Shown here: positions 1 to 44,236 of the stretch, one piece after another
Layout of the letters: every line of letters begins with the position of its first letter
Numbering within the stretch: position 1 is the stretch's first letter
Origin: a virus
Length of the DNA stretch: 44,236 nt
IMG/VR virus record: IMGVR_UViG_3300028536_000004
Location: 1-44,236 of that record
Reading direction: 5' to 3' (one strand)
Position numbers and translations under genes: made by a program
Notes under the pieces: model-generated
The model's database searches: none
What the model was told of the DNA's origin: nothing
Seen by the model: only the letters and a program-made list of their open reading frames with translations

Positions 1-77
1 CATAGAGCTTTAGATCGCCCCGATCGTTAAATTCTAATCCCTCTTCTCTTCGCGCTATTTCAGATTTCACAGCCTCC
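1..77. repeat. Left copy of 77-bp terminal direct repeat
   Basis: These bases are identical to 44160-44236 at the other end of the window. Exact end identity of 77 bases in a phage contig usually reflects the overlap left when a circular or permuted genome is assembled with a k-mer of that size. The minus-strand frame of the 150-residue gene continues through the repeat without a break, which supports circularity. Confidence 0.95.
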
Positions 78-244
78 GCCAGCACCACGTCACCGGATGC
101 CAACGATAGCGCGCCGAGGCCGTGAGCAGACGCATAGTCGCGCCAGTCGCGATTAATGTCCTCGATCGGAATCCCGCAATGCATAACGGTGAGGGCTTTC
201 AGGTAGCCGGCGCGATAGGCCCGTTCAACATTCACGTCGGTCAT
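1..244 (-). CDS. Hypothetical protein, N-terminal part (gene spans the circular join)
   Basis: This is the 5' part of a gene whose 3' part lies at 43951-44236. When the 77-bp overlap is collapsed it encodes about 150 residues. The ATG at 244 starts MTDVNVERAY and overlaps the stop of the upstream gene as ATGA. The frame runs through residues GLGALSLASG and continues into VKSEIARREE, which is also read at the far end of the window. I recognise no family. The N-terminus MTDVN resembles that of the upstream gene (MTDVD), which may reflect a shared start-site segment rather than homology. It is the last gene before the MazG-like gene in the same operon. Confidence 0.85.
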   Translation of the reverse strand, partial: MTDVNVERAYRAGYLKALTVMHCGIPIEDINRDWRDYASAHGLGALSLASGDVVLAEAVKSEIARREEGLEFNDRGDLKLY

Positions 245-648
245 GATTTATCTCCAAGGGCGGCGACAAGGGCGTCGATCTGACCTTTGGTCGAAACCAT
301 GTGGACCGCCGCATACTCATCACGATCATCATCGATTTCGCGCAGGAACGGTCGCGCCGCGTAGCTCAGCATTCGCAGCCGGGTTTCCAGATCCTGACGC
401 GCGACCATTTCGCCGAAGTAGATATCCTGCGCCTTGGACAGAGCCTCTTGCTCGACGTCACGCAGTTTCATGTTTTCGCGTTCTAGCCGCTCCACCTCAT
501 CAAGCAGGGCGGGGAGCCAATCGTGTATGATGTCCGTTAGCTCTTCGTGAGCGTCATATGCGGCTTGGGCTAATTCCGCGTCCTCACCGGCTCGCACGGT
601 AGCGACCTTCAGAAGCTCGCGCAGCTTGGCAATATCCACGTCAGTCAT
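241..648 (-). CDS. Hypothetical coiled-coil protein, 135 aa
   Basis: The protein is acidic and mostly helical, with heptad-like Leu/Glu spacing around residues 45-85 (LLDEVERLERENMKLRDVEQ), which suggests a coiled coil. The start ATG at 648 overlaps the stop of the HNH gene by eight bases (ATGACTGA) and is preceded by AAGG. The stop overlaps the next start as ATGA. I do not recognise the family; phage genomes often carry such small coiled-coil proteins of unknown role next to early genes. The operon position only shows that it is made together with the DNA polymerase block. Confidence 0.85.
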   Translation of the reverse strand: MTDVDIAKLRELLKVATVRAGEDAELAQAAYDAHEELTDIIHDWLPALLDEVERLERENMKLRDVEQEALSKAQDIYFGEMVARQDLETRLRMLSYAARPFLREIDDDRDEYAAVHMVSTKGQIDALVAALGDKS

Positions 649-1135
649 AACCTTGCATCTCCAACACCGGCATATAGGGTAAAAGCCATTGGGGCGGCAT
701 ATAAAAAGGAACTCCGTCCACCATCCGCTCGACAGGATTGTACGTCAAGATTCCTACTTGAGTGTGAATCCAAAAGCGTCTCGTTTCGAGATTTTGAATT
801 AGTCTCCCGGATCGAGTATTCTGCAAATATCGATTTATTTCAGGGGTCTCAGGTTTGACATGCTCGATACACAGAGTGGACGGCCCGCAAAGACAGTTAT
901 GATCGACTTGTAAATTGTCGATATCAAATCCGTGAATATGCTTTGCCGACCATCTATGCGCTAACCATCGTGCACCTTCGAACCAAAAAGAGCCATAGGG
1001 TTCATGATGTCCATGTCCTTGCGTTTGTCCACCGATCCACATAACGCAGCCTGTAATAGGGTCGAAAGCGCATTTCTGCGCGAAACGATCGAGCGCTGTT
1101 CTACCTTTTGGCCGAGGTATCGAATTGAAATTCAT
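641..1135 (-). CDS. HNH endonuclease-like protein, 164 aa
   Basis: A zinc-type HNH core is visible: VDHNCLCGPSTLCIEHVKPE followed by TPEINRY, that is His, then Cys, then Cys-x3-His and a downstream Asn. This is the pattern of small phage HNH nucleases with a metal-stabilised beta-beta-alpha fold. The N-terminal part (CVMWIG, then PYGSFWFEGARWLAHRW) matches the strand-rich region that precedes the HNH core in this family. The ATG at 1135 overlaps the polymerase stop as ATGA; a longer frame extends upstream into the polymerase gene but has no reason to be used. The role could be a free-standing homing nuclease or a genome-processing nuclease; the sequence does not decide. Confidence 0.8.
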   Translation of the reverse strand: MNFNSIPRPKGRTALDRFAQKCAFDPITGCVMWIGGQTQGHGHHEPYGSFWFEGARWLAHRWSAKHIHGFDIDNLQVDHNCLCGPSTLCIEHVKPETPEINRYLQNTRSGRLIQNLETRRFWIHTQVGILTYNPVERMVDGVPFYMPPQWLLPYMPVLEMQGYD

Positions 1136-3144
1136 TTTCGATAACGCATCATTTTTTCTACTTCGGCTTTCACTCGAAATCTGCGCTCGATCGCCCACGG
1201 TGAAATATCCTCCATAATCTGCTTGATCGCCGGAACAAGATCGTCGCGATCGATTTCCTCGAAAACCAATTCGTCATGTACTTTGAATATGGTGAAATAT
1301 CCGGCTTCCTCCGCGCGTGACATGGCTTCCGTCATAAGATCGCGAGCGCTTCCTTGGATACAATCTGCAGTCACCATACCATGCCATGCGAGATGTCGGC
1401 GAAACCGCTTACCCTGATAGCTCATGAAGCTCCACGAAGGGTATTCCTGCCCATTCGAAGGATTAAGGCTCGTTGTTTTATACGGGCGATGATACCAAAT
1501 CTTGCGACCACTCCACAGGCGCATTGTAAGAAAGTCGCCTTCTCTCCGAAATTCGATACCTTCATAAGAATATGTTTTCGCGTGACTGCACCATACAGCG
1601 TCAACGCTGGCTTTAAAGAGTCCGTACCAAAATACAGGTACTTTGGGTGCAACCTCTTGCCGGTAGGTATTAATTGCAATCTGGGCAAATTCAATTGAAT
1701 CTTTTGGCGCAAAGCGTGCACGGAAACCTACAGGTCCGAGGCCGTAGCCCGATCCTAAAAACACGTTTTTGCCGGTTTGACCTTCTTTTTTATCACTCGG
1801 GAGTTTTCGATTGATCGGCCGTCGATAGATCAAGGAAGCGGTTTCGGAATATACATCTTGTCCGCTGTGCATCTGATCAACCCGATCATGCTGTCCAGCG
1901 GCTGACAGTAAATTGCGTGCTTCTACTGCAGCAAAATCGCCCGAAGCAAGAATCTTACCTTTCTCGGGAATGATCGCAGACCGAAGGGAAGATATGATAG
2001 CTGAGAAAATATCCTCGCCCCAAAGCTCTCTAATCGTCGGCAAATCCCGAGTCATAATGGCTTCGGCGAGAATATCAGCAGTCAAGCCTTCTCGATCACC
2101 TATTTCCCCGCGTGGATAATTCTGGACTTGCACGAGCCTGCCGGCGTCTCTGCCTGTGCGGGCGCCGTGGTACTGCGTGGCGTACCTTACGCGCCCGTCG
2201 AGGTTAGAAGCGCACATGAGCATTCGTTGCAGCTTCGATACACTGGACGATGCCAGGGAACGGCGTAGCATGACGGCTTCGTGTACATGATAAGGCAATG
2301 GCTCTGTGAATATGTGATCGTCACCGACCTCAAATTCATCCCCGGGATCTAGCAATGTATTAAGTGTTTCTTTTTTTATATCCCCAAGAGGCACGCCTTG
2401 ATCATTTACCCAATTCAGCACTTTTTCGCGTTGAGTAGGATTTAGACCTGTCAATTCTCGAAACCGCTCCGTCATCGGAATGCGCACTTGATCAAGCACG
2501 TCGATACAGGCGTCTACAAATTGAGTGTCGATCTTAAATCCACGCTGTTGGACATTTTGATCGAGTATCCAATTATGCCGCTCGCTTGTACCGAGCCCGC
2601 GTGTCGCATGATATACGCCAGCTTGTGCCTCGACGTCAGCATTACAATAGCGATAGAGCTTTTCGAGATTTTCGGGTGTGTGATGATCCCAACTATCATT
2701 GCGGTCGGGTTTGCACATTTTAAGCATGTGCGCATGACCTACCATATCTTTCTTGATAGGAAGGTCTAAGGCGGATACGAGCGCATCTAAGCCTAGAGGT
2801 AGAGCTTTCATGGCAGCAACAGCCATGGTGTCGTGCTGTCTTTCTGGGGGTAGCGGAGGGTACCCCATCGGCTCCATGTGAAAATGCCACATGGCACTTT
2901 CGAAAGAATTATTATGTGCAATCCAAATTACATTGGGATCATTCGCTAATCGCATAATCCTATCATCGAGCTTATGCAGATCCCGCTCGGACAGACAAAA
3001 AGTTTTTGTGGGTTTTTCGTCAATAAAAACTTTGATCGAGAGGCATAAAGGAAAAGTACTGGCATCTGCCGCGTATTTCCAAGCTCCAACCTTTACCAGA
3101 TCCGCGCGACTTGCCGATTCAAAATCGTAAATCGCATAGATCAC
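1132..3144 (-). CDS. Family A DNA polymerase with 3'-5' exonuclease
   Basis: This 670-residue protein replicates phage DNA. The exonuclease domain shows DFE at residues 7-9, the HNNSFE segment near 78 and YCNAD ending at D170, so the DEDD metal ligands are present. The polymerase domain shows motif A (GDFAAVEAR, catalytic D403), a motif B segment at about 452-468 (DKKEGQTGKN...GYG) and motif C KVHDELV with H623-D624-E625. There is no 5'-nuclease domain, which is usual for phage polymerases. The start is GTG at 3144, overlapping the previous stop as GTGA and preceded by AAGGA in the sequence that encodes the upstream C-terminus EYDR. It sits downstream of the replication genes in the same operon. 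Confidence 0.96.
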   Translation of the reverse strand: MIYAIYDFESASRADLVKVGAWKYAADASTFPLCLSIKVFIDEKPTKTFCLSERDLHKLDDRIMRLANDPNVIWIAHNNSFESAMWHFHMEPMGYPPLPPERQHDTMAVAAMKALPLGLDALVSALDLPIKKDMVGHAHMLKMCKPDRNDSWDHHTPENLEKLYRYCNADVEAQAGVYHATRGLGTSERHNWILDQNVQQRGFKIDTQFVDACIDVLDQVRIPMTERFRELTGLNPTQREKVLNWVNDQGVPLGDIKKETLNTLLDPGDEFEVGDDHIFTEPLPYHVHEAVMLRRSLASSSVSKLQRMLMCASNLDGRVRYATQYHGARTGRDAGRLVQVQNYPRGEIGDREGLTADILAEAIMTRDLPTIRELWGEDIFSAIISSLRSAIIPEKGKILASGDFAAVEARNLLSAAGQHDRVDQMHSGQDVYSETASLIYRRPINRKLPSDKKEGQTGKNVFLGSGYGLGPVGFRARFAPKDSIEFAQIAINTYRQEVAPKVPVFWYGLFKASVDAVWCSHAKTYSYEGIEFRREGDFLTMRLWSGRKIWYHRPYKTTSLNPSNGQEYPSWSFMSYQGKRFRRHLAWHGMVTADCIQGSARDLMTEAMSRAEEAGYFTIFKVHDELVFEEIDRDDLVPAIKQIMEDISPWAIERRFRVKAEVEKMMRYRK

Positions 3145-3155
3145 CGATCATATTC
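3141..3155 (-). promoter_or_regulatory. Junction module (RBS + stop/start overlap), variant copy
   Basis: On the minus strand the sequence GAATATGATCGGTGA encodes the end EYDR of the upstream protein. It provides AAGGA as ribosome-binding site and overlaps the stop with the GTG start of the polymerase gene. This is the most divergent of six copies of the module. Confidence 0.65.
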
Positions 3156-3479
3156 CTTAGAGCGCTCTATACCGGATAGATACGATTCAAGCACGACTTC
3201 GACCATTTTGGTTAAATTAAAATGGCCGTCCAGTACAGTTTCGCTACCGGTAGTGATACCTATAAAGGTTGACGGGTTGGAAACGGAGATAAGGTAATCT
3301 AGTAATGCGCTGTATGCTATTTTTATTTCAGATAGAGTAGGTTTGCTTATGGTTTTCCCCGTCTCTATCCAGGCTGCACTATTGCCCTGGATTTTGCAGT
3401 AAACACATTCCCCAGACTCGATTGCAGCGGTAATGGTTTTAAAATGCCCACATCCAGGGCAAATAGACCAATCTGTCAT
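3141..3479 (-). CDS. Hypothetical protein with zinc ribbon, 112 aa
   Basis: The N-terminus has two Cys pairs, CPGC at residues 7-10 and CVYC at about 25-28, spaced as in a small zinc ribbon. The rest (SEIKIAYSALLDYLISVSNP and a helical tail) matches nothing I recognise. The ATG at 3479 has a strong AGGAG eight bases upstream, inside the module GGAGTATGACTTATGA. The C-terminus is EYDR, a relative of the EYDL ends seen elsewhere in this operon. It lies between a hypothetical gene and the DNA polymerase gene, whose start overlaps its stop. Confidence 0.85.
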   Translation of the reverse strand: MTDWSICPGCGHFKTITAAIESGECVYCKIQGNSAAWIETGKTISKPTLSEIKIAYSALLDYLISVSNPSTFIGITTGSETVLDGHFNLTKMVEVVLESYLSGIERSKEYDR

Positions 3480-3490
3480 AAGTCATACTC
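3476..3490 (-). promoter_or_regulatory. Junction module (RBS + stop/start overlap)
   Basis: The minus strand reads GAGTATGACTTATGA, preceded by AG. AGGAG lies eight bases before the ATG at 3479. The same bases encode QEYDL at the end of an 11-codon reading frame. Confidence 0.75.
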
Positions 3491-3511
3491 CTGCGAATCC
3501 ACGACGGTCAT
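3476..3511 (-). CDS. Putative 11-residue mini-ORF MTVVDSQEYDL
   Basis: The space between two genes is exactly filled by an open frame of 11 codons. Its ATG at 3511 overlaps the upstream TAA (TAATG) and its TGA overlaps the next ATG (ATGA). It encodes MTVVDSQEYDL, ending in the same EYDL as four full-length proteins of this arm. It could be a remnant of a gene reduced to its ends, or a coupling leader that carries ribosomes to the next start. There is no independent proof of translation; the exact fit to both neighbours and the shared C-terminus are the only support. Confidence 0.4.
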   Translation of the reverse strand: MTVVDSQEYDL

Positions 3512-3948
3512 TATATATGCCGCAATACGTCGGATTGCTCGAATTTACCGAACCGAATGCGGACATTCATGTGGATCAAAGCGCCGTTGACCGGCATGGC
3601 GCGCGACGTATTCTTGATAAGCCCGAGCCATGCCGGGTGAAAAACCATTTCGGGTTTCGGCAGTCCGTATTTCGTAGCGAACGTCGAAACCTCATATATC
3701 ATGTAGAACCAATCAGATGCGAAACGCTCACTGTGTTGCGCTGGATTGTCAAAGCCATGCGAGTGCGGAAATAGATCATCCCCGCGTGGAGGCTTGGATT
3801 GCGGCATTCTCGCGGCAGTAAAACCTGCCATGAAAGTTTCACGTAGGATACGATCGCATCCGGCAGCGTTGAATCCTACGAGCGTCGGAAAATTCGGGGC
3901 TTTATATGCTGTCCAAGCCGCCGTCATTTCATCTGTTGTATTGATCAT
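3511..3948 (-). CDS. Hypothetical protein, 145 aa
   Basis: I do not recognise this protein. It begins MINTTDEMTAAWTAYK and contains a central region FRETF-like to GFTAARMPQ followed by aromatic-rich helices (DWFYMIYEVSTFATKYGLP). It shows no signal peptide, membrane span or cysteine cluster. The ATG at 3948 overlaps the stop of the upstream gene as ATGA within the GGAG-containing junction module, so translation is probably coupled. The neighbours are small hypothetical proteins of the same operon. Confidence 0.8.
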   Translation of the reverse strand: MINTTDEMTAAWTAYKAPNFPTLVGFNAAGCDRILRETFMAGFTAARMPQSKPPRGDDLFPHSHGFDNPAQHSERFASDWFYMIYEVSTFATKYGLPKPEMVFHPAWLGLIKNTSRAMPVNGALIHMNVRIRFGKFEQSDVLRHI

Positions 3949-3959
3949 AAATCATACTC
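3945..3959 (-). promoter_or_regulatory. Junction module (RBS + stop/start overlap)
   Basis: The minus strand reads GAGTATGATTTATGA, preceded by G, giving GGAG eight bases before the ATG at 3948. The same bases encode EYDL of the upstream protein. Confidence 0.75.
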
Positions 3960-4157
3960 CACAGGCTTAAATGCTGGGATAGGGCCGACCCATCCGTGAA
4001 TTGGCGAAACCATCTCGATCTCGGAACGAAAGTGATGGAACCATTTTCCATCCCGCCAAATACACACGCTTGGAGCATTCATTTCGGGTTTGTAGTGATA
4101 TTTTACATATACTACGTAATCACCTTCAACGAGCGGCTGGCCTTGCTGGATATTCAC
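3945..4157 (-). CDS. Small hypothetical protein, 70 aa, paralogue of the next upstream gene
   Basis: The protein contains a WRDGKW segment and HGWVGPIP near the C-terminus, and ends in PVEYDL. It aligns by eye with the upstream gene at 4154-4459: G-x-P start, G-x-Y, then WR...W, then GW[VI]GP[IL]P and P[VI]EYDL. The two are therefore probably tandem duplicates. The pattern resembles the small one-domain proteins annotated DUF551-like in phages, but I am not certain of that family. The start is GTG at 4157, overlapping the upstream stop as GTGA; a GAG is the only Shine-Dalgarno element. Confidence 0.8.
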   Translation of the reverse strand: MNIQQGQPLVEGDYVVYVKYHYKPEMNAPSVCIWRDGKWFHHFRSEIEMVSPIHGWVGPIPAFKPVEYDL

Positions 4158-4168
4158 AGGTCATACTC
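4154..4168 (-). promoter_or_regulatory. Junction module (RBS + stop/start overlap)
   Basis: The minus strand reads GAGTATGACCTGTGA, giving the C-terminus EYDL and a GTGA overlap with the next gene. The Shine-Dalgarno match is reduced to GAG because the preceding base is C. Confidence 0.7.
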
Positions 4169-4459
4169 GATCGGGGCAATGATATCACCGTCAACGGCAT
4201 CGGAGAGCTTTTGCGCGCTCGCGGCGTATTTCGATAAATCATCCTTAAATGCTTCGGGAAACATTTTCGAGAGCCGACCGATCGGGAGCGGGCCAATCCA
4301 GCCATAAATCGGCCATTTGTGAGGCTTTTCGCTTGTTGGAAGAAGCCATTGGCCGCGCCAAGTTAAGATCACAGGCAAAGCCCACGACGGTTGTAGGTCA
4401 TTCTCGACAATGCACAGATACCGTCCGTCTGATTGAGGCGTACCTGAATTGAAATCCAT
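4154..4459 (-). CDS. Small hypothetical protein, 101 aa, paralogue of the next downstream gene
   Basis: The ATG at 4459 starts MDFNSGTPQSDGRYLCIVEN, which aligns with the next gene from its first residue; an upstream in-frame extension to 4495 overlaps the terminator and is unlikely. The shared features are GRYL, LTWRGQW, YGWIGPLP and the end APIEYDL. Relative to its paralogue it carries an extra helical stretch (MFPEAFKDDLSKYAASAQKL) before the common C-terminus. The function is unknown. It is the first gene after the hairpin at 4494-4521, so its mRNA may start by read-through. Confidence 0.8.
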   Translation of the reverse strand: MDFNSGTPQSDGRYLCIVENDLQPSWALPVILTWRGQWLLPTSEKPHKWPIYGWIGPLPIGRLSKMFPEAFKDDLSKYAASAQKLSDAVDGDIIAPIEYDL

Positions 4460-4493
4460 GTTAAAGATCCCGAGATGGTGGCAGGTTCGGTTC

Positions 4494-4521
4494 AAAAACT
4501 AGGACGACCGTTAAGCCGCCC
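4494..4521 (-). terminator. Probable rho-independent terminator after the DUF2815 gene
   Basis: On the minus strand GGGCGGC, a six-base loop TTAACG and GTCGTCC form a seven-pair stem with two G-U pairs. TAGTTTTTG follows. It sits nine bases beyond the DUF2815 stop codon, where an attenuating terminator would separate replication genes from the polymerase segment. Confidence 0.55.
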
Positions 4522-4529
4522 TATAGTTC

Positions 4530-5240
4530 TCAAAAAGCCGGCTCTTCTTCCGCGCTAGGAGCAAGCGCAGTCGGGTCTTGGCTGGAATATCCGGCATAGC
4601 CCCCGAACACGTCGTTATTTGACGGGCCGCCCATTCCTGCAATCTTTTCACCCTTGCGGATGAAGAGGCAGTTTTGCAGATACGCCGTACAGCCGTCCTT
4701 GGCATCCAAGGTTTTACGCCGGAAAGCCTTGAAAGCTATTGACGGTACGACGACTGCGCCGCTGTAGAATAGATCTTTGCCGGCTTGAGCCCGAGCATGA
4801 GGCTCTTCGCCAATATCGACGATCTTGCCGCCATCGAGTTTCGCCAGCTCAATATCGAACTGTGAGGATGCTACGAGGATGCCAGCGTAGGGCTTGTATA
4901 GTTCGGCGCGCTTCTCGGCCTTCTCGCGGATCTTGAAGGCTTCGTCCGAAGGCTTGCCCTGTGCGTCCAGTTCCGCTTTTGCAATTGCGCGCTTGCCCGA
5001 GGTTGCGCCGCTCATACATGCAAGGAAATAGTCGGCAGGAGACGTAAAGCCGCCAGTCTCTGCTTTGATAGCATTGACCATAATTTCGACCATCGCCTTG
5101 AAGTCTTCCTCTTCAACGCCGAATGTGCCAGAGAATTTGGGAATGGCGTTTTGAACGCCTCGGGGCGCTGACTTTTCGGTGATGCTCGAATAGAGCAAAC
5201 GTGACGGCTTTGTCAGCACATAGCGGTGAGTTTCGGCCAT
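4530..5240 (-). CDS. DUF2815 family protein, candidate ssDNA-binding protein
   Basis: The 236-residue sequence shows features I associate with DUF2815: RLLYSSITEK near the N-terminus, GVEEEDFKAMVEIMVNAI, and a C-terminal VVPSIAFKAFRRKTLDAKDG region with a predicted OB-type fold. Members are encoded beside DUF2800 and phage polymerases and are proposed ssDNA-binding proteins comparable to T7 gp2.5. The C-terminus, SAEEEPAF, is acidic and ends in Phe like the protein-interaction tip of bacterial SSB and gp2.5, which supports that role. The start ATG at 5240 is preceded by AAGGAAA. A hairpin with a T run follows the stop. Confidence 0.85.
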   Translation of the reverse strand: MAETHRYVLTKPSRLLYSSITEKSAPRGVQNAIPKFSGTFGVEEEDFKAMVEIMVNAIKAETGGFTSPADYFLACMSGATSGKRAIAKAELDAQGKPSDEAFKIREKAEKRAELYKPYAGILVASSQFDIELAKLDGGKIVDIGEEPHARAQAGKDLFYSGAVVVPSIAFKAFRRKTLDAKDGCTAYLQNCLFIRKGEKIAGMGGPSNNDVFGGYAGYSSQDPTALAPSAEEEPAF

Positions 5241-5241
5241 T

Positions 5242-5361
5242 TCTATTTCCTTTGCTACTCAATGGTTCTCAAAATGCCTGGCTATTGTATTTCCCCGCTT
5301 ACCTTTTGGCGCTAGGAGGCTTGTCACACGGCCGGGCGCGTCGCCTTTGAATTTGATACGT
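5242..5361. other. Short intergenic gap without a supported gene
   Basis: About 120 bases separate the two minus-strand genes. A GTG-initiated frame of 23 codons fits here, but it has no clear ribosome-binding site and I do not call it. The ribosome-binding site AAGGAAA for the DUF2815 gene lies at the left edge. Confidence 0.5.
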
Positions 5362-5541
5362 CTAGAATTCGGCCGGATCAACAGGTTTTCGAGCATATGC
5401 TGAAAATACTTGTGCATTAGTGGGACGGCGACGATATTGATAGGGAGCATAATCCGCATCATCCCCTTCGTATTCGTCATCGGGCCACCAGTAATTGCCG
5501 TTAAGTGCTTGATCCGCAGCATCATCGGCAAATTCACCCAT
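5362..5541 (-). CDS. Small acidic hypothetical protein, 59 aa
   Basis: The ATG at 5541 lies one base after the stop of the DUF2800 gene and starts MGEFADDAADQALNGNYWWP. The middle is very acidic and aromatic (DDEYEGDDADYAPYQYRRRP). Short proteins beginning MGEFADDA occur beside replication genes in other phages as hypothetical proteins, from memory. A longer frame reaching 5604 lies entirely over the end of the DUF2800 gene and is not needed. The function is unknown. Confidence 0.75.
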   Translation of the reverse strand: MGEFADDAADQALNGNYWWPDDEYEGDDADYAPYQYRRRPTNAQVFSAYARKPVDPAEF

Positions 5542-5542
5542 C

Positions 5543-6766
5543 TTAGAAACCTTCCGTGTCAACCGCTTTTTCTTCTGGGATATGTCTCGCAAAGACACTC
5601 GCATTCGTGCGCGGTTTTGCAGCCGGTCGAGGGTCGGACAGAGGCGCTACAGATAGTCCAGTGGATGCCGGCTTGTACCCGAACTCTTTCGCCAACTCTT
5701 TACCTTGTGTGGACATTTTCTCAATTGCAGCCGGGCTCTTAATTTCTTTTGGAGCATATGCCGCAGGCCCAAAAGCCTTTTCAAGTGCAGCTTGTGCACC
5801 GGGAGCCCAAACGCGTGCTACCTTTTTCTCAACGAGCTTTGCACTTTCGAAATCGCCGCCGCTCACAAGTCTGTGTTGCACGGTTGTTTCCAGCACTTTC
5901 ATGAAACGCCGGGCATTCTCACGACCGGCATAATATCCGTCCAATTCGGCGTTGCTCAACATGATAACCTCATATTCTTCGGGAGCGTCCGCATACAGTG
6001 TATAAGCCTCTTGCATTTTCGGACAGGACAGCAAGACGGGGCAGAATTGGCACCAGTTGCCCGCCGTGGCCTCGGGACGGGCTTCTAGCGGCGCGGACAT
6101 TAAAGCGTTCATCGCAGGGAGTAGAATTGTCTGTCCCCACTCGATGACATCGCCGATTGTTGTTATCCAAGTTTCTGGACCTTCGAACAGGCCATAGAAA
6201 TTCGGTTGAATGATTGTCAGCTCTGCAGGTAGATCCCATTGCGCGGGATCACGAAGCCATGCGTCCGACATAATGAGCAGAAAAGCATAATATAGAAGTT
6301 GCTCATTGTTGGGTGCTGGAACTCCGATGCCTTCACCGTTTTTGTAATCGACAAGGTGAACGCCGCGAGCTGTTGCCATGCCGAAATCAACGGTGCCTTT
6401 GAGCAGCGGATGGATATGTGGTAGTGTGATCGTATTTTCGATCATCACGTCGGATTCAGGATTTGCAGCCATGAGTGCCCGGCAGTGATTGACGTAAATC
6501 GATACCGCATCCAGTGCGATGCCATCGGGCCAGCCTACCAGGAATCCGTTAAATTCTTCGCCAATATGCTCGTAAGGCTCTGTGCATTCTTGCAGGCACA
6601 TAGCTCCAAGCTCATGAGCGCCCGTGCCTCGATCGGCATACTCGGACGTGATATTTTCGAAATCCTTGGCCGCGAGTTGTCGGCGATGCTCAAGGAATGA
6701 AAAGCCGCAATTTATGAAGCGGTGTGCGGCGCTTCCGCCTAATGGCGAATGTTCTAGCTCGATCAT
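5543..6766 (-). CDS. DUF2800 protein, Cas4/AddB-like PD-(D/E)XK nuclease
   Basis: The 407-residue protein has a PD-(D/E)XK core: GTVDFGMATARGVHLVDYKN, giving the acidic residue in TVDFG and the DYK catalytic pair. A Cys cluster follows (WCQFCPVLLSCPKM), which together with the N-terminal INC could bind an Fe-S cluster as in Cas4 and AddB. The start of the family, LGGSAAHRFINC, is recognisable. It probably acts as a recombination or replication nuclease with the adjacent DUF2815 protein, a pair often found together. I chose the ATG at 6766, which has GAGGTG four bases upstream, over a TTG at 6778. Confidence 0.88.
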   Translation of the reverse strand: MIELEHSPLGGSAAHRFINCGFSFLEHRRQLAAKDFENITSEYADRGTGAHELGAMCLQECTEPYEHIGEEFNGFLVGWPDGIALDAVSIYVNHCRALMAANPESDVMIENTITLPHIHPLLKGTVDFGMATARGVHLVDYKNGEGIGVPAPNNEQLLYYAFLLIMSDAWLRDPAQWDLPAELTIIQPNFYGLFEGPETWITTIGDVIEWGQTILLPAMNALMSAPLEARPEATAGNWCQFCPVLLSCPKMQEAYTLYADAPEEYEVIMLSNAELDGYYAGRENARRFMKVLETTVQHRLVSGGDFESAKLVEKKVARVWAPGAQAALEKAFGPAAYAPKEIKSPAAIEKMSTQGKELAKEFGYKPASTGLSVAPLSDPRPAAKPRTNASVFARHIPEEKAVDTEGF

Positions 6767-6792
6767 AACGCACCTCAAAGTTTCTCAAAGTT

Positions 6793-6816
6793 GCCGCCAG
6801 ATTACGCACTGGCGGC
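6793..6816. other. Perfect 8-bp inverted repeat in a gene gap
   Basis: GCCGCCAG, an eight-base loop and CTGGCGGC can form a hairpin on either strand. There is no T run after it on the minus strand, so it is not a typical terminator. It covers the end of a possible 27-codon frame between the DUF2800 gene and the upstream gene. Confidence 0.5.
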
Positions 6817-6885
6817 CCTGCGTTTGGGAGTGTCTCTCTTGCCACGTTTCGGAGCAAGCGAGAATTTTTCGGTGATACCACTCAC
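6802..6885 (-). CDS. Possible 27-residue basic peptide
   Basis: In the 131-base gap a GTG at 6885 opens a frame encoding VSGITEKFSLAPKRGKRD and then TPKRRAASA before TAA. The composition is strongly basic and not random-looking, but there is only a weak GGGACG upstream and no homologue that I recognise. The frame ends inside the inverted repeat at 6793-6816. I list it because no other gene fills the gap; it may be untranslated leader of the DUF2800 gene. Confidence 0.3.
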   Translation of the reverse strand: MSGITEKFSLAPKRGKRDTPKRRAASA

Positions 6886-6897
6886 CGTCCCAAAACC

Positions 6898-7596
6898 TTA
6901 CGCGGCGTATTCGATGCCGGCCTTTTTCTCCAAGGCCACTGCGAACGCTTCCCGCTCACTCGCTGGGATATTGCGCGAATGCACAGGCTCGCCGGCAGGA
7001 ACGAACTGCGTCACGAGTTCACGTACAGGCACGGGGTCGCCGAGCTTCGTCGCGGCTTGATTGGCGAGTTTCGATAAATCGGCATCGCTCCACGAACGCG
7101 TCGAGACCTTTGCAGCAGCGGCTTCGTCAACAGCGTCTGCGCCTTTGGCGGCCGCCATAAAGGCCGCAAATTCGTCGTCTTCCTCAATCGCCGGGGTAAC
7201 AGTCTGTTCGGCAACAGCTTCTGTGGCTTTCGATGCCGTTCCACTCTCCGACGTGCCAGTGCCATTTACCTTGGGAAAACCCGGCAAAGGGGCGGGACGG
7301 CTTGCACCAGGCTTCATACGCCATAGGCCGGCACCCGTCTTGGCCTTGGTCGATGCATGGAGTGACGCGGACCACGGATGGCCGTCGGCGTCGATTTCGC
7401 CGCTTGGAGCCTCCTCGACTACCTGCGTCTCAGGCTCGTCAACCCTTTCAGGTTCCACGGCTGCGGGCGGCGTTGTAGAGCGCTTCGCTTCGACTACGGT
7501 TGCAGCCGCGATAGCAGTCCCACCTAGTAGCGCGTAAACGCTCGTAAGCTGCGAAGGCTTCAACGTGAGCGAGATTGTGATATACTCTTCAATCAT
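6898..7596 (-). CDS. Hypothetical protein of the replication module, 232 aa
   Basis: The protein combines a hydrophobic N-terminus, a long Pro/Glu/Val-rich linker (about residues 40-70) and a conserved segment DADGHPWSASLHASTKAKTG then GLWRMKPG at about 68-98. That HASTKAKTxxGLWRMKPG segment is a recurring feature of phage proteins located next to DUF2815/DUF2800 genes, where no function is assigned. The rest is Ala-rich and ends in helices (ASEREAFAVALEKKAGIEY). The start overlaps the helicase stop by eight bases (ATGATTGA) with AAAGGAAAA upstream. It may be a scaffold or accessory factor of the replisome; this is a guess from position. Confidence 0.75.
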   Translation of the reverse strand: MIEEYITISLTLKPSQLTSVYALLGGTAIAAATVVEAKRSTTPPAAVEPERVDEPETQVVEEAPSGEIDADGHPWSASLHASTKAKTGAGLWRMKPGASRPAPLPGFPKVNGTGTSESGTASKATEAVAEQTVTPAIEEDDEFAAFMAAAKGADAVDEAAAAKVSTRSWSDADLSKLANQAATKLGDPVPVRELVTQFVPAGEPVHSRNIPASEREAFAVALEKKAGIEYAA

Positions 7597-9232
7597 GGTG
7601 CTTTTCCTTTTTGTCTAAAACGCGATAAATTGTATTCATTTTTTCCAAGGCCCGTACGAGAATTTTCTCGGCAATCGAGCCTGGAGCTGTGAAAACATCT
7701 GCGTTGACTAAATACTCTTGCCCTATTCTGTCTAGCCTAGCAACCGCTTGTTCGTTCCGGCTCGGTACCCAATCAGGTTCGCCCAGGCCGCATCTCGAAC
7801 TCACTGTCTGTAAGCCGTCTACACCTTCTCCACCCGACTGCATATTTGCGATAAATACGCGGACTTTGGGATTGCTGATAAATTCGTCGATTGCGGCTTG
7901 ACGCGCAAGCGGAGATTTTCCGCCATGGACGACAACTGTACCAAAATGCTTCAACCCCTCCTCGTATAATTTTAAGACGTTGAGATGCCACCCGAACAGA
8001 ACATATTTTTCGGAACTACCTTCCAGAAAATCTGAAACATATTCGATAATTTGAGGTGCCATGGCTTCGCCCATCAAACGTCGGGCTTCGGCTATATGCC
8101 CCAAAATTTCAAAATCTTTTGTCGTTTGGATTGTCTCAATATCCAAGCCGAGCATACCCTCGACGGCTAACGCGCTTTTGACGGCGCCATTTTCTTCCAC
8201 GCTCACGAGGGAATAACGTGGAGGCTTCATAGCATCGAGCACATCTTTTTTCTCGTGCCGCGCCATGACATTGGCACGCAGGCGATTTTGGAGTTCCAGT
8301 TCCAAACTCGTGCTTTCCAACTTGAATCGTTTGCCGTCGAGCGTTTTAAGATCCGCTTGCCGGTTGTACCGTTCCTTGAACCGAGCTTCATTTACAAAAT
8401 CGATAGACTCATGATCGAAATACCTGAAAAGATTATAGGCCTCTGACGGACGGTTCAAAAGAGGAGTACCTGTCAAAGCCAATGCCCGATCGCAATAGGT
8501 GCCGATAGCTGGCATTTTGATGTCGCCATGTTGATATTCACCGCGAGAATTTCCGAGGATAGCGCGCGTCGTCAAAGCCTCTTGGTTTTTCATCTTATGG
8601 GCTTCGTCGCAAACCAAGACATCCCAGCGCCCTCGTGCAATCGCTCGCATGATTGCCGGATTTCGAGCGGCTTCATAACTAATGACTTGATAATTGGCAG
8701 TCGGATGTATTCCATCTTTGACATTAAGCATGACGGATACAGATACTTTCGCAATTGTGCTCCATTCTTTGATACGTACACCCCATTGAATACGTACAGA
8801 TGCTGGAACAATTACGAGAGTTCGGGTTGCTTCTACTTCGTTGCAAAAGACAATAGCAACGATTGTCTTACCTAACCCGGGTTCATCTGCGTCGATCCCA
8901 CCATTTCGAGCAAGCAAATAATCCAGCGTCGCCCCTTGATAGTTCCAGATTTCTTTTCCAGGCGGCGTCTTATAATTACCTTTGCCAGATAATGCGCGGC
9001 TGGCATCGATAGCGCGCCTATATCCCCCAATGTGAGGATCATCAGGCGCTATCAGGTCCGCGATCGAGTAGGGATTGTCGGAAAACAGCACGGCCTTTTC
9101 AGGCGAGCTGGCGGATGTCGAGAATGTCAATCCTCGATACGCCATGAGTAATTTGATTTCGGTTTTTTGAGCTTTTGGAACCTCTAGAATATAATGTGTA
9201 CCTTCTGGCGTCGGATTAACCCACGCTTTCAT
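7589..9232 (-). CDS. SNF2-type DEAH-box ATPase/helicase
   Basis: The 547-residue superfamily 2 ATPase has motif I DEPGLGKTIVAI (GLGKT at about 119-123), motif II VCDEAHKMKN (DEAH at about 209-212) and motif III LALTGTPLLNRPSEA. The second RecA lobe has SGGEGVDGLQ and motif VI QAVARLDRIGQ. Length and order fit the compact SNF2/Rad54-like helicases of phages, proposed to remodel replication or recombination intermediates. The ATG at 9232 overlaps the upstream stop as ATGA within a junction module. The partners in the operon are the Cas4-like nuclease and the primase-polymerase. Confidence 0.93.
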   Translation of the reverse strand: MKAWVNPTPEGTHYILEVPKAQKTEIKLLMAYRGLTFSTSASSPEKAVLFSDNPYSIADLIAPDDPHIGGYRRAIDASRALSGKGNYKTPPGKEIWNYQGATLDYLLARNGGIDADEPGLGKTIVAIVFCNEVEATRTLVIVPASVRIQWGVRIKEWSTIAKVSVSVMLNVKDGIHPTANYQVISYEAARNPAIMRAIARGRWDVLVCDEAHKMKNQEALTTRAILGNSRGEYQHGDIKMPAIGTYCDRALALTGTPLLNRPSEAYNLFRYFDHESIDFVNEARFKERYNRQADLKTLDGKRFKLESTSLELELQNRLRANVMARHEKKDVLDAMKPPRYSLVSVEENGAVKSALAVEGMLGLDIETIQTTKDFEILGHIAEARRLMGEAMAPQIIEYVSDFLEGSSEKYVLFGWHLNVLKLYEEGLKHFGTVVVHGGKSPLARQAAIDEFISNPKVRVFIANMQSGGEGVDGLQTVSSRCGLGEPDWVPSRNEQAVARLDRIGQEYLVNADVFTAPGSIAEKILVRALEKMNTIYRVLDKKEKHHD

Positions 9233-9243
9233 AGGTCATACTC
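9229..9243 (-). promoter_or_regulatory. Junction module (RBS + stop/start overlap)
   Basis: The minus strand reads GAGTATGACCTATGA, encoding EYDL of the MerR-like protein and overlapping its stop with the helicase ATG. The base before GAG is A, so the Shine-Dalgarno match is AGAG only. Confidence 0.7.
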
Positions 9244-9582
9244 TGCGGTCTCAGCAGGCGCAGGGGGTATGAGGTTGGACGCTAGTCGAGCAGCCGCTTT
9301 CACTTGATCTTCGAGCCGAGAAAGCAATGCCTCGAAAACTTCGCGGTCGTATTTGTCTACCATCGTTTTTATGTCCGCGATGGACCATCCGCCAAATTGC
9401 GCGGCGGCAATGATGGAAGCTCGGTGGAGTTGATCATCGGTAAATCGACGAACGCCGCCTGGTGAACGCTCTACTTCGCCAAGCAATCCCTCGCTTTCCC
9501 AGAACCGCACACCGCGCCGACTTGTGCAGCCTGCCTGACACATGGCGTCCATTGAATGAGGTGTTAAAGGCTTCGTAACCAT
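9229..9582 (-). CDS. MerR-like helix-turn-helix protein, 117 aa
   Basis: The region AGCTSRRGVRFWESEGLLGE, then RSPGGVRRFTDDQ, has the helix-turn-helix and wing of MerR regulators: R-G-V-R-x-W-E-x-E-G-L-L in place of the usual R-x-Y-E-x-x-G-L-L. A dimerisation-type helix follows (WSIADIKTMVDKYDREVFEA). It probably binds DNA as a regulator of phage transcription; no effector-binding domain is present. It ends in TAEYDL. The ATG at 9582 overlaps the upstream stop (TGATG); a GTG at 9585 is also possible. AAGGA lies upstream. Confidence 0.85.
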   Translation of the reverse strand: MVTKPLTPHSMDAMCQAGCTSRRGVRFWESEGLLGEVERSPGGVRRFTDDQLHRASIIAAAQFGGWSIADIKTMVDKYDREVFEALLSRLEDQVKAAARLASNLIPPAPAETAEYDL

Positions 9583-10037
9583 CACGGAAATTCCTTCTCA
9601 AATTCCGCCTGCGTCCATCCGCGATAACGCCAGTGATGCAGCCGCTCGACAATCCAATAATGGTCGAGTTGACCGGTCTTAGGATTGCGGAAATTCAAAT
9701 CTTCGGAATCGCGATTATGCAACATAGGTAAACCCCCCATGTGCAATTCATTCTCTAAGCGTGACGGCGATCGTTGCGGCGTTGGGCGTTTTGCGATGCC
9801 GAATGTCACGGCTAGGGCAGGAAAGATGGGCGCCAGCTCCGCAGCCGTATAGAAAGGTCGCACTTGCCAATAGGGAAGCCATGCATTGATAGCCTTGGCC
9901 TCGGCCGTACCCGCATTATCCAACGCCCATGTCTGCACAAGAGCTTTCCATCGCAGGATGATCCCGGGTCGATTGCCTGTAGCTTTCATGAGCTTGATCA
10001 CTTGGAAAGTGTCGCTTAGCCAAAAATCAGCGGTCAT
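9582..10037 (-). CDS. Hypothetical protein, 151 aa
   Basis: I do not recognise this protein. It starts MTADFWLSDTFQVIKLMKAT and has a Pro/Trp-rich middle (INAWLPYWQVRPFYTAAELA) that looks like a DNA- or protein-binding helical domain. The C-terminus is aromatic-basic (DHYWIVERLHHWRYRGWTQA). The start overlaps the end of the upstream small gene by 11 bases. It lies between the primase-polymerase and MerR-like genes and is probably an early or replication accessory protein. Confidence 0.75.
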   Translation of the reverse strand: MTADFWLSDTFQVIKLMKATGNRPGIILRWKALVQTWALDNAGTAEAKAINAWLPYWQVRPFYTAAELAPIFPALAVTFGIAKRPTPQRSPSRLENELHMGGLPMLHNRDSEDLNFRNPKTGQLDHYWIVERLHHWRYRGWTQAEFEKEFP

Positions 10038-10239
10038 GAAGGTGTCCCGAATGTGTTAAAGGTATCTCTTCGGCAATACGTTGTGCGCGTAGCTTTTGTA
10101 TCCGCTCATTTTCCATCTGCGAACGGATATACCGCTCTAGCTTGACGGATTCGGCATCGGTCAACGCCCTTGTACGGGATAACGCATCAAGATATTTAAC
10201 GCGTTTATCAAGAGATTCAGGTGTCAGCCACGTACTCAC
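10027..10239 (-). CDS. Small helical hypothetical protein, 70 aa
   Basis: The protein is short, charged and helical (RVKYLDALSRTRALTDAESV, then KLERYIRSQ), without cysteines or membrane span. The start is GTG at 10239, overlapping the primase-polymerase stop as GTGA in a junction module with GGAG eight bases upstream. Strict coupling suggests it is made in proportion to the primase-polymerase, perhaps as an accessory subunit, but no family is recognised. Confidence 0.75.
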   Translation of the reverse strand: MSTWLTPESLDKRVKYLDALSRTRALTDAESVKLERYIRSQMENERIQKLRAQRIAEEIPLTHSGHLHDR

Positions 10240-10250
10240 AAGTCATACTC
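10236..10250 (-). promoter_or_regulatory. Junction module (RBS + stop/start overlap)
   Basis: The minus strand reads GAGTATGACTTGTGA, preceded by G, giving GGAG before the GTG start of the 70-residue gene. The same bases encode the EYDL end of the primase-polymerase. Confidence 0.75.
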
Positions 10251-12131
10251 CGATTTAGTAGGGATTTTCCACAAATTTTTGTTTGGCTTGAGCCAGATTA
10301 AATCCTCTTTTTTTGATAGGACGCGAGTAACTAGGCTGCGATCAATCGCGTGTTTGCCGGCAATCTCAGCGTATAATATCCCCGGTTGCGCTTCGCCTCC
10401 CAAGCTGGATAGCATTTCGACAACCTCTTTCGCCTCTGCCCAGCTATATTTTGATCTCATTGATTTTGCATCCTCACACGGTCCCTCTGCATCTTTCAGC
10501 AGCACAATCGAATTACCGATAGGCGTCACTTTAAGATATTGAATGTCGTCGGGCACGTCAGCATCTTTTTGCTTCTTGACGCGCAATTCTGTCCCATCCC
10601 GAACCTTTTTCGTATTAAGGGCTGTATCGACGTTTGCAATCCATGCAGACGAACCTCGGGCGCCGCGATTAGCATCCTTGCCCTCATGATGGACGAGCAG
10701 CACAAAGCACTCATAGTAACGAGCAAGTTGCTCTGCGAAATTTGTTACCTTCGTTGCATCTGTCGCACTATTCTCATCTAGGCCAGTTGCAAGCCGCGCG
10801 GTCGTGTCGATCACAATCAACGCCGGCTTGGCTTTCATGTCGCCTAAATCCTGTTTGATTTGCTCCCATTCCGCCGTGTCGGTAAAGAAAGGAACCCGAT
10901 CAAATATGATAAACCTATGATCGCTGCGAAATTCTATGTCATGTTGATCCATCCATGCCGGCCAGCGTTTCTTAGCTGTCGCAATTGATCCTTCGCCTGC
11001 AAAATATAGGACATCATTTTTTACAGGCGGCGCACCCCATTGTCCTGCAATCCCGAAGCCAAGGCATAATGCCCAATCGAGTGCTAGAAAACTTTTGTAG
11101 CTCCCTGATTGTCCGTAGAGCATCCCCGTTCCACTAGCGGGGAGCAAGCCGGGGATAAGCCATTCCGGATCATTGACACCATCGGCATATTCATGGATCC
11201 ACATAAGCCGATTGCGTGCTGATCGCTCGGCTTTAGGTGCGGTTAGCTCGGGCGTTTCCATGCCAATGAAATTAGCAAACGCATCTTCATTGGACTGATG
11301 ACCTTTTGCGCCGCTTTCCGCGTCTTCACCGTAGGACGCTGCATTGCGGACAAGGATTTCCAGATCCCATTCATCCCAAGCCGGTTGGCAGTGTGGGTTC
11401 CATTTCTCCCAAAGCAAATCAAAACACAGCCCCGGCGATATTCCTTTGTCCAATATGGATGTCGCTACTTGGAATGCGAGATTGTTCCCACCCTTGCCTT
11501 CAACTGAAACGCGACCGGATTTAACATAATTTTCTATCAGGTCATTCGCTGTTCGGATATTGCGAGGTAAATCTTTATCGGGATTTTTGGTAAGCCCAAA
11601 GGTGTCGGTTTTCTGTCTTTCAGGGATGATAGACCGAATGGCTTGGGGTAAGGGGTTGAGGTTTCCGCCCGGCAGTTCGCTATAGGCGCCAGCTTTTGTC
11701 TTGGAGCCGGGGAGCAAGACATAGCCGCCTGATTGGATCGATCCGTCAACGCGCTTGATACCTCCGCGCGTGTCAATACCTTCTGCGATGCGGGATGCAG
11801 TTGAAGGCCCTTCGCCTTTGAAATAGACGTGAAGGCCGCCACGCGGTGTCCGCACTTGATAAGCTTGATCGACGGCGGCTTTGACATCTGCATCACGTTC
11901 TAGCAGTGTCGTCCACCAGTCTAGGCCATTGGGGTCGACATCGATAACGAACAGGCCCGATGGACCTGTCGCGACAGCCCAATTGAAATCTGGGTTGATT
12001 TTAAGCCATGCTGCAATCTGTGCCGGGTCATTGCTGGCTTCATGCCACCCGCCTTTTGTGGCCGGCAGCTTATCCCCTGGAATGCACGGAAAGATATTGC
12101 AGCCGTCTAGAAAAGCTGGTAATGATTGCAT
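10236..12131 (-). CDS. Primase-polymerase / RepA-like helicase fusion
   Basis: The N-terminal third is a bifunctional primase-polymerase domain: FPCIPGDKLPATKGGWHEAS, the metal-binding VIDVDPNG and RTPRGGLHVYFKGEG. The second half is a RecA-type ATPase of the AAA_25/RepA group: GMLYGQSGSYKSFLALDWAL (Walker A), ALIVIDTTARLATG (Walker B) and LLVHHEGKDANRGARGSSAW. A winged-helix-like tail (YAEIAGKHAIDRSLVTRVLS) precedes the C-terminus KSEYDL. It should prime and unwind DNA for the phage polymerase. I chose the ATG at 12131, where the family normally begins; a GTG at 12158 lies within the upstream hairpin. The length (631 aa) is normal. Confidence 0.93.
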   Translation of the reverse strand: MQSLPAFLDGCNIFPCIPGDKLPATKGGWHEASNDPAQIAAWLKINPDFNWAVATGPSGLFVIDVDPNGLDWWTTLLERDADVKAAVDQAYQVRTPRGGLHVYFKGEGPSTASRIAEGIDTRGGIKRVDGSIQSGGYVLLPGSKTKAGAYSELPGGNLNPLPQAIRSIIPERQKTDTFGLTKNPDKDLPRNIRTANDLIENYVKSGRVSVEGKGGNNLAFQVATSILDKGISPGLCFDLLWEKWNPHCQPAWDEWDLEILVRNAASYGEDAESGAKGHQSNEDAFANFIGMETPELTAPKAERSARNRLMWIHEYADGVNDPEWLIPGLLPASGTGMLYGQSGSYKSFLALDWALCLGFGIAGQWGAPPVKNDVLYFAGEGSIATAKKRWPAWMDQHDIEFRSDHRFIIFDRVPFFTDTAEWEQIKQDLGDMKAKPALIVIDTTARLATGLDENSATDATKVTNFAEQLARYYECFVLLVHHEGKDANRGARGSSAWIANVDTALNTKKVRDGTELRVKKQKDADVPDDIQYLKVTPIGNSIVLLKDAEGPCEDAKSMRSKYSWAEAKEVVEMLSSLGGEAQPGILYAEIAGKHAIDRSLVTRVLSKKEDLIWLKPNKNLWKIPTKSEYDL

Positions 12132-12149
12132 CGCCGACCACGCTCCATG

Positions 12150-12190
12150 AACCCTCACTAGGCAGCCACCTAGTGAGGGTTTTGCTTATT
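12150..12190 (+). terminator. Strong 13-bp hairpin with T-rich tail on the plus strand
   Basis: AACCCTCACTAGG, loop CAGCCA and CCTAGTGAGGGTT form a perfect 13-pair stem. On the plus strand TTTTGCTTATTT follows, as in a terminator. The flanking genes are on the minus strand, where no T run follows, so it would stop antisense transcription. Alternatively it acts as an RNA hairpin in the leader of the primase-polymerase gene. Confidence 0.5.
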
Positions 12191-12623
12191 TCGTTGCAGG
12201 AGGTTCAAGCGCCTCGCCCCGTTGTGCCAACATTAGGCCGGCATCGAGCGCCATAGCAAGGGAAAACCAGTCTTGAGGGATTGAGGTAGCTTTATGGAAA
12301 ACATGCATTCTTGAAACGGCTAATACACCGCGCTCAAACTGCCAAGTAAAGTTCCGAGCGGGAAAATTGCTGTTGAACCAATGAATGCAGACATATTTTC
12401 CACCGTGTAAATCATCTACGTCTATCATAGCCCCCACGCCATTGTTGCGGAATTCTAAATGAATACCCGCACCGTGATATCCTATATTTCTAGGTTCTTC
12501 CCGACGTTCTGCAGTTGCACCTCTATTACTGGCAATTTTCAAAAGCTCCGCAGTAATATATTCCCGATCGGCTTTCCGGCCTACGGTCATGCTGTTGAGC
12601 TTGTCTCTGTTTAGATCAATCAT
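12186..12623 (-). CDS. Hypothetical protein, 145 aa
   Basis: The protein has an alpha/beta look with a glycine-rich strand region (NIGYHGAGIHLEFRNNGVGA, then MIDVDDLHGGKYVCIHWFN). I recognise no family. The ATG at 12623 overlaps the upstream stop as ATGA and has GGGGAA upstream. It is the last gene before the hairpin at 12150-12190 and so the 3' end of the small-gene accessory block. Confidence 0.75.
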   Translation of the reverse strand: MIDLNRDKLNSMTVGRKADREYITAELLKIASNRGATAERREEPRNIGYHGAGIHLEFRNNGVGAMIDVDDLHGGKYVCIHWFNSNFPARNFTWQFERGVLAVSRMHVFHKATSIPQDWFSLAMALDAGLMLAQRGEALEPPATK

Positions 12624-13006
12624 CGCAATTCCCCACGCATGGCAAGGATCTCACGCTCGGCCATCAAGGCGGACTGGATAGCCGTAAAGGCGCTGGACGC
12701 CATTGTAGCGGCGACTGTGTAGCGATTGGCTAGTTCAAGATTGCTATGTCGGTAGAACCGTGCCTTGGCTTTGCAGCGTTCGGCGAAATCCCGCGTTTCG
12801 TTCAAGCGATCAAATTCCGCTGCGAAAGCGTCGGATTCCTGTAATTTATCATGTGCCATTTTGTTCGCTCCATTAGCTAATTCCCATCCTTTGACCCAAT
12901 TTCGTGCGCTAGACGTCCCATGTTTATATGGGTTTTTATCCCGGCTTTGTCCTATGTGCCATGCTTGCGAACCGAGCTGGAATGCAAATGTCTGAAAATC
13001 CATCAT
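12620..13006 (-). CDS. Hypothetical protein with RMF/CrpP-like N-terminus, 128 aa
   Basis: The segment GSQAWHIGQSRDKNPYKHGT followed by SARNWVKGWELANG has the G...G...NPY...W..GW..A spacing of the ribosome-modulation-factor/CrpP-like fold. A long helical part follows (RDFAERCKAKARFYRHSNLE). The same motif recurs at 15996-16181. The start is one of two adjacent ATGs (13006 or 13003) after GGAGCGAAAA. The upstream sequence repeats the ribosome-binding segment found before the gene at 13344-13508. Ribosome or polymerase binding is a possibility from the fold only. Confidence 0.72.
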   Translation of the reverse strand: MMDFQTFAFQLGSQAWHIGQSRDKNPYKHGTSSARNWVKGWELANGANKMAHDKLQESDAFAAEFDRLNETRDFAERCKAKARFYRHSNLELANRYTVAATMASSAFTAIQSALMAEREILAMRGELR

Positions 13007-13032
13007 TTTTCGCTCCATCAAAAGCGTTGAAA

Positions 13033-13164
13033 TCAGTCTAGGGAAATATAATAGCGCCATGCGCCGCCTCGGGACTGTAGCCGGAAGAGCTTTGAATTTT
13101 CAAATCCTCCCCGATCATACCATTCCGATTTAGTAATCCGCTCTTTACGTTCGCGTTGCGCCAT
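13033..13164 (-). CDS. Small basic hypothetical protein, 43 aa
   Basis: The frame MAQRERKERITKSEWYDRGG to YYISLD starts directly after the upstream stop (TGAATG) and is positively charged at the N-terminus with an aromatic C-terminus. No family is recognised. The position in an uninterrupted chain of coupled genes and the absence of any other frame support it as a real gene. It may be a short host-takeover peptide, but nothing in the sequence shows this. Confidence 0.6.
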   Translation of the reverse strand: MAQRERKERITKSEWYDRGGFENSKLFRLQSRGGAWRYYISLD

Positions 13165-13347
13165 TCACTTGTCCTCTTTCCCATCCCAATATCCGGCGCA
13201 ATATGCGCTCGGATAATAATTTCGATCGCTACTCGTCCATTGCATGTATCCGTGGAACCCATCGGAGTATCCGGCCGAATAGTTTTTTTGTTCATTTTCG
13301 TTTCTATATCGTTGTCTAGCCCGTCGCGCGTCATGTTGCCAGTTCAT
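13165..13347 (-). CDS. RMF/CrpP-like small protein, 60 aa
   Basis: The protein contains YSAGYSDGFHGYMQWTSSDR and ends AYCAGYWDGKEDK. The paired GYxDG and GYWDG motifs are typical of short phage proteins of the ribosome-modulation-factor-like or CrpP-like type. The N-terminus is basic (WQHDARRARQRYR). The ATG at 13347 overlaps the previous stop as ATGA. Two other genes in this block carry related motifs. A role on ribosomes or nucleic acid is an inference. Confidence 0.7.
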   Translation of the reverse strand: MNWQHDARRARQRYRNENEQKNYSAGYSDGFHGYMQWTSSDRNYYPSAYCAGYWDGKEDK

Positions 13348-13508
13348 TTCACATCTGCCGCGAGTTTGGCATAAACATCGCTGGCGCGCATTGCGATGCG
13401 GCCGGCCGCTATACGACGACGCGCTTCAAAAGAGCTAGGCGCTTCGACCGAGCCCAGCAGTTCATCCGGTCCTTCAAGTGCTGGGAGATATACTTTGTAT
13501 CGTGCCAT
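13344..13508 (-). CDS. Small hypothetical protein, 54 aa
   Basis: The ATG at 13508 opens MARYKVYLPALEGPDELLGS followed by VEAPSSFEARRRIAAGRIAM and an end in AADVKC-free ADVK. A GGAGC ribosome-binding site lies upstream in a segment repeated at 13007-13028. The stop overlaps the next start as ATGA. The pattern of a short beta strand, then RRRIA and a helix resembles small phage proteins that modify a target at a surface, but no family is recognised. The gene is first after the inverted repeat at 13541-13561. Confidence 0.72.
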   Translation of the reverse strand: MARYKVYLPALEGPDELLGSVEAPSSFEARRRIAAGRIAMRASDVYAKLAADVK

Positions 13509-13540
13509 GATATTTTGCTCCATCCAAAGCGTTCCAGACT

Positions 13541-13561
13541 TATGTTACCTAACGTAACATA
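13541..13561. promoter_or_regulatory. Candidate operator: 8-bp perfect inverted repeat
   Basis: TATGTTAC, five bases and GTAACATA form a perfect palindrome in a gap between two minus-strand genes. Its size and 13-bp centre spacing are those of a dimeric repressor site. It shares the TTAC...CGT.ACAT pattern with the spacers of the two plus-strand promoters at 16921 and 16994. No hairpin-plus-T-run terminator is formed. Confidence 0.5.
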
Positions 13562-13563
13562 CC

Positions 13564-14121
13564 CTATAAATCAAGCTCTATTTTGCGAAAATATCGCGAC
13601 GCTCCATTTTTATCTAGCCGGGAGTATCCTGCTAGGATTTCCGAAGCGCGTACATTCCACATGCAAGGTCGCAGTTTTTTCAACGTGTCGCTGATATGCT
13701 CTTCTGGCACATTCGCGAGCAAGCGGACGCCAATGTAAGCATGATCGACCTCTTGGCCGGCAGGAAGTCTATTGAGCATGTCGCGGATGAACTCTGCGAT
13801 TGTCACAATAGCGTCGGCGCTGCGTCCTGCAGCGGATTGGATACGAACGCCTACAGGGATCCAAGGCGCTGCATCTCGGTTGACGTCGCCCAGCTCGCGT
13901 ACTTCACTTTCCAGATCGAGCTTGTCGGCCAGCTTTGGCGTTTGATATAAATGCAAGAGCTGTAGCGTGTTTAGTCGCGAATGTTTCTTGATTGTGAGTT
14001 TGATACTGTCGCCGATTTTATCCTTGGTTTTATCGACGTGGAGAAACCCTAAGCGATCGAGCTTTCGCAATGATCGCAGAGCTACGCCGGATTTTTCATG
14101 AATTGCAAGAATGTCCGCCAT
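13564..14121 (-). CDS. Hypothetical winged-helix-like protein, 185 aa
   Basis: The N-terminus MADILAIHEKSGVALRSLRK, then LDRLGFLHVDK, reads like the helix-turn-helix of a small winged-helix domain. The rest is a mixed domain with PAGQEVDHAYIGVRLLANVP. It ends RKIELDL, a relative of the EYDL ends. The ATG at 14121 has only a weak A-rich ribosome-binding site. It could be a DNA-binding regulator, and the palindrome directly downstream of its stop would be a natural target to test. The function is not established. Confidence 0.72.
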   Translation of the reverse strand: MADILAIHEKSGVALRSLRKLDRLGFLHVDKTKDKIGDSIKLTIKKHSRLNTLQLLHLYQTPKLADKLDLESEVRELGDVNRDAAPWIPVGVRIQSAAGRSADAIVTIAEFIRDMLNRLPAGQEVDHAYIGVRLLANVPEEHISDTLKKLRPCMWNVRASEILAGYSRLDKNGASRYFRKIELDL

Positions 14122-14122
14122 A

Positions 14123-14434
14123 CTATTGGCTTTCTTTCACATAACATTTCGTGGCATTTGTCGGGATGTAAATCGACCCTGTATATGTACCGACAAAAGC
14201 GGGAAAGTAGAAGTTGGAATGGTGAACTAAGCCGTCGAAGCCAATGCAATGGATTTCGCCAGCATTTGCCCAACCCTTGCGGGGTGAAATGCTAAAGGGC
14301 GTGAAACTATTCGAGCGTTCGCCGAAGGTTAGATTATAACCTCTCGGCTCTTTGACATGTATCTCTGCCCATAAAGGTGACAGAGACAAAGCCATGAACG
14401 CGAGAAACACTAGGATTGCTCCAATGATGCGCAT
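14123..14434 (-). CDS. Secreted hypothetical protein with signal peptide, 103 aa
   Basis: Residues 1-23 (MRIIGAILVFLAFMALSLSP then LWA) form a Sec signal peptide with a plausible cleavage after LWA. The mature part is beta-rich with two cysteines (EIHCIG and KCYVKE) that could form a disulfide in the periplasm. The ATG at 14434 follows the stop of the upstream gene by one base and has AAGGA upstream. A secreted early protein might exclude superinfecting phage or alter the envelope. No family is recognised. Confidence 0.78.
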   Translation of the reverse strand: MRIIGAILVFLAFMALSLSPLWAEIHVKEPRGYNLTFGERSNSFTPFSISPRKGWANAGEIHCIGFDGLVHHSNFYFPAFVGTYTGSIYIPTNATKCYVKESQ

Positions 14435-14435
14435 A

Positions 14436-15044
14436 TCAAATATCCTTCTTTATTTCATGGAATTGAGCAAGAGTCATGATGGTCGCTTTATGCTGCGTCC
14501 AGAATTCTAATGCCTTTGGATCCATAGCCGAAATAGTGCGATCAGAAAATTTGCCCCATTCCGTGATCTTGTGCCCTTGGCATCCGATTTGAATATAAGA
14601 ATCTGAGATAGTTATAGGCCAACGGAGCCCGGAAAGACAAATCGGAGTCTTTGAGCATTCAAATAGTACTAACGCATTGCCGGAAACCCGCGCATTGCCG
14701 GAAACCCGCGCATTGCCGGAAACCCGCGCAGTGTCGTAAACCTGCGCAGTGTCGTAAACCTGCGCATTGCCGGAAACCCGCGCAGTGTCGTAAACCTGCG
14801 CATTGCCGGAAACCCACGCAGTGTCGTAAACCTGCGCATTGCTGTAAACCTGCGCATCGCTGTAAACCTGTGCATCGCCGAAAACCCACGCATTGTCGGA
14901 TTGAGAAAGATTATTCTCGCCTTCAATCCAGCCGCCGAGCTGGCCTATTGCGACGCCAATCGACGCGATTTCGGCGACTGCGCGAATCCTATGCAATGTG
15001 CGACCCAAGAAAACTTTGGTTTCGTCTGTGAGTTCATATTTCAT
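14436..15044 (-). CDS. Hexapeptide-repeat beta-helix protein, 202 aa
   Basis: After a conserved head (MKYELTDETKVFLGRTLHRI, then QLGGWIEGENNLSQSDNAWV), residues about 45-125 consist of six-residue repeats of two kinds, VYDTAQ and VSGNAR. These predict a left-handed parallel beta-helix. The C-terminal part (IQIGCQGHKITEWGKF) is a non-repetitive cap. The family is widespread in phages and prophages without known function, from memory. The repeat is encoded by 18-bp tandem units and may vary in number. The start ATG at 15044 has only a weak ribosome-binding site. Confidence 0.85.
   Translation of the reverse strand: MKYELTDETKVFLGRTLHRIRAVAEIASIGVAIGQLGGWIEGENNLSQSDNAWVFGDAQVYSDAQVYSNAQVYDTAWVSGNAQVYDTARVSGNAQVYDTAQVYDTARVSGNARVSGNARVSGNALVLFECSKTPICLSGLRWPITISDSYIQIGCQGHKITEWGKFSDRTISAMDPKALEFWTQHKATIMTLAQFHEIKKDI
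14674..14889. repeat. Twelve 18-bp tandem repeats inside a coding region
   Basis: Twelve complete units and a partial one are present. Two main types alternate in the order A A A B B A B A B followed by three diverged units, where A is GCATTGCCGGAAACCCGC and B is GCAGTGTCGTAAACCTGC. Each unit keeps the reading frame of the minus-strand gene. There are no spacers, so it is not a CRISPR array. Confidence 0.95.
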
Positions 15045-15077
15045 GTTAATTATCCCGTGTTAATTTCACATATTATA

Positions 15078-15314
15078 TCAGGCTTCCCGCACATAAAAGT
15101 GAGCGCGCGGCGCGCGCCAGATAACTCTTTCTCGGGCTGTGTTCGGTGCTCTGATATCACGGCACTTTCCGGCGCATGAATGCGCCCAAACGGTGCCGGT
15201 GTGGTTAGTAGTAAAAGAATCCTCAGTGCCACACACGCTGCACGCATAGACGCGGTTAGCCACAAGCGGCGTCCATTCCGCGTTGATATCTGGGTTATGA
15301 GCGTCGCGATCCAT
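15078..15314 (-). CDS. Small zinc-finger-like protein, 78 aa
   Basis: The protein contains YACSVCGTEDSFTTN followed by HSCAGKCRD, that is Cys-x2-Cys and Cys-x3-Cys separated by about 19 residues with His between, a likely zinc-binding domain. The ATG at 15314 has GGAGG upstream and starts MDRDAHNPD; an upstream ATG at 15335 would lie inside the previous gene. The C-terminus is basic (RERVIWRAPRAHFYVREA). The function is unknown. Confidence 0.75.
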   Translation of the reverse strand: MDRDAHNPDINAEWTPLVANRVYACSVCGTEDSFTTNHTGTVWAHSCAGKCRDIRAPNTARERVIWRAPRAHFYVREA

Positions 15315-15315
15315 C

Positions 15316-15450
15316 TCAGAAGTCCTCCGCTTCATTCGCCGGAAAGGCGATGCACATGAACAATACGGCGAACTTGATGGTGCGCGCCCGCCGGCGCGTC
15401 ATGGTGCGCGTCCTGCTGGCGTAGGTGCGGCTATAGTCGATGCGCTTCAT
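15316..15450 (-). CDS. Small membrane protein, 44 aa
   Basis: The frame begins MKRIDYSRTYASRTRTMTRR, a very basic N-terminus, followed by a hydrophobic stretch TIKFAVLFMCIAFPA and an acidic tail NEAEDF. This suggests a single membrane span with N-terminus inside, or a short signal sequence. AAAGGGA lies upstream of the ATG at 15450. The stop is followed immediately by the next gene (TGAGATGG). The role is unknown. Confidence 0.6.
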   Translation of the reverse strand: MKRIDYSRTYASRTRTMTRRRARTIKFAVLFMCIAFPANEAEDF

Positions 15451-15481
15451 AGCTTCGTCCCTTTCCGATCGATGCACTAGC

Positions 15482-15769
15482 TTAATCTCTAAAACTAATG
15501 AACATTATGGTGTTTGACTTATAGGGCCGAAATTCGATCATATCTCCATAATTAGAAGTAACGCCTCGCACATTTGTCAACCCCATTACGGCTTTTGCAC
15601 GTTTCATGAGTTCTCTATTTGCGATACGATTGGCTTTTACATAATTTGTTGAACCATCGTACCCGTAATGAGTTAGCTTTGGCACTGCTATAATTTCCCG
15701 ACGCACCCACGAATAATTAGCTGCACCTCCGAATGTATCAGTATATTCTACGTCATATATGTTTGACAT
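15482..15769 (-). CDS. Hypothetical protein, 95 aa
   Basis: The ATG at 15769 starts MSNIYDVEYTDTFGGAANYS, just downstream of the stop of the preceding small gene. The protein has a mixed alpha/beta pattern with VKANRIANRELMKRAKAVMG in the middle and FRPYKSNTIMFISFRD at the end. No family is recognised. An upstream in-frame extension to 15904 overlaps the 53-residue gene and is not used here. Confidence 0.7.
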   Translation of the reverse strand: MSNIYDVEYTDTFGGAANYSWVRREIIAVPKLTHYGYDGSTNYVKANRIANRELMKRAKAVMGLTNVRGVTSNYGDMIEFRPYKSNTIMFISFRD

Positions 15770-15770
15770 A

Positions 15771-15932
15771 TCAATTATCCCCAATCTTATTCGTGGCATT
15801 TTCAACGCCACGGGCACGAATGATGACGCGGCGGAAATTACGTTGACGCATCGGAACAGGTTTGGACGGCATGAAAGCCAATCCTGCCAGCATGATGGAT
15901 GCAAAAGTCCCTGCGAAAATTAGAGCGGTCAT
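15771..15932 (-). CDS. Small membrane protein, 53 aa
   Basis: MTALIFAGTFASIMLAGLAF forms one membrane span, followed by a basic segment (MRQRNFRRVIIRARG) that would lie in the cytoplasm. The ATG at 15932 is preceded by GGAGATTACGAG, the same ribosome-binding segment as before the gene at 15996-16181. The function is unknown; short single-span proteins in an early block often act on the host envelope. Confidence 0.65.
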   Translation of the reverse strand: MTALIFAGTFASIMLAGLAFMPSKPVPMRQRNFRRVIIRARGVENATNKIGDN

Positions 15933-15995
15933 CTCGTAATCTCCTTGCTAAATTTATCAGTGAGCCGGTTTCGCACTAACCGACGCACGGGAAAC

Positions 15996-16181
15996 TTAGT
16001 TTTCGTAAGAATTGAATTCTCGCCGGCTTCCTACCGTGGATTCATATTCATCGGCAGCGTGCCAGCCTTTTGCCCATTCGACGTTTGATGGGCTGCCGAC
16101 AGCATAAGGATTACGTGCACCTGTGCGATATCCCTCACGACCTTGAGCACGTACATTATAGGTCCAATGTGCATACACCAT
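15996..16181 (-). CDS. RMF/CrpP-like small protein, 61 aa
   Basis: The core AQGREGYRTGARNPYAVGSP then EWAKGWHAADE matches the G..G...NPY......W..GW..A spacing of ribosome-modulation-factor and CrpP-like proteins. It also resembles the N-terminus of the gene at 12620-13006. The ATG at 16181 has GGGAG upstream. If the fold is right the protein may bind ribosomes or another nucleoprotein target early in infection; this is inference. Confidence 0.72.
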   Translation of the reverse strand: MVYAHWTYNVRAQGREGYRTGARNPYAVGSPSNVEWAKGWHAADEYESTVGSRREFNSYEN

Positions 16182-16454
16182 CTCGTAATCTCCCTATATC
16201 TCTTAATTGGTATGCGAGTAACCTAATAACCTTTTTAGTCCTATGCAAGCAAAATCGACATTAGCTCAAATTTTGATGATTAACACCGTGTTTTCTATAA
16301 AAAGGCTATTAGGCGCCAATAACGAACGTGCGCGAGCGCGATAGAGGACATGCCTCGCAAGTGCCATCGTCATTCGCTGCGCCTTACGGCGCGGACGCTC
16401 ATTCCTCAGGCGCGCTCGGCCAACATCTCCCCCGATTTCTTCTCATCATAATCC
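16182..16454. other. Intergenic region with mixed AT-rich and GC-rich parts
   Basis: The right part (about 16320-16440) is GC-rich with short hairpins such as GCGCC-TTAC-GGCGC at 16379-16392. The left part is AT-rich and carries the candidate promoter below. On the minus strand only frames of 10 to 35 codons exist, none with a convincing start site. I see no tRNA. Confidence 0.6.
16224..16252 (-). promoter_or_regulatory. Candidate minus-strand promoter
   Basis: On the minus strand TTGCTT and TTATTA are separated by 17 bases, about 45 bases upstream of the RMF-like gene start. It lies in the AT-rich part of the largest gap in the minus arm. The match to the sigma-70 consensus is moderate. Confidence 0.4.
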
Positions 16455-16718
16455 TTAAAAAATAATCCCGACCATCAAAAAATCAAAAGATAAGATTTCC
16501 CTCAAAGGCTTTTTCTCAATTGCGTTGGCTTCAAGAGTTCCACCCGCGTCCGGATATCCAAAACCTTCCGGATTTCTCCTAATCTCCCGCACCTTCGCCA
16601 GTTCTACTTTCGCCTGGGCACTCCCACACAACCCTCGCGCCCCGTACGCAACCCTTAGAGCCTGTTCAGCCCTATCGAGCACATCGAGTGCCCCACTACC
16701 CCACGCAAAGCCTCTCAT
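16455..16718 (-). CDS. Hypothetical protein, 87 aa
   Basis: The ATG at 16718 overlaps the stop of the upstream membrane peptide as ATGA and starts MRGFAWGSGALDVLDRAEQA. The middle is a charged helix (AKVELAKVREIRRNPEGF) and the C-terminus is hydrophobic (FDFLMVGIIF). No family is recognised. A longer in-frame extension to 16841 covers the membrane peptide gene and lacks its own ribosome-binding site. Confidence 0.65.
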   Translation of the reverse strand: MRGFAWGSGALDVLDRAEQALRVAYGARGLCGSAQAKVELAKVREIRRNPEGFGYPDAGGTLEANAIEKKPLREILSFDFLMVGIIF

Positions 16719-16825
16719 GCCACTGCAACCGCGATCACGCACCCGACAAACAACACAGCGCCGACCAACGGCCCGGCAAACACAGTTCCGATCCCAGCGA
16801 TCGTCAGAGTGATCAATAACGGCAT
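16715..16825 (-). CDS. 36-residue hydrophobic membrane peptide
   Basis: The frame encodes MPLLITLTIAGIGTVFAGPL then VGAVLFVGCVIAVAVA, almost wholly hydrophobic with glycines, which is long enough for one or two short membrane spans. GGAG lies nine bases before the ATG at 16825. It is the first gene of the minus arm and overlaps the next gene as ATGA. Holin-like or envelope-targeting activity is possible but not shown. Confidence 0.65.
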   Translation of the reverse strand: MPLLITLTIAGIGTVFAGPLVGAVLFVGCVIAVAVA

Positions 16826-16920
16826 GGCAGTATCTCCTCACGTTTCGTCACCTTCTGAATATCCCAGATAGTTTAATAAATCGTGAAGAATAAAAAAGAT
16901 GACGATGTGTGAGAAAGAGC

Positions 16921-16949
16921 TTGACATGCATTACGGTACGTCACATACT
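16921..16949 (+). promoter_or_regulatory. Plus-arm promoter P1
   Basis: TTGACA at 16921-16926 and CATACT at 16944-16949 are separated by 17 bases, a perfect -35 box with ideal spacing. The spacer CATTACGGTACGTCA is a partial inverted repeat that could bind a regulator. Confidence 0.85.
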
Positions 16950-16993
16950 GAGGGCTGAGAGAATTGAAAAGATGGTGATACGTAAGAAAGAGC

Positions 16994-17022
16994 TTGACAT
17001 ACATTACGATGCGTCACATACT
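16994..17022 (+). promoter_or_regulatory. Plus-arm promoter P2
   Basis: TTGACA at 16994-16999 and CATACT at 17017-17022 are again 17 bases apart. This is the duplicated copy of P1, with three changes in the spacer (CATTACGATGCGTCA). Confidence 0.85.
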
Positions 17023-17039
17023 GAGGGCTGAGAGAATTG

Positions 17040-17360
17040 GAGACAGTCGGGAAAATAAAAAAGATTTCGGTCCGGTACCTTTTAGGATCTCCAGAGTTGG
17101 GACCGGGGGTGCCTGGATTTCAAGACGGGGCAGCCCGGCCGGGCGATGACGCGAAAAATATTTTCAGAAAAATTTCACGAACCGGATTAAACTCACCCTC
17201 TAATTATCCCAACCCCGGATATTCAACCCCACCTTCTAATTATCCCAACTCATAAAAACATTTCTAAATTTTCCCAATGAACCTCCCCTATCGTAACCTT
17301 TGCAAATATCCTCACCTCTATGCTATCCCCTCCCGGATGCTCAATTCAGGAGACCCTTCA
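17040..17360. other. Leader region of the plus arm, no supported gene
   Basis: About 320 bases lie between promoter P2 and the first plus-strand gene. They contain a palindrome CCCGGCCGGG near 17130, an AT-rich stretch after it, and a 20-bp direct repeat. A 72-codon frame (17037-17255) overlaps the promoter unit, has no ribosome-binding site and encodes a low-complexity Pro/Asn tail, so I do not call it. Confidence 0.65.
17193..17249. repeat. 20-bp direct repeat pair in the plus-arm leader
   Basis: CACCYTCTAATTATCCCAAC occurs at 17193-17212 and again at 17230-17249, with start points 37 bases apart (between three and four helical turns). Paired direct repeats in a leader may be binding sites for a regulator or an initiator. 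Confidence 0.8.
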
Positions 17361-17609
17361 ATGCTACCAAAATTCCCCAAACCAAAAGCCGGGTCAAACC
17401 GCAAAGCCGGGTCATCCGTGACAGCACACACCTATGATCCCGAAACCGGGAACCTCGACGTCACATTTCACGGCAACCGAACCTATCGTTACGCTGGCGT
17501 CCCAAAGGACAAAGCTGCCTCATTTAGAGACAGCACGTCACAAGGATCATTTGTGCATAATCATCTGATCGGCCATCACGACGTGACAGAGATGAAGCCC
17601 AAACGATAA
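17361..17609 (+). CDS. KTSC domain protein, 82 aa
   Basis: The KTSC domain is recognisable: SSVTAHTYDPETGNLDVTFH, then GNRTYRYAGVP and a final SQGSFVHNHLIGHH. The family is a short beta-rich domain of about 60 residues found in phages and in bacterial proteins, with a suspected nucleic-acid-related role. The N-terminus is basic (PKFPKPKAGSNRKAG). The ATG at 17361 has GGAG eight bases upstream; an in-frame start at 17277 is upstream of this site and unlikely. It is the first gene of the plus arm. Confidence 0.85.
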   Translation: MLPKFPKPKAGSNRKAGSSVTAHTYDPETGNLDVTFHGNRTYRYAGVPKDKAASFRDSTSQGSFVHNHLIGHHDVTEMKPKR

Positions 17610-17621
17610 GGCTTGAAAGAC

Positions 17622-17894
17622 ATGGATATCAAAAGTCTGGCGGAGCACCCCGTCATCTATATCATGATGCAAGCAGATAGGAGCTATGCGGGGATGTGTA
17701 GGTGTGGAGACATCTTTAAAGGCAAAGACTATGACGATGTATGTTTTGCTTGGGCGGCACATACTATTTTGAAAACGGAGAAATCAAAAAACCCTGTCAT
17801 GCGAGAACTGCGGGAATTGGGAGACGCCTATATGACAGGCCCAACAGATGATGAACCAATAGCCTTTAGAGGGGAAGATCATGGACAAACTTGA
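17622..17894 (+). CDS. Hypothetical protein, 90 aa
   Basis: The protein starts MDIKSLAEHPVIYIMMQADR and has CRCGDIF near residue 31, a possible part of a zinc site without the second pair. A helical acidic C-terminal half follows. I chose the ATG at 17622; a TTG lies nine bases upstream. Its last codons overlap the start of the next gene by 14 bases. The function is unknown. Confidence 0.7.
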   Translation: MDIKSLAEHPVIYIMMQADRSYAGMCRCGDIFKGKDYDDVCFAWAAHTILKTEKSKNPVMRELRELGDAYMTGPTDDEPIAFRGEDHGQT

Positions 17895-18039
17895 ATTAAG
17901 CGGCATGGAATATGCTTCGGACACGGCACGTCTCGATGCCTTGAAGGCGAAGCTGAAAGCGCGACAAGGCAAACCAGCATTCCGGGAAAACGTCCGGTAT
18001 CTCGAAACAGAGATAGCGCGGCTGGAAGGCAAGGCATGA
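17881..18039 (+). CDS. Small helical hypothetical protein, 52 aa
   Basis: MDKLELSGMEYASDTARLDA continues into LKAKLKARQGKPAFRENVRY and ends ARLEGKA, a charged helical protein that could form a coiled coil. GAGGGG lies upstream of the ATG at 17881. The stop overlaps the next start as ATGA. No family is recognised. Confidence 0.68.
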   Translation: MDKLELSGMEYASDTARLDALKAKLKARQGKPAFRENVRYLETEIARLEGKA

Positions 18040-18203
18040 CGGAAATGGACGCTTTCACGCACGGCAGAGAATGGATGACTGGCCTCGGCCCATACTCCGA
18101 TCTCGACTGCATCGAAGCGGCAGAGCGCTACGGCTACATGTTCGGTAGCATAGAATGCACGCGGTTTATCGACGGCGCCTTGAGCATCGATTTAGAGATA
18201 TGA
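18036..18203 (+). CDS. Small hypothetical protein, 55 aa
   Basis: MTEMDAFTHGREWMTGLGPY continues into SDLDCIEAAERYGYMFGSIE, an acidic aromatic protein. The region HGREWMTG and the later ERYGYMFG repeat a G-spaced helical pattern like that of small RMF-like proteins, but the match is weak. Translation is coupled to the upstream gene by ATGA. The function is unknown. Confidence 0.65.
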   Translation: MTEMDAFTHGREWMTGLGPYSDLDCIEAAERYGYMFGSIECTRFIDGALSIDLEI

Positions 18204-18258
18204 AAATGGGAATCAGGATGCTACTCTAGGCGCACGGGAGTGCTTGGAGGTGCTGACG

Positions 18259-18474
18259 ATGAAAAACTACATGCAAGTATCAAAGCCTATGAAGCAGGGA
18301 GCGCCAGAGAGCGCGCGGACACGATTGATCACCGGCCAGGGCGCCAAGGTTGTATCAGCGCCGATCGATAAAGCAGCCAAGACCGTTGACGCTGGCATCT
18401 GTATGCCTACGGATCATCCATCAGCGACGACGACGCGGACAGTGAAATCAGGCACGCAGGAGTTCATGGGATGA
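18259..18474 (+). CDS. Small structural-module hypothetical protein, 71 aa
   Basis: MKNYMQVSKPMKQGAPESAR starts at the ATG at 18259, which has GGAGG eight bases upstream. The protein is Thr/Ala-rich and appears disordered (PTDHPSATTTRTVKSGTQEF). Proteins of this kind occur just before the glycine-rich basic protein and terminase genes in P22-like phages, from memory. An in-frame ATG at 18244 precedes the ribosome-binding site. Confidence 0.7.
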   Translation: MKNYMQVSKPMKQGAPESARTRLITGQGAKVVSAPIDKAAKTVDAGICMPTDHPSATTTRTVKSGTQEFMG

Positions 18475-18641
18475 CGAAGAAAACCGGAACCTTCGCAGGC
18501 AAGTCCAACGCTCTCGGGCATGGCGGTCGCGCTGCACAGCTCAAAGCCAAAGGCGTACCCGGCGGCGTTATCGGCGCCATCGCACGCAAGAAGGGTGCAG
18601 CGCCAGGCGGTCCCAATTATCACGGCAGTAAGAAAAAGTAA
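18471..18641 (+). CDS. Glycine-rich basic protein, 56 aa
   Basis: The sequence MTKKTGTFAGKSNALGHGGR then AAQLKAKGVPGGVIGAIARK is highly basic and glycine-rich and ends PNYHGSKKK. Similar small proteins are often encoded upstream of the terminase of P22-like podoviruses, where their role is not known; packaging or DNA condensation are possible. The start overlaps the previous stop as ATGA. Confidence 0.78.
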   Translation: MTKKTGTFAGKSNALGHGGRAAQLKAKGVPGGVIGAIARKKGAAPGGPNYHGSKKK

Positions 18642-18643
18642 TC

Positions 18644-18985
18644 ATGAGCCAAGACTTGATTGTGCCGGACAGTCAAAAGGCTGTTTCCGCAATTAACAAG
18701 ATCCCTGTTATTTCGTCAGAAGCCTATGGACATCTGGGGAAATATGCCGGCGCTATCGTCTTGTCTGTGTTCGAACAAATAGGCGGCATAGAAAGATTTG
18801 CAGCTTGGTCGGATTCCAATCCATCTGACTATTATACTAAGATATTCGGCAAAGTCGTCCAGCGTTCGACGGCAGTGGAGCATAGTGGCACACTCACGAT
18901 CGACGACGCAATCACACGCCTTGAAAGCCAAGGGCAGATGTTCGATGCCGAGTTTGAGGATGTGACACCTCAATACGATCTCTAA
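18644..18985 (+). CDS. Conserved packaging-region protein, possible small terminase, 113 aa
   Basis: The central part SSEAYGHLGKYAGAIVLSVF then EQIGGIERFAAWSDSNPSDY and YTKIFGKVVQR is a pattern I have seen in proteins just upstream of phage large terminases, where a small terminase would be expected. I cannot confirm that function. The C-terminus EDVTPQYDL shares the YDL end with minus-arm proteins but is encoded by CAA TAC GAT CTC and has no ribosome-site role. The ATG at 18644 follows the previous stop by two bases. Confidence 0.75.
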   Translation: MSQDLIVPDSQKAVSAINKIPVISSEAYGHLGKYAGAIVLSVFEQIGGIERFAAWSDSNPSDYYTKIFGKVVQRSTAVEHSGTLTIDDAITRLESQGQMFDAEFEDVTPQYDL

Positions 18986-19000
18986 AGCAGCGGGTGAACC

Positions 19001-19276
19001 ATGATACCTCCAATCAGTCAATGGCGCGACATGAAGTCTGCGCCACGCAACGGTGAATGCATCCTTGTCGTGCACCGGGAATATAATCGCAAAGAGGGAC
19101 GTTTGCGTATCGCGACAGCGCAATGGCTCTGCAACGAACTCGGAGAAGAGTGGGGCTGGCGCTTGCCTTTTCGGACAGGTACGACGCAATATGCAGATGG
19201 ATGGCTCACCGTCGCTGAGCTCATGGCCTTCCAACAATCCGAGACACGGGCAAATGCGCCAGAGTTCGATCTTTAG
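19001..19276 (+). CDS. DUF551-like small protein, 91 aa
   Basis: The N-terminus ISQWRDMKSAPRNGECILVV resembles the W-x-x-x-x-x-A-P-x-x-G-x-x-I-L-V start of many short phage proteins (DUF551-like). A later segment EEWGWRLPFR and ADGW fit the same small beta fold. It ends ANAPEFDL, another member of the YDL-type ends, encoded by GAG TTC GAT CTT. GGGTGA lies before the ATG at 19001. The function is unknown. Confidence 0.72.
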   Translation: MIPPISQWRDMKSAPRNGECILVVHREYNRKEGRLRIATAQWLCNELGEEWGWRLPFRTGTTQYADGWLTVAELMAFQQSETRANAPEFDL

Positions 19277-19289
19277 ATTAGGGCATGGA

Positions 19290-19385
19290 ATGACAAATTT
19301 CTTTGTGGGCTTTTTCGTCGGTGCAGCTATCATGCTCATTATCTCACTCTTGCATCTCCTATTTTGGACAGGGGAAAATTCATGA
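19290..19385 (+). CDS. 31-residue membrane peptide
   Basis: MTNFFVGFFVGAAIMLIISL then LHLLFWTGENS is a single hydrophobic span with a short polar tail. AGGG lies about ten bases upstream of the ATG at 19290. The stop overlaps the next start as ATGA (19382). No family is recognised; the coupled position between two genes supports it. Confidence 0.6.
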   Translation: MTNFFVGFFVGAAIMLIISLLHLLFWTGENS

Positions 19386-19570
19386 CTCATGAAGAGAAAT
19401 ACAATGCGGACCTCGTTATCGCGGAAGAAATGGACGCAAAAGTTATTCTCGAAACTGCATGGCGTCGTGGATGGATTATGGTCCCAGCACAGAGTATGAA
19501 AGTATTTATACAAGGCGCAGAGACAGGTAATTGGCCTGCACTATATGATGCAGATGGGAAATTTTTATGA
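19382..19570 (+). CDS. Small hypothetical protein, 62 aa
   Basis: MTHEEKYNADLVIAEEMDAK leads into ILETAWRRGWIMVPAQSMKV, a mainly helical protein with a small beta end. GGGGAAA lies before the ATG at 19382, and both ends are coupled to neighbours by ATGA. The function is unknown. Confidence 0.7.
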   Translation: MTHEEKYNADLVIAEEMDAKVILETAWRRGWIMVPAQSMKVFIQGAETGNWPALYDADGKFL

Positions 19571-19824
19571 CGACGCCATCTAGAGACCGCAAGGATACCG
19601 CTGCAAAACTCGGGATCAAACTCCAAGCCGAGTATCGTGCGATGATCGATGCGACGGGCGAGAATGAAATTTCCAATGCCGCTATCCAACTCGGGATCAC
19701 GTTCAATTCCAACATCGAATTTATTTGCTGGGTGCTCAAAGAGTTTGGAGGGGTTGATCAAATGCCCCTTACGCGTGCTCGAAAGGCCGAACTGCCCAAG
19801 ACGCCTGCGATCTTGTTGAACTGA
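19567..19824 (+). CDS. Hypothetical protein upstream of terminase, 85 aa
   Basis: The protein MTTPSRDRKDTAAKLGIKLQ to AILLN is mixed, with a central acidic helix (YRAMIDATGENEISNAAIQL). Its position directly before the large terminase gene, whose ATG lies one base after this stop, would also fit a small terminase, as an alternative to the gene at 18644. No DNA-binding motif can be stated with confidence. Confidence 0.72.
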   Translation: MTTPSRDRKDTAAKLGIKLQAEYRAMIDATGENEISNAAIQLGITFNSNIEFICWVLKEFGGVDQMPLTRARKAELPKTPAILLN

Positions 19825-19825
19825 T

Positions 19826-21586
19826 ATGAACATCCAGCACATCGCGACAGTTGCAGGTGTTTCAGTTGACGAAGTGCGTTCGCGATGGATGACATTGCGC
19901 GTTGCGGAGTGGAAAGCAGATTTCCGCAAATTTGCCCGTGAAGCCCTCAAGATCAGATCCAAAGAAGGCGAACTAGTTCCTCTTATATTCAACGAAGCAC
20001 AAGAGATTTTACTGGCGCAAGCTGAAAAACAACTGGAAACCGAACGATGGGTCCGGCTAGTTGGCCTCAAAGGACGCCGCCAGGGCTTTTCTACAATGGT
20101 AGCTGCGCGCGGATATTGGAGGGCAACTCTAAACGAACGTCAGAAAATATACATTTTAAGCCATGAAATGTCCAGCTCACAGACACTGTTCGACATGGTG
20201 GATTTGATGCAACAGAAGCATCCATTCCCTCCGCAAGTCGGTGCAGATAACGCTAAAGAACTGGATTTCCCTAAGCGCGGATCCTCCTATACGGTTGCGA
20301 CAGCGGGCCAGAAAGCGGGAGGGCGCGGGGGCGGCACGAGTTTTTTTCACGGGTCGGAAGTTGCATGGTGGACAAGCGCAGACGATCATTTTTCCGCGTC
20401 TGTGCAGGCCGTGGACGAAGTGCGAGGCGTATGGGGTGAACTATGGAAGGAACCTGCTTACCCTTTACCCTTCGAGCGTGGACGAGGCACAATCATGGGA
20501 TGGGTGCGACCGCCATCTGAAGTATGGCTTGAAACAACGTCAGCCGGTCCAGTAGGTGCATTTTATCGACGCTATATGGATGCCGTGAAAGGTATTGGAC
20601 GTTATCGATCTGCATTCGTGCCTTGGGCTATCCAGAAAGAATATACCGAAGAGGGAGAATTTACACCTCAACTAGATGCAGAAGAGGAAGGTGAACTCTC
20701 CGAGGCTGAGTATCAGGAATTACATGGATTGAGCGACGGGCAGATGTTGTGGCGGCGCTCAAAGATCCATGAGCTCGGATCAATGGGTAAATTTCGACAA
20801 GAATTTCCTATCGATGTCACCGAAGCTTTCTCAGCAGCCGATATCGAAGATATATTCATCAAGCCGGCATTAGTACTGCGAGCGCGCAAACGCACCTTGG
20901 ATGATCCCGATGCTCCCTTGATTATTGGCGTCGATCCTGCAGGCGCAGGCGGGGATCGTTTCGCAGTCGCCTATCGACGCGGGGACAAGATACTCAAAGT
21001 CGAACATCGTAACAAATTGGAGCACGATGAGGCCGTAGCATGGCTTTCCTCTATTATTGACGAACATGATCCTTCGATGATGAATATAGATCGCGGAAGC
21101 ATGGGCCAGAACATCATTTCGTCTTTGCGCAATATCAAACCAAAATATCAAAGCGTCGTGCGCGGTGTCGATTTCGGCGGGAAGTCAAAATTCAAGATGG
21201 TAAATCCAACACGCGCTGGACCTTTTAACAAGCGCGCAGAGATTTATGGGAAATTTCGCGATTGGCTGACAGAAGGCGGCTGTATCCCCGACGATGATGA
21301 TATCGCCAGTGACCTCGCCGGCCCTAAGACGAAATGGCGTGCGAACAATGATTGGCTGCTCACGTCCAAAACCGACATGAAGGCGGCTGGTATTAGATCG
21401 AGCGATCTCTCGGACGCGTGCGCATTGACATTTGCTTTCGACGAATGGATTTCCTCATGGTCAAAGCCCCAGCCGACGAAAGGGTTTGGCGCAGGGGCGC
21501 CAGAGATGCTAAGAGGTATCGGGTCAGGTTGGGATATCCATTCAGACTATGATGAACCATCCGGCAGCCAAAGCTGGATGTCGTGA
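19826..21586 (+). CDS. Terminase large subunit
   Basis: The 586-residue packaging motor has an N-terminal ATPase domain with a Walker A variant VGLKGRRQGFST near residues 79-90 and a strand-DE region TSFFHGSEVAWW. The RNase H-type nuclease domain shows LIIGVDPAGAGGDRFAVAYR, MNIDRGSMG and RSSDLSDACALTFA, supplying the acidic metal ligands. It pumps DNA into the prohead through the portal and cuts it; with P22-like virion proteins a headful mechanism is likely, which fits a permuted genome. The start is ATG at 19826, coupled to the previous stop. Confidence 0.95.
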   Translation: MNIQHIATVAGVSVDEVRSRWMTLRVAEWKADFRKFAREALKIRSKEGELVPLIFNEAQEILLAQAEKQLETERWVRLVGLKGRRQGFSTMVAARGYWRATLNERQKIYILSHEMSSSQTLFDMVDLMQQKHPFPPQVGADNAKELDFPKRGSSYTVATAGQKAGGRGGGTSFFHGSEVAWWTSADDHFSASVQAVDEVRGVWGELWKEPAYPLPFERGRGTIMGWVRPPSEVWLETTSAGPVGAFYRRYMDAVKGIGRYRSAFVPWAIQKEYTEEGEFTPQLDAEEEGELSEAEYQELHGLSDGQMLWRRSKIHELGSMGKFRQEFPIDVTEAFSAADIEDIFIKPALVLRARKRTLDDPDAPLIIGVDPAGAGGDRFAVAYRRGDKILKVEHRNKLEHDEAVAWLSSIIDEHDPSMMNIDRGSMGQNIISSLRNIKPKYQSVVRGVDFGGKSKFKMVNPTRAGPFNKRAEIYGKFRDWLTEGGCIPDDDDIASDLAGPKTKWRANNDWLLTSKTDMKAAGIRSSDLSDACALTFAFDEWISSWSKPQPTKGFGAGAPEMLRGIGSGWDIHSDYDEPSGSQSWMS

Positions 21587-21613
21587 TTCAATTGCCTATG
21601 GGGGCGACTTAAC

Positions 21614-23782
21614 ATGGCCGGCCTAAGAGATTCGATTGCCGAAGAAAATAAGCCACAAAAAAAGCCTATCAAGGTTCCAAAAGGCTTCGATGATATTTCA
21701 TCATTTTTGGCCGATCTTCGCCAAAAATATGAATATGGTTACGGGTTCAACGAACATAATACCATCGCGGGCAAGGATGATGCGCGTTTCCTGATCGGCA
21801 ATCAATGGGATTCGACCGTTGAGCAGAAGCGCAAAGATGAGCGCAAACCTGTCCTGACATTCAATCGCCTCGTGGCTTTCCTCGCCCAGATCATCGGCGA
21901 TCGTTTGATGAACGAAACGGAAATCCGCTGTCTCCCCGATAAAGGCGGTACGAAGGAAATCGCGGAAATCCGGGAAGGATTGATCCGCTCGATTTTCAAA
22001 AACTCCAATGCTGATTTTGCCCGAGACGAGGCTTTCAAATATCAGGTTATCGGAGGCCAAGGCGCCTATACGCTGACGATCGATTACACGAACGATGACG
22101 TATTCGAACAGGAAATGCGGCTAGGCGCGATCTATGATCCCTACTCCGCCGTGTTCGACCCTCTCGCTATCGATCCCTCGGCTGGCGACGGCCAGTTCGC
22201 CTTTGTCGGCGAAGATATTCCGCAACAGGAGTTCAAGTCGCGCTGGCCTTGGGCGGCAGAAACATCCTTCATGGATGACAAACTATGGAACCGCAGCGGC
22301 TTCTGGCTGACAGAGGATACTGTTCGAATAGTATCCTATTGGCGAATGGTGACAGAAGGTTACAAGACATTAGTTCTCTATAAAGACGGGACGGTCCATG
22401 ATGTCACGGACAAAGAAGAATATGAATACATCCAATATGCTGAAACCTATTCGGACGGTTCTATTTACGAACGCTCTGTCCCGAAGCGTTTCGCGAGGCT
22501 CTATATTTGTTCTGGTAATGATATTCTCGAAGGCCCTTATGATTATCCTTTTAGCTCTATTCCCGTTTACAGGGTTCCCGGCTGGGAGGTTAATGACGGC
22601 GCCAAGGTCCACCGTTGGGGGCTCATACGATTCCTCAAAGATCCGCAGCGCCTCCATAACTATTGGCGCTCCACCGTCGCCGAGCAGCTTGTCGCCGCAC
22701 CGCGCAATAAGTGGCTAGCGACGCCGGATGCGGTAAAAGGACACGAGCGCAAATGGCGTAATTCGCCGACGTCAAATGACCCGTTTCTCTACTATAACGA
22801 CGGAGAGCAGCCGCCAACCCATATTCCGCCTCCCGGTATCGACGCCGCTCTTATCAACGAAGCTGGCGGCACGGCGCAGGATATGAAGGATATCTCCAAT
22901 CTGCATGAAGCGGCTTTGGGAATGCCTTCGAATGAAGTATCGGGCGTCGCAATTCAGCAAAGGAATATGGTAGCCGACGTCGGCACTTATATTTATACCG
23001 ATCGACTGCGTATTGCCGATGAACGCTGCGCCAAGAATATCAATGAAGCTATTCCGTTTTTGTACGACACACAACGTACGATTACGGTTCAAGGCTCCGA
23101 TGATAAAGTCCAAGTCGCCGTTATTAATGATCCAAGCGACCCTAATTCAGACGTGACTGTCGGGAAGTACAATATCACTGTCGCGGTTGGTCCTGCGTCC
23201 ATGACGAAACGGACGCTTGCAGCCGAGCAGATGATGGCCTTCGTCAACGCAGCGCCTGAGGTTGCAGGACAGGTCATGGATCTCGTGGCGGAAGCCCAAG
23301 ATTGGCCGGCTGCGGATAAATTTGCTCAGCGCTTCAAGATGATGCTGCCTCCAGGCATGATCCCACCTGATGAACTAACACCGGAAATGATCCAGATGCA
23401 GCAGCAAAATCAACAGAACCAAATGCAACAGCAGCAGGCGGCACTCGCTGAGCTGCAGACGAAATTGGCGCTACAGGCGGCTAAGACGGCAGAGGCGCAA
23501 TCTCGGGCTCATCTGTCCGTGGCCCAAGCGTACAAGGCCATTCTTGACGCCCATTCGCGGCAAGATGATGTGTCCAGCAAGACAGACGAGCGCGGTTTAA
23601 AAGCTGCACTCGATCTAATCGGACAACACAACGACCTAGAAGGCCAAGACCGTGACTTTGGCCTGCAGGCAATTTCAACCCTTCACGGCATGAGCGTGGC
23701 GCAACAGGGCGCGGATAATGCGGATGCGGCGGTTCAATCAGGAGCAGCCGCGCCGACAGACGACAATGGAGACAATCAATGA
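21614..23782 (+). CDS. Portal protein, P22-like
   Basis: The 722-residue protein has the features of the P22-like portal family: DARFLIGNQWD near the N-terminus, KPVLTFNRLVAFLAQIIGDR, and DPLAIDPSAGDGQFAFVGED. The C-terminal barrel-like region is rich in Gln and helices (MIQMQQQNQQNQMQQQQAAL). Twelve copies form the ring through which DNA enters and leaves the capsid. GGGG lies upstream of the ATG at 21614. It overlaps the scaffold gene by four bases. Confidence 0.95.
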   Translation: MAGLRDSIAEENKPQKKPIKVPKGFDDISSFLADLRQKYEYGYGFNEHNTIAGKDDARFLIGNQWDSTVEQKRKDERKPVLTFNRLVAFLAQIIGDRLMNETEIRCLPDKGGTKEIAEIREGLIRSIFKNSNADFARDEAFKYQVIGGQGAYTLTIDYTNDDVFEQEMRLGAIYDPYSAVFDPLAIDPSAGDGQFAFVGEDIPQQEFKSRWPWAAETSFMDDKLWNRSGFWLTEDTVRIVSYWRMVTEGYKTLVLYKDGTVHDVTDKEEYEYIQYAETYSDGSIYERSVPKRFARLYICSGNDILEGPYDYPFSSIPVYRVPGWEVNDGAKVHRWGLIRFLKDPQRLHNYWRSTVAEQLVAAPRNKWLATPDAVKGHERKWRNSPTSNDPFLYYNDGEQPPTHIPPPGIDAALINEAGGTAQDMKDISNLHEAALGMPSNEVSGVAIQQRNMVADVGTYIYTDRLRIADERCAKNINEAIPFLYDTQRTITVQGSDDKVQVAVINDPSDPNSDVTVGKYNITVAVGPASMTKRTLAAEQMMAFVNAAPEVAGQVMDLVAEAQDWPAADKFAQRFKMMLPPGMIPPDELTPEMIQMQQQNQQNQMQQQQAALAELQTKLALQAAKTAEAQSRAHLSVAQAYKAILDAHSRQDDVSSKTDERGLKAALDLIGQHNDLEGQDRDFGLQAISTLHGMSVAQQGADNADAAVQSGAAAPTDDNGDNQ

Positions 23783-24798
23783 CTATGGCGGGAAACGACG
23801 GGGAAAACGCAGATTTTGCGGAATTTGAAGCCTTGGGCGATGTCGAGGTAGGAGATAGTAATACTGCCCCTAAAGCGAAAGAAGCCCAAAAAGGCGCTGA
23901 GAAACCGGCAAAAGAAGCGCCTGAATCCAACAAGGATGGAACCGAAACCAAAGATGATGTTCGGTTTCGTCCAGCGCGCGAGGATACGGAAACCCCGGGA
24001 GAAACCGAAGAAACCGGCGAAAATGACGAGGATACGGAAACCGCGAAAAAGCGCCAGCCGCCTTCCGAACGCATCCGAGAATTAAACAAAAGACTTCGCC
24101 AGTCCGAGCGTTTGCGTGTCGCTGACGCAGAACGTTTGGACCGCCTTGAAGCCGCGTTGAAAAATAATGGTGGACAGGGAAATAATGGGAGTGGTAACAC
24201 TGGCGATATAGGGGTTGCGCCGGATCCGCAGGATCAGACAAAATACCCTCTCGGGCACCTCGACGACCGTTATATCGAGGATAAGCTGGAATGGCTCGCC
24301 GAAACCAAGGCAGCCAAGAAAGCCGATGCGGTCCTGCAACGTCAGCAGGAACACGAGCGTAACGGTCAAATCGAAAATCAACAGCGTGAATTGCTAACGA
24401 AGGTCGATGATCTCGCCTCGCGAGGTTCGGAAATCTACGACGACTATCAGGAACTGGTAGTTGATGCAGGAATGCGCGGCGATTGGGAATTGACTCACAC
24501 TACGTTCGAAGCGGCTGCAGAAGCAGAGCACGGCGAACGCATATTGTACGCACTGGCGAATGATCCGAAGGAAGCAAAACGCGTCAGCGAGCTTTCTCCC
24601 TTTCAACAGCTCCGGTACGTCGATCAGCAAAACGCCGAAATCTCTGCCAAGATCAAGCCGCGAACTAAGCCGGGAGCTACGCCGCCTGCTCAAACCCGAA
24701 CACGCGGTGGAAATTCCAGCACGCGAATTAGCCCTTCCACGGACAATCTCGACGATTTCGAGAAAGCCTGGGAGGCAGAAGGCAAGGGCAAGCGTTAA
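23779..24798 (+). CDS. Capsid scaffolding protein
   Basis: The 339-residue protein is strongly charged: an acidic N-terminus, Lys/Glu/Pro-rich stretches (PKAKEAQKGAEKPAKEAPES) and a coiled-coil region (RIRELNKRLRQSERLRVADA). A basic Ser/Thr-rich segment follows and the end is EKAWEAEGKGKR. Composition, size and location between portal and coat genes identify a scaffold that guides procapsid assembly and is then released. The start is ATG at 23779 (MTMAG), overlapping the portal stop; the ATG at 23785 is an alternative. Confidence 0.88.
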   Translation: MTMAGNDGENADFAEFEALGDVEVGDSNTAPKAKEAQKGAEKPAKEAPESNKDGTETKDDVRFRPAREDTETPGETEETGENDEDTETAKKRQPPSERIRELNKRLRQSERLRVADAERLDRLEAALKNNGGQGNNGSGNTGDIGVAPDPQDQTKYPLGHLDDRYIEDKLEWLAETKAAKKADAVLQRQQEHERNGQIENQQRELLTKVDDLASRGSEIYDDYQELVVDAGMRGDWELTHTTFEAAAEAEHGERILYALANDPKEAKRVSELSPFQQLRYVDQQNAEISAKIKPRTKPGATPPAQTRTRGGNSSTRISPSTDNLDDFEKAWEAEGKGKR

Positions 24799-24852
24799 TT
24801 GTGCCGAGAGGGGGATCCCGACCGGCTTTCTTGAGCGAGAAGGGATCTCCCG

Positions 24853-26169
24853 ATGGGTACCGTAACAGTAGAACAACAGAAGCTCGTTCTGAATGCCTTT
24901 GCGATGGTATTGCAGAACAATCTCGTCACAGCCGATGTCGTTACTTGGAATGAGTATGACGGCGAGATGGACGATCGCAACGGCCTGCAGGTACTTGAGC
25001 AGGTAACGCCGCGCTACAACATCACGCGCACGACCAATGGCGTCAAAGATCTCACGGCCGGCACGGACGGCACGGTTTTTGGCTCCGAGCTGTTCGCAGT
25101 GACGGGCACGTTCAATGCCAACATGGGTTGGGGCGATTTCGTCAAAATTCAGTCGATCGGCGATGCTCGCGAGAGCAAAGCGCTTTTGGGCGCCGCTACG
25201 TCAATGGCCGAAAAGATCGATGCCTATGTACTCGGCATCGCAACTTTGGCGTCGAACAACTGGACTGGCACGCCGGGCAACTCGATCGCAGCGTGGACGG
25301 ACGCAGTTGCAGGTTACACGCGCCTCAAGGAAGAAGGGGTGGACGATAATGATCTATCCTACGTCCTGAACTATACCGACAAACAGCTTCTGGGCGCTCA
25401 GGTTGTCGGGCTACCGGGCGCTACGCCCATGCCTTCGACGGCGTTTCGCCAAGGCTTTTCGGGTGAACTCAACGGCATCAGGACGTTGTTTACGCAGCAG
25501 CTTCCGGTCATTGCTACGGGTAGTCGTCCCGCGACCACGGTCGCTATCAACGGCGCAGCGCAGAACGTCGATTACGCGACCGTAGCCAAAGCAGGATCGA
25601 CAAACGGCCTACGTCTGACGCAGAATCTCATTGTTGATGCGATGGGTGCGGCGGCGACGGCGGCGGTCGGCGATGTTTTCACGATCGCCAATGTGTTTGC
25701 GTACGACAATCGCAAGCAGGCTCTTGTCAATCCAGCTCGATTGCAGCAGTTCACCGTCGTTACGGCGGCAACGGCTGATGGTGCAGGGAATGCCACGCTT
25801 CGGATTTTCCCGGCAATGATTGTTCCGGGTTCGGGTGCAGGCGATAATATCAATATCAATACCGCCCATGCGACCGTGAATGTCGCAGCAGCGGACAACG
25901 CTCTTCTGACATTCGTAGGCGCGGCAAGCACGCAATATGGCCCACGCTTGGTCATTCAGAAGGAAGCAATCGTCGTCAACACGGTGCCGCTCATCCTTCC
26001 GGCTTCTGACACCTCCATGCGCCGCAAACTGTCCAAGATCCCGCTGACTGTTCGTATGTGGCAGCACAGCGATTTCTACACCGGCCAGCATGGTGTCCGG
26101 TTCGACGTTGCACTTGACGCTAACATCCGCGAGCGTCGCCGCCTGACGCGCGTTAACGGTGGCCCGTAA
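24853..26169 (+). CDS. Major capsid protein, P22 coat-like
   Basis: The 438-residue protein follows the scaffold gene and has the P22 gp5-like pattern. The N-terminus is helical (EQQKLVLNAFAMVLQNNLVT), followed by a beta-rich interior and a telokin-like variable part around residues 220-340, and it ends FDVALDANIRERRRLTRVNG. It would form the HK97-fold shell. AAGGGAT lies upstream of the ATG at 24853. The family call rests on order, size and general pattern. Confidence 0.9.
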   Translation: MGTVTVEQQKLVLNAFAMVLQNNLVTADVVTWNEYDGEMDDRNGLQVLEQVTPRYNITRTTNGVKDLTAGTDGTVFGSELFAVTGTFNANMGWGDFVKIQSIGDARESKALLGAATSMAEKIDAYVLGIATLASNNWTGTPGNSIAAWTDAVAGYTRLKEEGVDDNDLSYVLNYTDKQLLGAQVVGLPGATPMPSTAFRQGFSGELNGIRTLFTQQLPVIATGSRPATTVAINGAAQNVDYATVAKAGSTNGLRLTQNLIVDAMGAAATAAVGDVFTIANVFAYDNRKQALVNPARLQQFTVVTAATADGAGNATLRIFPAMIVPGSGAGDNININTAHATVNVAAADNALLTFVGAASTQYGPRLVIQKEAIVVNTVPLILPASDTSMRRKLSKIPLTVRMWQHSDFYTGQHGVRFDVALDANIRERRRLTRVNGGP

Positions 26170-26186
26170 TCTTAAAAGGATACCAA

Positions 26187-26471
26187 ATGTTTTTGCCTAC
26201 TATTTCCTCGCTTACGATATCGCCGGCAACTGGGCCGGTTTCGGGAACGCTTTCTTTAAGTGGGATTAACCGAAACAATTCAGTAGTTCGAGTAGAATCA
26301 ATAAAAAGTGCCCGTGTTACATTAAGTTTTCGAGGAAGTGGGGTATCTTTAGATGTTAATGCGGAAGGCGCAGAAATATTCCGCATTCCAGTAGCCGCTA
26401 CGGATATCGATCTTTATGTCTCCGGGCCTTATACTGCGATCGGAAGTATATCAGTAGGCGAAAATGTCTGA
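26187..26471 (+). CDS. Small beta-rich protein, possible capsid decoration, 94 aa
   Basis: The protein reads as one Ig-like beta sandwich: LTISPATGPVSGTLSLSGIN, VVRVESIKSARVTLSFRGSG and DIDLYVSGPY. There is no cysteine or membrane span. AAAGGA lies before the ATG at 26187. Its place directly after the coat gene suggests a capsid surface decoration protein. The synonymous base use is more AT-rich than that of the coat gene, so it may be a late acquisition. Confidence 0.7.
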   Translation: MFLPTISSLTISPATGPVSGTLSLSGINRNNSVVRVESIKSARVTLSFRGSGVSLDVNAEGAEIFRIPVAATDIDLYVSGPYTAIGSISVGENV

Positions 26472-26528
26472 ACAAGGTCGCGTTAGCCTAGTCTCCGGGC
26501 GATGATGCGCGATAGGGCTCACTCGATT

Positions 26529-26543
26529 CACCCGCGTCGGGTG
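26529..26543. other. Short GC hairpin between decoration-like genes
   Basis: CACCCG, loop CGT and CGGGTG form a six-pair stem in the 106-base gap at 26472-26577, followed by GGCCCTTAATTC. The T content after it is low, so termination would be partial at best. It might help make an excess of coat mRNA over downstream genes. Confidence 0.4.
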
Positions 26544-26577
26544 GGCCCTTAATTCTTAGCCGGGACGGGAATTTCCG

Positions 26578-28329
26578 ATGGCTATCAATCCGGCTGTAAG
26601 TCAATATTTCACTCGGGCTTTCTGGCAAAATCCAGCCGTTGTCGATGTCGATATCAAGCAAGCAAACCCAAATGACAACAGCACAGTCGGCAAAGCGCTC
26701 GGTGTTTGGATTTTGGGCAATACCGCAGCGGGTGGCGGGAGTGCCGCCTCAATCGCGGATGGTGCAGATGTAGCCGAAGGCGCAACGACAGCGACGGCAT
26801 ATTCTGACACGACAGGTGCAGCGGCAGGAACTGTCGTCGGCTTGCTCAAAGGTTGGTACAAGCTGCTGGCGAACATGTTTCGCTTCAATGGTTATGGCAG
26901 TCTTATTGTCAGCACAGACGCCACAACGTCTTTCACGGATTCCTTTGATGGAGGCGTCGTAGACGTTACAAACACTTGGACGACGCAAGCCGTAACCGGT
27001 ACAGTGACACAAGCGGCGGGTAAGCTCACGCTTTCGTCCAGCACAACGGCATCAGCTTATGCGGCGATCTTTTCAAAAAACGCATTCCCGCCATCGTCTG
27101 TCTCTCCGCAGATACTCGGGTTCACGATACAGCTTGAATCACCAGTATTGCCAAACCTACGCAGATTTTGGGGTATGGGGACAGTTCCAGCGACGCCCAC
27201 GACGGCTATTCCCATCACTGACGGCTTTGGCTTCGAATTAACGGAAGCTGGTGTATTTCGAGCGGTTATTTACGCATCAAGCACAGTTGTTGCCTCGGCC
27301 AACTTGACGGCACCTGCAGATGCAAATCCTCATAATTACGGGCTATTATTCCGCGCAGATAGTTTCTTTTTCTATGTCGATAACTATACGACGCCTGTTG
27401 CGGTCATACCTTTTGTACAACCTAACCAAGTCACACTGCCTGTAGCGCTTGTATCGGTTAATGGAGCTACGCCGCCTGCAGCCGGACAGTCGTTCATTCT
27501 ATCTGTAGTTGCTTTGGGTGACTTCGGCAAAAATACCAATCAGATCTCAGATGGACTCTTTCCATGGCGTAAAGCCACTGTGAAGCCGGCTTCAACTGCA
27601 GCTTTGGCGACGGATTTGCCTCTTGTTGTTGCGCTTTCACCCAACAATGGCCTTACAGGCATGACACCGGGCGTATCAGCGACAGCCTTGGGTAAAGCGG
27701 AAGATGCAGTTTCGGCCTCGGGAGATACTGGTGTTTTCTGCCTGAATGTCAGACGCGATACGCTCACGGTTTCAGCCTCGGCAAATGGCGACTATAATGA
27801 AACTGCTGTCGATCAATATGGCTCGATGCAGGTTCGAAGCTATGAAAAACAGGCTCGGACTTATTCCGCTTCGGCTAATATCACGCTTGCAGCAGCGGCG
27901 ACGGATATCGCAATTCTCCCCGGCAGCGCCACTACGACTGTATACGTAACGAAAATCACAATTTCGGGTATTCAGACGACAGGCGGCGAAGCGGATGTTG
28001 TTTTGATTAAGCGAAGTGCCGCTAATACTGTCGGCACGTCCACCGCAATGACCGTGATCCCTCATGATGCCAATGACGCTGCAGGAACTGCTGCACCTTT
28101 GTCGTATACAGCTAATCCGACACCGGGCGCTGCAGTTGGCAATGTCCGACGCGCTTATGTCCCTGTCGGAGCTACAACGGGTTCGGGATCACCAGTGATA
28201 TTTGATTTTGGGGATAAAGGACGCCCCATCATCCTGCGTGGCATTGCTCAAGGTTTGGCAATTAATCTTAATGGTGCCACACTCACAGGAGGTGTGCTAG
28301 ACGTGTCTTTTGAATGGTTTGAAATCTAG
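26578..28329 (+). CDS. Large beta-rich head or head-fibre protein, 583 aa
   Basis: The N-terminus (MAINPAVSQYFTRAFWQNPA, then DIKQANPNDNSTVGKALGVW) is followed by a lectin-like domain at about 115-310 (TSFTDSFDGGVVDVTNTWTT ... FGFELTEAGVFRAVIYAS). Further beta domains follow (TVYVTKITISGIQTTGGEAD, ending SFEWFEI). The gene sits between the decoration-like gene and the gp4-like gene, so a capsid fibre or decoration protein is more likely than a tail fibre. GACGGGAA lies upstream of the ATG at 26578. No direct homologue is recognised. Confidence 0.78.
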   Translation: MAINPAVSQYFTRAFWQNPAVVDVDIKQANPNDNSTVGKALGVWILGNTAAGGGSAASIADGADVAEGATTATAYSDTTGAAAGTVVGLLKGWYKLLANMFRFNGYGSLIVSTDATTSFTDSFDGGVVDVTNTWTTQAVTGTVTQAAGKLTLSSSTTASAYAAIFSKNAFPPSSVSPQILGFTIQLESPVLPNLRRFWGMGTVPATPTTAIPITDGFGFELTEAGVFRAVIYASSTVVASANLTAPADANPHNYGLLFRADSFFFYVDNYTTPVAVIPFVQPNQVTLPVALVSVNGATPPAAGQSFILSVVALGDFGKNTNQISDGLFPWRKATVKPASTAALATDLPLVVALSPNNGLTGMTPGVSATALGKAEDAVSASGDTGVFCLNVRRDTLTVSASANGDYNETAVDQYGSMQVRSYEKQARTYSASANITLAAAATDIAILPGSATTTVYVTKITISGIQTTGGEADVVLIKRSAANTVGTSTAMTVIPHDANDAAGTAAPLSYTANPTPGAAVGNVRRAYVPVGATTGSGSPVIFDFGDKGRPIILRGIAQGLAINLNGATLTGGVLDVSFEWFEI

Positions 28330-28338
28330 GAGGCGAAT

Positions 28339-28566
28339 ATGGATTATACACATCAGCATTGGCCGGCGTATCGCTATGGTCCTGATGGTGCAGCCGAGAT
28401 TTTCGAGCAGGAATCAGACGTACCGGCAGGCTGGACGGATCATCCCTCCAAGGTCGGCGAAGCAAAACCCGCTCCAAAACTTGCGCCGGCTCTAAAGGTT
28501 GCTGAGGATGTTCCTCTGGCCAAAAAGCGCGGCAGGCCAGCTAAGAAAGCTGCACTCGACCTATAA
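28339..28566 (+). CDS. Small protein with AT-hook-like end, 75 aa
   Basis: MDYTHQHWPAYRYGPDGAAE then FEQESDVPAGWTDHPSKVGE is a pattern I have seen in short proteins placed before the gp4-like gene of P22-like phages. The C-terminal segment KKRGRPAKKAALDL contains an AT-hook core (RGRP) that could bind DNA minor grooves, and ends in LDL. AGGAGG lies six bases before the ATG at 28339, the best ribosome-binding site in the window. The role is unknown. Confidence 0.82.
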   Translation: MDYTHQHWPAYRYGPDGAAEIFEQESDVPAGWTDHPSKVGEAKPAPKLAPALKVAEDVPLAKKRGRPAKKAALDL

Positions 28567-28581
28567 TTTTGAGGTGCCTCT

Positions 28582-29349
28582 GTGACCTTGATTTCCTCCA
28601 TTGTGCAGGACGCATATCGAGAGAATAATATTCTCCCGCTGGCTGCTGCCCCGAATGCAAATCAGAACATAGAGGCACTTCGACTTTATAATGCACTTTT
28701 GAGCAGCCTGTATGGGACAGATGTCGGCGAAACCCTATCAGACTGGCCGCTCGGGGATTTTGGGCGGGATCCTGCGCCTGGATATGTTCCGATCGCATCA
28801 TTGCAGTACCTGCATTACCCGCCAATCAATTCGCGGCTGATTGCCGTAAATGAAGCGGCAATATCGATTGATCTCACACTACGACCGCAAGATGGTGCCC
28901 GCTATGCCATTCTCGATCCTTTTGGACGTCTGGCAGCTTTCCCCGTGACGCTCAATGGCAATGGCCGTACGATTGCAGGGTCGCCGACGATCATACTCAA
29001 TACCAACGGATTGGCACGTGAGTGGCTGTATCGAGCCGATCAGAGCAATTGGGTACAGCTCACAGATCTTGCCTTGACGGACGAAAATCCGTTCCCCCAA
29101 GAATTTGATCAGATGTTTACGATCCTCTTGGCTGTACGACTTAATCCGCGATACGGTCGTGAACTCTCGGATTTATCGACGTCGATCCTCCGTACAGGCC
29201 GCACAACCTTCATAGCGCGATATATCAATTCGCAGCCGCTTTGGGTTGACGACAGCATCTCATGGCCTTTCATGAGCCGCCAAGGCTATGGGCAGGAGCG
29301 CAGCTTCACGTCGAACAATGGATTTAATCAAGGTCGCCCTTATGGTTGA
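28582..29349 (+). CDS. Head-to-tail joining protein, P22 gp4-like
   Basis: The 255-residue protein starts with GTG at 28582 (GAGGTG upstream). It shows IVQDAYRENNILPLAAAPNA, EALRLYNALLSSL and later PFPQEFDQMFTILLAVRLNP, the pattern of the tail accessory factor that closes the portal after packaging. The C-terminus is Gly/Asn-rich. The order portal-scaffold-coat-gp4-gp10 matches P22-like phages. It overlaps the next gene by eight bases. Confidence 0.85.
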   Translation: MTLISSIVQDAYRENNILPLAAAPNANQNIEALRLYNALLSSLYGTDVGETLSDWPLGDFGRDPAPGYVPIASLQYLHYPPINSRLIAVNEAAISIDLTLRPQDGARYAILDPFGRLAAFPVTLNGNGRTIAGSPTIILNTNGLAREWLYRADQSNWVQLTDLALTDENPFPQEFDQMFTILLAVRLNPRYGRELSDLSTSILRTGRTTFIARYINSQPLWVDDSISWPFMSRQGYGQERSFTSNNGFNQGRPYG

Positions 29350-30595
29350 TCTCCCGCTCGGCCGCGCGGACTATCATCGATCCGTCGCCAAGGAAGCACG
29401 GATCCAAACCCGCAACAGGTATTTCGAGCAAAACCCTGTTCTTACAGACGGCAACTCTGCCTTGATTGCCCGTCCAGCACTCAGGCGCTGGATCTATGTC
29501 GGCGAAGGGCCAATTCGAGCCGTCTACTCCCAATCCGGCGATTTCAGCGAAGCTGCCTTCGTTGTCAGCGGGAATGAATGGTATCGTGTGGATACTGACG
29601 GGACCGCGACGCTACTCCAAGGCGGTCTACAGTCCGGCAGTGCGATCAGTATGGCCGCAACCGGATTCATCGGCACGACGCCCGAATATCTATTCATGAG
29701 CGATGGTCGAAATTTATACCTCTATATCGAGGATAGTTACGCCACGGGATTTATCAGCGGATCTCCTGCGAATAACGATGTCATCGAAATTGGCGGAACA
29801 TATTATAAATTTACGACTGCCAGCGTGGACGCGGGGAGCCCTGCAGGAACCTCGGCAAATCCATGGTTAGTCGCTCTGGGCATTAGTAGCACGATTGCAT
29901 GGTCGAATTTTTCCAGCGCCTTGAGCGCTACAGGTACGGCAGGCACGACATATAGCACAGTGCTTGTCGTCAATCCGAGCGTGCAAGTGATCGCGACAGA
30001 TACGACCTCTGTACGCGTGCGAGCAGATATCAACGGAACCTTAGGGAATGCGATCACTACGACGGAGACGGGAGCTGGCATAGCATGGCTTGCGGGCACG
30101 TTGACAGGCGGAGGTGGGCCCCAAGTAACGCAGGTAGAGACGCCCGACGATGTAGGCGTTATTTCATTAGGATATATCGCATCTTACGTCGTCGTCGTCC
30201 CAGCTCAGGGTGCTGGTATTAACGGGCGTTTTTATTGGATCCAGCCCGGTGAAACGACGATCGATGCATTGGATTTCGCCACAGCGGAGCGTGCACCGGA
30301 TCCTATTTTTGGCGTTGTCGTGTTTGGCGATCAGTTTTGGCTACCGGGATCGACGACAACAGAGGTATGGTATTTTACGGGCAATATCGATGCGCCTGTA
30401 CAGAGGCTCCAAGGCGTTACATTTGATCGAGGTACTTGGGAAGGTACAGCTATTCAAGTAAAAGAAAGCATGATGATTGTTGATAGCGACGGCGGCGTAT
30501 TCCAGATTGCAGGAGGTCTCACGAGAGTGAGTAATCCCGCAATTGAAGAACGCATTCGTAAAGCAATCCAATATCAAGCCTCTAGAACTGCTTAA
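29342..30595 (+). CDS. gp10-like DNA stabilisation / tail-hub protein with inserted domain
   Basis: MVDLPLGRADYHRSVAKEAR, RRWIYVGEGPIRAVYSQSGD, then FYWIQPGETTIDALDFATAE and DQFWLPGSTTTEVWYFTGNI belong to the P22 gp10-like beta-propeller family that plugs the portal. Between about residues 140 and 255 lies a separate module (VIEIGGTYYKFTTASVDAGS ... ITTTETGAGIAW) of a type common in tail sheath and fibre proteins. The protein ends at IEERIRKAIQYQASRTA, before the last propeller blades that the family normally has. These may be supplied by the gene at 31676. The ATG at 29342 overlaps the gp4-like stop. Confidence 0.85.
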   Translation: MVDLPLGRADYHRSVAKEARIQTRNRYFEQNPVLTDGNSALIARPALRRWIYVGEGPIRAVYSQSGDFSEAAFVVSGNEWYRVDTDGTATLLQGGLQSGSAISMAATGFIGTTPEYLFMSDGRNLYLYIEDSYATGFISGSPANNDVIEIGGTYYKFTTASVDAGSPAGTSANPWLVALGISSTIAWSNFSSALSATGTAGTTYSTVLVVNPSVQVIATDTTSVRVRADINGTLGNAITTTETGAGIAWLAGTLTGGGGPQVTQVETPDDVGVISLGYIASYVVVVPAQGAGINGRFYWIQPGETTIDALDFATAERAPDPIFGVVVFGDQFWLPGSTTTEVWYFTGNIDAPVQRLQGVTFDRGTWEGTAIQVKESMMIVDSDGGVFQIAGGLTRVSNPAIEERIRKAIQYQASRTA

Positions 30596-30606
30596 AGGAA
30601 ATACTT

Positions 30607-31674
30607 ATGGCTATCGAACATTGCGACAATTTTTCCATTTATGGCGGAGATTCTTACGTCAATAATTTACTTAACGGGGTTTATGCAGAGGCGTTCATTC
30701 CGAACGACACCTTGGATTTGGCTAATGACCCCGATGGATTGAGTTCCGGTCAAGTGCTGCGGTTAGCAGGAGGCTCGAATGCAGCATATTTACGCTACGT
30801 CATGGCGTCCTCCCAAACTACTTTTGGACAGGCATGTCGTATTTGGTTATCCCAAATCCCGAACAATTCGAGTGCAGTTGTAGGTGTATTCAATGTCAGA
30901 GACGGTTCGAATAATGTAATTGTTCGAGCTCAATTCAATACAGTAGGCGGCATCGACGTATATAACGGTGCGGGAACCAAATTAGGCGGATCCAGTGGAC
31001 CTGCAGTCACCGCGAATGCATGGTGGCATATCGAAAGCAAAGTCATTATCAATGGCGCATCGGGTTCGGTGGAAATTAGAGTAGAAGGCGCTACAGTAGT
31101 ATCTTTAACCGGGATAAATCTTGGAACCGCCCCGATTGCTCAATGCGCTTTATTTAATGTGAATAATGGAGGAGGTCCATCTTATACAAAAGATCTTGTA
31201 TGGTGGAATGGAAGCGGATCACATAACACAGATTTCTTGGGATCTGTTATTGTCGCCATGCTTTCCCCCAGTGCGGATGTCGCCTTGAATTGGACGCCGA
31301 CAGGAGGTTCGACGGGCGCGGGCATTCTAGATAATATCCCGCCCCAAGATGGTGTGCAGTATCTCACGGCTCTAAATCCTCCGCCTGCCGCGTATGTTTG
31401 CACCCTTACAGATCTGGTGGCAGATGTTACGTCGGTTAAGTGTATTATGACGATGGTGCGCGCTCAAAAAACCGATGGCGGGGACGCCAGTTTGCAGATT
31501 GGAGTTATTTCGGATCCGTCTGGAACTCCTGCAACCGTCTTGGGCGCCAACCGGCCTATTACAGTCGCTCAAACCTATTGGAGAGACGTGTTTGAGGTCG
31601 ATCCAAAAACCTCGGCTCCGTGGCTTCCTAGCGCCGTCAACGCAGCGCAATTAAAAATGAATCGGACAACCTAA
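30607..31674 (+). CDS. Lectin-like (LamG-type) tail protein, 355 aa
   Basis: The N-terminal half forms a concanavalin-like sandwich: FSIYGGDSYVNNLLNGVYAE, AAYLRYVMASSQTTFGQACR, WWHIESKVIINGASGSVEIR and ALFNVNNGGG. The C-terminal half (SLQIGVISDPSGTPATVLGA, YWRDVFEVDPKTSAPWLPSA, VNAAQLKMNRTT) is a conserved end seen in minor tail proteins. It probably helps bind the host surface. AAAGGAAA lies upstream of the ATG at 30607. It separates the two halves of what may be a split gp10-like propeller. Confidence 0.78.
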   Translation: MAIEHCDNFSIYGGDSYVNNLLNGVYAEAFIPNDTLDLANDPDGLSSGQVLRLAGGSNAAYLRYVMASSQTTFGQACRIWLSQIPNNSSAVVGVFNVRDGSNNVIVRAQFNTVGGIDVYNGAGTKLGGSSGPAVTANAWWHIESKVIINGASGSVEIRVEGATVVSLTGINLGTAPIAQCALFNVNNGGGPSYTKDLVWWNGSGSHNTDFLGSVIVAMLSPSADVALNWTPTGGSTGAGILDNIPPQDGVQYLTALNPPPAAYVCTLTDLVADVTSVKCIMTMVRAQKTDGGDASLQIGVISDPSGTPATVLGANRPITVAQTYWRDVFEVDPKTSAPWLPSAVNAAQLKMNRTT

Positions 31675-31675
31675 G

Positions 31676-32527
31676 ATGGCTATCGCTGTCGGAATCAATT
31701 CCGATCAAGGACAAACACTTGTAACCTATCGATCCATCGCGGGAGGGGATCGAGCAAGTCAACTTTTTGCTTTGGCCCCATATAACGTCCCGTCTCAAAG
31801 TATGAGAACTGTGCAAGCAGCATTTTCACTCCCTTTGAGTATCGATGCACCTGTTCGGGCAACACAAGCTCAAGTGCTCGCGGTTGTTAAAGGTCGAGTG
31901 GCGAATCCTCAAATTCGCGTTTTTACCTTCACCTTAGACGAACATGATTATTACGGTATCCGATTAGGGGATACAGGCACAATCTTATACGACACTTATT
32001 CCCAGCAATGGGTAGAGTGGACAAGTGAGACTGACAATTTTTGGCGGGTTAACTGTGCGATCAATTGGGTGGGCGCGCAAAAACTCGCATTCACTTTGGG
32101 TGCAGGCACAGATATTCTGGTAGGTGATGATACATGGGGTTTGCTGTATTTGCTAGATCCTACTCAAGCCTATGATGATCATCCAAATTATCTCAACCCC
32201 TCGCAACAAATACCGTTTCCACGGATTGTTATGACCCAAACGACTGTGCAAGGCCGCGAAAATGTCCCGTGCTATGTGATTTTTCTAGATACTGATAATT
32301 ACGGGCTATCCGTCACGGACTTCGTGCCCAATGTCGAGTTGGAATTTTCCGACGATCAAGGACAGACTTTCATTTCTGCTGGATCAATTACAGATCAACC
32401 TAATACGTCGGACTTGGATTATCGTTGGTATTCACTCGGCCAAATGTCGTCCCCAGGTAGGCTTTTCCGTATCACGGATAATGGCTTATTGACGCGAATA
32501 GATGCCATGCAGATGAACGATGGCTGA
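31676..32527 (+). CDS. Tail protein with propeller blades related to gp10, 283 aa
   Basis: After an N-terminal part (MAIAVGINSDQGQTLVTYRS, APYNVPSQSMRTVQ) the sequence RVFTFTLDEHDYYGIRLGDT, GTILYDTYSQQWVEW and NFWRVNCAIN reads as beta-propeller blades like those that end gp10-family proteins. The C-terminus (RLFRITDNGLLTRIDAMQMN) is also of that kind. It may form one structure with the gene at 29342. The ATG lies one base after the previous stop, and its end overlaps the next gene by eight bases (ATGGCTGA). Confidence 0.75.
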   Translation: MAIAVGINSDQGQTLVTYRSIAGGDRASQLFALAPYNVPSQSMRTVQAAFSLPLSIDAPVRATQAQVLAVVKGRVANPQIRVFTFTLDEHDYYGIRLGDTGTILYDTYSQQWVEWTSETDNFWRVNCAINWVGAQKLAFTLGAGTDILVGDDTWGLLYLLDPTQAYDDHPNYLNPSQQIPFPRIVMTQTTVQGRENVPCYVIFLDTDNYGLSVTDFVPNVELEFSDDQGQTFISAGSITDQPNTSDLDYRWYSLGQMSSPGRLFRITDNGLLTRIDAMQMNDG

Positions 32528-33431
32528 TAATACTGAAATCAATCCGCTTCCGAGTGCTCAAAAGCTCGTCAATTCAGACGGTACGCCTACGCTTTTTTTC
32601 ATGCGTTGGGCGCAAGAGCGGTCTATTGATATTTCGGGTAATATCTCAGCCGCTCAAGCTCAACAGCTTATCGATGATACTTTAGCAGCACTCCATGTCA
32701 TCGCAGGTACGGGATTAACTGGAGGCGGAACACTTTCTGCAGACGTTACACTAGATCTCTCCAATACAGCAGTTACACCCGGCAACTATACAAACACGGA
32801 TTTGACCGTGGACGCACAGGGTCGGGTTACAGCAGCCGCGAATGGCTCGGGCGGAGGCGGAGGTCAATCAAGTGAAGCAACCTGGAATTTACCGGATTTA
32901 ACAGGGTTTACTTGGATAAACCAAGGCCCGGCTTCAATTTCTACAGACGGGCACGGATCTGTATTCAACGCGCCGCAAACAAGTAGTAGTTTCCGTATCT
33001 TAAAACAGGCTCGGCCTGTAGGAAATTTTGACATTTATTGCAGACTCGATGAATTGCAAGGTCAAGACGGTGATTTCGGTTCGGGAATTTATATAGGGGA
33101 TAGTGTATCCGGCAAATTTATTCATTGGTCGATTGATACTACTAGCCCAATTACTGTATATTTACAGTCAATGAACTCCCCTACAAGTTTTAATGGTAAT
33201 CCAATAGGTCCAGCTAATTTTATGACGCCTCCGAAATGGCTGCGTGTAAATGTTACAGGAACTGTTGCGACATGCTATGCGAGTGTAAATGGTATCGACT
33301 GGATATCATACGGATCTTACAATTTTAGCGCTTTCGTAACGCCCGATAGTATAGGCGTGACTGTTAATGCCCATAGTGTTTCCAGACTTACCCGGTTTTT
33401 ACATTTTGGAACGGTTGCGCCAATATGGTAA
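32520..33431 (+). CDS. Tail fibre / receptor-binding protein, 303 aa
   Basis: The central segment HVIAGTGLTGGGTLSADVTL then YTNTDLTVDAQGRVTAAANG is the classic repeat unit of phage tail fibres. A short N-terminal attachment part precedes it (MADNTEINPLPSAQKLVNSD, GTPTLFFMRWAQER). After a glycine linker the C-terminal 190 residues form a lectin-like domain (DIYCRLDELQGQDGDFGSGI, KFIHWSIDTTSP). It is a good candidate for host recognition. The C-terminal part is more AT-rich than its neighbours, as expected for exchanged receptor-binding domains. Confidence 0.82.
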   Translation: MADNTEINPLPSAQKLVNSDGTPTLFFMRWAQERSIDISGNISAAQAQQLIDDTLAALHVIAGTGLTGGGTLSADVTLDLSNTAVTPGNYTNTDLTVDAQGRVTAAANGSGGGGGQSSEATWNLPDLTGFTWINQGPASISTDGHGSVFNAPQTSSSFRILKQARPVGNFDIYCRLDELQGQDGDFGSGIYIGDSVSGKFIHWSIDTTSPITVYLQSMNSPTSFNGNPIGPANFMTPPKWLRVNVTGTVATCYASVNGIDWISYGSYNFSAFVTPDSIGVTVNAHSVSRLTRFLHFGTVAPIW

Positions 33432-33438
33432 AGCGGCA

Positions 33439-33465
33439 TTGACACTTCCAAAAATTCAGCATACT
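33439..33465 (+). promoter_or_regulatory. Weak candidate internal promoter for ejection and lysis genes
   Basis: TTGACA at 33439-33444 is a perfect -35 box, and CATACT at 33460-33465 equals the -10 of P1 and P2, but only 15 bases separate them. It lies in the 118-base gap at 33432-33549, the longest within the virion genes. The short spacer makes it weaker than P1 or P2. Confidence 0.35.
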
Positions 33466-33549
33466 CCCTGTAATTGATCTCGCCGCCTCTGTGCGCCTAA
33501 CAGACCAACCCCGCCGGGATCTTAAGGGGTAATCTGGACATTCGGGGCA

Positions 33550-33957
33550 ATGCACGGGGCGCAATCCATTATCAAGGCGATAGACGAAAGTCCTCTTAAC
33601 CGGGGGCTCGAAGGCGCTGCTTGGCTGGCATCCCCTGGTAATATCCCTATCGTTTCAGGTGATGATATCGCGCTATTCGATGATGAAGGCGACGACATTT
33701 ATCAGGTCCATTTCCTCTACTCGTCTACAGGTAAAAAGGCTGTAGCGGCGGGTAAGGAAGCATTTCGCACTATGTTCGAAGCACATAACGCAGAACTGAT
33801 TTTCGGCCTTGTACCGGCTGCATTACGCTATGCGTCGTTTCACGCCCGGTTCGTTGGAGGTAAATTCGTCGGAGTTCGCGAAACTCCGTTCGGGCCTTGC
33901 GAACTGTACGTACTCTCTAAAGATATGTGGAAAGGCCGCACAGTATGTCGTTCTTAA
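33550..33957 (+). CDS. GNAT-like virion-region protein (T7 gp13-like), 135 aa
   Basis: HFLYSSTGKKAVAAGKEAFR, TMFEAHNAELIFGLVPAALR and FVGGKFVGVRETPFGPCELY follow the layout of the small acetyltransferase-fold proteins (DUF2833/gp13-like) encoded before the ejection proteins of many podoviruses. They are proposed to help assemble internal virion proteins. GGGGC is a modest ribosome-binding site before the ATG at 33550. It overlaps the next gene by 13 bases. Confidence 0.72.
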   Translation: MHGAQSIIKAIDESPLNRGLEGAAWLASPGNIPIVSGDDIALFDDEGDDIYQVHFLYSSTGKKAVAAGKEAFRTMFEAHNAELIFGLVPAALRYASFHARFVGGKFVGVRETPFGPCELYVLSKDMWKGRTVCRS

Positions 33958-34673
33958 AGCCAAAGGCGGCGACGTCATCTAGTGGAAATGTTAACAATAG
34001 CCTGATCTCAGGAGATTATGCTGGACAGATCCAACAAGGTACAGGCGCGACTAATTTCTTATCTCAACTTTTGGGCGTCACCCCTAGTAGTGTTTCGGGT
34101 GCGGCAAACACAGTTGGCAATGCCGCAAATGGTGTAGCGGCAGCAGGCGGCGCGCAGCAAGGCTATCAGAACTATTTGCAGCAGGCGGGATATCAGCCCG
34201 CAATGACTGCCTTGTCCCGGAATATCACAGGTCAAGGCGCGGCATCGGGATTGCTCAATTCAGGTAGCACCGCTAAGTCTTTGCAGACTCAGGGCGCGAA
34301 CCTCAACAATTCCTATTTCAATAATTATCTGCAACAGCTCTCGGGCCTTTCGGGCCTCGGCACCCAAGCGGGTGGCCTTGTTGCAAATACCGGTCAAACA
34401 TCCAATAGCCAAGGGGGTGGGCCTTCTACTTTCGGAACGATTGCTTCGACGATCGGGGGCATTGCCAGTATTTTCTCTGATCGCAGGCTCAAAACGGATA
34501 TCATCAAAATCGGCGAATATTCTGACGGGTTAGGCCGCTACACCTATCGCTATCTCGCCCGAGGCACTAAACGCTTCGAAGGCGTAATGGCCGACGAAAT
34601 TCGAAAGCTGCGTCCATGGGCTCTGGGGCCGAAAGTAGCCGGCTTTGATACCGTTAATTATGGGGCGCTATGA
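33945..34673 (+). CDS. Ejection-type protein with S74-chaperone-like C-terminus, 242 aa
   Basis: The N-terminal two thirds are Gly/Ala/Asn/Gln-rich and helical (NAANGVAAAGGAQQGYQNYL), like internal virion proteins. The last 65 residues, from SDRRLKTDIIKIGEYSDGLG through RYTYRYLARGTKRFEGVMAD to FDTVNYGAL, match the start and end of the endosialidase-type intramolecular chaperone fold (peptidase S74). The Ser-Asp pair used for self-cleavage is present as SDRRLK. I chose the ATG at 33945 (MSFLKPKA), with AAAGG upstream, over 33927. Confidence 0.78.
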   Translation: MSFLKPKAATSSSGNVNNSLISGDYAGQIQQGTGATNFLSQLLGVTPSSVSGAANTVGNAANGVAAAGGAQQGYQNYLQQAGYQPAMTALSRNITGQGAASGLLNSGSTAKSLQTQGANLNNSYFNNYLQQLSGLSGLGTQAGGLVANTGQTSNSQGGGPSTFGTIASTIGGIASIFSDRRLKTDIIKIGEYSDGLGRYTYRYLARGTKRFEGVMADEIRKLRPWALGPKVAGFDTVNYGAL

Positions 34674-36289
34674 TGGCAAGCAACCCGATTTCCATTCTCA
34701 ACGGTTGGCAACCTAATAATTTTGCACAGCCGGCAAATGCTTTGCAGGGCCTCTCAAACTATGCATCGGCGCCAGTTAGCGATATGTCGGGCTATGTACC
34801 GCCAGATCCTACGCAGGGACCGGCCGGTATTGGAGCCCTTGTATCGCCGGCTCAACAGCAAAATATCCTGCAACAGCTTCAAGCCCAGCAAGGGCAAATG
34901 CAGCCTACGCCCGATCAACAAGCGATGCCACAATATCAGACACAGCCTCCTCAACAGCAAGCGGCACCGATCAACCCGCTGCAACAGGCTGGAATGCCGC
35001 AAGGCCAATTGCCCGATCAAGCCGCGCCTGGAGGCAATACACCACGTAAACGCCTTTCTGCGTTGGACGTGATTGGGCGATTGTCCGACGTATTTGCGAA
35101 AGTCGGAGGTGCGCCAGAGCAGTATCAGCCGTATCTCGATAACCGTGTTAAAACGGCACAAGAGCAGGAAGCATCTGGCCTCGATAATACTGCGAAGCGT
35201 GGGGACATCGCGCAGACAGAAGCTGCAACCTCAACCGCTCATAATGCTTTGTTAGGGCAGGCATTCCGAGGGCTCAAAGCTATTCAAACGGCAGGAGGTA
35301 ATCTCCAAGTCGCATGGCCGGCCATGGCTCAACAGCTCGGAATAGGTCATGCAGAAGCCGCCCAGATCGGCGCCCAGCTTGCTCAAGATCCTAATGCACT
35401 CGATGGGTATATTGCAGCAACAGACGTTGCAAAAGGTGGCGAAAGCAAATACGGCCAGCAGCTTTTTTACACGACGGACGGAAATGGGGTTCGGCACGCT
35501 TATCAAACGAACTCCGCTGGTGGCGTCCAAGAGGTTCAATTCGGTCCCGGCGAGCATCCGGCTGATAGTCTTATGGATGTGGATACCGGCGACAGGCGCG
35601 TATTGACGAGCAAAACGACAGGCAATGTCATTCGCAGCTTTGTTAAATCCGGTGCACCCGAAGCTGGATACCAAGCCCGCGTGGACGATGCTGGACACGT
35701 CACGAGCTACACGCCTGTCCCCGGCTCCAAAGCTGCGATCACAAATGCCGAAGCGGTTCAAAAACAGCAGGAGGCGGCGAGTTCAGGAAGAAATGCCTAT
35801 TCCAAAGCACGCAGCGGCCTCGTCAATCTCGTAAGCAGCATGGATGATATCGCAAATGATCCCGGCTTGTCTTCTGCGACAGGTGCGAGTGGCGTTCTGA
35901 CGCGACACCTTCCTGCAGGCGTAGGTGGCGGCGACACGCAACGCATTTTGGGCAAGATCGAGGCGCTAAAGGGTAAAGCAATTCCGTCTGCGCTTAACAC
36001 GATGCGAGACGTCAACGGCAAGCTCGGATTCCGACCTTCTCAAGTCGAAATCTTGGGAGATGCCAAGGGTTTGCTAGGTGCGGTGGACAATACAGGACAA
36101 TCGCGGGCGGATTACGTTAAATCATTGAATACAAACAAACAACTCATCCTCAAGCAGATTGAAGCCCTCGATGCAGATGCTCAACGCAACGGGTATATCG
36201 AGAAACCGGCACAACGTGCGCCCGTTCCAAATGCACGGCCTGTCACTCCTAAAGCCCCTGCGGGCTGGAAAATATCGGTAGTTGGCTAA
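34670..36289 (+). CDS. Internal virion / DNA ejection protein, 539 aa
   Basis: A Gln/Pro-rich disordered N-terminus (about residues 60-125, QQQNILQQLQAQQGQMQPTP) leads to a helical body (RLSALDVIGRLSDVFAKVGG). The C-terminus is PKAPAGWKISVVG, an ending I have seen in ejection-type proteins of podoviruses. It is the second of three large genes before the lysis cassette, the place of P22 gp7/gp20/gp16-type proteins. GGGGC lies before the ATG at 34670 or 34673; the start overlaps the previous stop as ATGA. Confidence 0.78.
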   Translation: MMASNPISILNGWQPNNFAQPANALQGLSNYASAPVSDMSGYVPPDPTQGPAGIGALVSPAQQQNILQQLQAQQGQMQPTPDQQAMPQYQTQPPQQQAAPINPLQQAGMPQGQLPDQAAPGGNTPRKRLSALDVIGRLSDVFAKVGGAPEQYQPYLDNRVKTAQEQEASGLDNTAKRGDIAQTEAATSTAHNALLGQAFRGLKAIQTAGGNLQVAWPAMAQQLGIGHAEAAQIGAQLAQDPNALDGYIAATDVAKGGESKYGQQLFYTTDGNGVRHAYQTNSAGGVQEVQFGPGEHPADSLMDVDTGDRRVLTSKTTGNVIRSFVKSGAPEAGYQARVDDAGHVTSYTPVPGSKAAITNAEAVQKQQEAASSGRNAYSKARSGLVNLVSSMDDIANDPGLSSATGASGVLTRHLPAGVGGGDTQRILGKIEALKGKAIPSALNTMRDVNGKLGFRPSQVEILGDAKGLLGAVDNTGQSRADYVKSLNTNKQLILKQIEALDADAQRNGYIEKPAQRAPVPNARPVTPKAPAGWKISVVG

Positions 36290-39090
36290 TGCCTAAATAC
36301 AATATCCAAACCCCCGACGGCAAAACTCTTATCTATGATGTTCCGGCCGGCGTGACGGCGGCGCAAGCGCTCGCTCATGCTCAGCAATCTTATGGCGCAA
36401 AACCGACTATTCCAACCTCGACACGCCAACAAGGTATCCAGGCTGCAGCCAAATCCGCAGTAGCGGCCAAAGCGCCAACGTCAACAGTCGGTGGATCGCT
36501 ATGGCGTGGCCTTCAAGATGGCATACCCGGAATCAACTATCTGGCAGCGGCGGCGAATTATGCGCCCGGCTTAATTGATAAGGTTGCGGGGACGCATTTG
36601 GACGCCAATCCGGGCATGAGTTTTGCCGATCGCGAACGTGCTTTAGCCGCAAATCGAAATACCCAAGAAGATGTAGACAGGGCTCAAAATCCCGTTTCGC
36701 ATTATATCGGTGAAGGTGCGGGCTTGCTACTCGGAGGGGCTGGCGAAGCGAAAGCTGGGGGATTGGCGGCGAGCAAACTCGCTTCCTCGGGCATTGGAGC
36801 AGTTTCGAAAGTCGGAAACATCCTGCAAGAGCTAGGCACATTCAAAAAAGGTCAACGCCTCCTCAATACCGGCAAAGCCGCTTTGATTGGGGCGGGCTCA
36901 GGCGCACTTCAAGGGGCTGGCGATGCAGATCCGTCCAATATTCTTAGCGGAGCGGCCAAAGGTGCAGCCGTCGGCGCAGTTGCGGCTCCGATTCTTGGAG
37001 GCGCAGCCAAAACCCTCGCGGGTGCAGCCGGTAAGGCAGTTCGAGCGGTTGCGCGGACCAATGGCAGTAATCTACCAAAAGCGCTCCAAGAGGTCATAAC
37101 CGAGCATCCCGATTTAATCGCAGGACGCCAAGCAGGTATTCAAGCGCAAACAGGAGCACCTGTTCCAATTGTCGCCGCACTCAATCCGACAGATTTTGCC
37201 AATGTCACGGATAAAGTCGTGTCTCGATCCCCCGAAGCCTTGGCGGCGGCCAAAGGGCAGACAGGTCAATATGTGCGCGGCTTCATGGACCGGATGCTCG
37301 GTCATGTGAATAACGCCGGCAAAGCGTCGGACGTCGGACCTCAAGGCGCTTTGCAGACGACCGTAGGCGACCTGTCACAAATGCGCCAAGATACCGCCGA
37401 CAGCCTTATGAATCCTATTCGAGACAAGATTGTCGATCTTTCTCAGCTTCCTGTCAGTGGCCTCGAAAAGAGCATGGTAAGGGGCGTTGGTAGCCGGATT
37501 ACCGGCTTAGCTCCCAAGCTCAATGCAGCGCTTAAAGATATCAAGCCCGACGATCTTGCCGGTGAGGGAATTTCTCCCGGTGATATGGATAATGCGCGTG
37601 TCGTGCTTTCCAAATGGGGCATGAAAGACCCGGTTCCTGTAACAATCGGTGAACTGGATAGTCTACGCCGTACGCTTTCTGCAGCAGGAGATGCAGTCTA
37701 TAATTCCAATCCTTCTAATGGGTTGGCAATGAAAAATGCCGCCAAAACAGTATCGAATTTCGCGAGCAATCAAACGAACGGCGCTTATGGAAACATGGTC
37801 GATACCTTCGCCGGTCACTCTCGGATGCTGGAAGGCTTTAACGCTGCAGCGAACGGGCAAATTCCTGATGCTATCGAGGATGCAGGCTTACGGACGAATG
37901 TAAATTCCCGCGAGGGTAAAATAGGCATGGCAGCGGGAGAATTGTTCCGCCAGCGCAATGCCGTCAGTTCATCGCCATCTTCAGCAATCAATGCAGCTCG
38001 CGGATATGCAGCCGAAGGCGGATTGACACGGCCAGCATCTATACAAGCGGGAGCCGCTACGCCCGGCACCGTGACAACAAACCTCGGGGATGCCAGCGCA
38101 GCAGGCTTGGCGAACGCATCTCAGGGCGAAACGCAAGTGCTCGACCGGATGTTGGATACGAACAAACTGCCCGCGCAGCCGACAGATGATAGCGCAGGCA
38201 TTCTCTCGCCAGAAACTCTCGCGCATATCGCACTGGCAACACATGCCGGCCCTGTAGCGAAACTCAATCTTGTGCGGCGTATGATGGGATCGATCGGGTC
38301 ACTCAACCCGCAAGTGGCGTCCAATATCGCAGATAAGCTCTACAGTTCTAATCCTGCTGATATTGACGCCGCTATGCGAGCCCTGCAGCGCACAGGCATG
38401 ACGAAGCAAGCTATTCAGACGCTTGTCGGCGATACAGGTGCAGCAACAGCTACAGGAACGGCCCAAGGCGTTGTTCGACAAACCGATGCGCCTGCAGCGC
38501 CCGGGGATCCAAATACGGTCCAAGGGTCGGAAATACCCGCCGAACCTGCCGCTGGCGATTCCGCAGCGCCCGTAAGCGTCACATCGGGAATGCAGGCGGA
38601 CCCTAATGGCTATGCATATCCGGCTGATTATCAGCCTGGAACGTCGGTCGATCCCGATACCAGTCCGTACATGAAACAACTTTCGGATATTTATACGAAT
38701 GCAGATCCGCAATTCTTGAATCTTGCCGAACGCCTCCAAAAACAGGAAAGCGGGGGTAAGCAATTTGGCAAAGATGGCGCACCATTGAAATCAAAAGCGG
38801 GTGCCGTTGGCCTCATGCAGCTCATGCCGGACACGGCTGCTGATACTGCGCGATCAGCCGGACTACCATATGACGATAACGCCCTACACTATGATCCAAC
38901 ATATAATAAATTGATCGGCGTTAAAACCATTGAAGGACTATTGCATAGATATAATGGAGACACAGTAAAAGCTGCTGCTGCATATAATGCCGGCCCAAGA
39001 GCTGTAGATGCGAATACTGATCAAAACGGCAATCTCAATATTTTGGGACTGCCTGCTGAAACTCAAAACTATGTGAAAGCGGTAACGTAA
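36289..39090 (+). CDS. Ejection protein with C-terminal lytic transglycosylase, 933 aa
   Basis: The start MPKYNIQTPDGKTLIYDVPA then GVTAAQALAHAQQSYG is a short N-terminal motif common to phage ejection proteins. A long Ala/Gly-rich helical body with hydrophobic stretches follows. The last 140 residues form an SLT domain: FLNLAERLQKQESGGKQ (catalytic Glu in QESGG), AVGLMQLMPDTAADTARSAG, and AAAYNAGPRAVDANT. It is thus likely to open the murein locally during DNA entry. The start overlaps the previous stop (TAATG), and so does the next gene. Confidence 0.9.
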   Translation: MPKYNIQTPDGKTLIYDVPAGVTAAQALAHAQQSYGAKPTIPTSTRQQGIQAAAKSAVAAKAPTSTVGGSLWRGLQDGIPGINYLAAAANYAPGLIDKVAGTHLDANPGMSFADRERALAANRNTQEDVDRAQNPVSHYIGEGAGLLLGGAGEAKAGGLAASKLASSGIGAVSKVGNILQELGTFKKGQRLLNTGKAALIGAGSGALQGAGDADPSNILSGAAKGAAVGAVAAPILGGAAKTLAGAAGKAVRAVARTNGSNLPKALQEVITEHPDLIAGRQAGIQAQTGAPVPIVAALNPTDFANVTDKVVSRSPEALAAAKGQTGQYVRGFMDRMLGHVNNAGKASDVGPQGALQTTVGDLSQMRQDTADSLMNPIRDKIVDLSQLPVSGLEKSMVRGVGSRITGLAPKLNAALKDIKPDDLAGEGISPGDMDNARVVLSKWGMKDPVPVTIGELDSLRRTLSAAGDAVYNSNPSNGLAMKNAAKTVSNFASNQTNGAYGNMVDTFAGHSRMLEGFNAAANGQIPDAIEDAGLRTNVNSREGKIGMAAGELFRQRNAVSSSPSSAINAARGYAAEGGLTRPASIQAGAATPGTVTTNLGDASAAGLANASQGETQVLDRMLDTNKLPAQPTDDSAGILSPETLAHIALATHAGPVAKLNLVRRMMGSIGSLNPQVASNIADKLYSSNPADIDAAMRALQRTGMTKQAIQTLVGDTGAATATGTAQGVVRQTDAPAAPGDPNTVQGSEIPAEPAAGDSAAPVSVTSGMQADPNGYAYPADYQPGTSVDPDTSPYMKQLSDIYTNADPQFLNLAERLQKQESGGKQFGKDGAPLKSKAGAVGLMQLMPDTAADTARSAGLPYDDNALHYDPTYNKLIGVKTIEGLLHRYNGDTVKAAAAYNAGPRAVDANTDQNGNLNILGLPAETQNYVKAVT

Positions 39091-39575
39091 TGCTTGATCT
39101 TTTGCGGGCTATTCCTGTTGCGTTCGTTACCGCCTGTATTACTTGGCTGGGTAGCGTGTGGGTGCAACGCCAAAAGAAAATAAAAGCTGAGAATGATCAA
39201 GACGATCGATTGGAAATCCATCGCGACGAACTCACGTTTGAACTCCTACAAAACGCTAGGGCAGAAATAGGGTCCGCCCGCACAGAGGTAGAGAGTTTAC
39301 GTGAAGAAGTTCGAATGCTCCGCTCGATAGAGCAGCGCTTCTATCATTTCGAGCAGTCCCTCGATCATCTGGAAGCTATTCTCATAGCGGACACCCCCGA
39401 AACGCGTAATATCGCAGAGCGTAATGCTCGCGCTTTCCTAAATCGGATGCGTAGGCTAAATGAAGCCAAAGGGACGATTGCTAACGAGGTGCAAATCCGA
39501 GCGTCAGAGCAGGAATTAAAATCCCGAGTGCTCGACATTAATTTAATAGGGGCAAAAGATGTTGAACCGGATTAA
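39090..39575 (+). CDS. Membrane-anchored coiled-coil protein, 161 aa
   Basis: MLDLLRAIPVAFVTACITWL then GSVWVQR is one membrane span. A long charged coiled coil follows (LREEVRMLRSIEQRFYHFEQ). The arrangement at the start of the lysis cassette suggests a lysis accessory or holin-associated protein; it could also be a membrane-bound virion assembly factor. It is coupled to the ejection gene by TAATG, and its end overlaps the holin-like gene by 17 bases. Confidence 0.75.
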   Translation: MLDLLRAIPVAFVTACITWLGSVWVQRQKKIKAENDQDDRLEIHRDELTFELLQNARAEIGSARTEVESLREEVRMLRSIEQRFYHFEQSLDHLEAILIADTPETRNIAERNARAFLNRMRRLNEAKGTIANEVQIRASEQELKSRVLDINLIGAKDVEPD

Positions 39576-39858
39576 AATTTGGCTGGATGCTCGGCTCATT
39601 CCGCAATGGCGGGTGTGGTGGAAACTATGGAGTATGAGGTTTGCAGCCGTTTTTGCAGTTCTCATGACGTATCTGACGGTGGCACCATCTGCATTTTCTG
39701 ACGCCGTTAGCTACTTTCCACCATGGCTTCGCGATAGTTTGCCTGTTTGGGTAGGTCCGGCTACGCTTGGATTTCTGTTCCTCGTGAGATTTTGGAATCA
39801 AACCCACGTTCCAAAACCCGAAGTGCCAGCTCCCCAGAAGGTTGACGACAATGGCTGA
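39559..39858 (+). CDS. Holin-like membrane protein, 99 aa
   Basis: After a basic amphipathic N-terminus (MLNRIKIWLDARLIPQWRVW) two membrane spans are visible, MRFAAVFAVLMTYLTVAPSA and VGPATLGFLFLVRFW, separated by a short loop, with a polar C-terminus. Small two-span proteins with this IPQWRxWWKLWSMR start occur before phage lysozymes and are annotated as holins. Its end overlaps the endolysin start by eight bases (ATGGCTGA). Confidence 0.82.
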   Translation: MLNRIKIWLDARLIPQWRVWWKLWSMRFAAVFAVLMTYLTVAPSAFSDAVSYFPPWLRDSLPVWVGPATLGFLFLVRFWNQTHVPKPEVPAPQKVDDNG

Positions 39859-40372
39859 TCCTATCCAGCCTATGCCCAAACCGCCGATGACGACTAAACA
39901 AAAAGTCGCAGTCGGCGGGGGTGTATCAGCATCGATCTTAGCACTGTCACTTGCTGTAGCGGGATTGAAGCCAGACGAAGGTAAGCGCAACATCACATAT
40001 CTCGATCTCGCAAACCTTCCGACATATTGTTACGGGCATCTCGATCGGGCTGCGATGGTCGGGGGATATCACAATGACACGCAATGTGATGCGATTTTGA
40101 GTACCGACGTCGAAGCGAAGCTCAAAGCGGTGGAGAAATGCACGCCCGTTTTGGCGGATCGCCCCTATCAGATCGCCGCCGCTACGCGTTTGGCCTTTAA
40201 TATCGGCCAAGGTGCTTATTGCAAATCCGGTACTGCACGAGCTTTCAATGCTGGAAATCTTAAACTTGGATGTCAGCGTTTTTCGGGCTGGGTAAAAGTG
40301 CAAGGGAAAACTGTTAAAGGCTTAGTAATGCGGCGCAATCGAGAGATTGAGCAGTGTATGAAAGGATTATGA
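39851..40372 (+). CDS. SAR-type endolysin, GH24 lysozyme, 173 aa
   Basis: The catalytic triad of the T4/P21-type lysozymes is intact: E43 in DEGKRN, D52 in YLDLAN and T58 in LPTYC give E-x8-D-x5-T. Residues 19-39 (VAVGGGVSASILALSLAVAG) form a weakly hydrophobic Gly/Ala/Ser-rich segment typical of signal-anchor-release domains, so export is probably Sec-dependent and release controlled by membrane depolarisation. Six cysteines could form disulfides. I chose the ATG at 39851 with AAGG upstream, rather than the TTG at 39842. Confidence 0.92.
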   Translation: MADPIQPMPKPPMTTKQKVAVGGGVSASILALSLAVAGLKPDEGKRNITYLDLANLPTYCYGHLDRAAMVGGYHNDTQCDAILSTDVEAKLKAVEKCTPVLADRPYQIAAATRLAFNIGQGAYCKSGTARAFNAGNLKLGCQRFSGWVKVQGKTVKGLVMRRNREIEQCMKGL

Positions 40373-40373
40373 G

Positions 40374-40904
40374 ATGCCAATTTTCGATTGGCTAACAGGG
40401 AAGCTCGCGACATATGTATGCGGAGCCCTCTTGGCGACTAATCTTGTAGCGGGCGCCGGGCTTCTTATCACACGTCATACTCTATCTAATCGGACGGTTG
40501 ATCTCGCGACAGAGAAAAAACTGCATCAAATCGACATTGATCATTGGCAGAGTGTCGTCGCTCAAGCGACTGCCGATGATGAAAAACATGCTGCGCAAGT
40601 CGCACAAGCGCAAGCTCAAATTGCAACGGAGACACAAAATGCGCTTAAAGCTCAAATTGCAGACGCTCGGGCTGTCGCTTCTAGCTGGCTGCGCGAGCAC
40701 CCCGCCCCAGCCATTAAAAGTGGTAGCGGCACAGCGAATTTGCCCAAAACCCCCGGTTCCTCCGAAGGAATTGACGGATCCCCTCCCGCTGCCATCGTTC
40801 CTAGCTCCGATATCGAAGCCTGCGCACAAGACTATGTGATTGCAAACGGGTGGAAAGAATGGTGGGCTAAGGTACAGCCAACTATGGTCGATTCCTCACC
40901 TTAA
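40374..40904 (+). CDS. Rz: Rz-like inner-membrane spanin, 176 aa
   Basis: The N-terminal anchor YVCGALLATNLVAGAGLLIT is followed by a long periplasmic coiled-coil region (QSVVAQATADDEKHAAQVAQ, AQAQIATETQNALKAQIADA). A Pro/Ser linker and a C-terminal globular part containing Cys and Trp complete it. The outer-membrane partner is encoded inside this gene in another frame. The pair would fuse inner and outer membranes at the end of infection. The stop at 40902-40904 overlaps the stop of the converging minus-strand gene. Confidence 0.85.
   Translation: MPIFDWLTGKLATYVCGALLATNLVAGAGLLITRHTLSNRTVDLATEKKLHQIDIDHWQSVVAQATADDEKHAAQVAQAQAQIATETQNALKAQIADARAVASSWLREHPAPAIKSGSGTANLPKTPGSSEGIDGSPPAAIVPSSDIEACAQDYVIANGWKEWWAKVQPTMVDSSP
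40639..40839 (+). CDS. Rz1: Rz1-like outer-membrane spanin lipoprotein, embedded in Rz, 66 aa
   Basis: Within the Rz gene, in the frame one base forward of the Rz frame, the ATG at 40639 opens MRLKLKLQTLGLSLLAGC. This is a basic n-region, a hydrophobic core and the lipobox LLAGC, for signal peptidase II cleavage and lipidation of Cys18. The mature part is Pro-rich (STPPQPLKVV, CPKPPVPPKELTDPLPLP), as in lambda Rz1. Complete nesting within Rz is the lambda arrangement. Confidence is high from the lipobox plus proline content. Confidence 0.88.
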   Translation: MRLKLKLQTLGLSLLAGCASTPPQPLKVVAAQRICPKPPVPPKELTDPLPLPSFLAPISKPAHKTM

Positions 40905-41068
40905 TCGTCGCCCCAAGTCCACATGCAGATATTACAGTCTTCTCGGGTTTTCCAGCCGTGTTTACAGACGGTCATAAGATATGCGCGACGCGCTTTTATC
41001 CCAACAATGAAAAGTAATACGATTACAACAACCCATAAAATGCAAGCGATGCGTTCAATAGGTGTCAC
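40901..41068 (-). CDS. Small membrane protein, 55 aa
   Basis: A GTG at 41068, overlapping the upstream TGA as GTGA, opens VTPIERIACILWVVVIVLLF then IVGIKARRAYLMTVCKHGWK and ends CMWTWGDD. Residues 7-24 form one membrane span, and a Cys/Trp-rich basic tail follows. It is the last gene of the minus arm, and its TAA shares three bases with the Rz stop on the other strand. The function is unknown. Confidence 0.7.
   Translation of the reverse strand: MTPIERIACILWVVVIVLLFIVGIKARRAYLMTVCKHGWKTREDCNICMWTWGDD
40983..40997 (+). terminator. Weak candidate plus-strand terminator
   Basis: GCGC-GAC-GCGC followed by TTTT lies 80 bases beyond the last plus-strand gene, within the converging gene. The stem is only four pairs, so the call is tentative; a terminator is expected here because the arms converge. 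Confidence 0.3.
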
Positions 41069-41529
41069 AAATATTTCCTTCCATAATATGCGAGCAGTGC
41101 CGCTTCGGCCCGTCCATCGTCTTTTACGCGAACAAGCTGGGATATAAGAGCAGGAATAAGCCTACGAGCTTCTTCTCTACTCGCATTTTTGTCTGTACCC
41201 AAACCCATTTTGCGTTTCCATAGAGCGGGTGTAGGCCATTCGATCCGAGCTTTCGGAGCACGCGCTAATACAAGCGCATGGACGAACCCTAGGGTCTCCC
41301 CAAAATTGAAAGCTGATACGATGCCTTGCGCTGGCATCGTCCCGACGCTTTCAATCACGACAATATCTGGAGCGGCAAATTCGAGCGCGTTACCCCAAAT
41401 CCTTGCCCATTCCGTCCATGCAGGAGGCTTGCCAGCAAGAGGCACGTCAAAGACATCACAAGCGCCTGCAGGCCATAGGATTGCGAGTGCGCCGGTTTTT
41501 CCAGGATCAATGCCCGCGATGATTGTCAT
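41065..41529 (-). CDS. RuvC-like Holliday junction resolvase, 154 aa
   Basis: The RNase H fold of RuvC is visible: TIIAGIDPGKTGALAIL (first Asp in GIDPG), PDIVVIESVGTMPAQGI (Glu in VIES) and the end VKDDGRAEAALLAYYGR (Asp and Glu of the last motif). Such proteins cut branched DNA before packaging and could cooperate with the SNF2 helicase and Cas4-like nuclease. The ATG at 41529 overlaps the stop of the upstream membrane peptide as ATGA; a longer frame to 41610 covers that peptide gene. Confidence 0.9.
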   Translation of the reverse strand: MTIIAGIDPGKTGALAILWPAGACDVFDVPLAGKPPAWTEWARIWGNALEFAAPDIVVIESVGTMPAQGIVSAFNFGETLGFVHALVLARAPKARIEWPTPALWKRKMGLGTDKNASREEARRLIPALISQLVRVKDDGRAEAALLAYYGRKYL

Positions 41530-41642
41530 AGTAGTTGGCGGGCTATATGGACTCCGCCAACTATTATTAGAAGTGTCATTCCAAATGCTGCGCAAGATAA
41601 CATGAACCATCCTATGAAGAGATAGGGATCATATTTATTCAT
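41526..41642 (-). CDS. 38-residue membrane peptide
   Basis: MNKYDPYLFIGWFMLSCAAF then GMTLLIIVGGVHIARQLL is a hydrophobic span of about 25 residues flanked by polar ends. The ATG at 41642 overlaps the end of the upstream gene by eight bases (ATGAATAA), and its stop overlaps the resolvase start. The exact fit between two genes supports it. The function is unknown. Confidence 0.65.
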   Translation of the reverse strand: MNKYDPYLFIGWFMLSCAAFGMTLLIIVGGVHIARQLL

Positions 41643-41853
41643 CACAGCCTCGTTTCGACACATCCTCATATTGTCCATCATATCGCGGACCAAGGAAAGT
41701 CAATCCAATGTAACTATTGTATGGATCCCAAATGACGCACTCCTCTTGTCGGACTTTATATAAACTCATGAGTTGTGCCACACCAATATAATGATCTTGC
41801 CCATCGTACTGTGATGTGACGTAGCCGGGTAATAGAACAAATTTCTTTCTCAT
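41635..41853 (-). CDS. Conserved phage hypothetical protein, 72 aa
   Basis: MRKKFVLLPGYVTSQYDGQD then HYIGVAQLMSLYKVRQEECV is a pattern I have seen often in phage genomes: LLPGYVxSxxDGxxHxI, an A-x-x-L-x-x-L-Y segment and a final PRYDGQY. No function is known. The ATG at 41853 has GGGAGGT eight bases upstream, in a 28-bp segment that is repeated before the next upstream gene. A longer frame to 42006 lacks a ribosome-binding site. Confidence 0.82.
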   Translation of the reverse strand: MRKKFVLLPGYVTSQYDGQDHYIGVAQLMSLYKVRQEECVIWDPYNSYIGLTFLGPRYDGQYEDVSKRGCDE

Positions 41854-41878
41854 CACCCTACCTCCCGATCTGCGGAGC
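41851..41878 (-). repeat. 28-bp ribosome-binding-site repeat, copy 1
   Basis: This segment matches 42353-42380 at 27 of 28 bases. On the minus strand it holds GATCGGGAGGTAGGGTGATG, the ribosome-binding site and start of the 72-residue gene. Here it lies just downstream of the GNAT gene stop and is noncoding. Confidence 0.85.
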
Positions 41879-42355
41879 TTACTCACTCCCCGCCTTCGCG
41901 CGCGCGACGGTGGAGATGGACGATAACCGTCGCATCCATCGGTGTTTTTGTTGGGAACATATGGCGGCAGTTCGGGCACGTGATGGACGATCCCATTCCT
42001 CGGCACGAGTTAGGCCCATATCCTGAAAGCCAGCAGCTCGCAGACTGATCCCAGGCTCATGCGGTAGAGTGTAAGTCCATGCCTCAAGCCAACCGAGCGC
42101 CTTAGCTGCCCGGCACAGCGAGCCGTAGAGCATTGAACAGCCGTTCTCCGCGCCATCTGTGGACACGCGCGAGATGACTATGCGACCAGTGCCCATCCAG
42201 ACGCGCGCCGGGTGGCCGGCTATCGCAACGCCGCGAATACCGTCGTCGTCCCAGATCGATGCCGCGAACAGGCCGCCTTGAACGATAGGTAAATGACGAT
42301 GCGTCAGACCTACCCACGCGACGGCGGCTTTTACGGTGATCGGGCGCAAGTGCAT
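41879..42355 (-). CDS. XF1762-like GNAT family protein, 158 aa
   Basis: MHLRPITVKAAVAWVGLTHR then GVAIAGHPARVWMGTGRIVI, SRVSTDGAENGCSMLYGSLC and EPGISLRAAGFQDMG fit the XF1762-type acyltransferase-fold family common in phages. Substrates are unknown. The C-terminus is long and basic. The ATG at 42355 overlaps the upstream stop as TGATG and has GGGAGGT upstream. Base composition is clearly GC-rich here compared with the replication genes. Confidence 0.85.
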   Translation of the reverse strand: MHLRPITVKAAVAWVGLTHRHLPIVQGGLFAASIWDDDGIRGVAIAGHPARVWMGTGRIVISRVSTDGAENGCSMLYGSLCRAAKALGWLEAWTYTLPHEPGISLRAAGFQDMGLTRAEEWDRPSRARTAAICSQQKHRWMRRLSSISTVARAKAGSE

Positions 42356-42380
42356 CACCCCACCTCCCGATCTGCGGAGC
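42353..42380 (-). repeat. 28-bp ribosome-binding-site repeat, copy 2
   Basis: This second copy encodes RSADREVG, the last residues of the frameshifted gene, while serving as ribosome-binding site and start of the GNAT gene. Beside it (from 42386) the 18-bp unit GAGGGCGGGAAGCGCAGC occurs twice in tandem. Confidence 0.85.
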
Positions 42381-43667
42381 GCGCGAGGGCGGGAAGCGCA
42401 GCGAGGGCGGGAAGCGCAGCGAGCGGCAGATGCTTGAACCATTCGTCTCGGAAGGCGTGCCACGCCTCTTCCGGCTCCATATCGACGAAGTGTCCGTAGT
42501 TCTCCATGCACTCCTGATATTTGTCGCCATCACTCGTTTGGGCGAACACCCATCCTTCGCGGAAACCGGCGGTATAAGCATCTCGCCCAGCTTCGTCGGC
42601 AGGATCGAATACCGCGTTGTATTCCTCCGCTGTCGCCTCTCGCAAGTCCGCTGGCGGCGCGATGGTGGAGAGGATTGCGTCGGCATACACTCCATCGACC
42701 CAAATATGCTCGGCAACGAAGAATTCCGCTCTTTCATGGGGAGCGACGGCATCATCCGCAAAGCCTCTTGGGCCTCGCGTTTGGTCGCGAAACGAGCAGC
42801 GTGGTCTACGTCGCTGGTTCGGCCGCCGAGGGAATATCTCTCGGTCAGATAGAGCGATGGGGAACAGCGGCGCTCTATCAGCCAATGCGCCTCCCGCTCC
42901 ACCTCGCTCGCCGGAGCCTTGGGGGATTGGGCTTGCAACGCGACGTTCTCGGCTATCGTCTCGCGGGTTGTTTTCTCATTCTGTCGGAGGTGGTGCATCG
43001 CGGTCCTGTAATTGGCGCGATCTGGTTGCCAGCCTTCGTCGGACAACGCCCGCTCCATCCAATCGGCGTGTGAGTGCCATGTGATGTGAGAGGTGTCGGC
43101 GGCGGCCTCCACGGGCTTCAGGGCGCGGATTGCGGTGGCAATATCCTCACCAGCCGCGATGAACGCGCTGAGGCTCTTCAAACCAGAATAAGCCGGCTCA
43201 TTCGCTGCATAGGTCTCCGCCACCTTAGCAGCGGCCTCAACGCCTTCCGCGAAGCCGGACGCTTGCGCCTCGGGCTGCGGTGTTGGGGATGCGGCGATCA
43301 TCGCCTTCCACATGCGCATGATCTCAGATTTAACCTGATATGGGAACATGTAGCCCTTAAAAGGCCAACCAACAGCCTTGCGCATCCCCTCAGTCGGCTC
43401 GATGGGCACGAGCGCATAGCCTTCGGGGATCGATACACCCATGGCCACAGGTTCGGGAGGTTGGACAGGGGGAGATGCTTTGCGGCGGTTCCATGAATCG
43501 ACTTGGCGCGGATCATCGAGATTGACCGAAACCTTGCGCTCGTGTGCCCAGCATCCCGCCGTATCGCAATCACCGAAGAGATTGATCGCTTTACGGATCG
43601 ACAGCGGAACTCCGCAGAAGGGGCAGTTCGCAAGCACAGCCTCCGCGCGGGTGGTTTCGTTGGTCAT
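42355..43667 (-). pseudogene. Lar-type zinc-finger multi-domain gene broken by a frameshift
   Basis: The start at 43667 (ATGA overlap) gives a Lar-like zinc finger, CPFCGVPLSIRKAINLFGDC then VDSWNRRK. Segments typical of phage accessory proteins follow (PTEGMRKAVG, DHAARFATKREAQEALRMMP). In that frame the sequence turns into nonsense after PMKER near 42726 and runs on into the GNAT gene. The sensible continuation, AEFFVAEHIWVDGVYADAIL to RSADREVG, is in the frame one base back and ends at the TGATG overlap with the GNAT gene. One base appears to be missing at about 42721-42760. It is a mutation or a sequencing error; no slippery heptamer is present. Lar proteins relieve host restriction. Confidence 0.8.
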
Positions 43668-43954
43668 GAAAGCACCCCTTCGTTGCGACTAATCGCCATG
43701 AATTTCTCGATCTTAGCCTGCTTCATGAGGATCGAGATTTGCGTTGGCATGAACTCAGGCAACGCCTTTTCACCTTGCAGAATGCGGGCGACGGCGATCA
43801 AATCATCAAGCTCATCGGCGATGCGTTCGGCGTTGGTCTGATCTTGCCCAGCTTGGATCTCATCTAGGCCAAACCGAAGCGCCTTGCTGACACGCTGGCC
43901 GACCTCGCAGCACTCTTCGGCGAGGCAGGAAAGGAGGTGTTCGATCCGGTTCAC
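43664..43954 (-). CDS. MazG-like nucleotide pyrophosphohydrolase, 96 aa
   Basis: The all-alpha NTP-PPase pattern is clear: LSCLAEECCEVGQRVSKALR (the EEx2E metal ligands) and then ERIADELDDLIAVARILQG (Ex2D). The family cleaves non-canonical or alarmone nucleotides; phage versions may adjust host nucleotide pools. The start is GTG at 43954, overlapping the upstream stop as GTGA; AGGAGGTG lies before it. Length is normal for a single-domain member. Confidence 0.87.
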   Translation of the reverse strand: MNRIEHLLSCLAEECCEVGQRVSKALRFGLDEIQAGQDQTNAERIADELDDLIAVARILQGEKALPEFMPTQISILMKQAKIEKFMAISRNEGVLS

Positions 43955-44236
43955 GCCTTCACCTCCCGCGCCGAGGCGGCTTGATAAATAGCGCTCTGGA
44001 TATCGCGACGGCCGAACAAATGATCTAGTAATACCGGCTCAACATGCCCAGAACTTCCGTGAACGATTTGAGAAGCAAGGGGTAGATAGCGTTCTGCAAT
44101 TTCGAGAGAACGGCAAATGCAAATTATCTGGGGCTTGGCGGGTTTCAGCGCCCATACGACATAGAGCTTTAGATCGCCCCGATCGTTAAATTCTAATCCC
44201 TCTTCTCTTCGCGCTATTTCAGATTTCACAGCCTCC
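43951..44236 (-). CDS. Hypothetical protein, C-terminal part (gene spans the circular join)
   Basis: This frame is open to the window end and continues at 244-71 of the left end when the 77-bp repeat is merged. The visible part reads VKSEIARREEGLEFNDRGDL, LKPAKPQIICICRSLEIAER and ends AASAREVKA. The GTG at 44229 is internal to the merged 150-residue gene, not its start. The stop overlaps the GTG start of the MazG-like gene. The function is unknown. Confidence 0.85.
   Translation of the reverse strand, partial: EAVKSEIARREEGLEFNDRGDLKLYVVWALKPAKPQIICICRSLEIAERYLPLASQIVHGSSGHVEPVLLDHLFGRRDIQSAIYQAASAREVKA
44160..44236. repeat. Right copy of 77-bp terminal direct repeat
   Basis: This copy is identical to 1-77. 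Removing it leaves a 44159-bp circular sequence in which the gene at 244-1/44159-43951 is continuous. Confidence 0.95.

Follow-up and report, generated by a model that had tools for sequence, protein, structure and literature searches.

Why should unrelated proteins of a single phage end in the same few residues? The question is raised by a stretch of viral DNA of 44,236 nucleotides (IMG/VR record IMGVR_UViG_3300028536_000004, positions 1 to 44,236; hereafter the window). The window corresponds to a near-complete, podovirus-like phage of 44 kb, with the replication arm on the minus strand and the packaging and structural arm on the plus strand. It encodes a family A DNA polymerase, an exonuclease, an Enc34/gp2.5-like single-stranded DNA-binding protein, a helicase, a Prim-Pol/AAA primase-helicase, a terminase, and a P22-like portal and scaffold. 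A first-pass annotation had counted about eight unrelated proteins ending in [EQA][YFL]DL, four of them named individually as lying clear of the next start, and had suggested a shared binding partner, such as a beta-clamp-like pocket or an adaptor of a protease or chaperone. The tagged proteins of the window, and two further loci with related ends, are the following.

18644..18985, plus strand: 113-aa protein ending VTPQYDL (CAATACGATCTC TAA); tag codons 18974-18982; a few genes upstream of the terminase large subunit
19001..19276, plus strand: 91-aa protein ending NAPEFDL (GAGTTCGATCTT TAG); tag codons 19265-19273
28339..28566, plus strand: 75-aa structural-region protein ending KAALDL (GCACTCGACCTA TAA); tag codons 28555-28563
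13564..14121, minus strand: 185-aa protein ending KIELDL (GAGCTTGATTTA TAG); tag codons 13567-13575
10236..12158, minus strand: Prim-Pol/AAA primase-helicase (Pfam PF09250 and PF13481) ending KSEYDL; tag codons 10239-10247
9229..9585, minus strand: MerR-like regulator (an orthologue matches PF13411) ending TAEYDL; tag codons 9232-9240
4154..4495, minus strand: small protein ending PIEYDL; tag codons 4157-4165
3945..4157, minus strand: small protein ending PVEYDL, paralogue of the 4154 protein; tag codons 3948-3956
3476..3511, minus strand: 11-codon ORF MTVVDSQEYDL followed by a TGA that overlaps the next ATG, read from the sequence
3141..3479, minus strand: protein ending SKEYDR, read from the sequence

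The four individually named ends (stops at 18985, 19276, 28566 and 13564) lie exactly where they had been placed, and the next start is 15 to about 90 bases away without overlap. The genes with stops at 3945, 4154, 9229 and 10236, all on the minus strand, end in EYDL, and RTGA is their overlap with the following start. The total of eight proteins ending in [EQA][YFL]DL was thus correct, although they form seven families, because the 3945 and 4154 proteins are paralogues. By eye, the 13564..14121 protein is possibly DNA-binding; a family search with it returned no match. The 11-codon ORF may be a minimal tagged peptide or merely a ribosome-binding region, and the SKEYDR end of 3141..3479 is possibly a decayed tag.

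No near match to the window was found among cultured phages, nor any cultured member of its clade. Among uncultured viral contigs, relatives are abundant, at about 66-74% protein identity. Their genes were called with a simple, heuristic gene finder based on codon usage and made for this purpose, which yielded 1198 distinct C-termini, and expected numbers were derived from internal dipeptides. DL ends were found in 223 of these C-termini, with about 6 expected; YDL accounted for 121 (0.11 expected), FDL for 58 (0.26 expected) and LDL for 31 (0.44 expected). The enrichment on which the first-pass annotation had let its proposal stand or fall is therefore present in relatives. Approximately one sixth of the proteins in this podovirus-like group carry a [YFL]DL end; as related sequences are not independent, the number of families is a safer measure than that of proteins, and about 40 clusters contain a tagged protein. 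The motif is strictly C-terminal, with [YF]DL at offset 0 in 176 proteins of the relatives and at offsets 1-11 in none. A count of all stops in all frames, which is independent of gene calls, gave 236 stops preceded by [YF]DL and 5-8 preceded by [YF]DF, [YF]DV, [YF]EL or [YF]NL. Together, the observed and expected numbers and the all-frame counts rule out chance or composition as the cause of the DL ends.

The codons behind the tag are as diverse as had been proposed. The 219 tags are written in 70 different 9-base sequences, therefore selection acts at the protein level. GAT and GAC are used at close to 50:50, none of the six leucine codons or three stops is missing, and within families the first residue of the tag switches between Tyr, Phe, Leu and His. 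Orthologues keep the tag with TAA, TAG or TGA and across gaps of 15-55 bases. In alignments of the 18644 and primase-helicase families, the linker that joins the tag to the folded domain varies in length while the tag stays terminal; Pro, Lys, Gln and Glu, and not mainly acidic residues, are enriched just before it. About 45% of tagged genes (n=99) overlap the next start by RTGA, and here residue -4 is Glu in 85 of 99 (86%), with GGAG or GGAA bases in 80 of 99. Where the next start lies 10-60 bases away, Glu occupies this position in only 16 of 61 (26%), and so it falls outside the core tag. Away from overlaps, residue -4 is a mixture of E, Q, P, T, A and K, with Q common only in the 18644 family. 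The Glu before the tag is mostly the Shine-Dalgarno GAG of the overlapping start, and the core tag is [YFLHW]DL-COOH. Translational coupling is accepted for this preceding Glu and ruled out as the only cause of the core, since untagged RTGA junctions have Asp at -2 in just 3 of 188 cases.

Conservation of the tag follows protein families. Among 13 near-complete genomes, which are the basis of the family counts unless a wider set is given, 5-12 genes per genome are tagged; for G021 and G022, two deeper clade members, the count of tagged ORFs is 13 each. The primase-helicase is tagged in 13/13 genomes and in 26/28 of a wider set, the two exceptions being those of the tagless relatives L068 and L073. 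Equally fixed are the families of 13564 (13/13; 19/20 in the wider set), 18644 (13/13; 19/19 in the wider set) and 28339 (13/13), as well as the MerR-like 9229 family (12/12), so that homologues keep the ending. The 3945/4154 family is tagged in 19/20 cases over near-complete genomes and 40/41 in the wider set, a 66-aa family in 7/7, and the 19001 family in 5/5 genomes. Nearly all other core families in the 13 genomes have no tag at all. The 13564 family, in which residue -4 is free, and the 28339 family mostly end in LDL, a preference over [YF]DL that a single pocket need not explain. Sporadic tags occur on C5- and Dam-type methyltransferases, on an HNH/AP2 endonuclease, on 1 of 31 exonucleases, on 3 of 20 members of the portal cluster, and on a duplicated 65-aa helicase fragment in contig L041. 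Judged from these sequences, unrelated accessory proteins have gained the tag.

Outside the clade the tag is absent or nearly so. Three genomes (G001, G002 and G026) lack it despite having the polymerase, exonuclease, helicase and primase-helicase in common, as do seven reference phages, including those of Sphingobium, Brevundimonas and Sinorhizobium, and the tag is nearly missing from primase relatives at greater distance. The sole match to the window phage in bacterial genomes was a contig of one Erythrobacter metagenome-assembled genome (MAG); when 60 genomes of its family were probed, the MAG itself matched, as did, weakly, one other. As this contig is the only such match, a host within Sphingomonadales can be suggested, though the assignment is weak. 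None of 333 proteins sampled from part of this MAG is tagged, which argues against a host-wide motif to the extent that this host assignment holds. Conservation, codon use, terminal position and absence outside the clade thus strongly support the shared C-terminal protein signal put forward in the first-pass annotation, except that its [EQA] position lies outside the core.

We consider it slightly favoured, with a probability of roughly 0.55, that [YFLHW]DL-COOH is a short linear motif through which 5-13 otherwise unrelated proteins per phage dock on a single common partner; this would most likely be a hub at the DNA or the replisome of the phage. The last three residues and the free carboxylate would form the motif, following a flexible linker in which Pro, Lys, Gln and Glu are plentiful, and at RTGA overlaps the GAG codon before it would double as a Shine-Dalgarno sequence, hence the usual Glu. 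Selection on residues, a fixed terminal position and unrelated carriers, all found here, are what is expected of C-terminal docking motifs in general. The hub at DNA would be a generalisation from the tagged proteins that can be named, many of which act on DNA; many others are small and have no assigned function.

Known systems offer partial parallels. The tip of bacterial SSB (DDDIPF) and the tails of T7 gp2.5 and gp4 are terminal acidic-hydrophobic peptides on flexible linkers that dock replication partners. These, however, involve one or two carriers and many partners, whereas here the carriers are many; the tag also ends in DL after a region rich in Pro, Lys, Gln and Glu, rather than in Pro-Phe after an acidic stretch. 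The single-stranded DNA-binding protein of the window itself ends in EPAF, and its relatives end in DDDDIAF or DEIPF. PTS1 (SKL), KDEL, ssrA (LAA) and encapsulin cargo peptides are very short terminal addresses on unrelated proteins, much like the present tag. We know of no phage-encoded equivalent, and literature searches for such a phage tag found nothing. In T4, gp43, gp55 and gp33 carry short hydrophobic and acidic clamp-binding C-termini that are interchangeable; the gp55 tail sits on a divergent linker of variable length, and in this phage an internal position still works in a fusion (PMC2988020). This precedent, a short hydrophobic and acidic C-terminus common to functionally different phage proteins, leads us to infer that the tag acts in trans through a common partner, probably a single protein. 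In T4, however, the tail is found on three proteins and binds the phage's own clamp, whereas here three residues are shared by 5-13 proteins per genome and no sliding clamp gene was recognised among the families searched, many core proteins having no family name.

Several other explanations have to be weighed, and those that place the signal in the nucleic acid are the most directly confronted by the codon data. That the tag is a mere junction motif, a Shine-Dalgarno sequence with a conserved spacer that happens to encode EYDL, we regard as highly improbable: AGGAGTATGACTT does occur upstream of 3141-3479, where only the 11-codon ORF encodes EYDL, and GGAGTATGA lies out of frame at some methyltransferase ends, but 70 different 9-mers with unconstrained third codon positions, and swaps among the codons for Tyr, Phe and Leu that leave the residue pattern intact, contradict it. 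A nascent [YF]DL acting in cis at the stop, tuning termination and restart at the next gene, is somewhat less implausible, since termination can respond to the residues that end a nascent chain and nearly half of the tagged genes overlap the next start; nevertheless, the tag tracks the protein family and not the junction, persists with any stop codon and across gaps, and is missing from the 188 untagged RTGA overlaps. The beta-clamp pocket proposed at the outset fares poorly. Clamp-binding motifs of the QL[SD]LF or QLxLxL kind share the hydrophobic-acidic-hydrophobic pattern, and a terminal LDL resembles the second half of the hexapeptide forms, so that the tag could be a truncated version. 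Such motifs, however, centre on a glutamine and need not be terminal, whereas the tag shows no conserved Gln at -4, -5 or -6 after correction for the Shine-Dalgarno effect and occurs 176 times at the terminus and never at offsets 1-11. We therefore consider this origin very unlikely.

Among the rivals, we rank a degradation signal above virion loading, and the latter above an effect on termination. The tag might be a C-terminal signal for degradation or stability that a protease or adaptor of the host recognises, thereby controlling half-life in regulators and replication proteins. Degrons of the C-terminal kind always sit at the very end, finish in a hydrophobic residue and are found on unrelated proteins, and the carriers here include regulators and a primase; the tag is, however, unlike the LAA ends of the ssrA type. 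Its fixation on the primase-helicase and its presence on some portals and methyltransferases are difficult to understand if carriers were rapidly destroyed, and the 0 of 333 in the sample from one candidate host genome also speaks against this reading. In its favour, one study reports a broad influence of C-terminal residues on bacterial protein levels (PMC7246954). On balance a degradation signal appears unlikely, if the least so of the rivals. Alternatively, the tag could load carriers into the procapsid via the scaffold or capsid protein, for ejection at infection. The structural region has one protein in which the tag is fixed, a second tagged protein is encoded shortly upstream of the terminase, the portals of three contigs are tagged, and scaffold, capsid and portal genes are present in every tagged complete genome and undetected in tagless ones. 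It is, however, not obvious why methyltransferases, an HNH nuclease or a duplicated helicase fragment should serve as cargo, and we hold loading to be improbable.

If the tag docks its carriers on one partner and the phage itself encodes this partner, or reader, its gene would be expected in tagged genomes and missing elsewhere, a co-occurrence that fits any clade-specific gene. In the replication arm this distribution is seen for two families, represented in the window by the following putative partners.

9582..10037, minus strand: stand-alone winged-helix protein of 151 aa, untagged; candidate partner
6898..7596, minus strand: 232-aa protein, untagged; its predicted model shows flexible linkers and, at the C-terminus, a helical domain; second candidate partner

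Every tagged near-complete genome has both families; the 9582 family is missing from all complete tagless genomes, and the 6898 family from all tagless ones. The 9582 protein was modelled with a pLDDT of 93; its fold is nearest to the C-terminal domains of the NrS-1 and ASFV PrimPols, with modest, merely suggestive Z-scores (VIA-align; best 5.6, to NrS-1). Foldseek gave nothing significant with it, and neither the 9582 nor the 6898 sequence matched any solved structure. A DUF3854/DUF5906 primase-helicase of the tagless L296 and L297 has the 9582 domain as its C-terminal part. The tagged clade encodes this domain as a protein of its own, from a gene lying directly downstream of the one for the tag-bearing primase-helicase. 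Because the domain is fused in tagless phages and split off in the tagged clade, the gene arrangement suggests that the 9582 protein may be tied to the primase-helicase via the tail. The RuvC-like Holliday-junction resolvase at 41065 is unlikely to be the reader, as it is also present in the tagless L071, L119 and L125. A more tentative extension is that the phage encodes an address system, in which a three-residue code on about one sixth of its proteins, gained by new genes, is read by a dedicated protein, possibly that of 9582-10037, which would gather carriers at a phage-specific site.

To our knowledge, one terminal tripeptide common to unrelated phage proteins at such a scale has not been described, and the tag looks like a so far undescribed signal for docking or sorting, with a putative partner. 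It provides a handle for finding this partner, and a first functional clue for many small phage proteins lacking a known function; the reader, if found, could become a tool for directing proteins. These findings suggest that much of a phage proteome could be wired by a three-residue signal acquired by accessory genes.

The winged-helix domain represented by the untagged stand-alone protein of the window at 9582-10037 (-) is also found as the C-terminus of primase-helicases carrying DUF3854 and DUF5906 in two phages that lack the C-terminal [YFLHW]DL tag:

L296 8075-10360, + strand, primase-helicase with C-terminal 9582-type domain (DUF3854, DUF5906)
L297 1039-3204, + strand, primase-helicase with C-terminal 9582-type domain (DUF3854, DUF5906)

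In contig L069, the helicase gene (10001-12448, +) is interrupted in frame by some 870 bases of additional sequence, which resembles an intein in starting with Cys and ending with HNC, and which contains a second long open frame. The ssDNA-binding protein of the window (4530-5240, -) ends in EEEPAF, and its counterparts in relatives end in DDDDIAF, DEIPF or EPAW, C-termini similar to the tip of bacterial SSB.

In nine related contigs, the phage C5-methyltransferase gene has two overlapping open frames at its 3′ end, all on the + strand:

L032, about 100-300
L034, about 5100-5260
L035, about 1230-1402
L054, about 8720-8891
L061, about 6420-6591
L064, L067, L072 and L256

The terminal part of the first frame (..LRAYGNALD..) ends in YDL in 4 of the 9, and that of the second (..NPxHSRWLM.LP.EW..CAPTxT..) does so in all nine. 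This arrangement may represent overlapping genes or a programmed frameshift.

A module, DAxGWPWSADLHASTKxKTKxGLWRMKxGxxRP, is common in relatives to the families of the window proteins at 6898-7596 (-) and 28339-28566 (+), one of which ends in the tag and the other in EFAG. At 3476-3511 (-), an 11-codon tag-ended ORF, MTVVDSQEYDL, exactly fills the gap between two genes. In L041 (6673-7256, +), the helicase N-terminus is duplicated as a 65-aa ORF, followed by a tagged 129-aa ORF and then the full helicase; the QPLQEFDL tag ending this duplicate is newly acquired.
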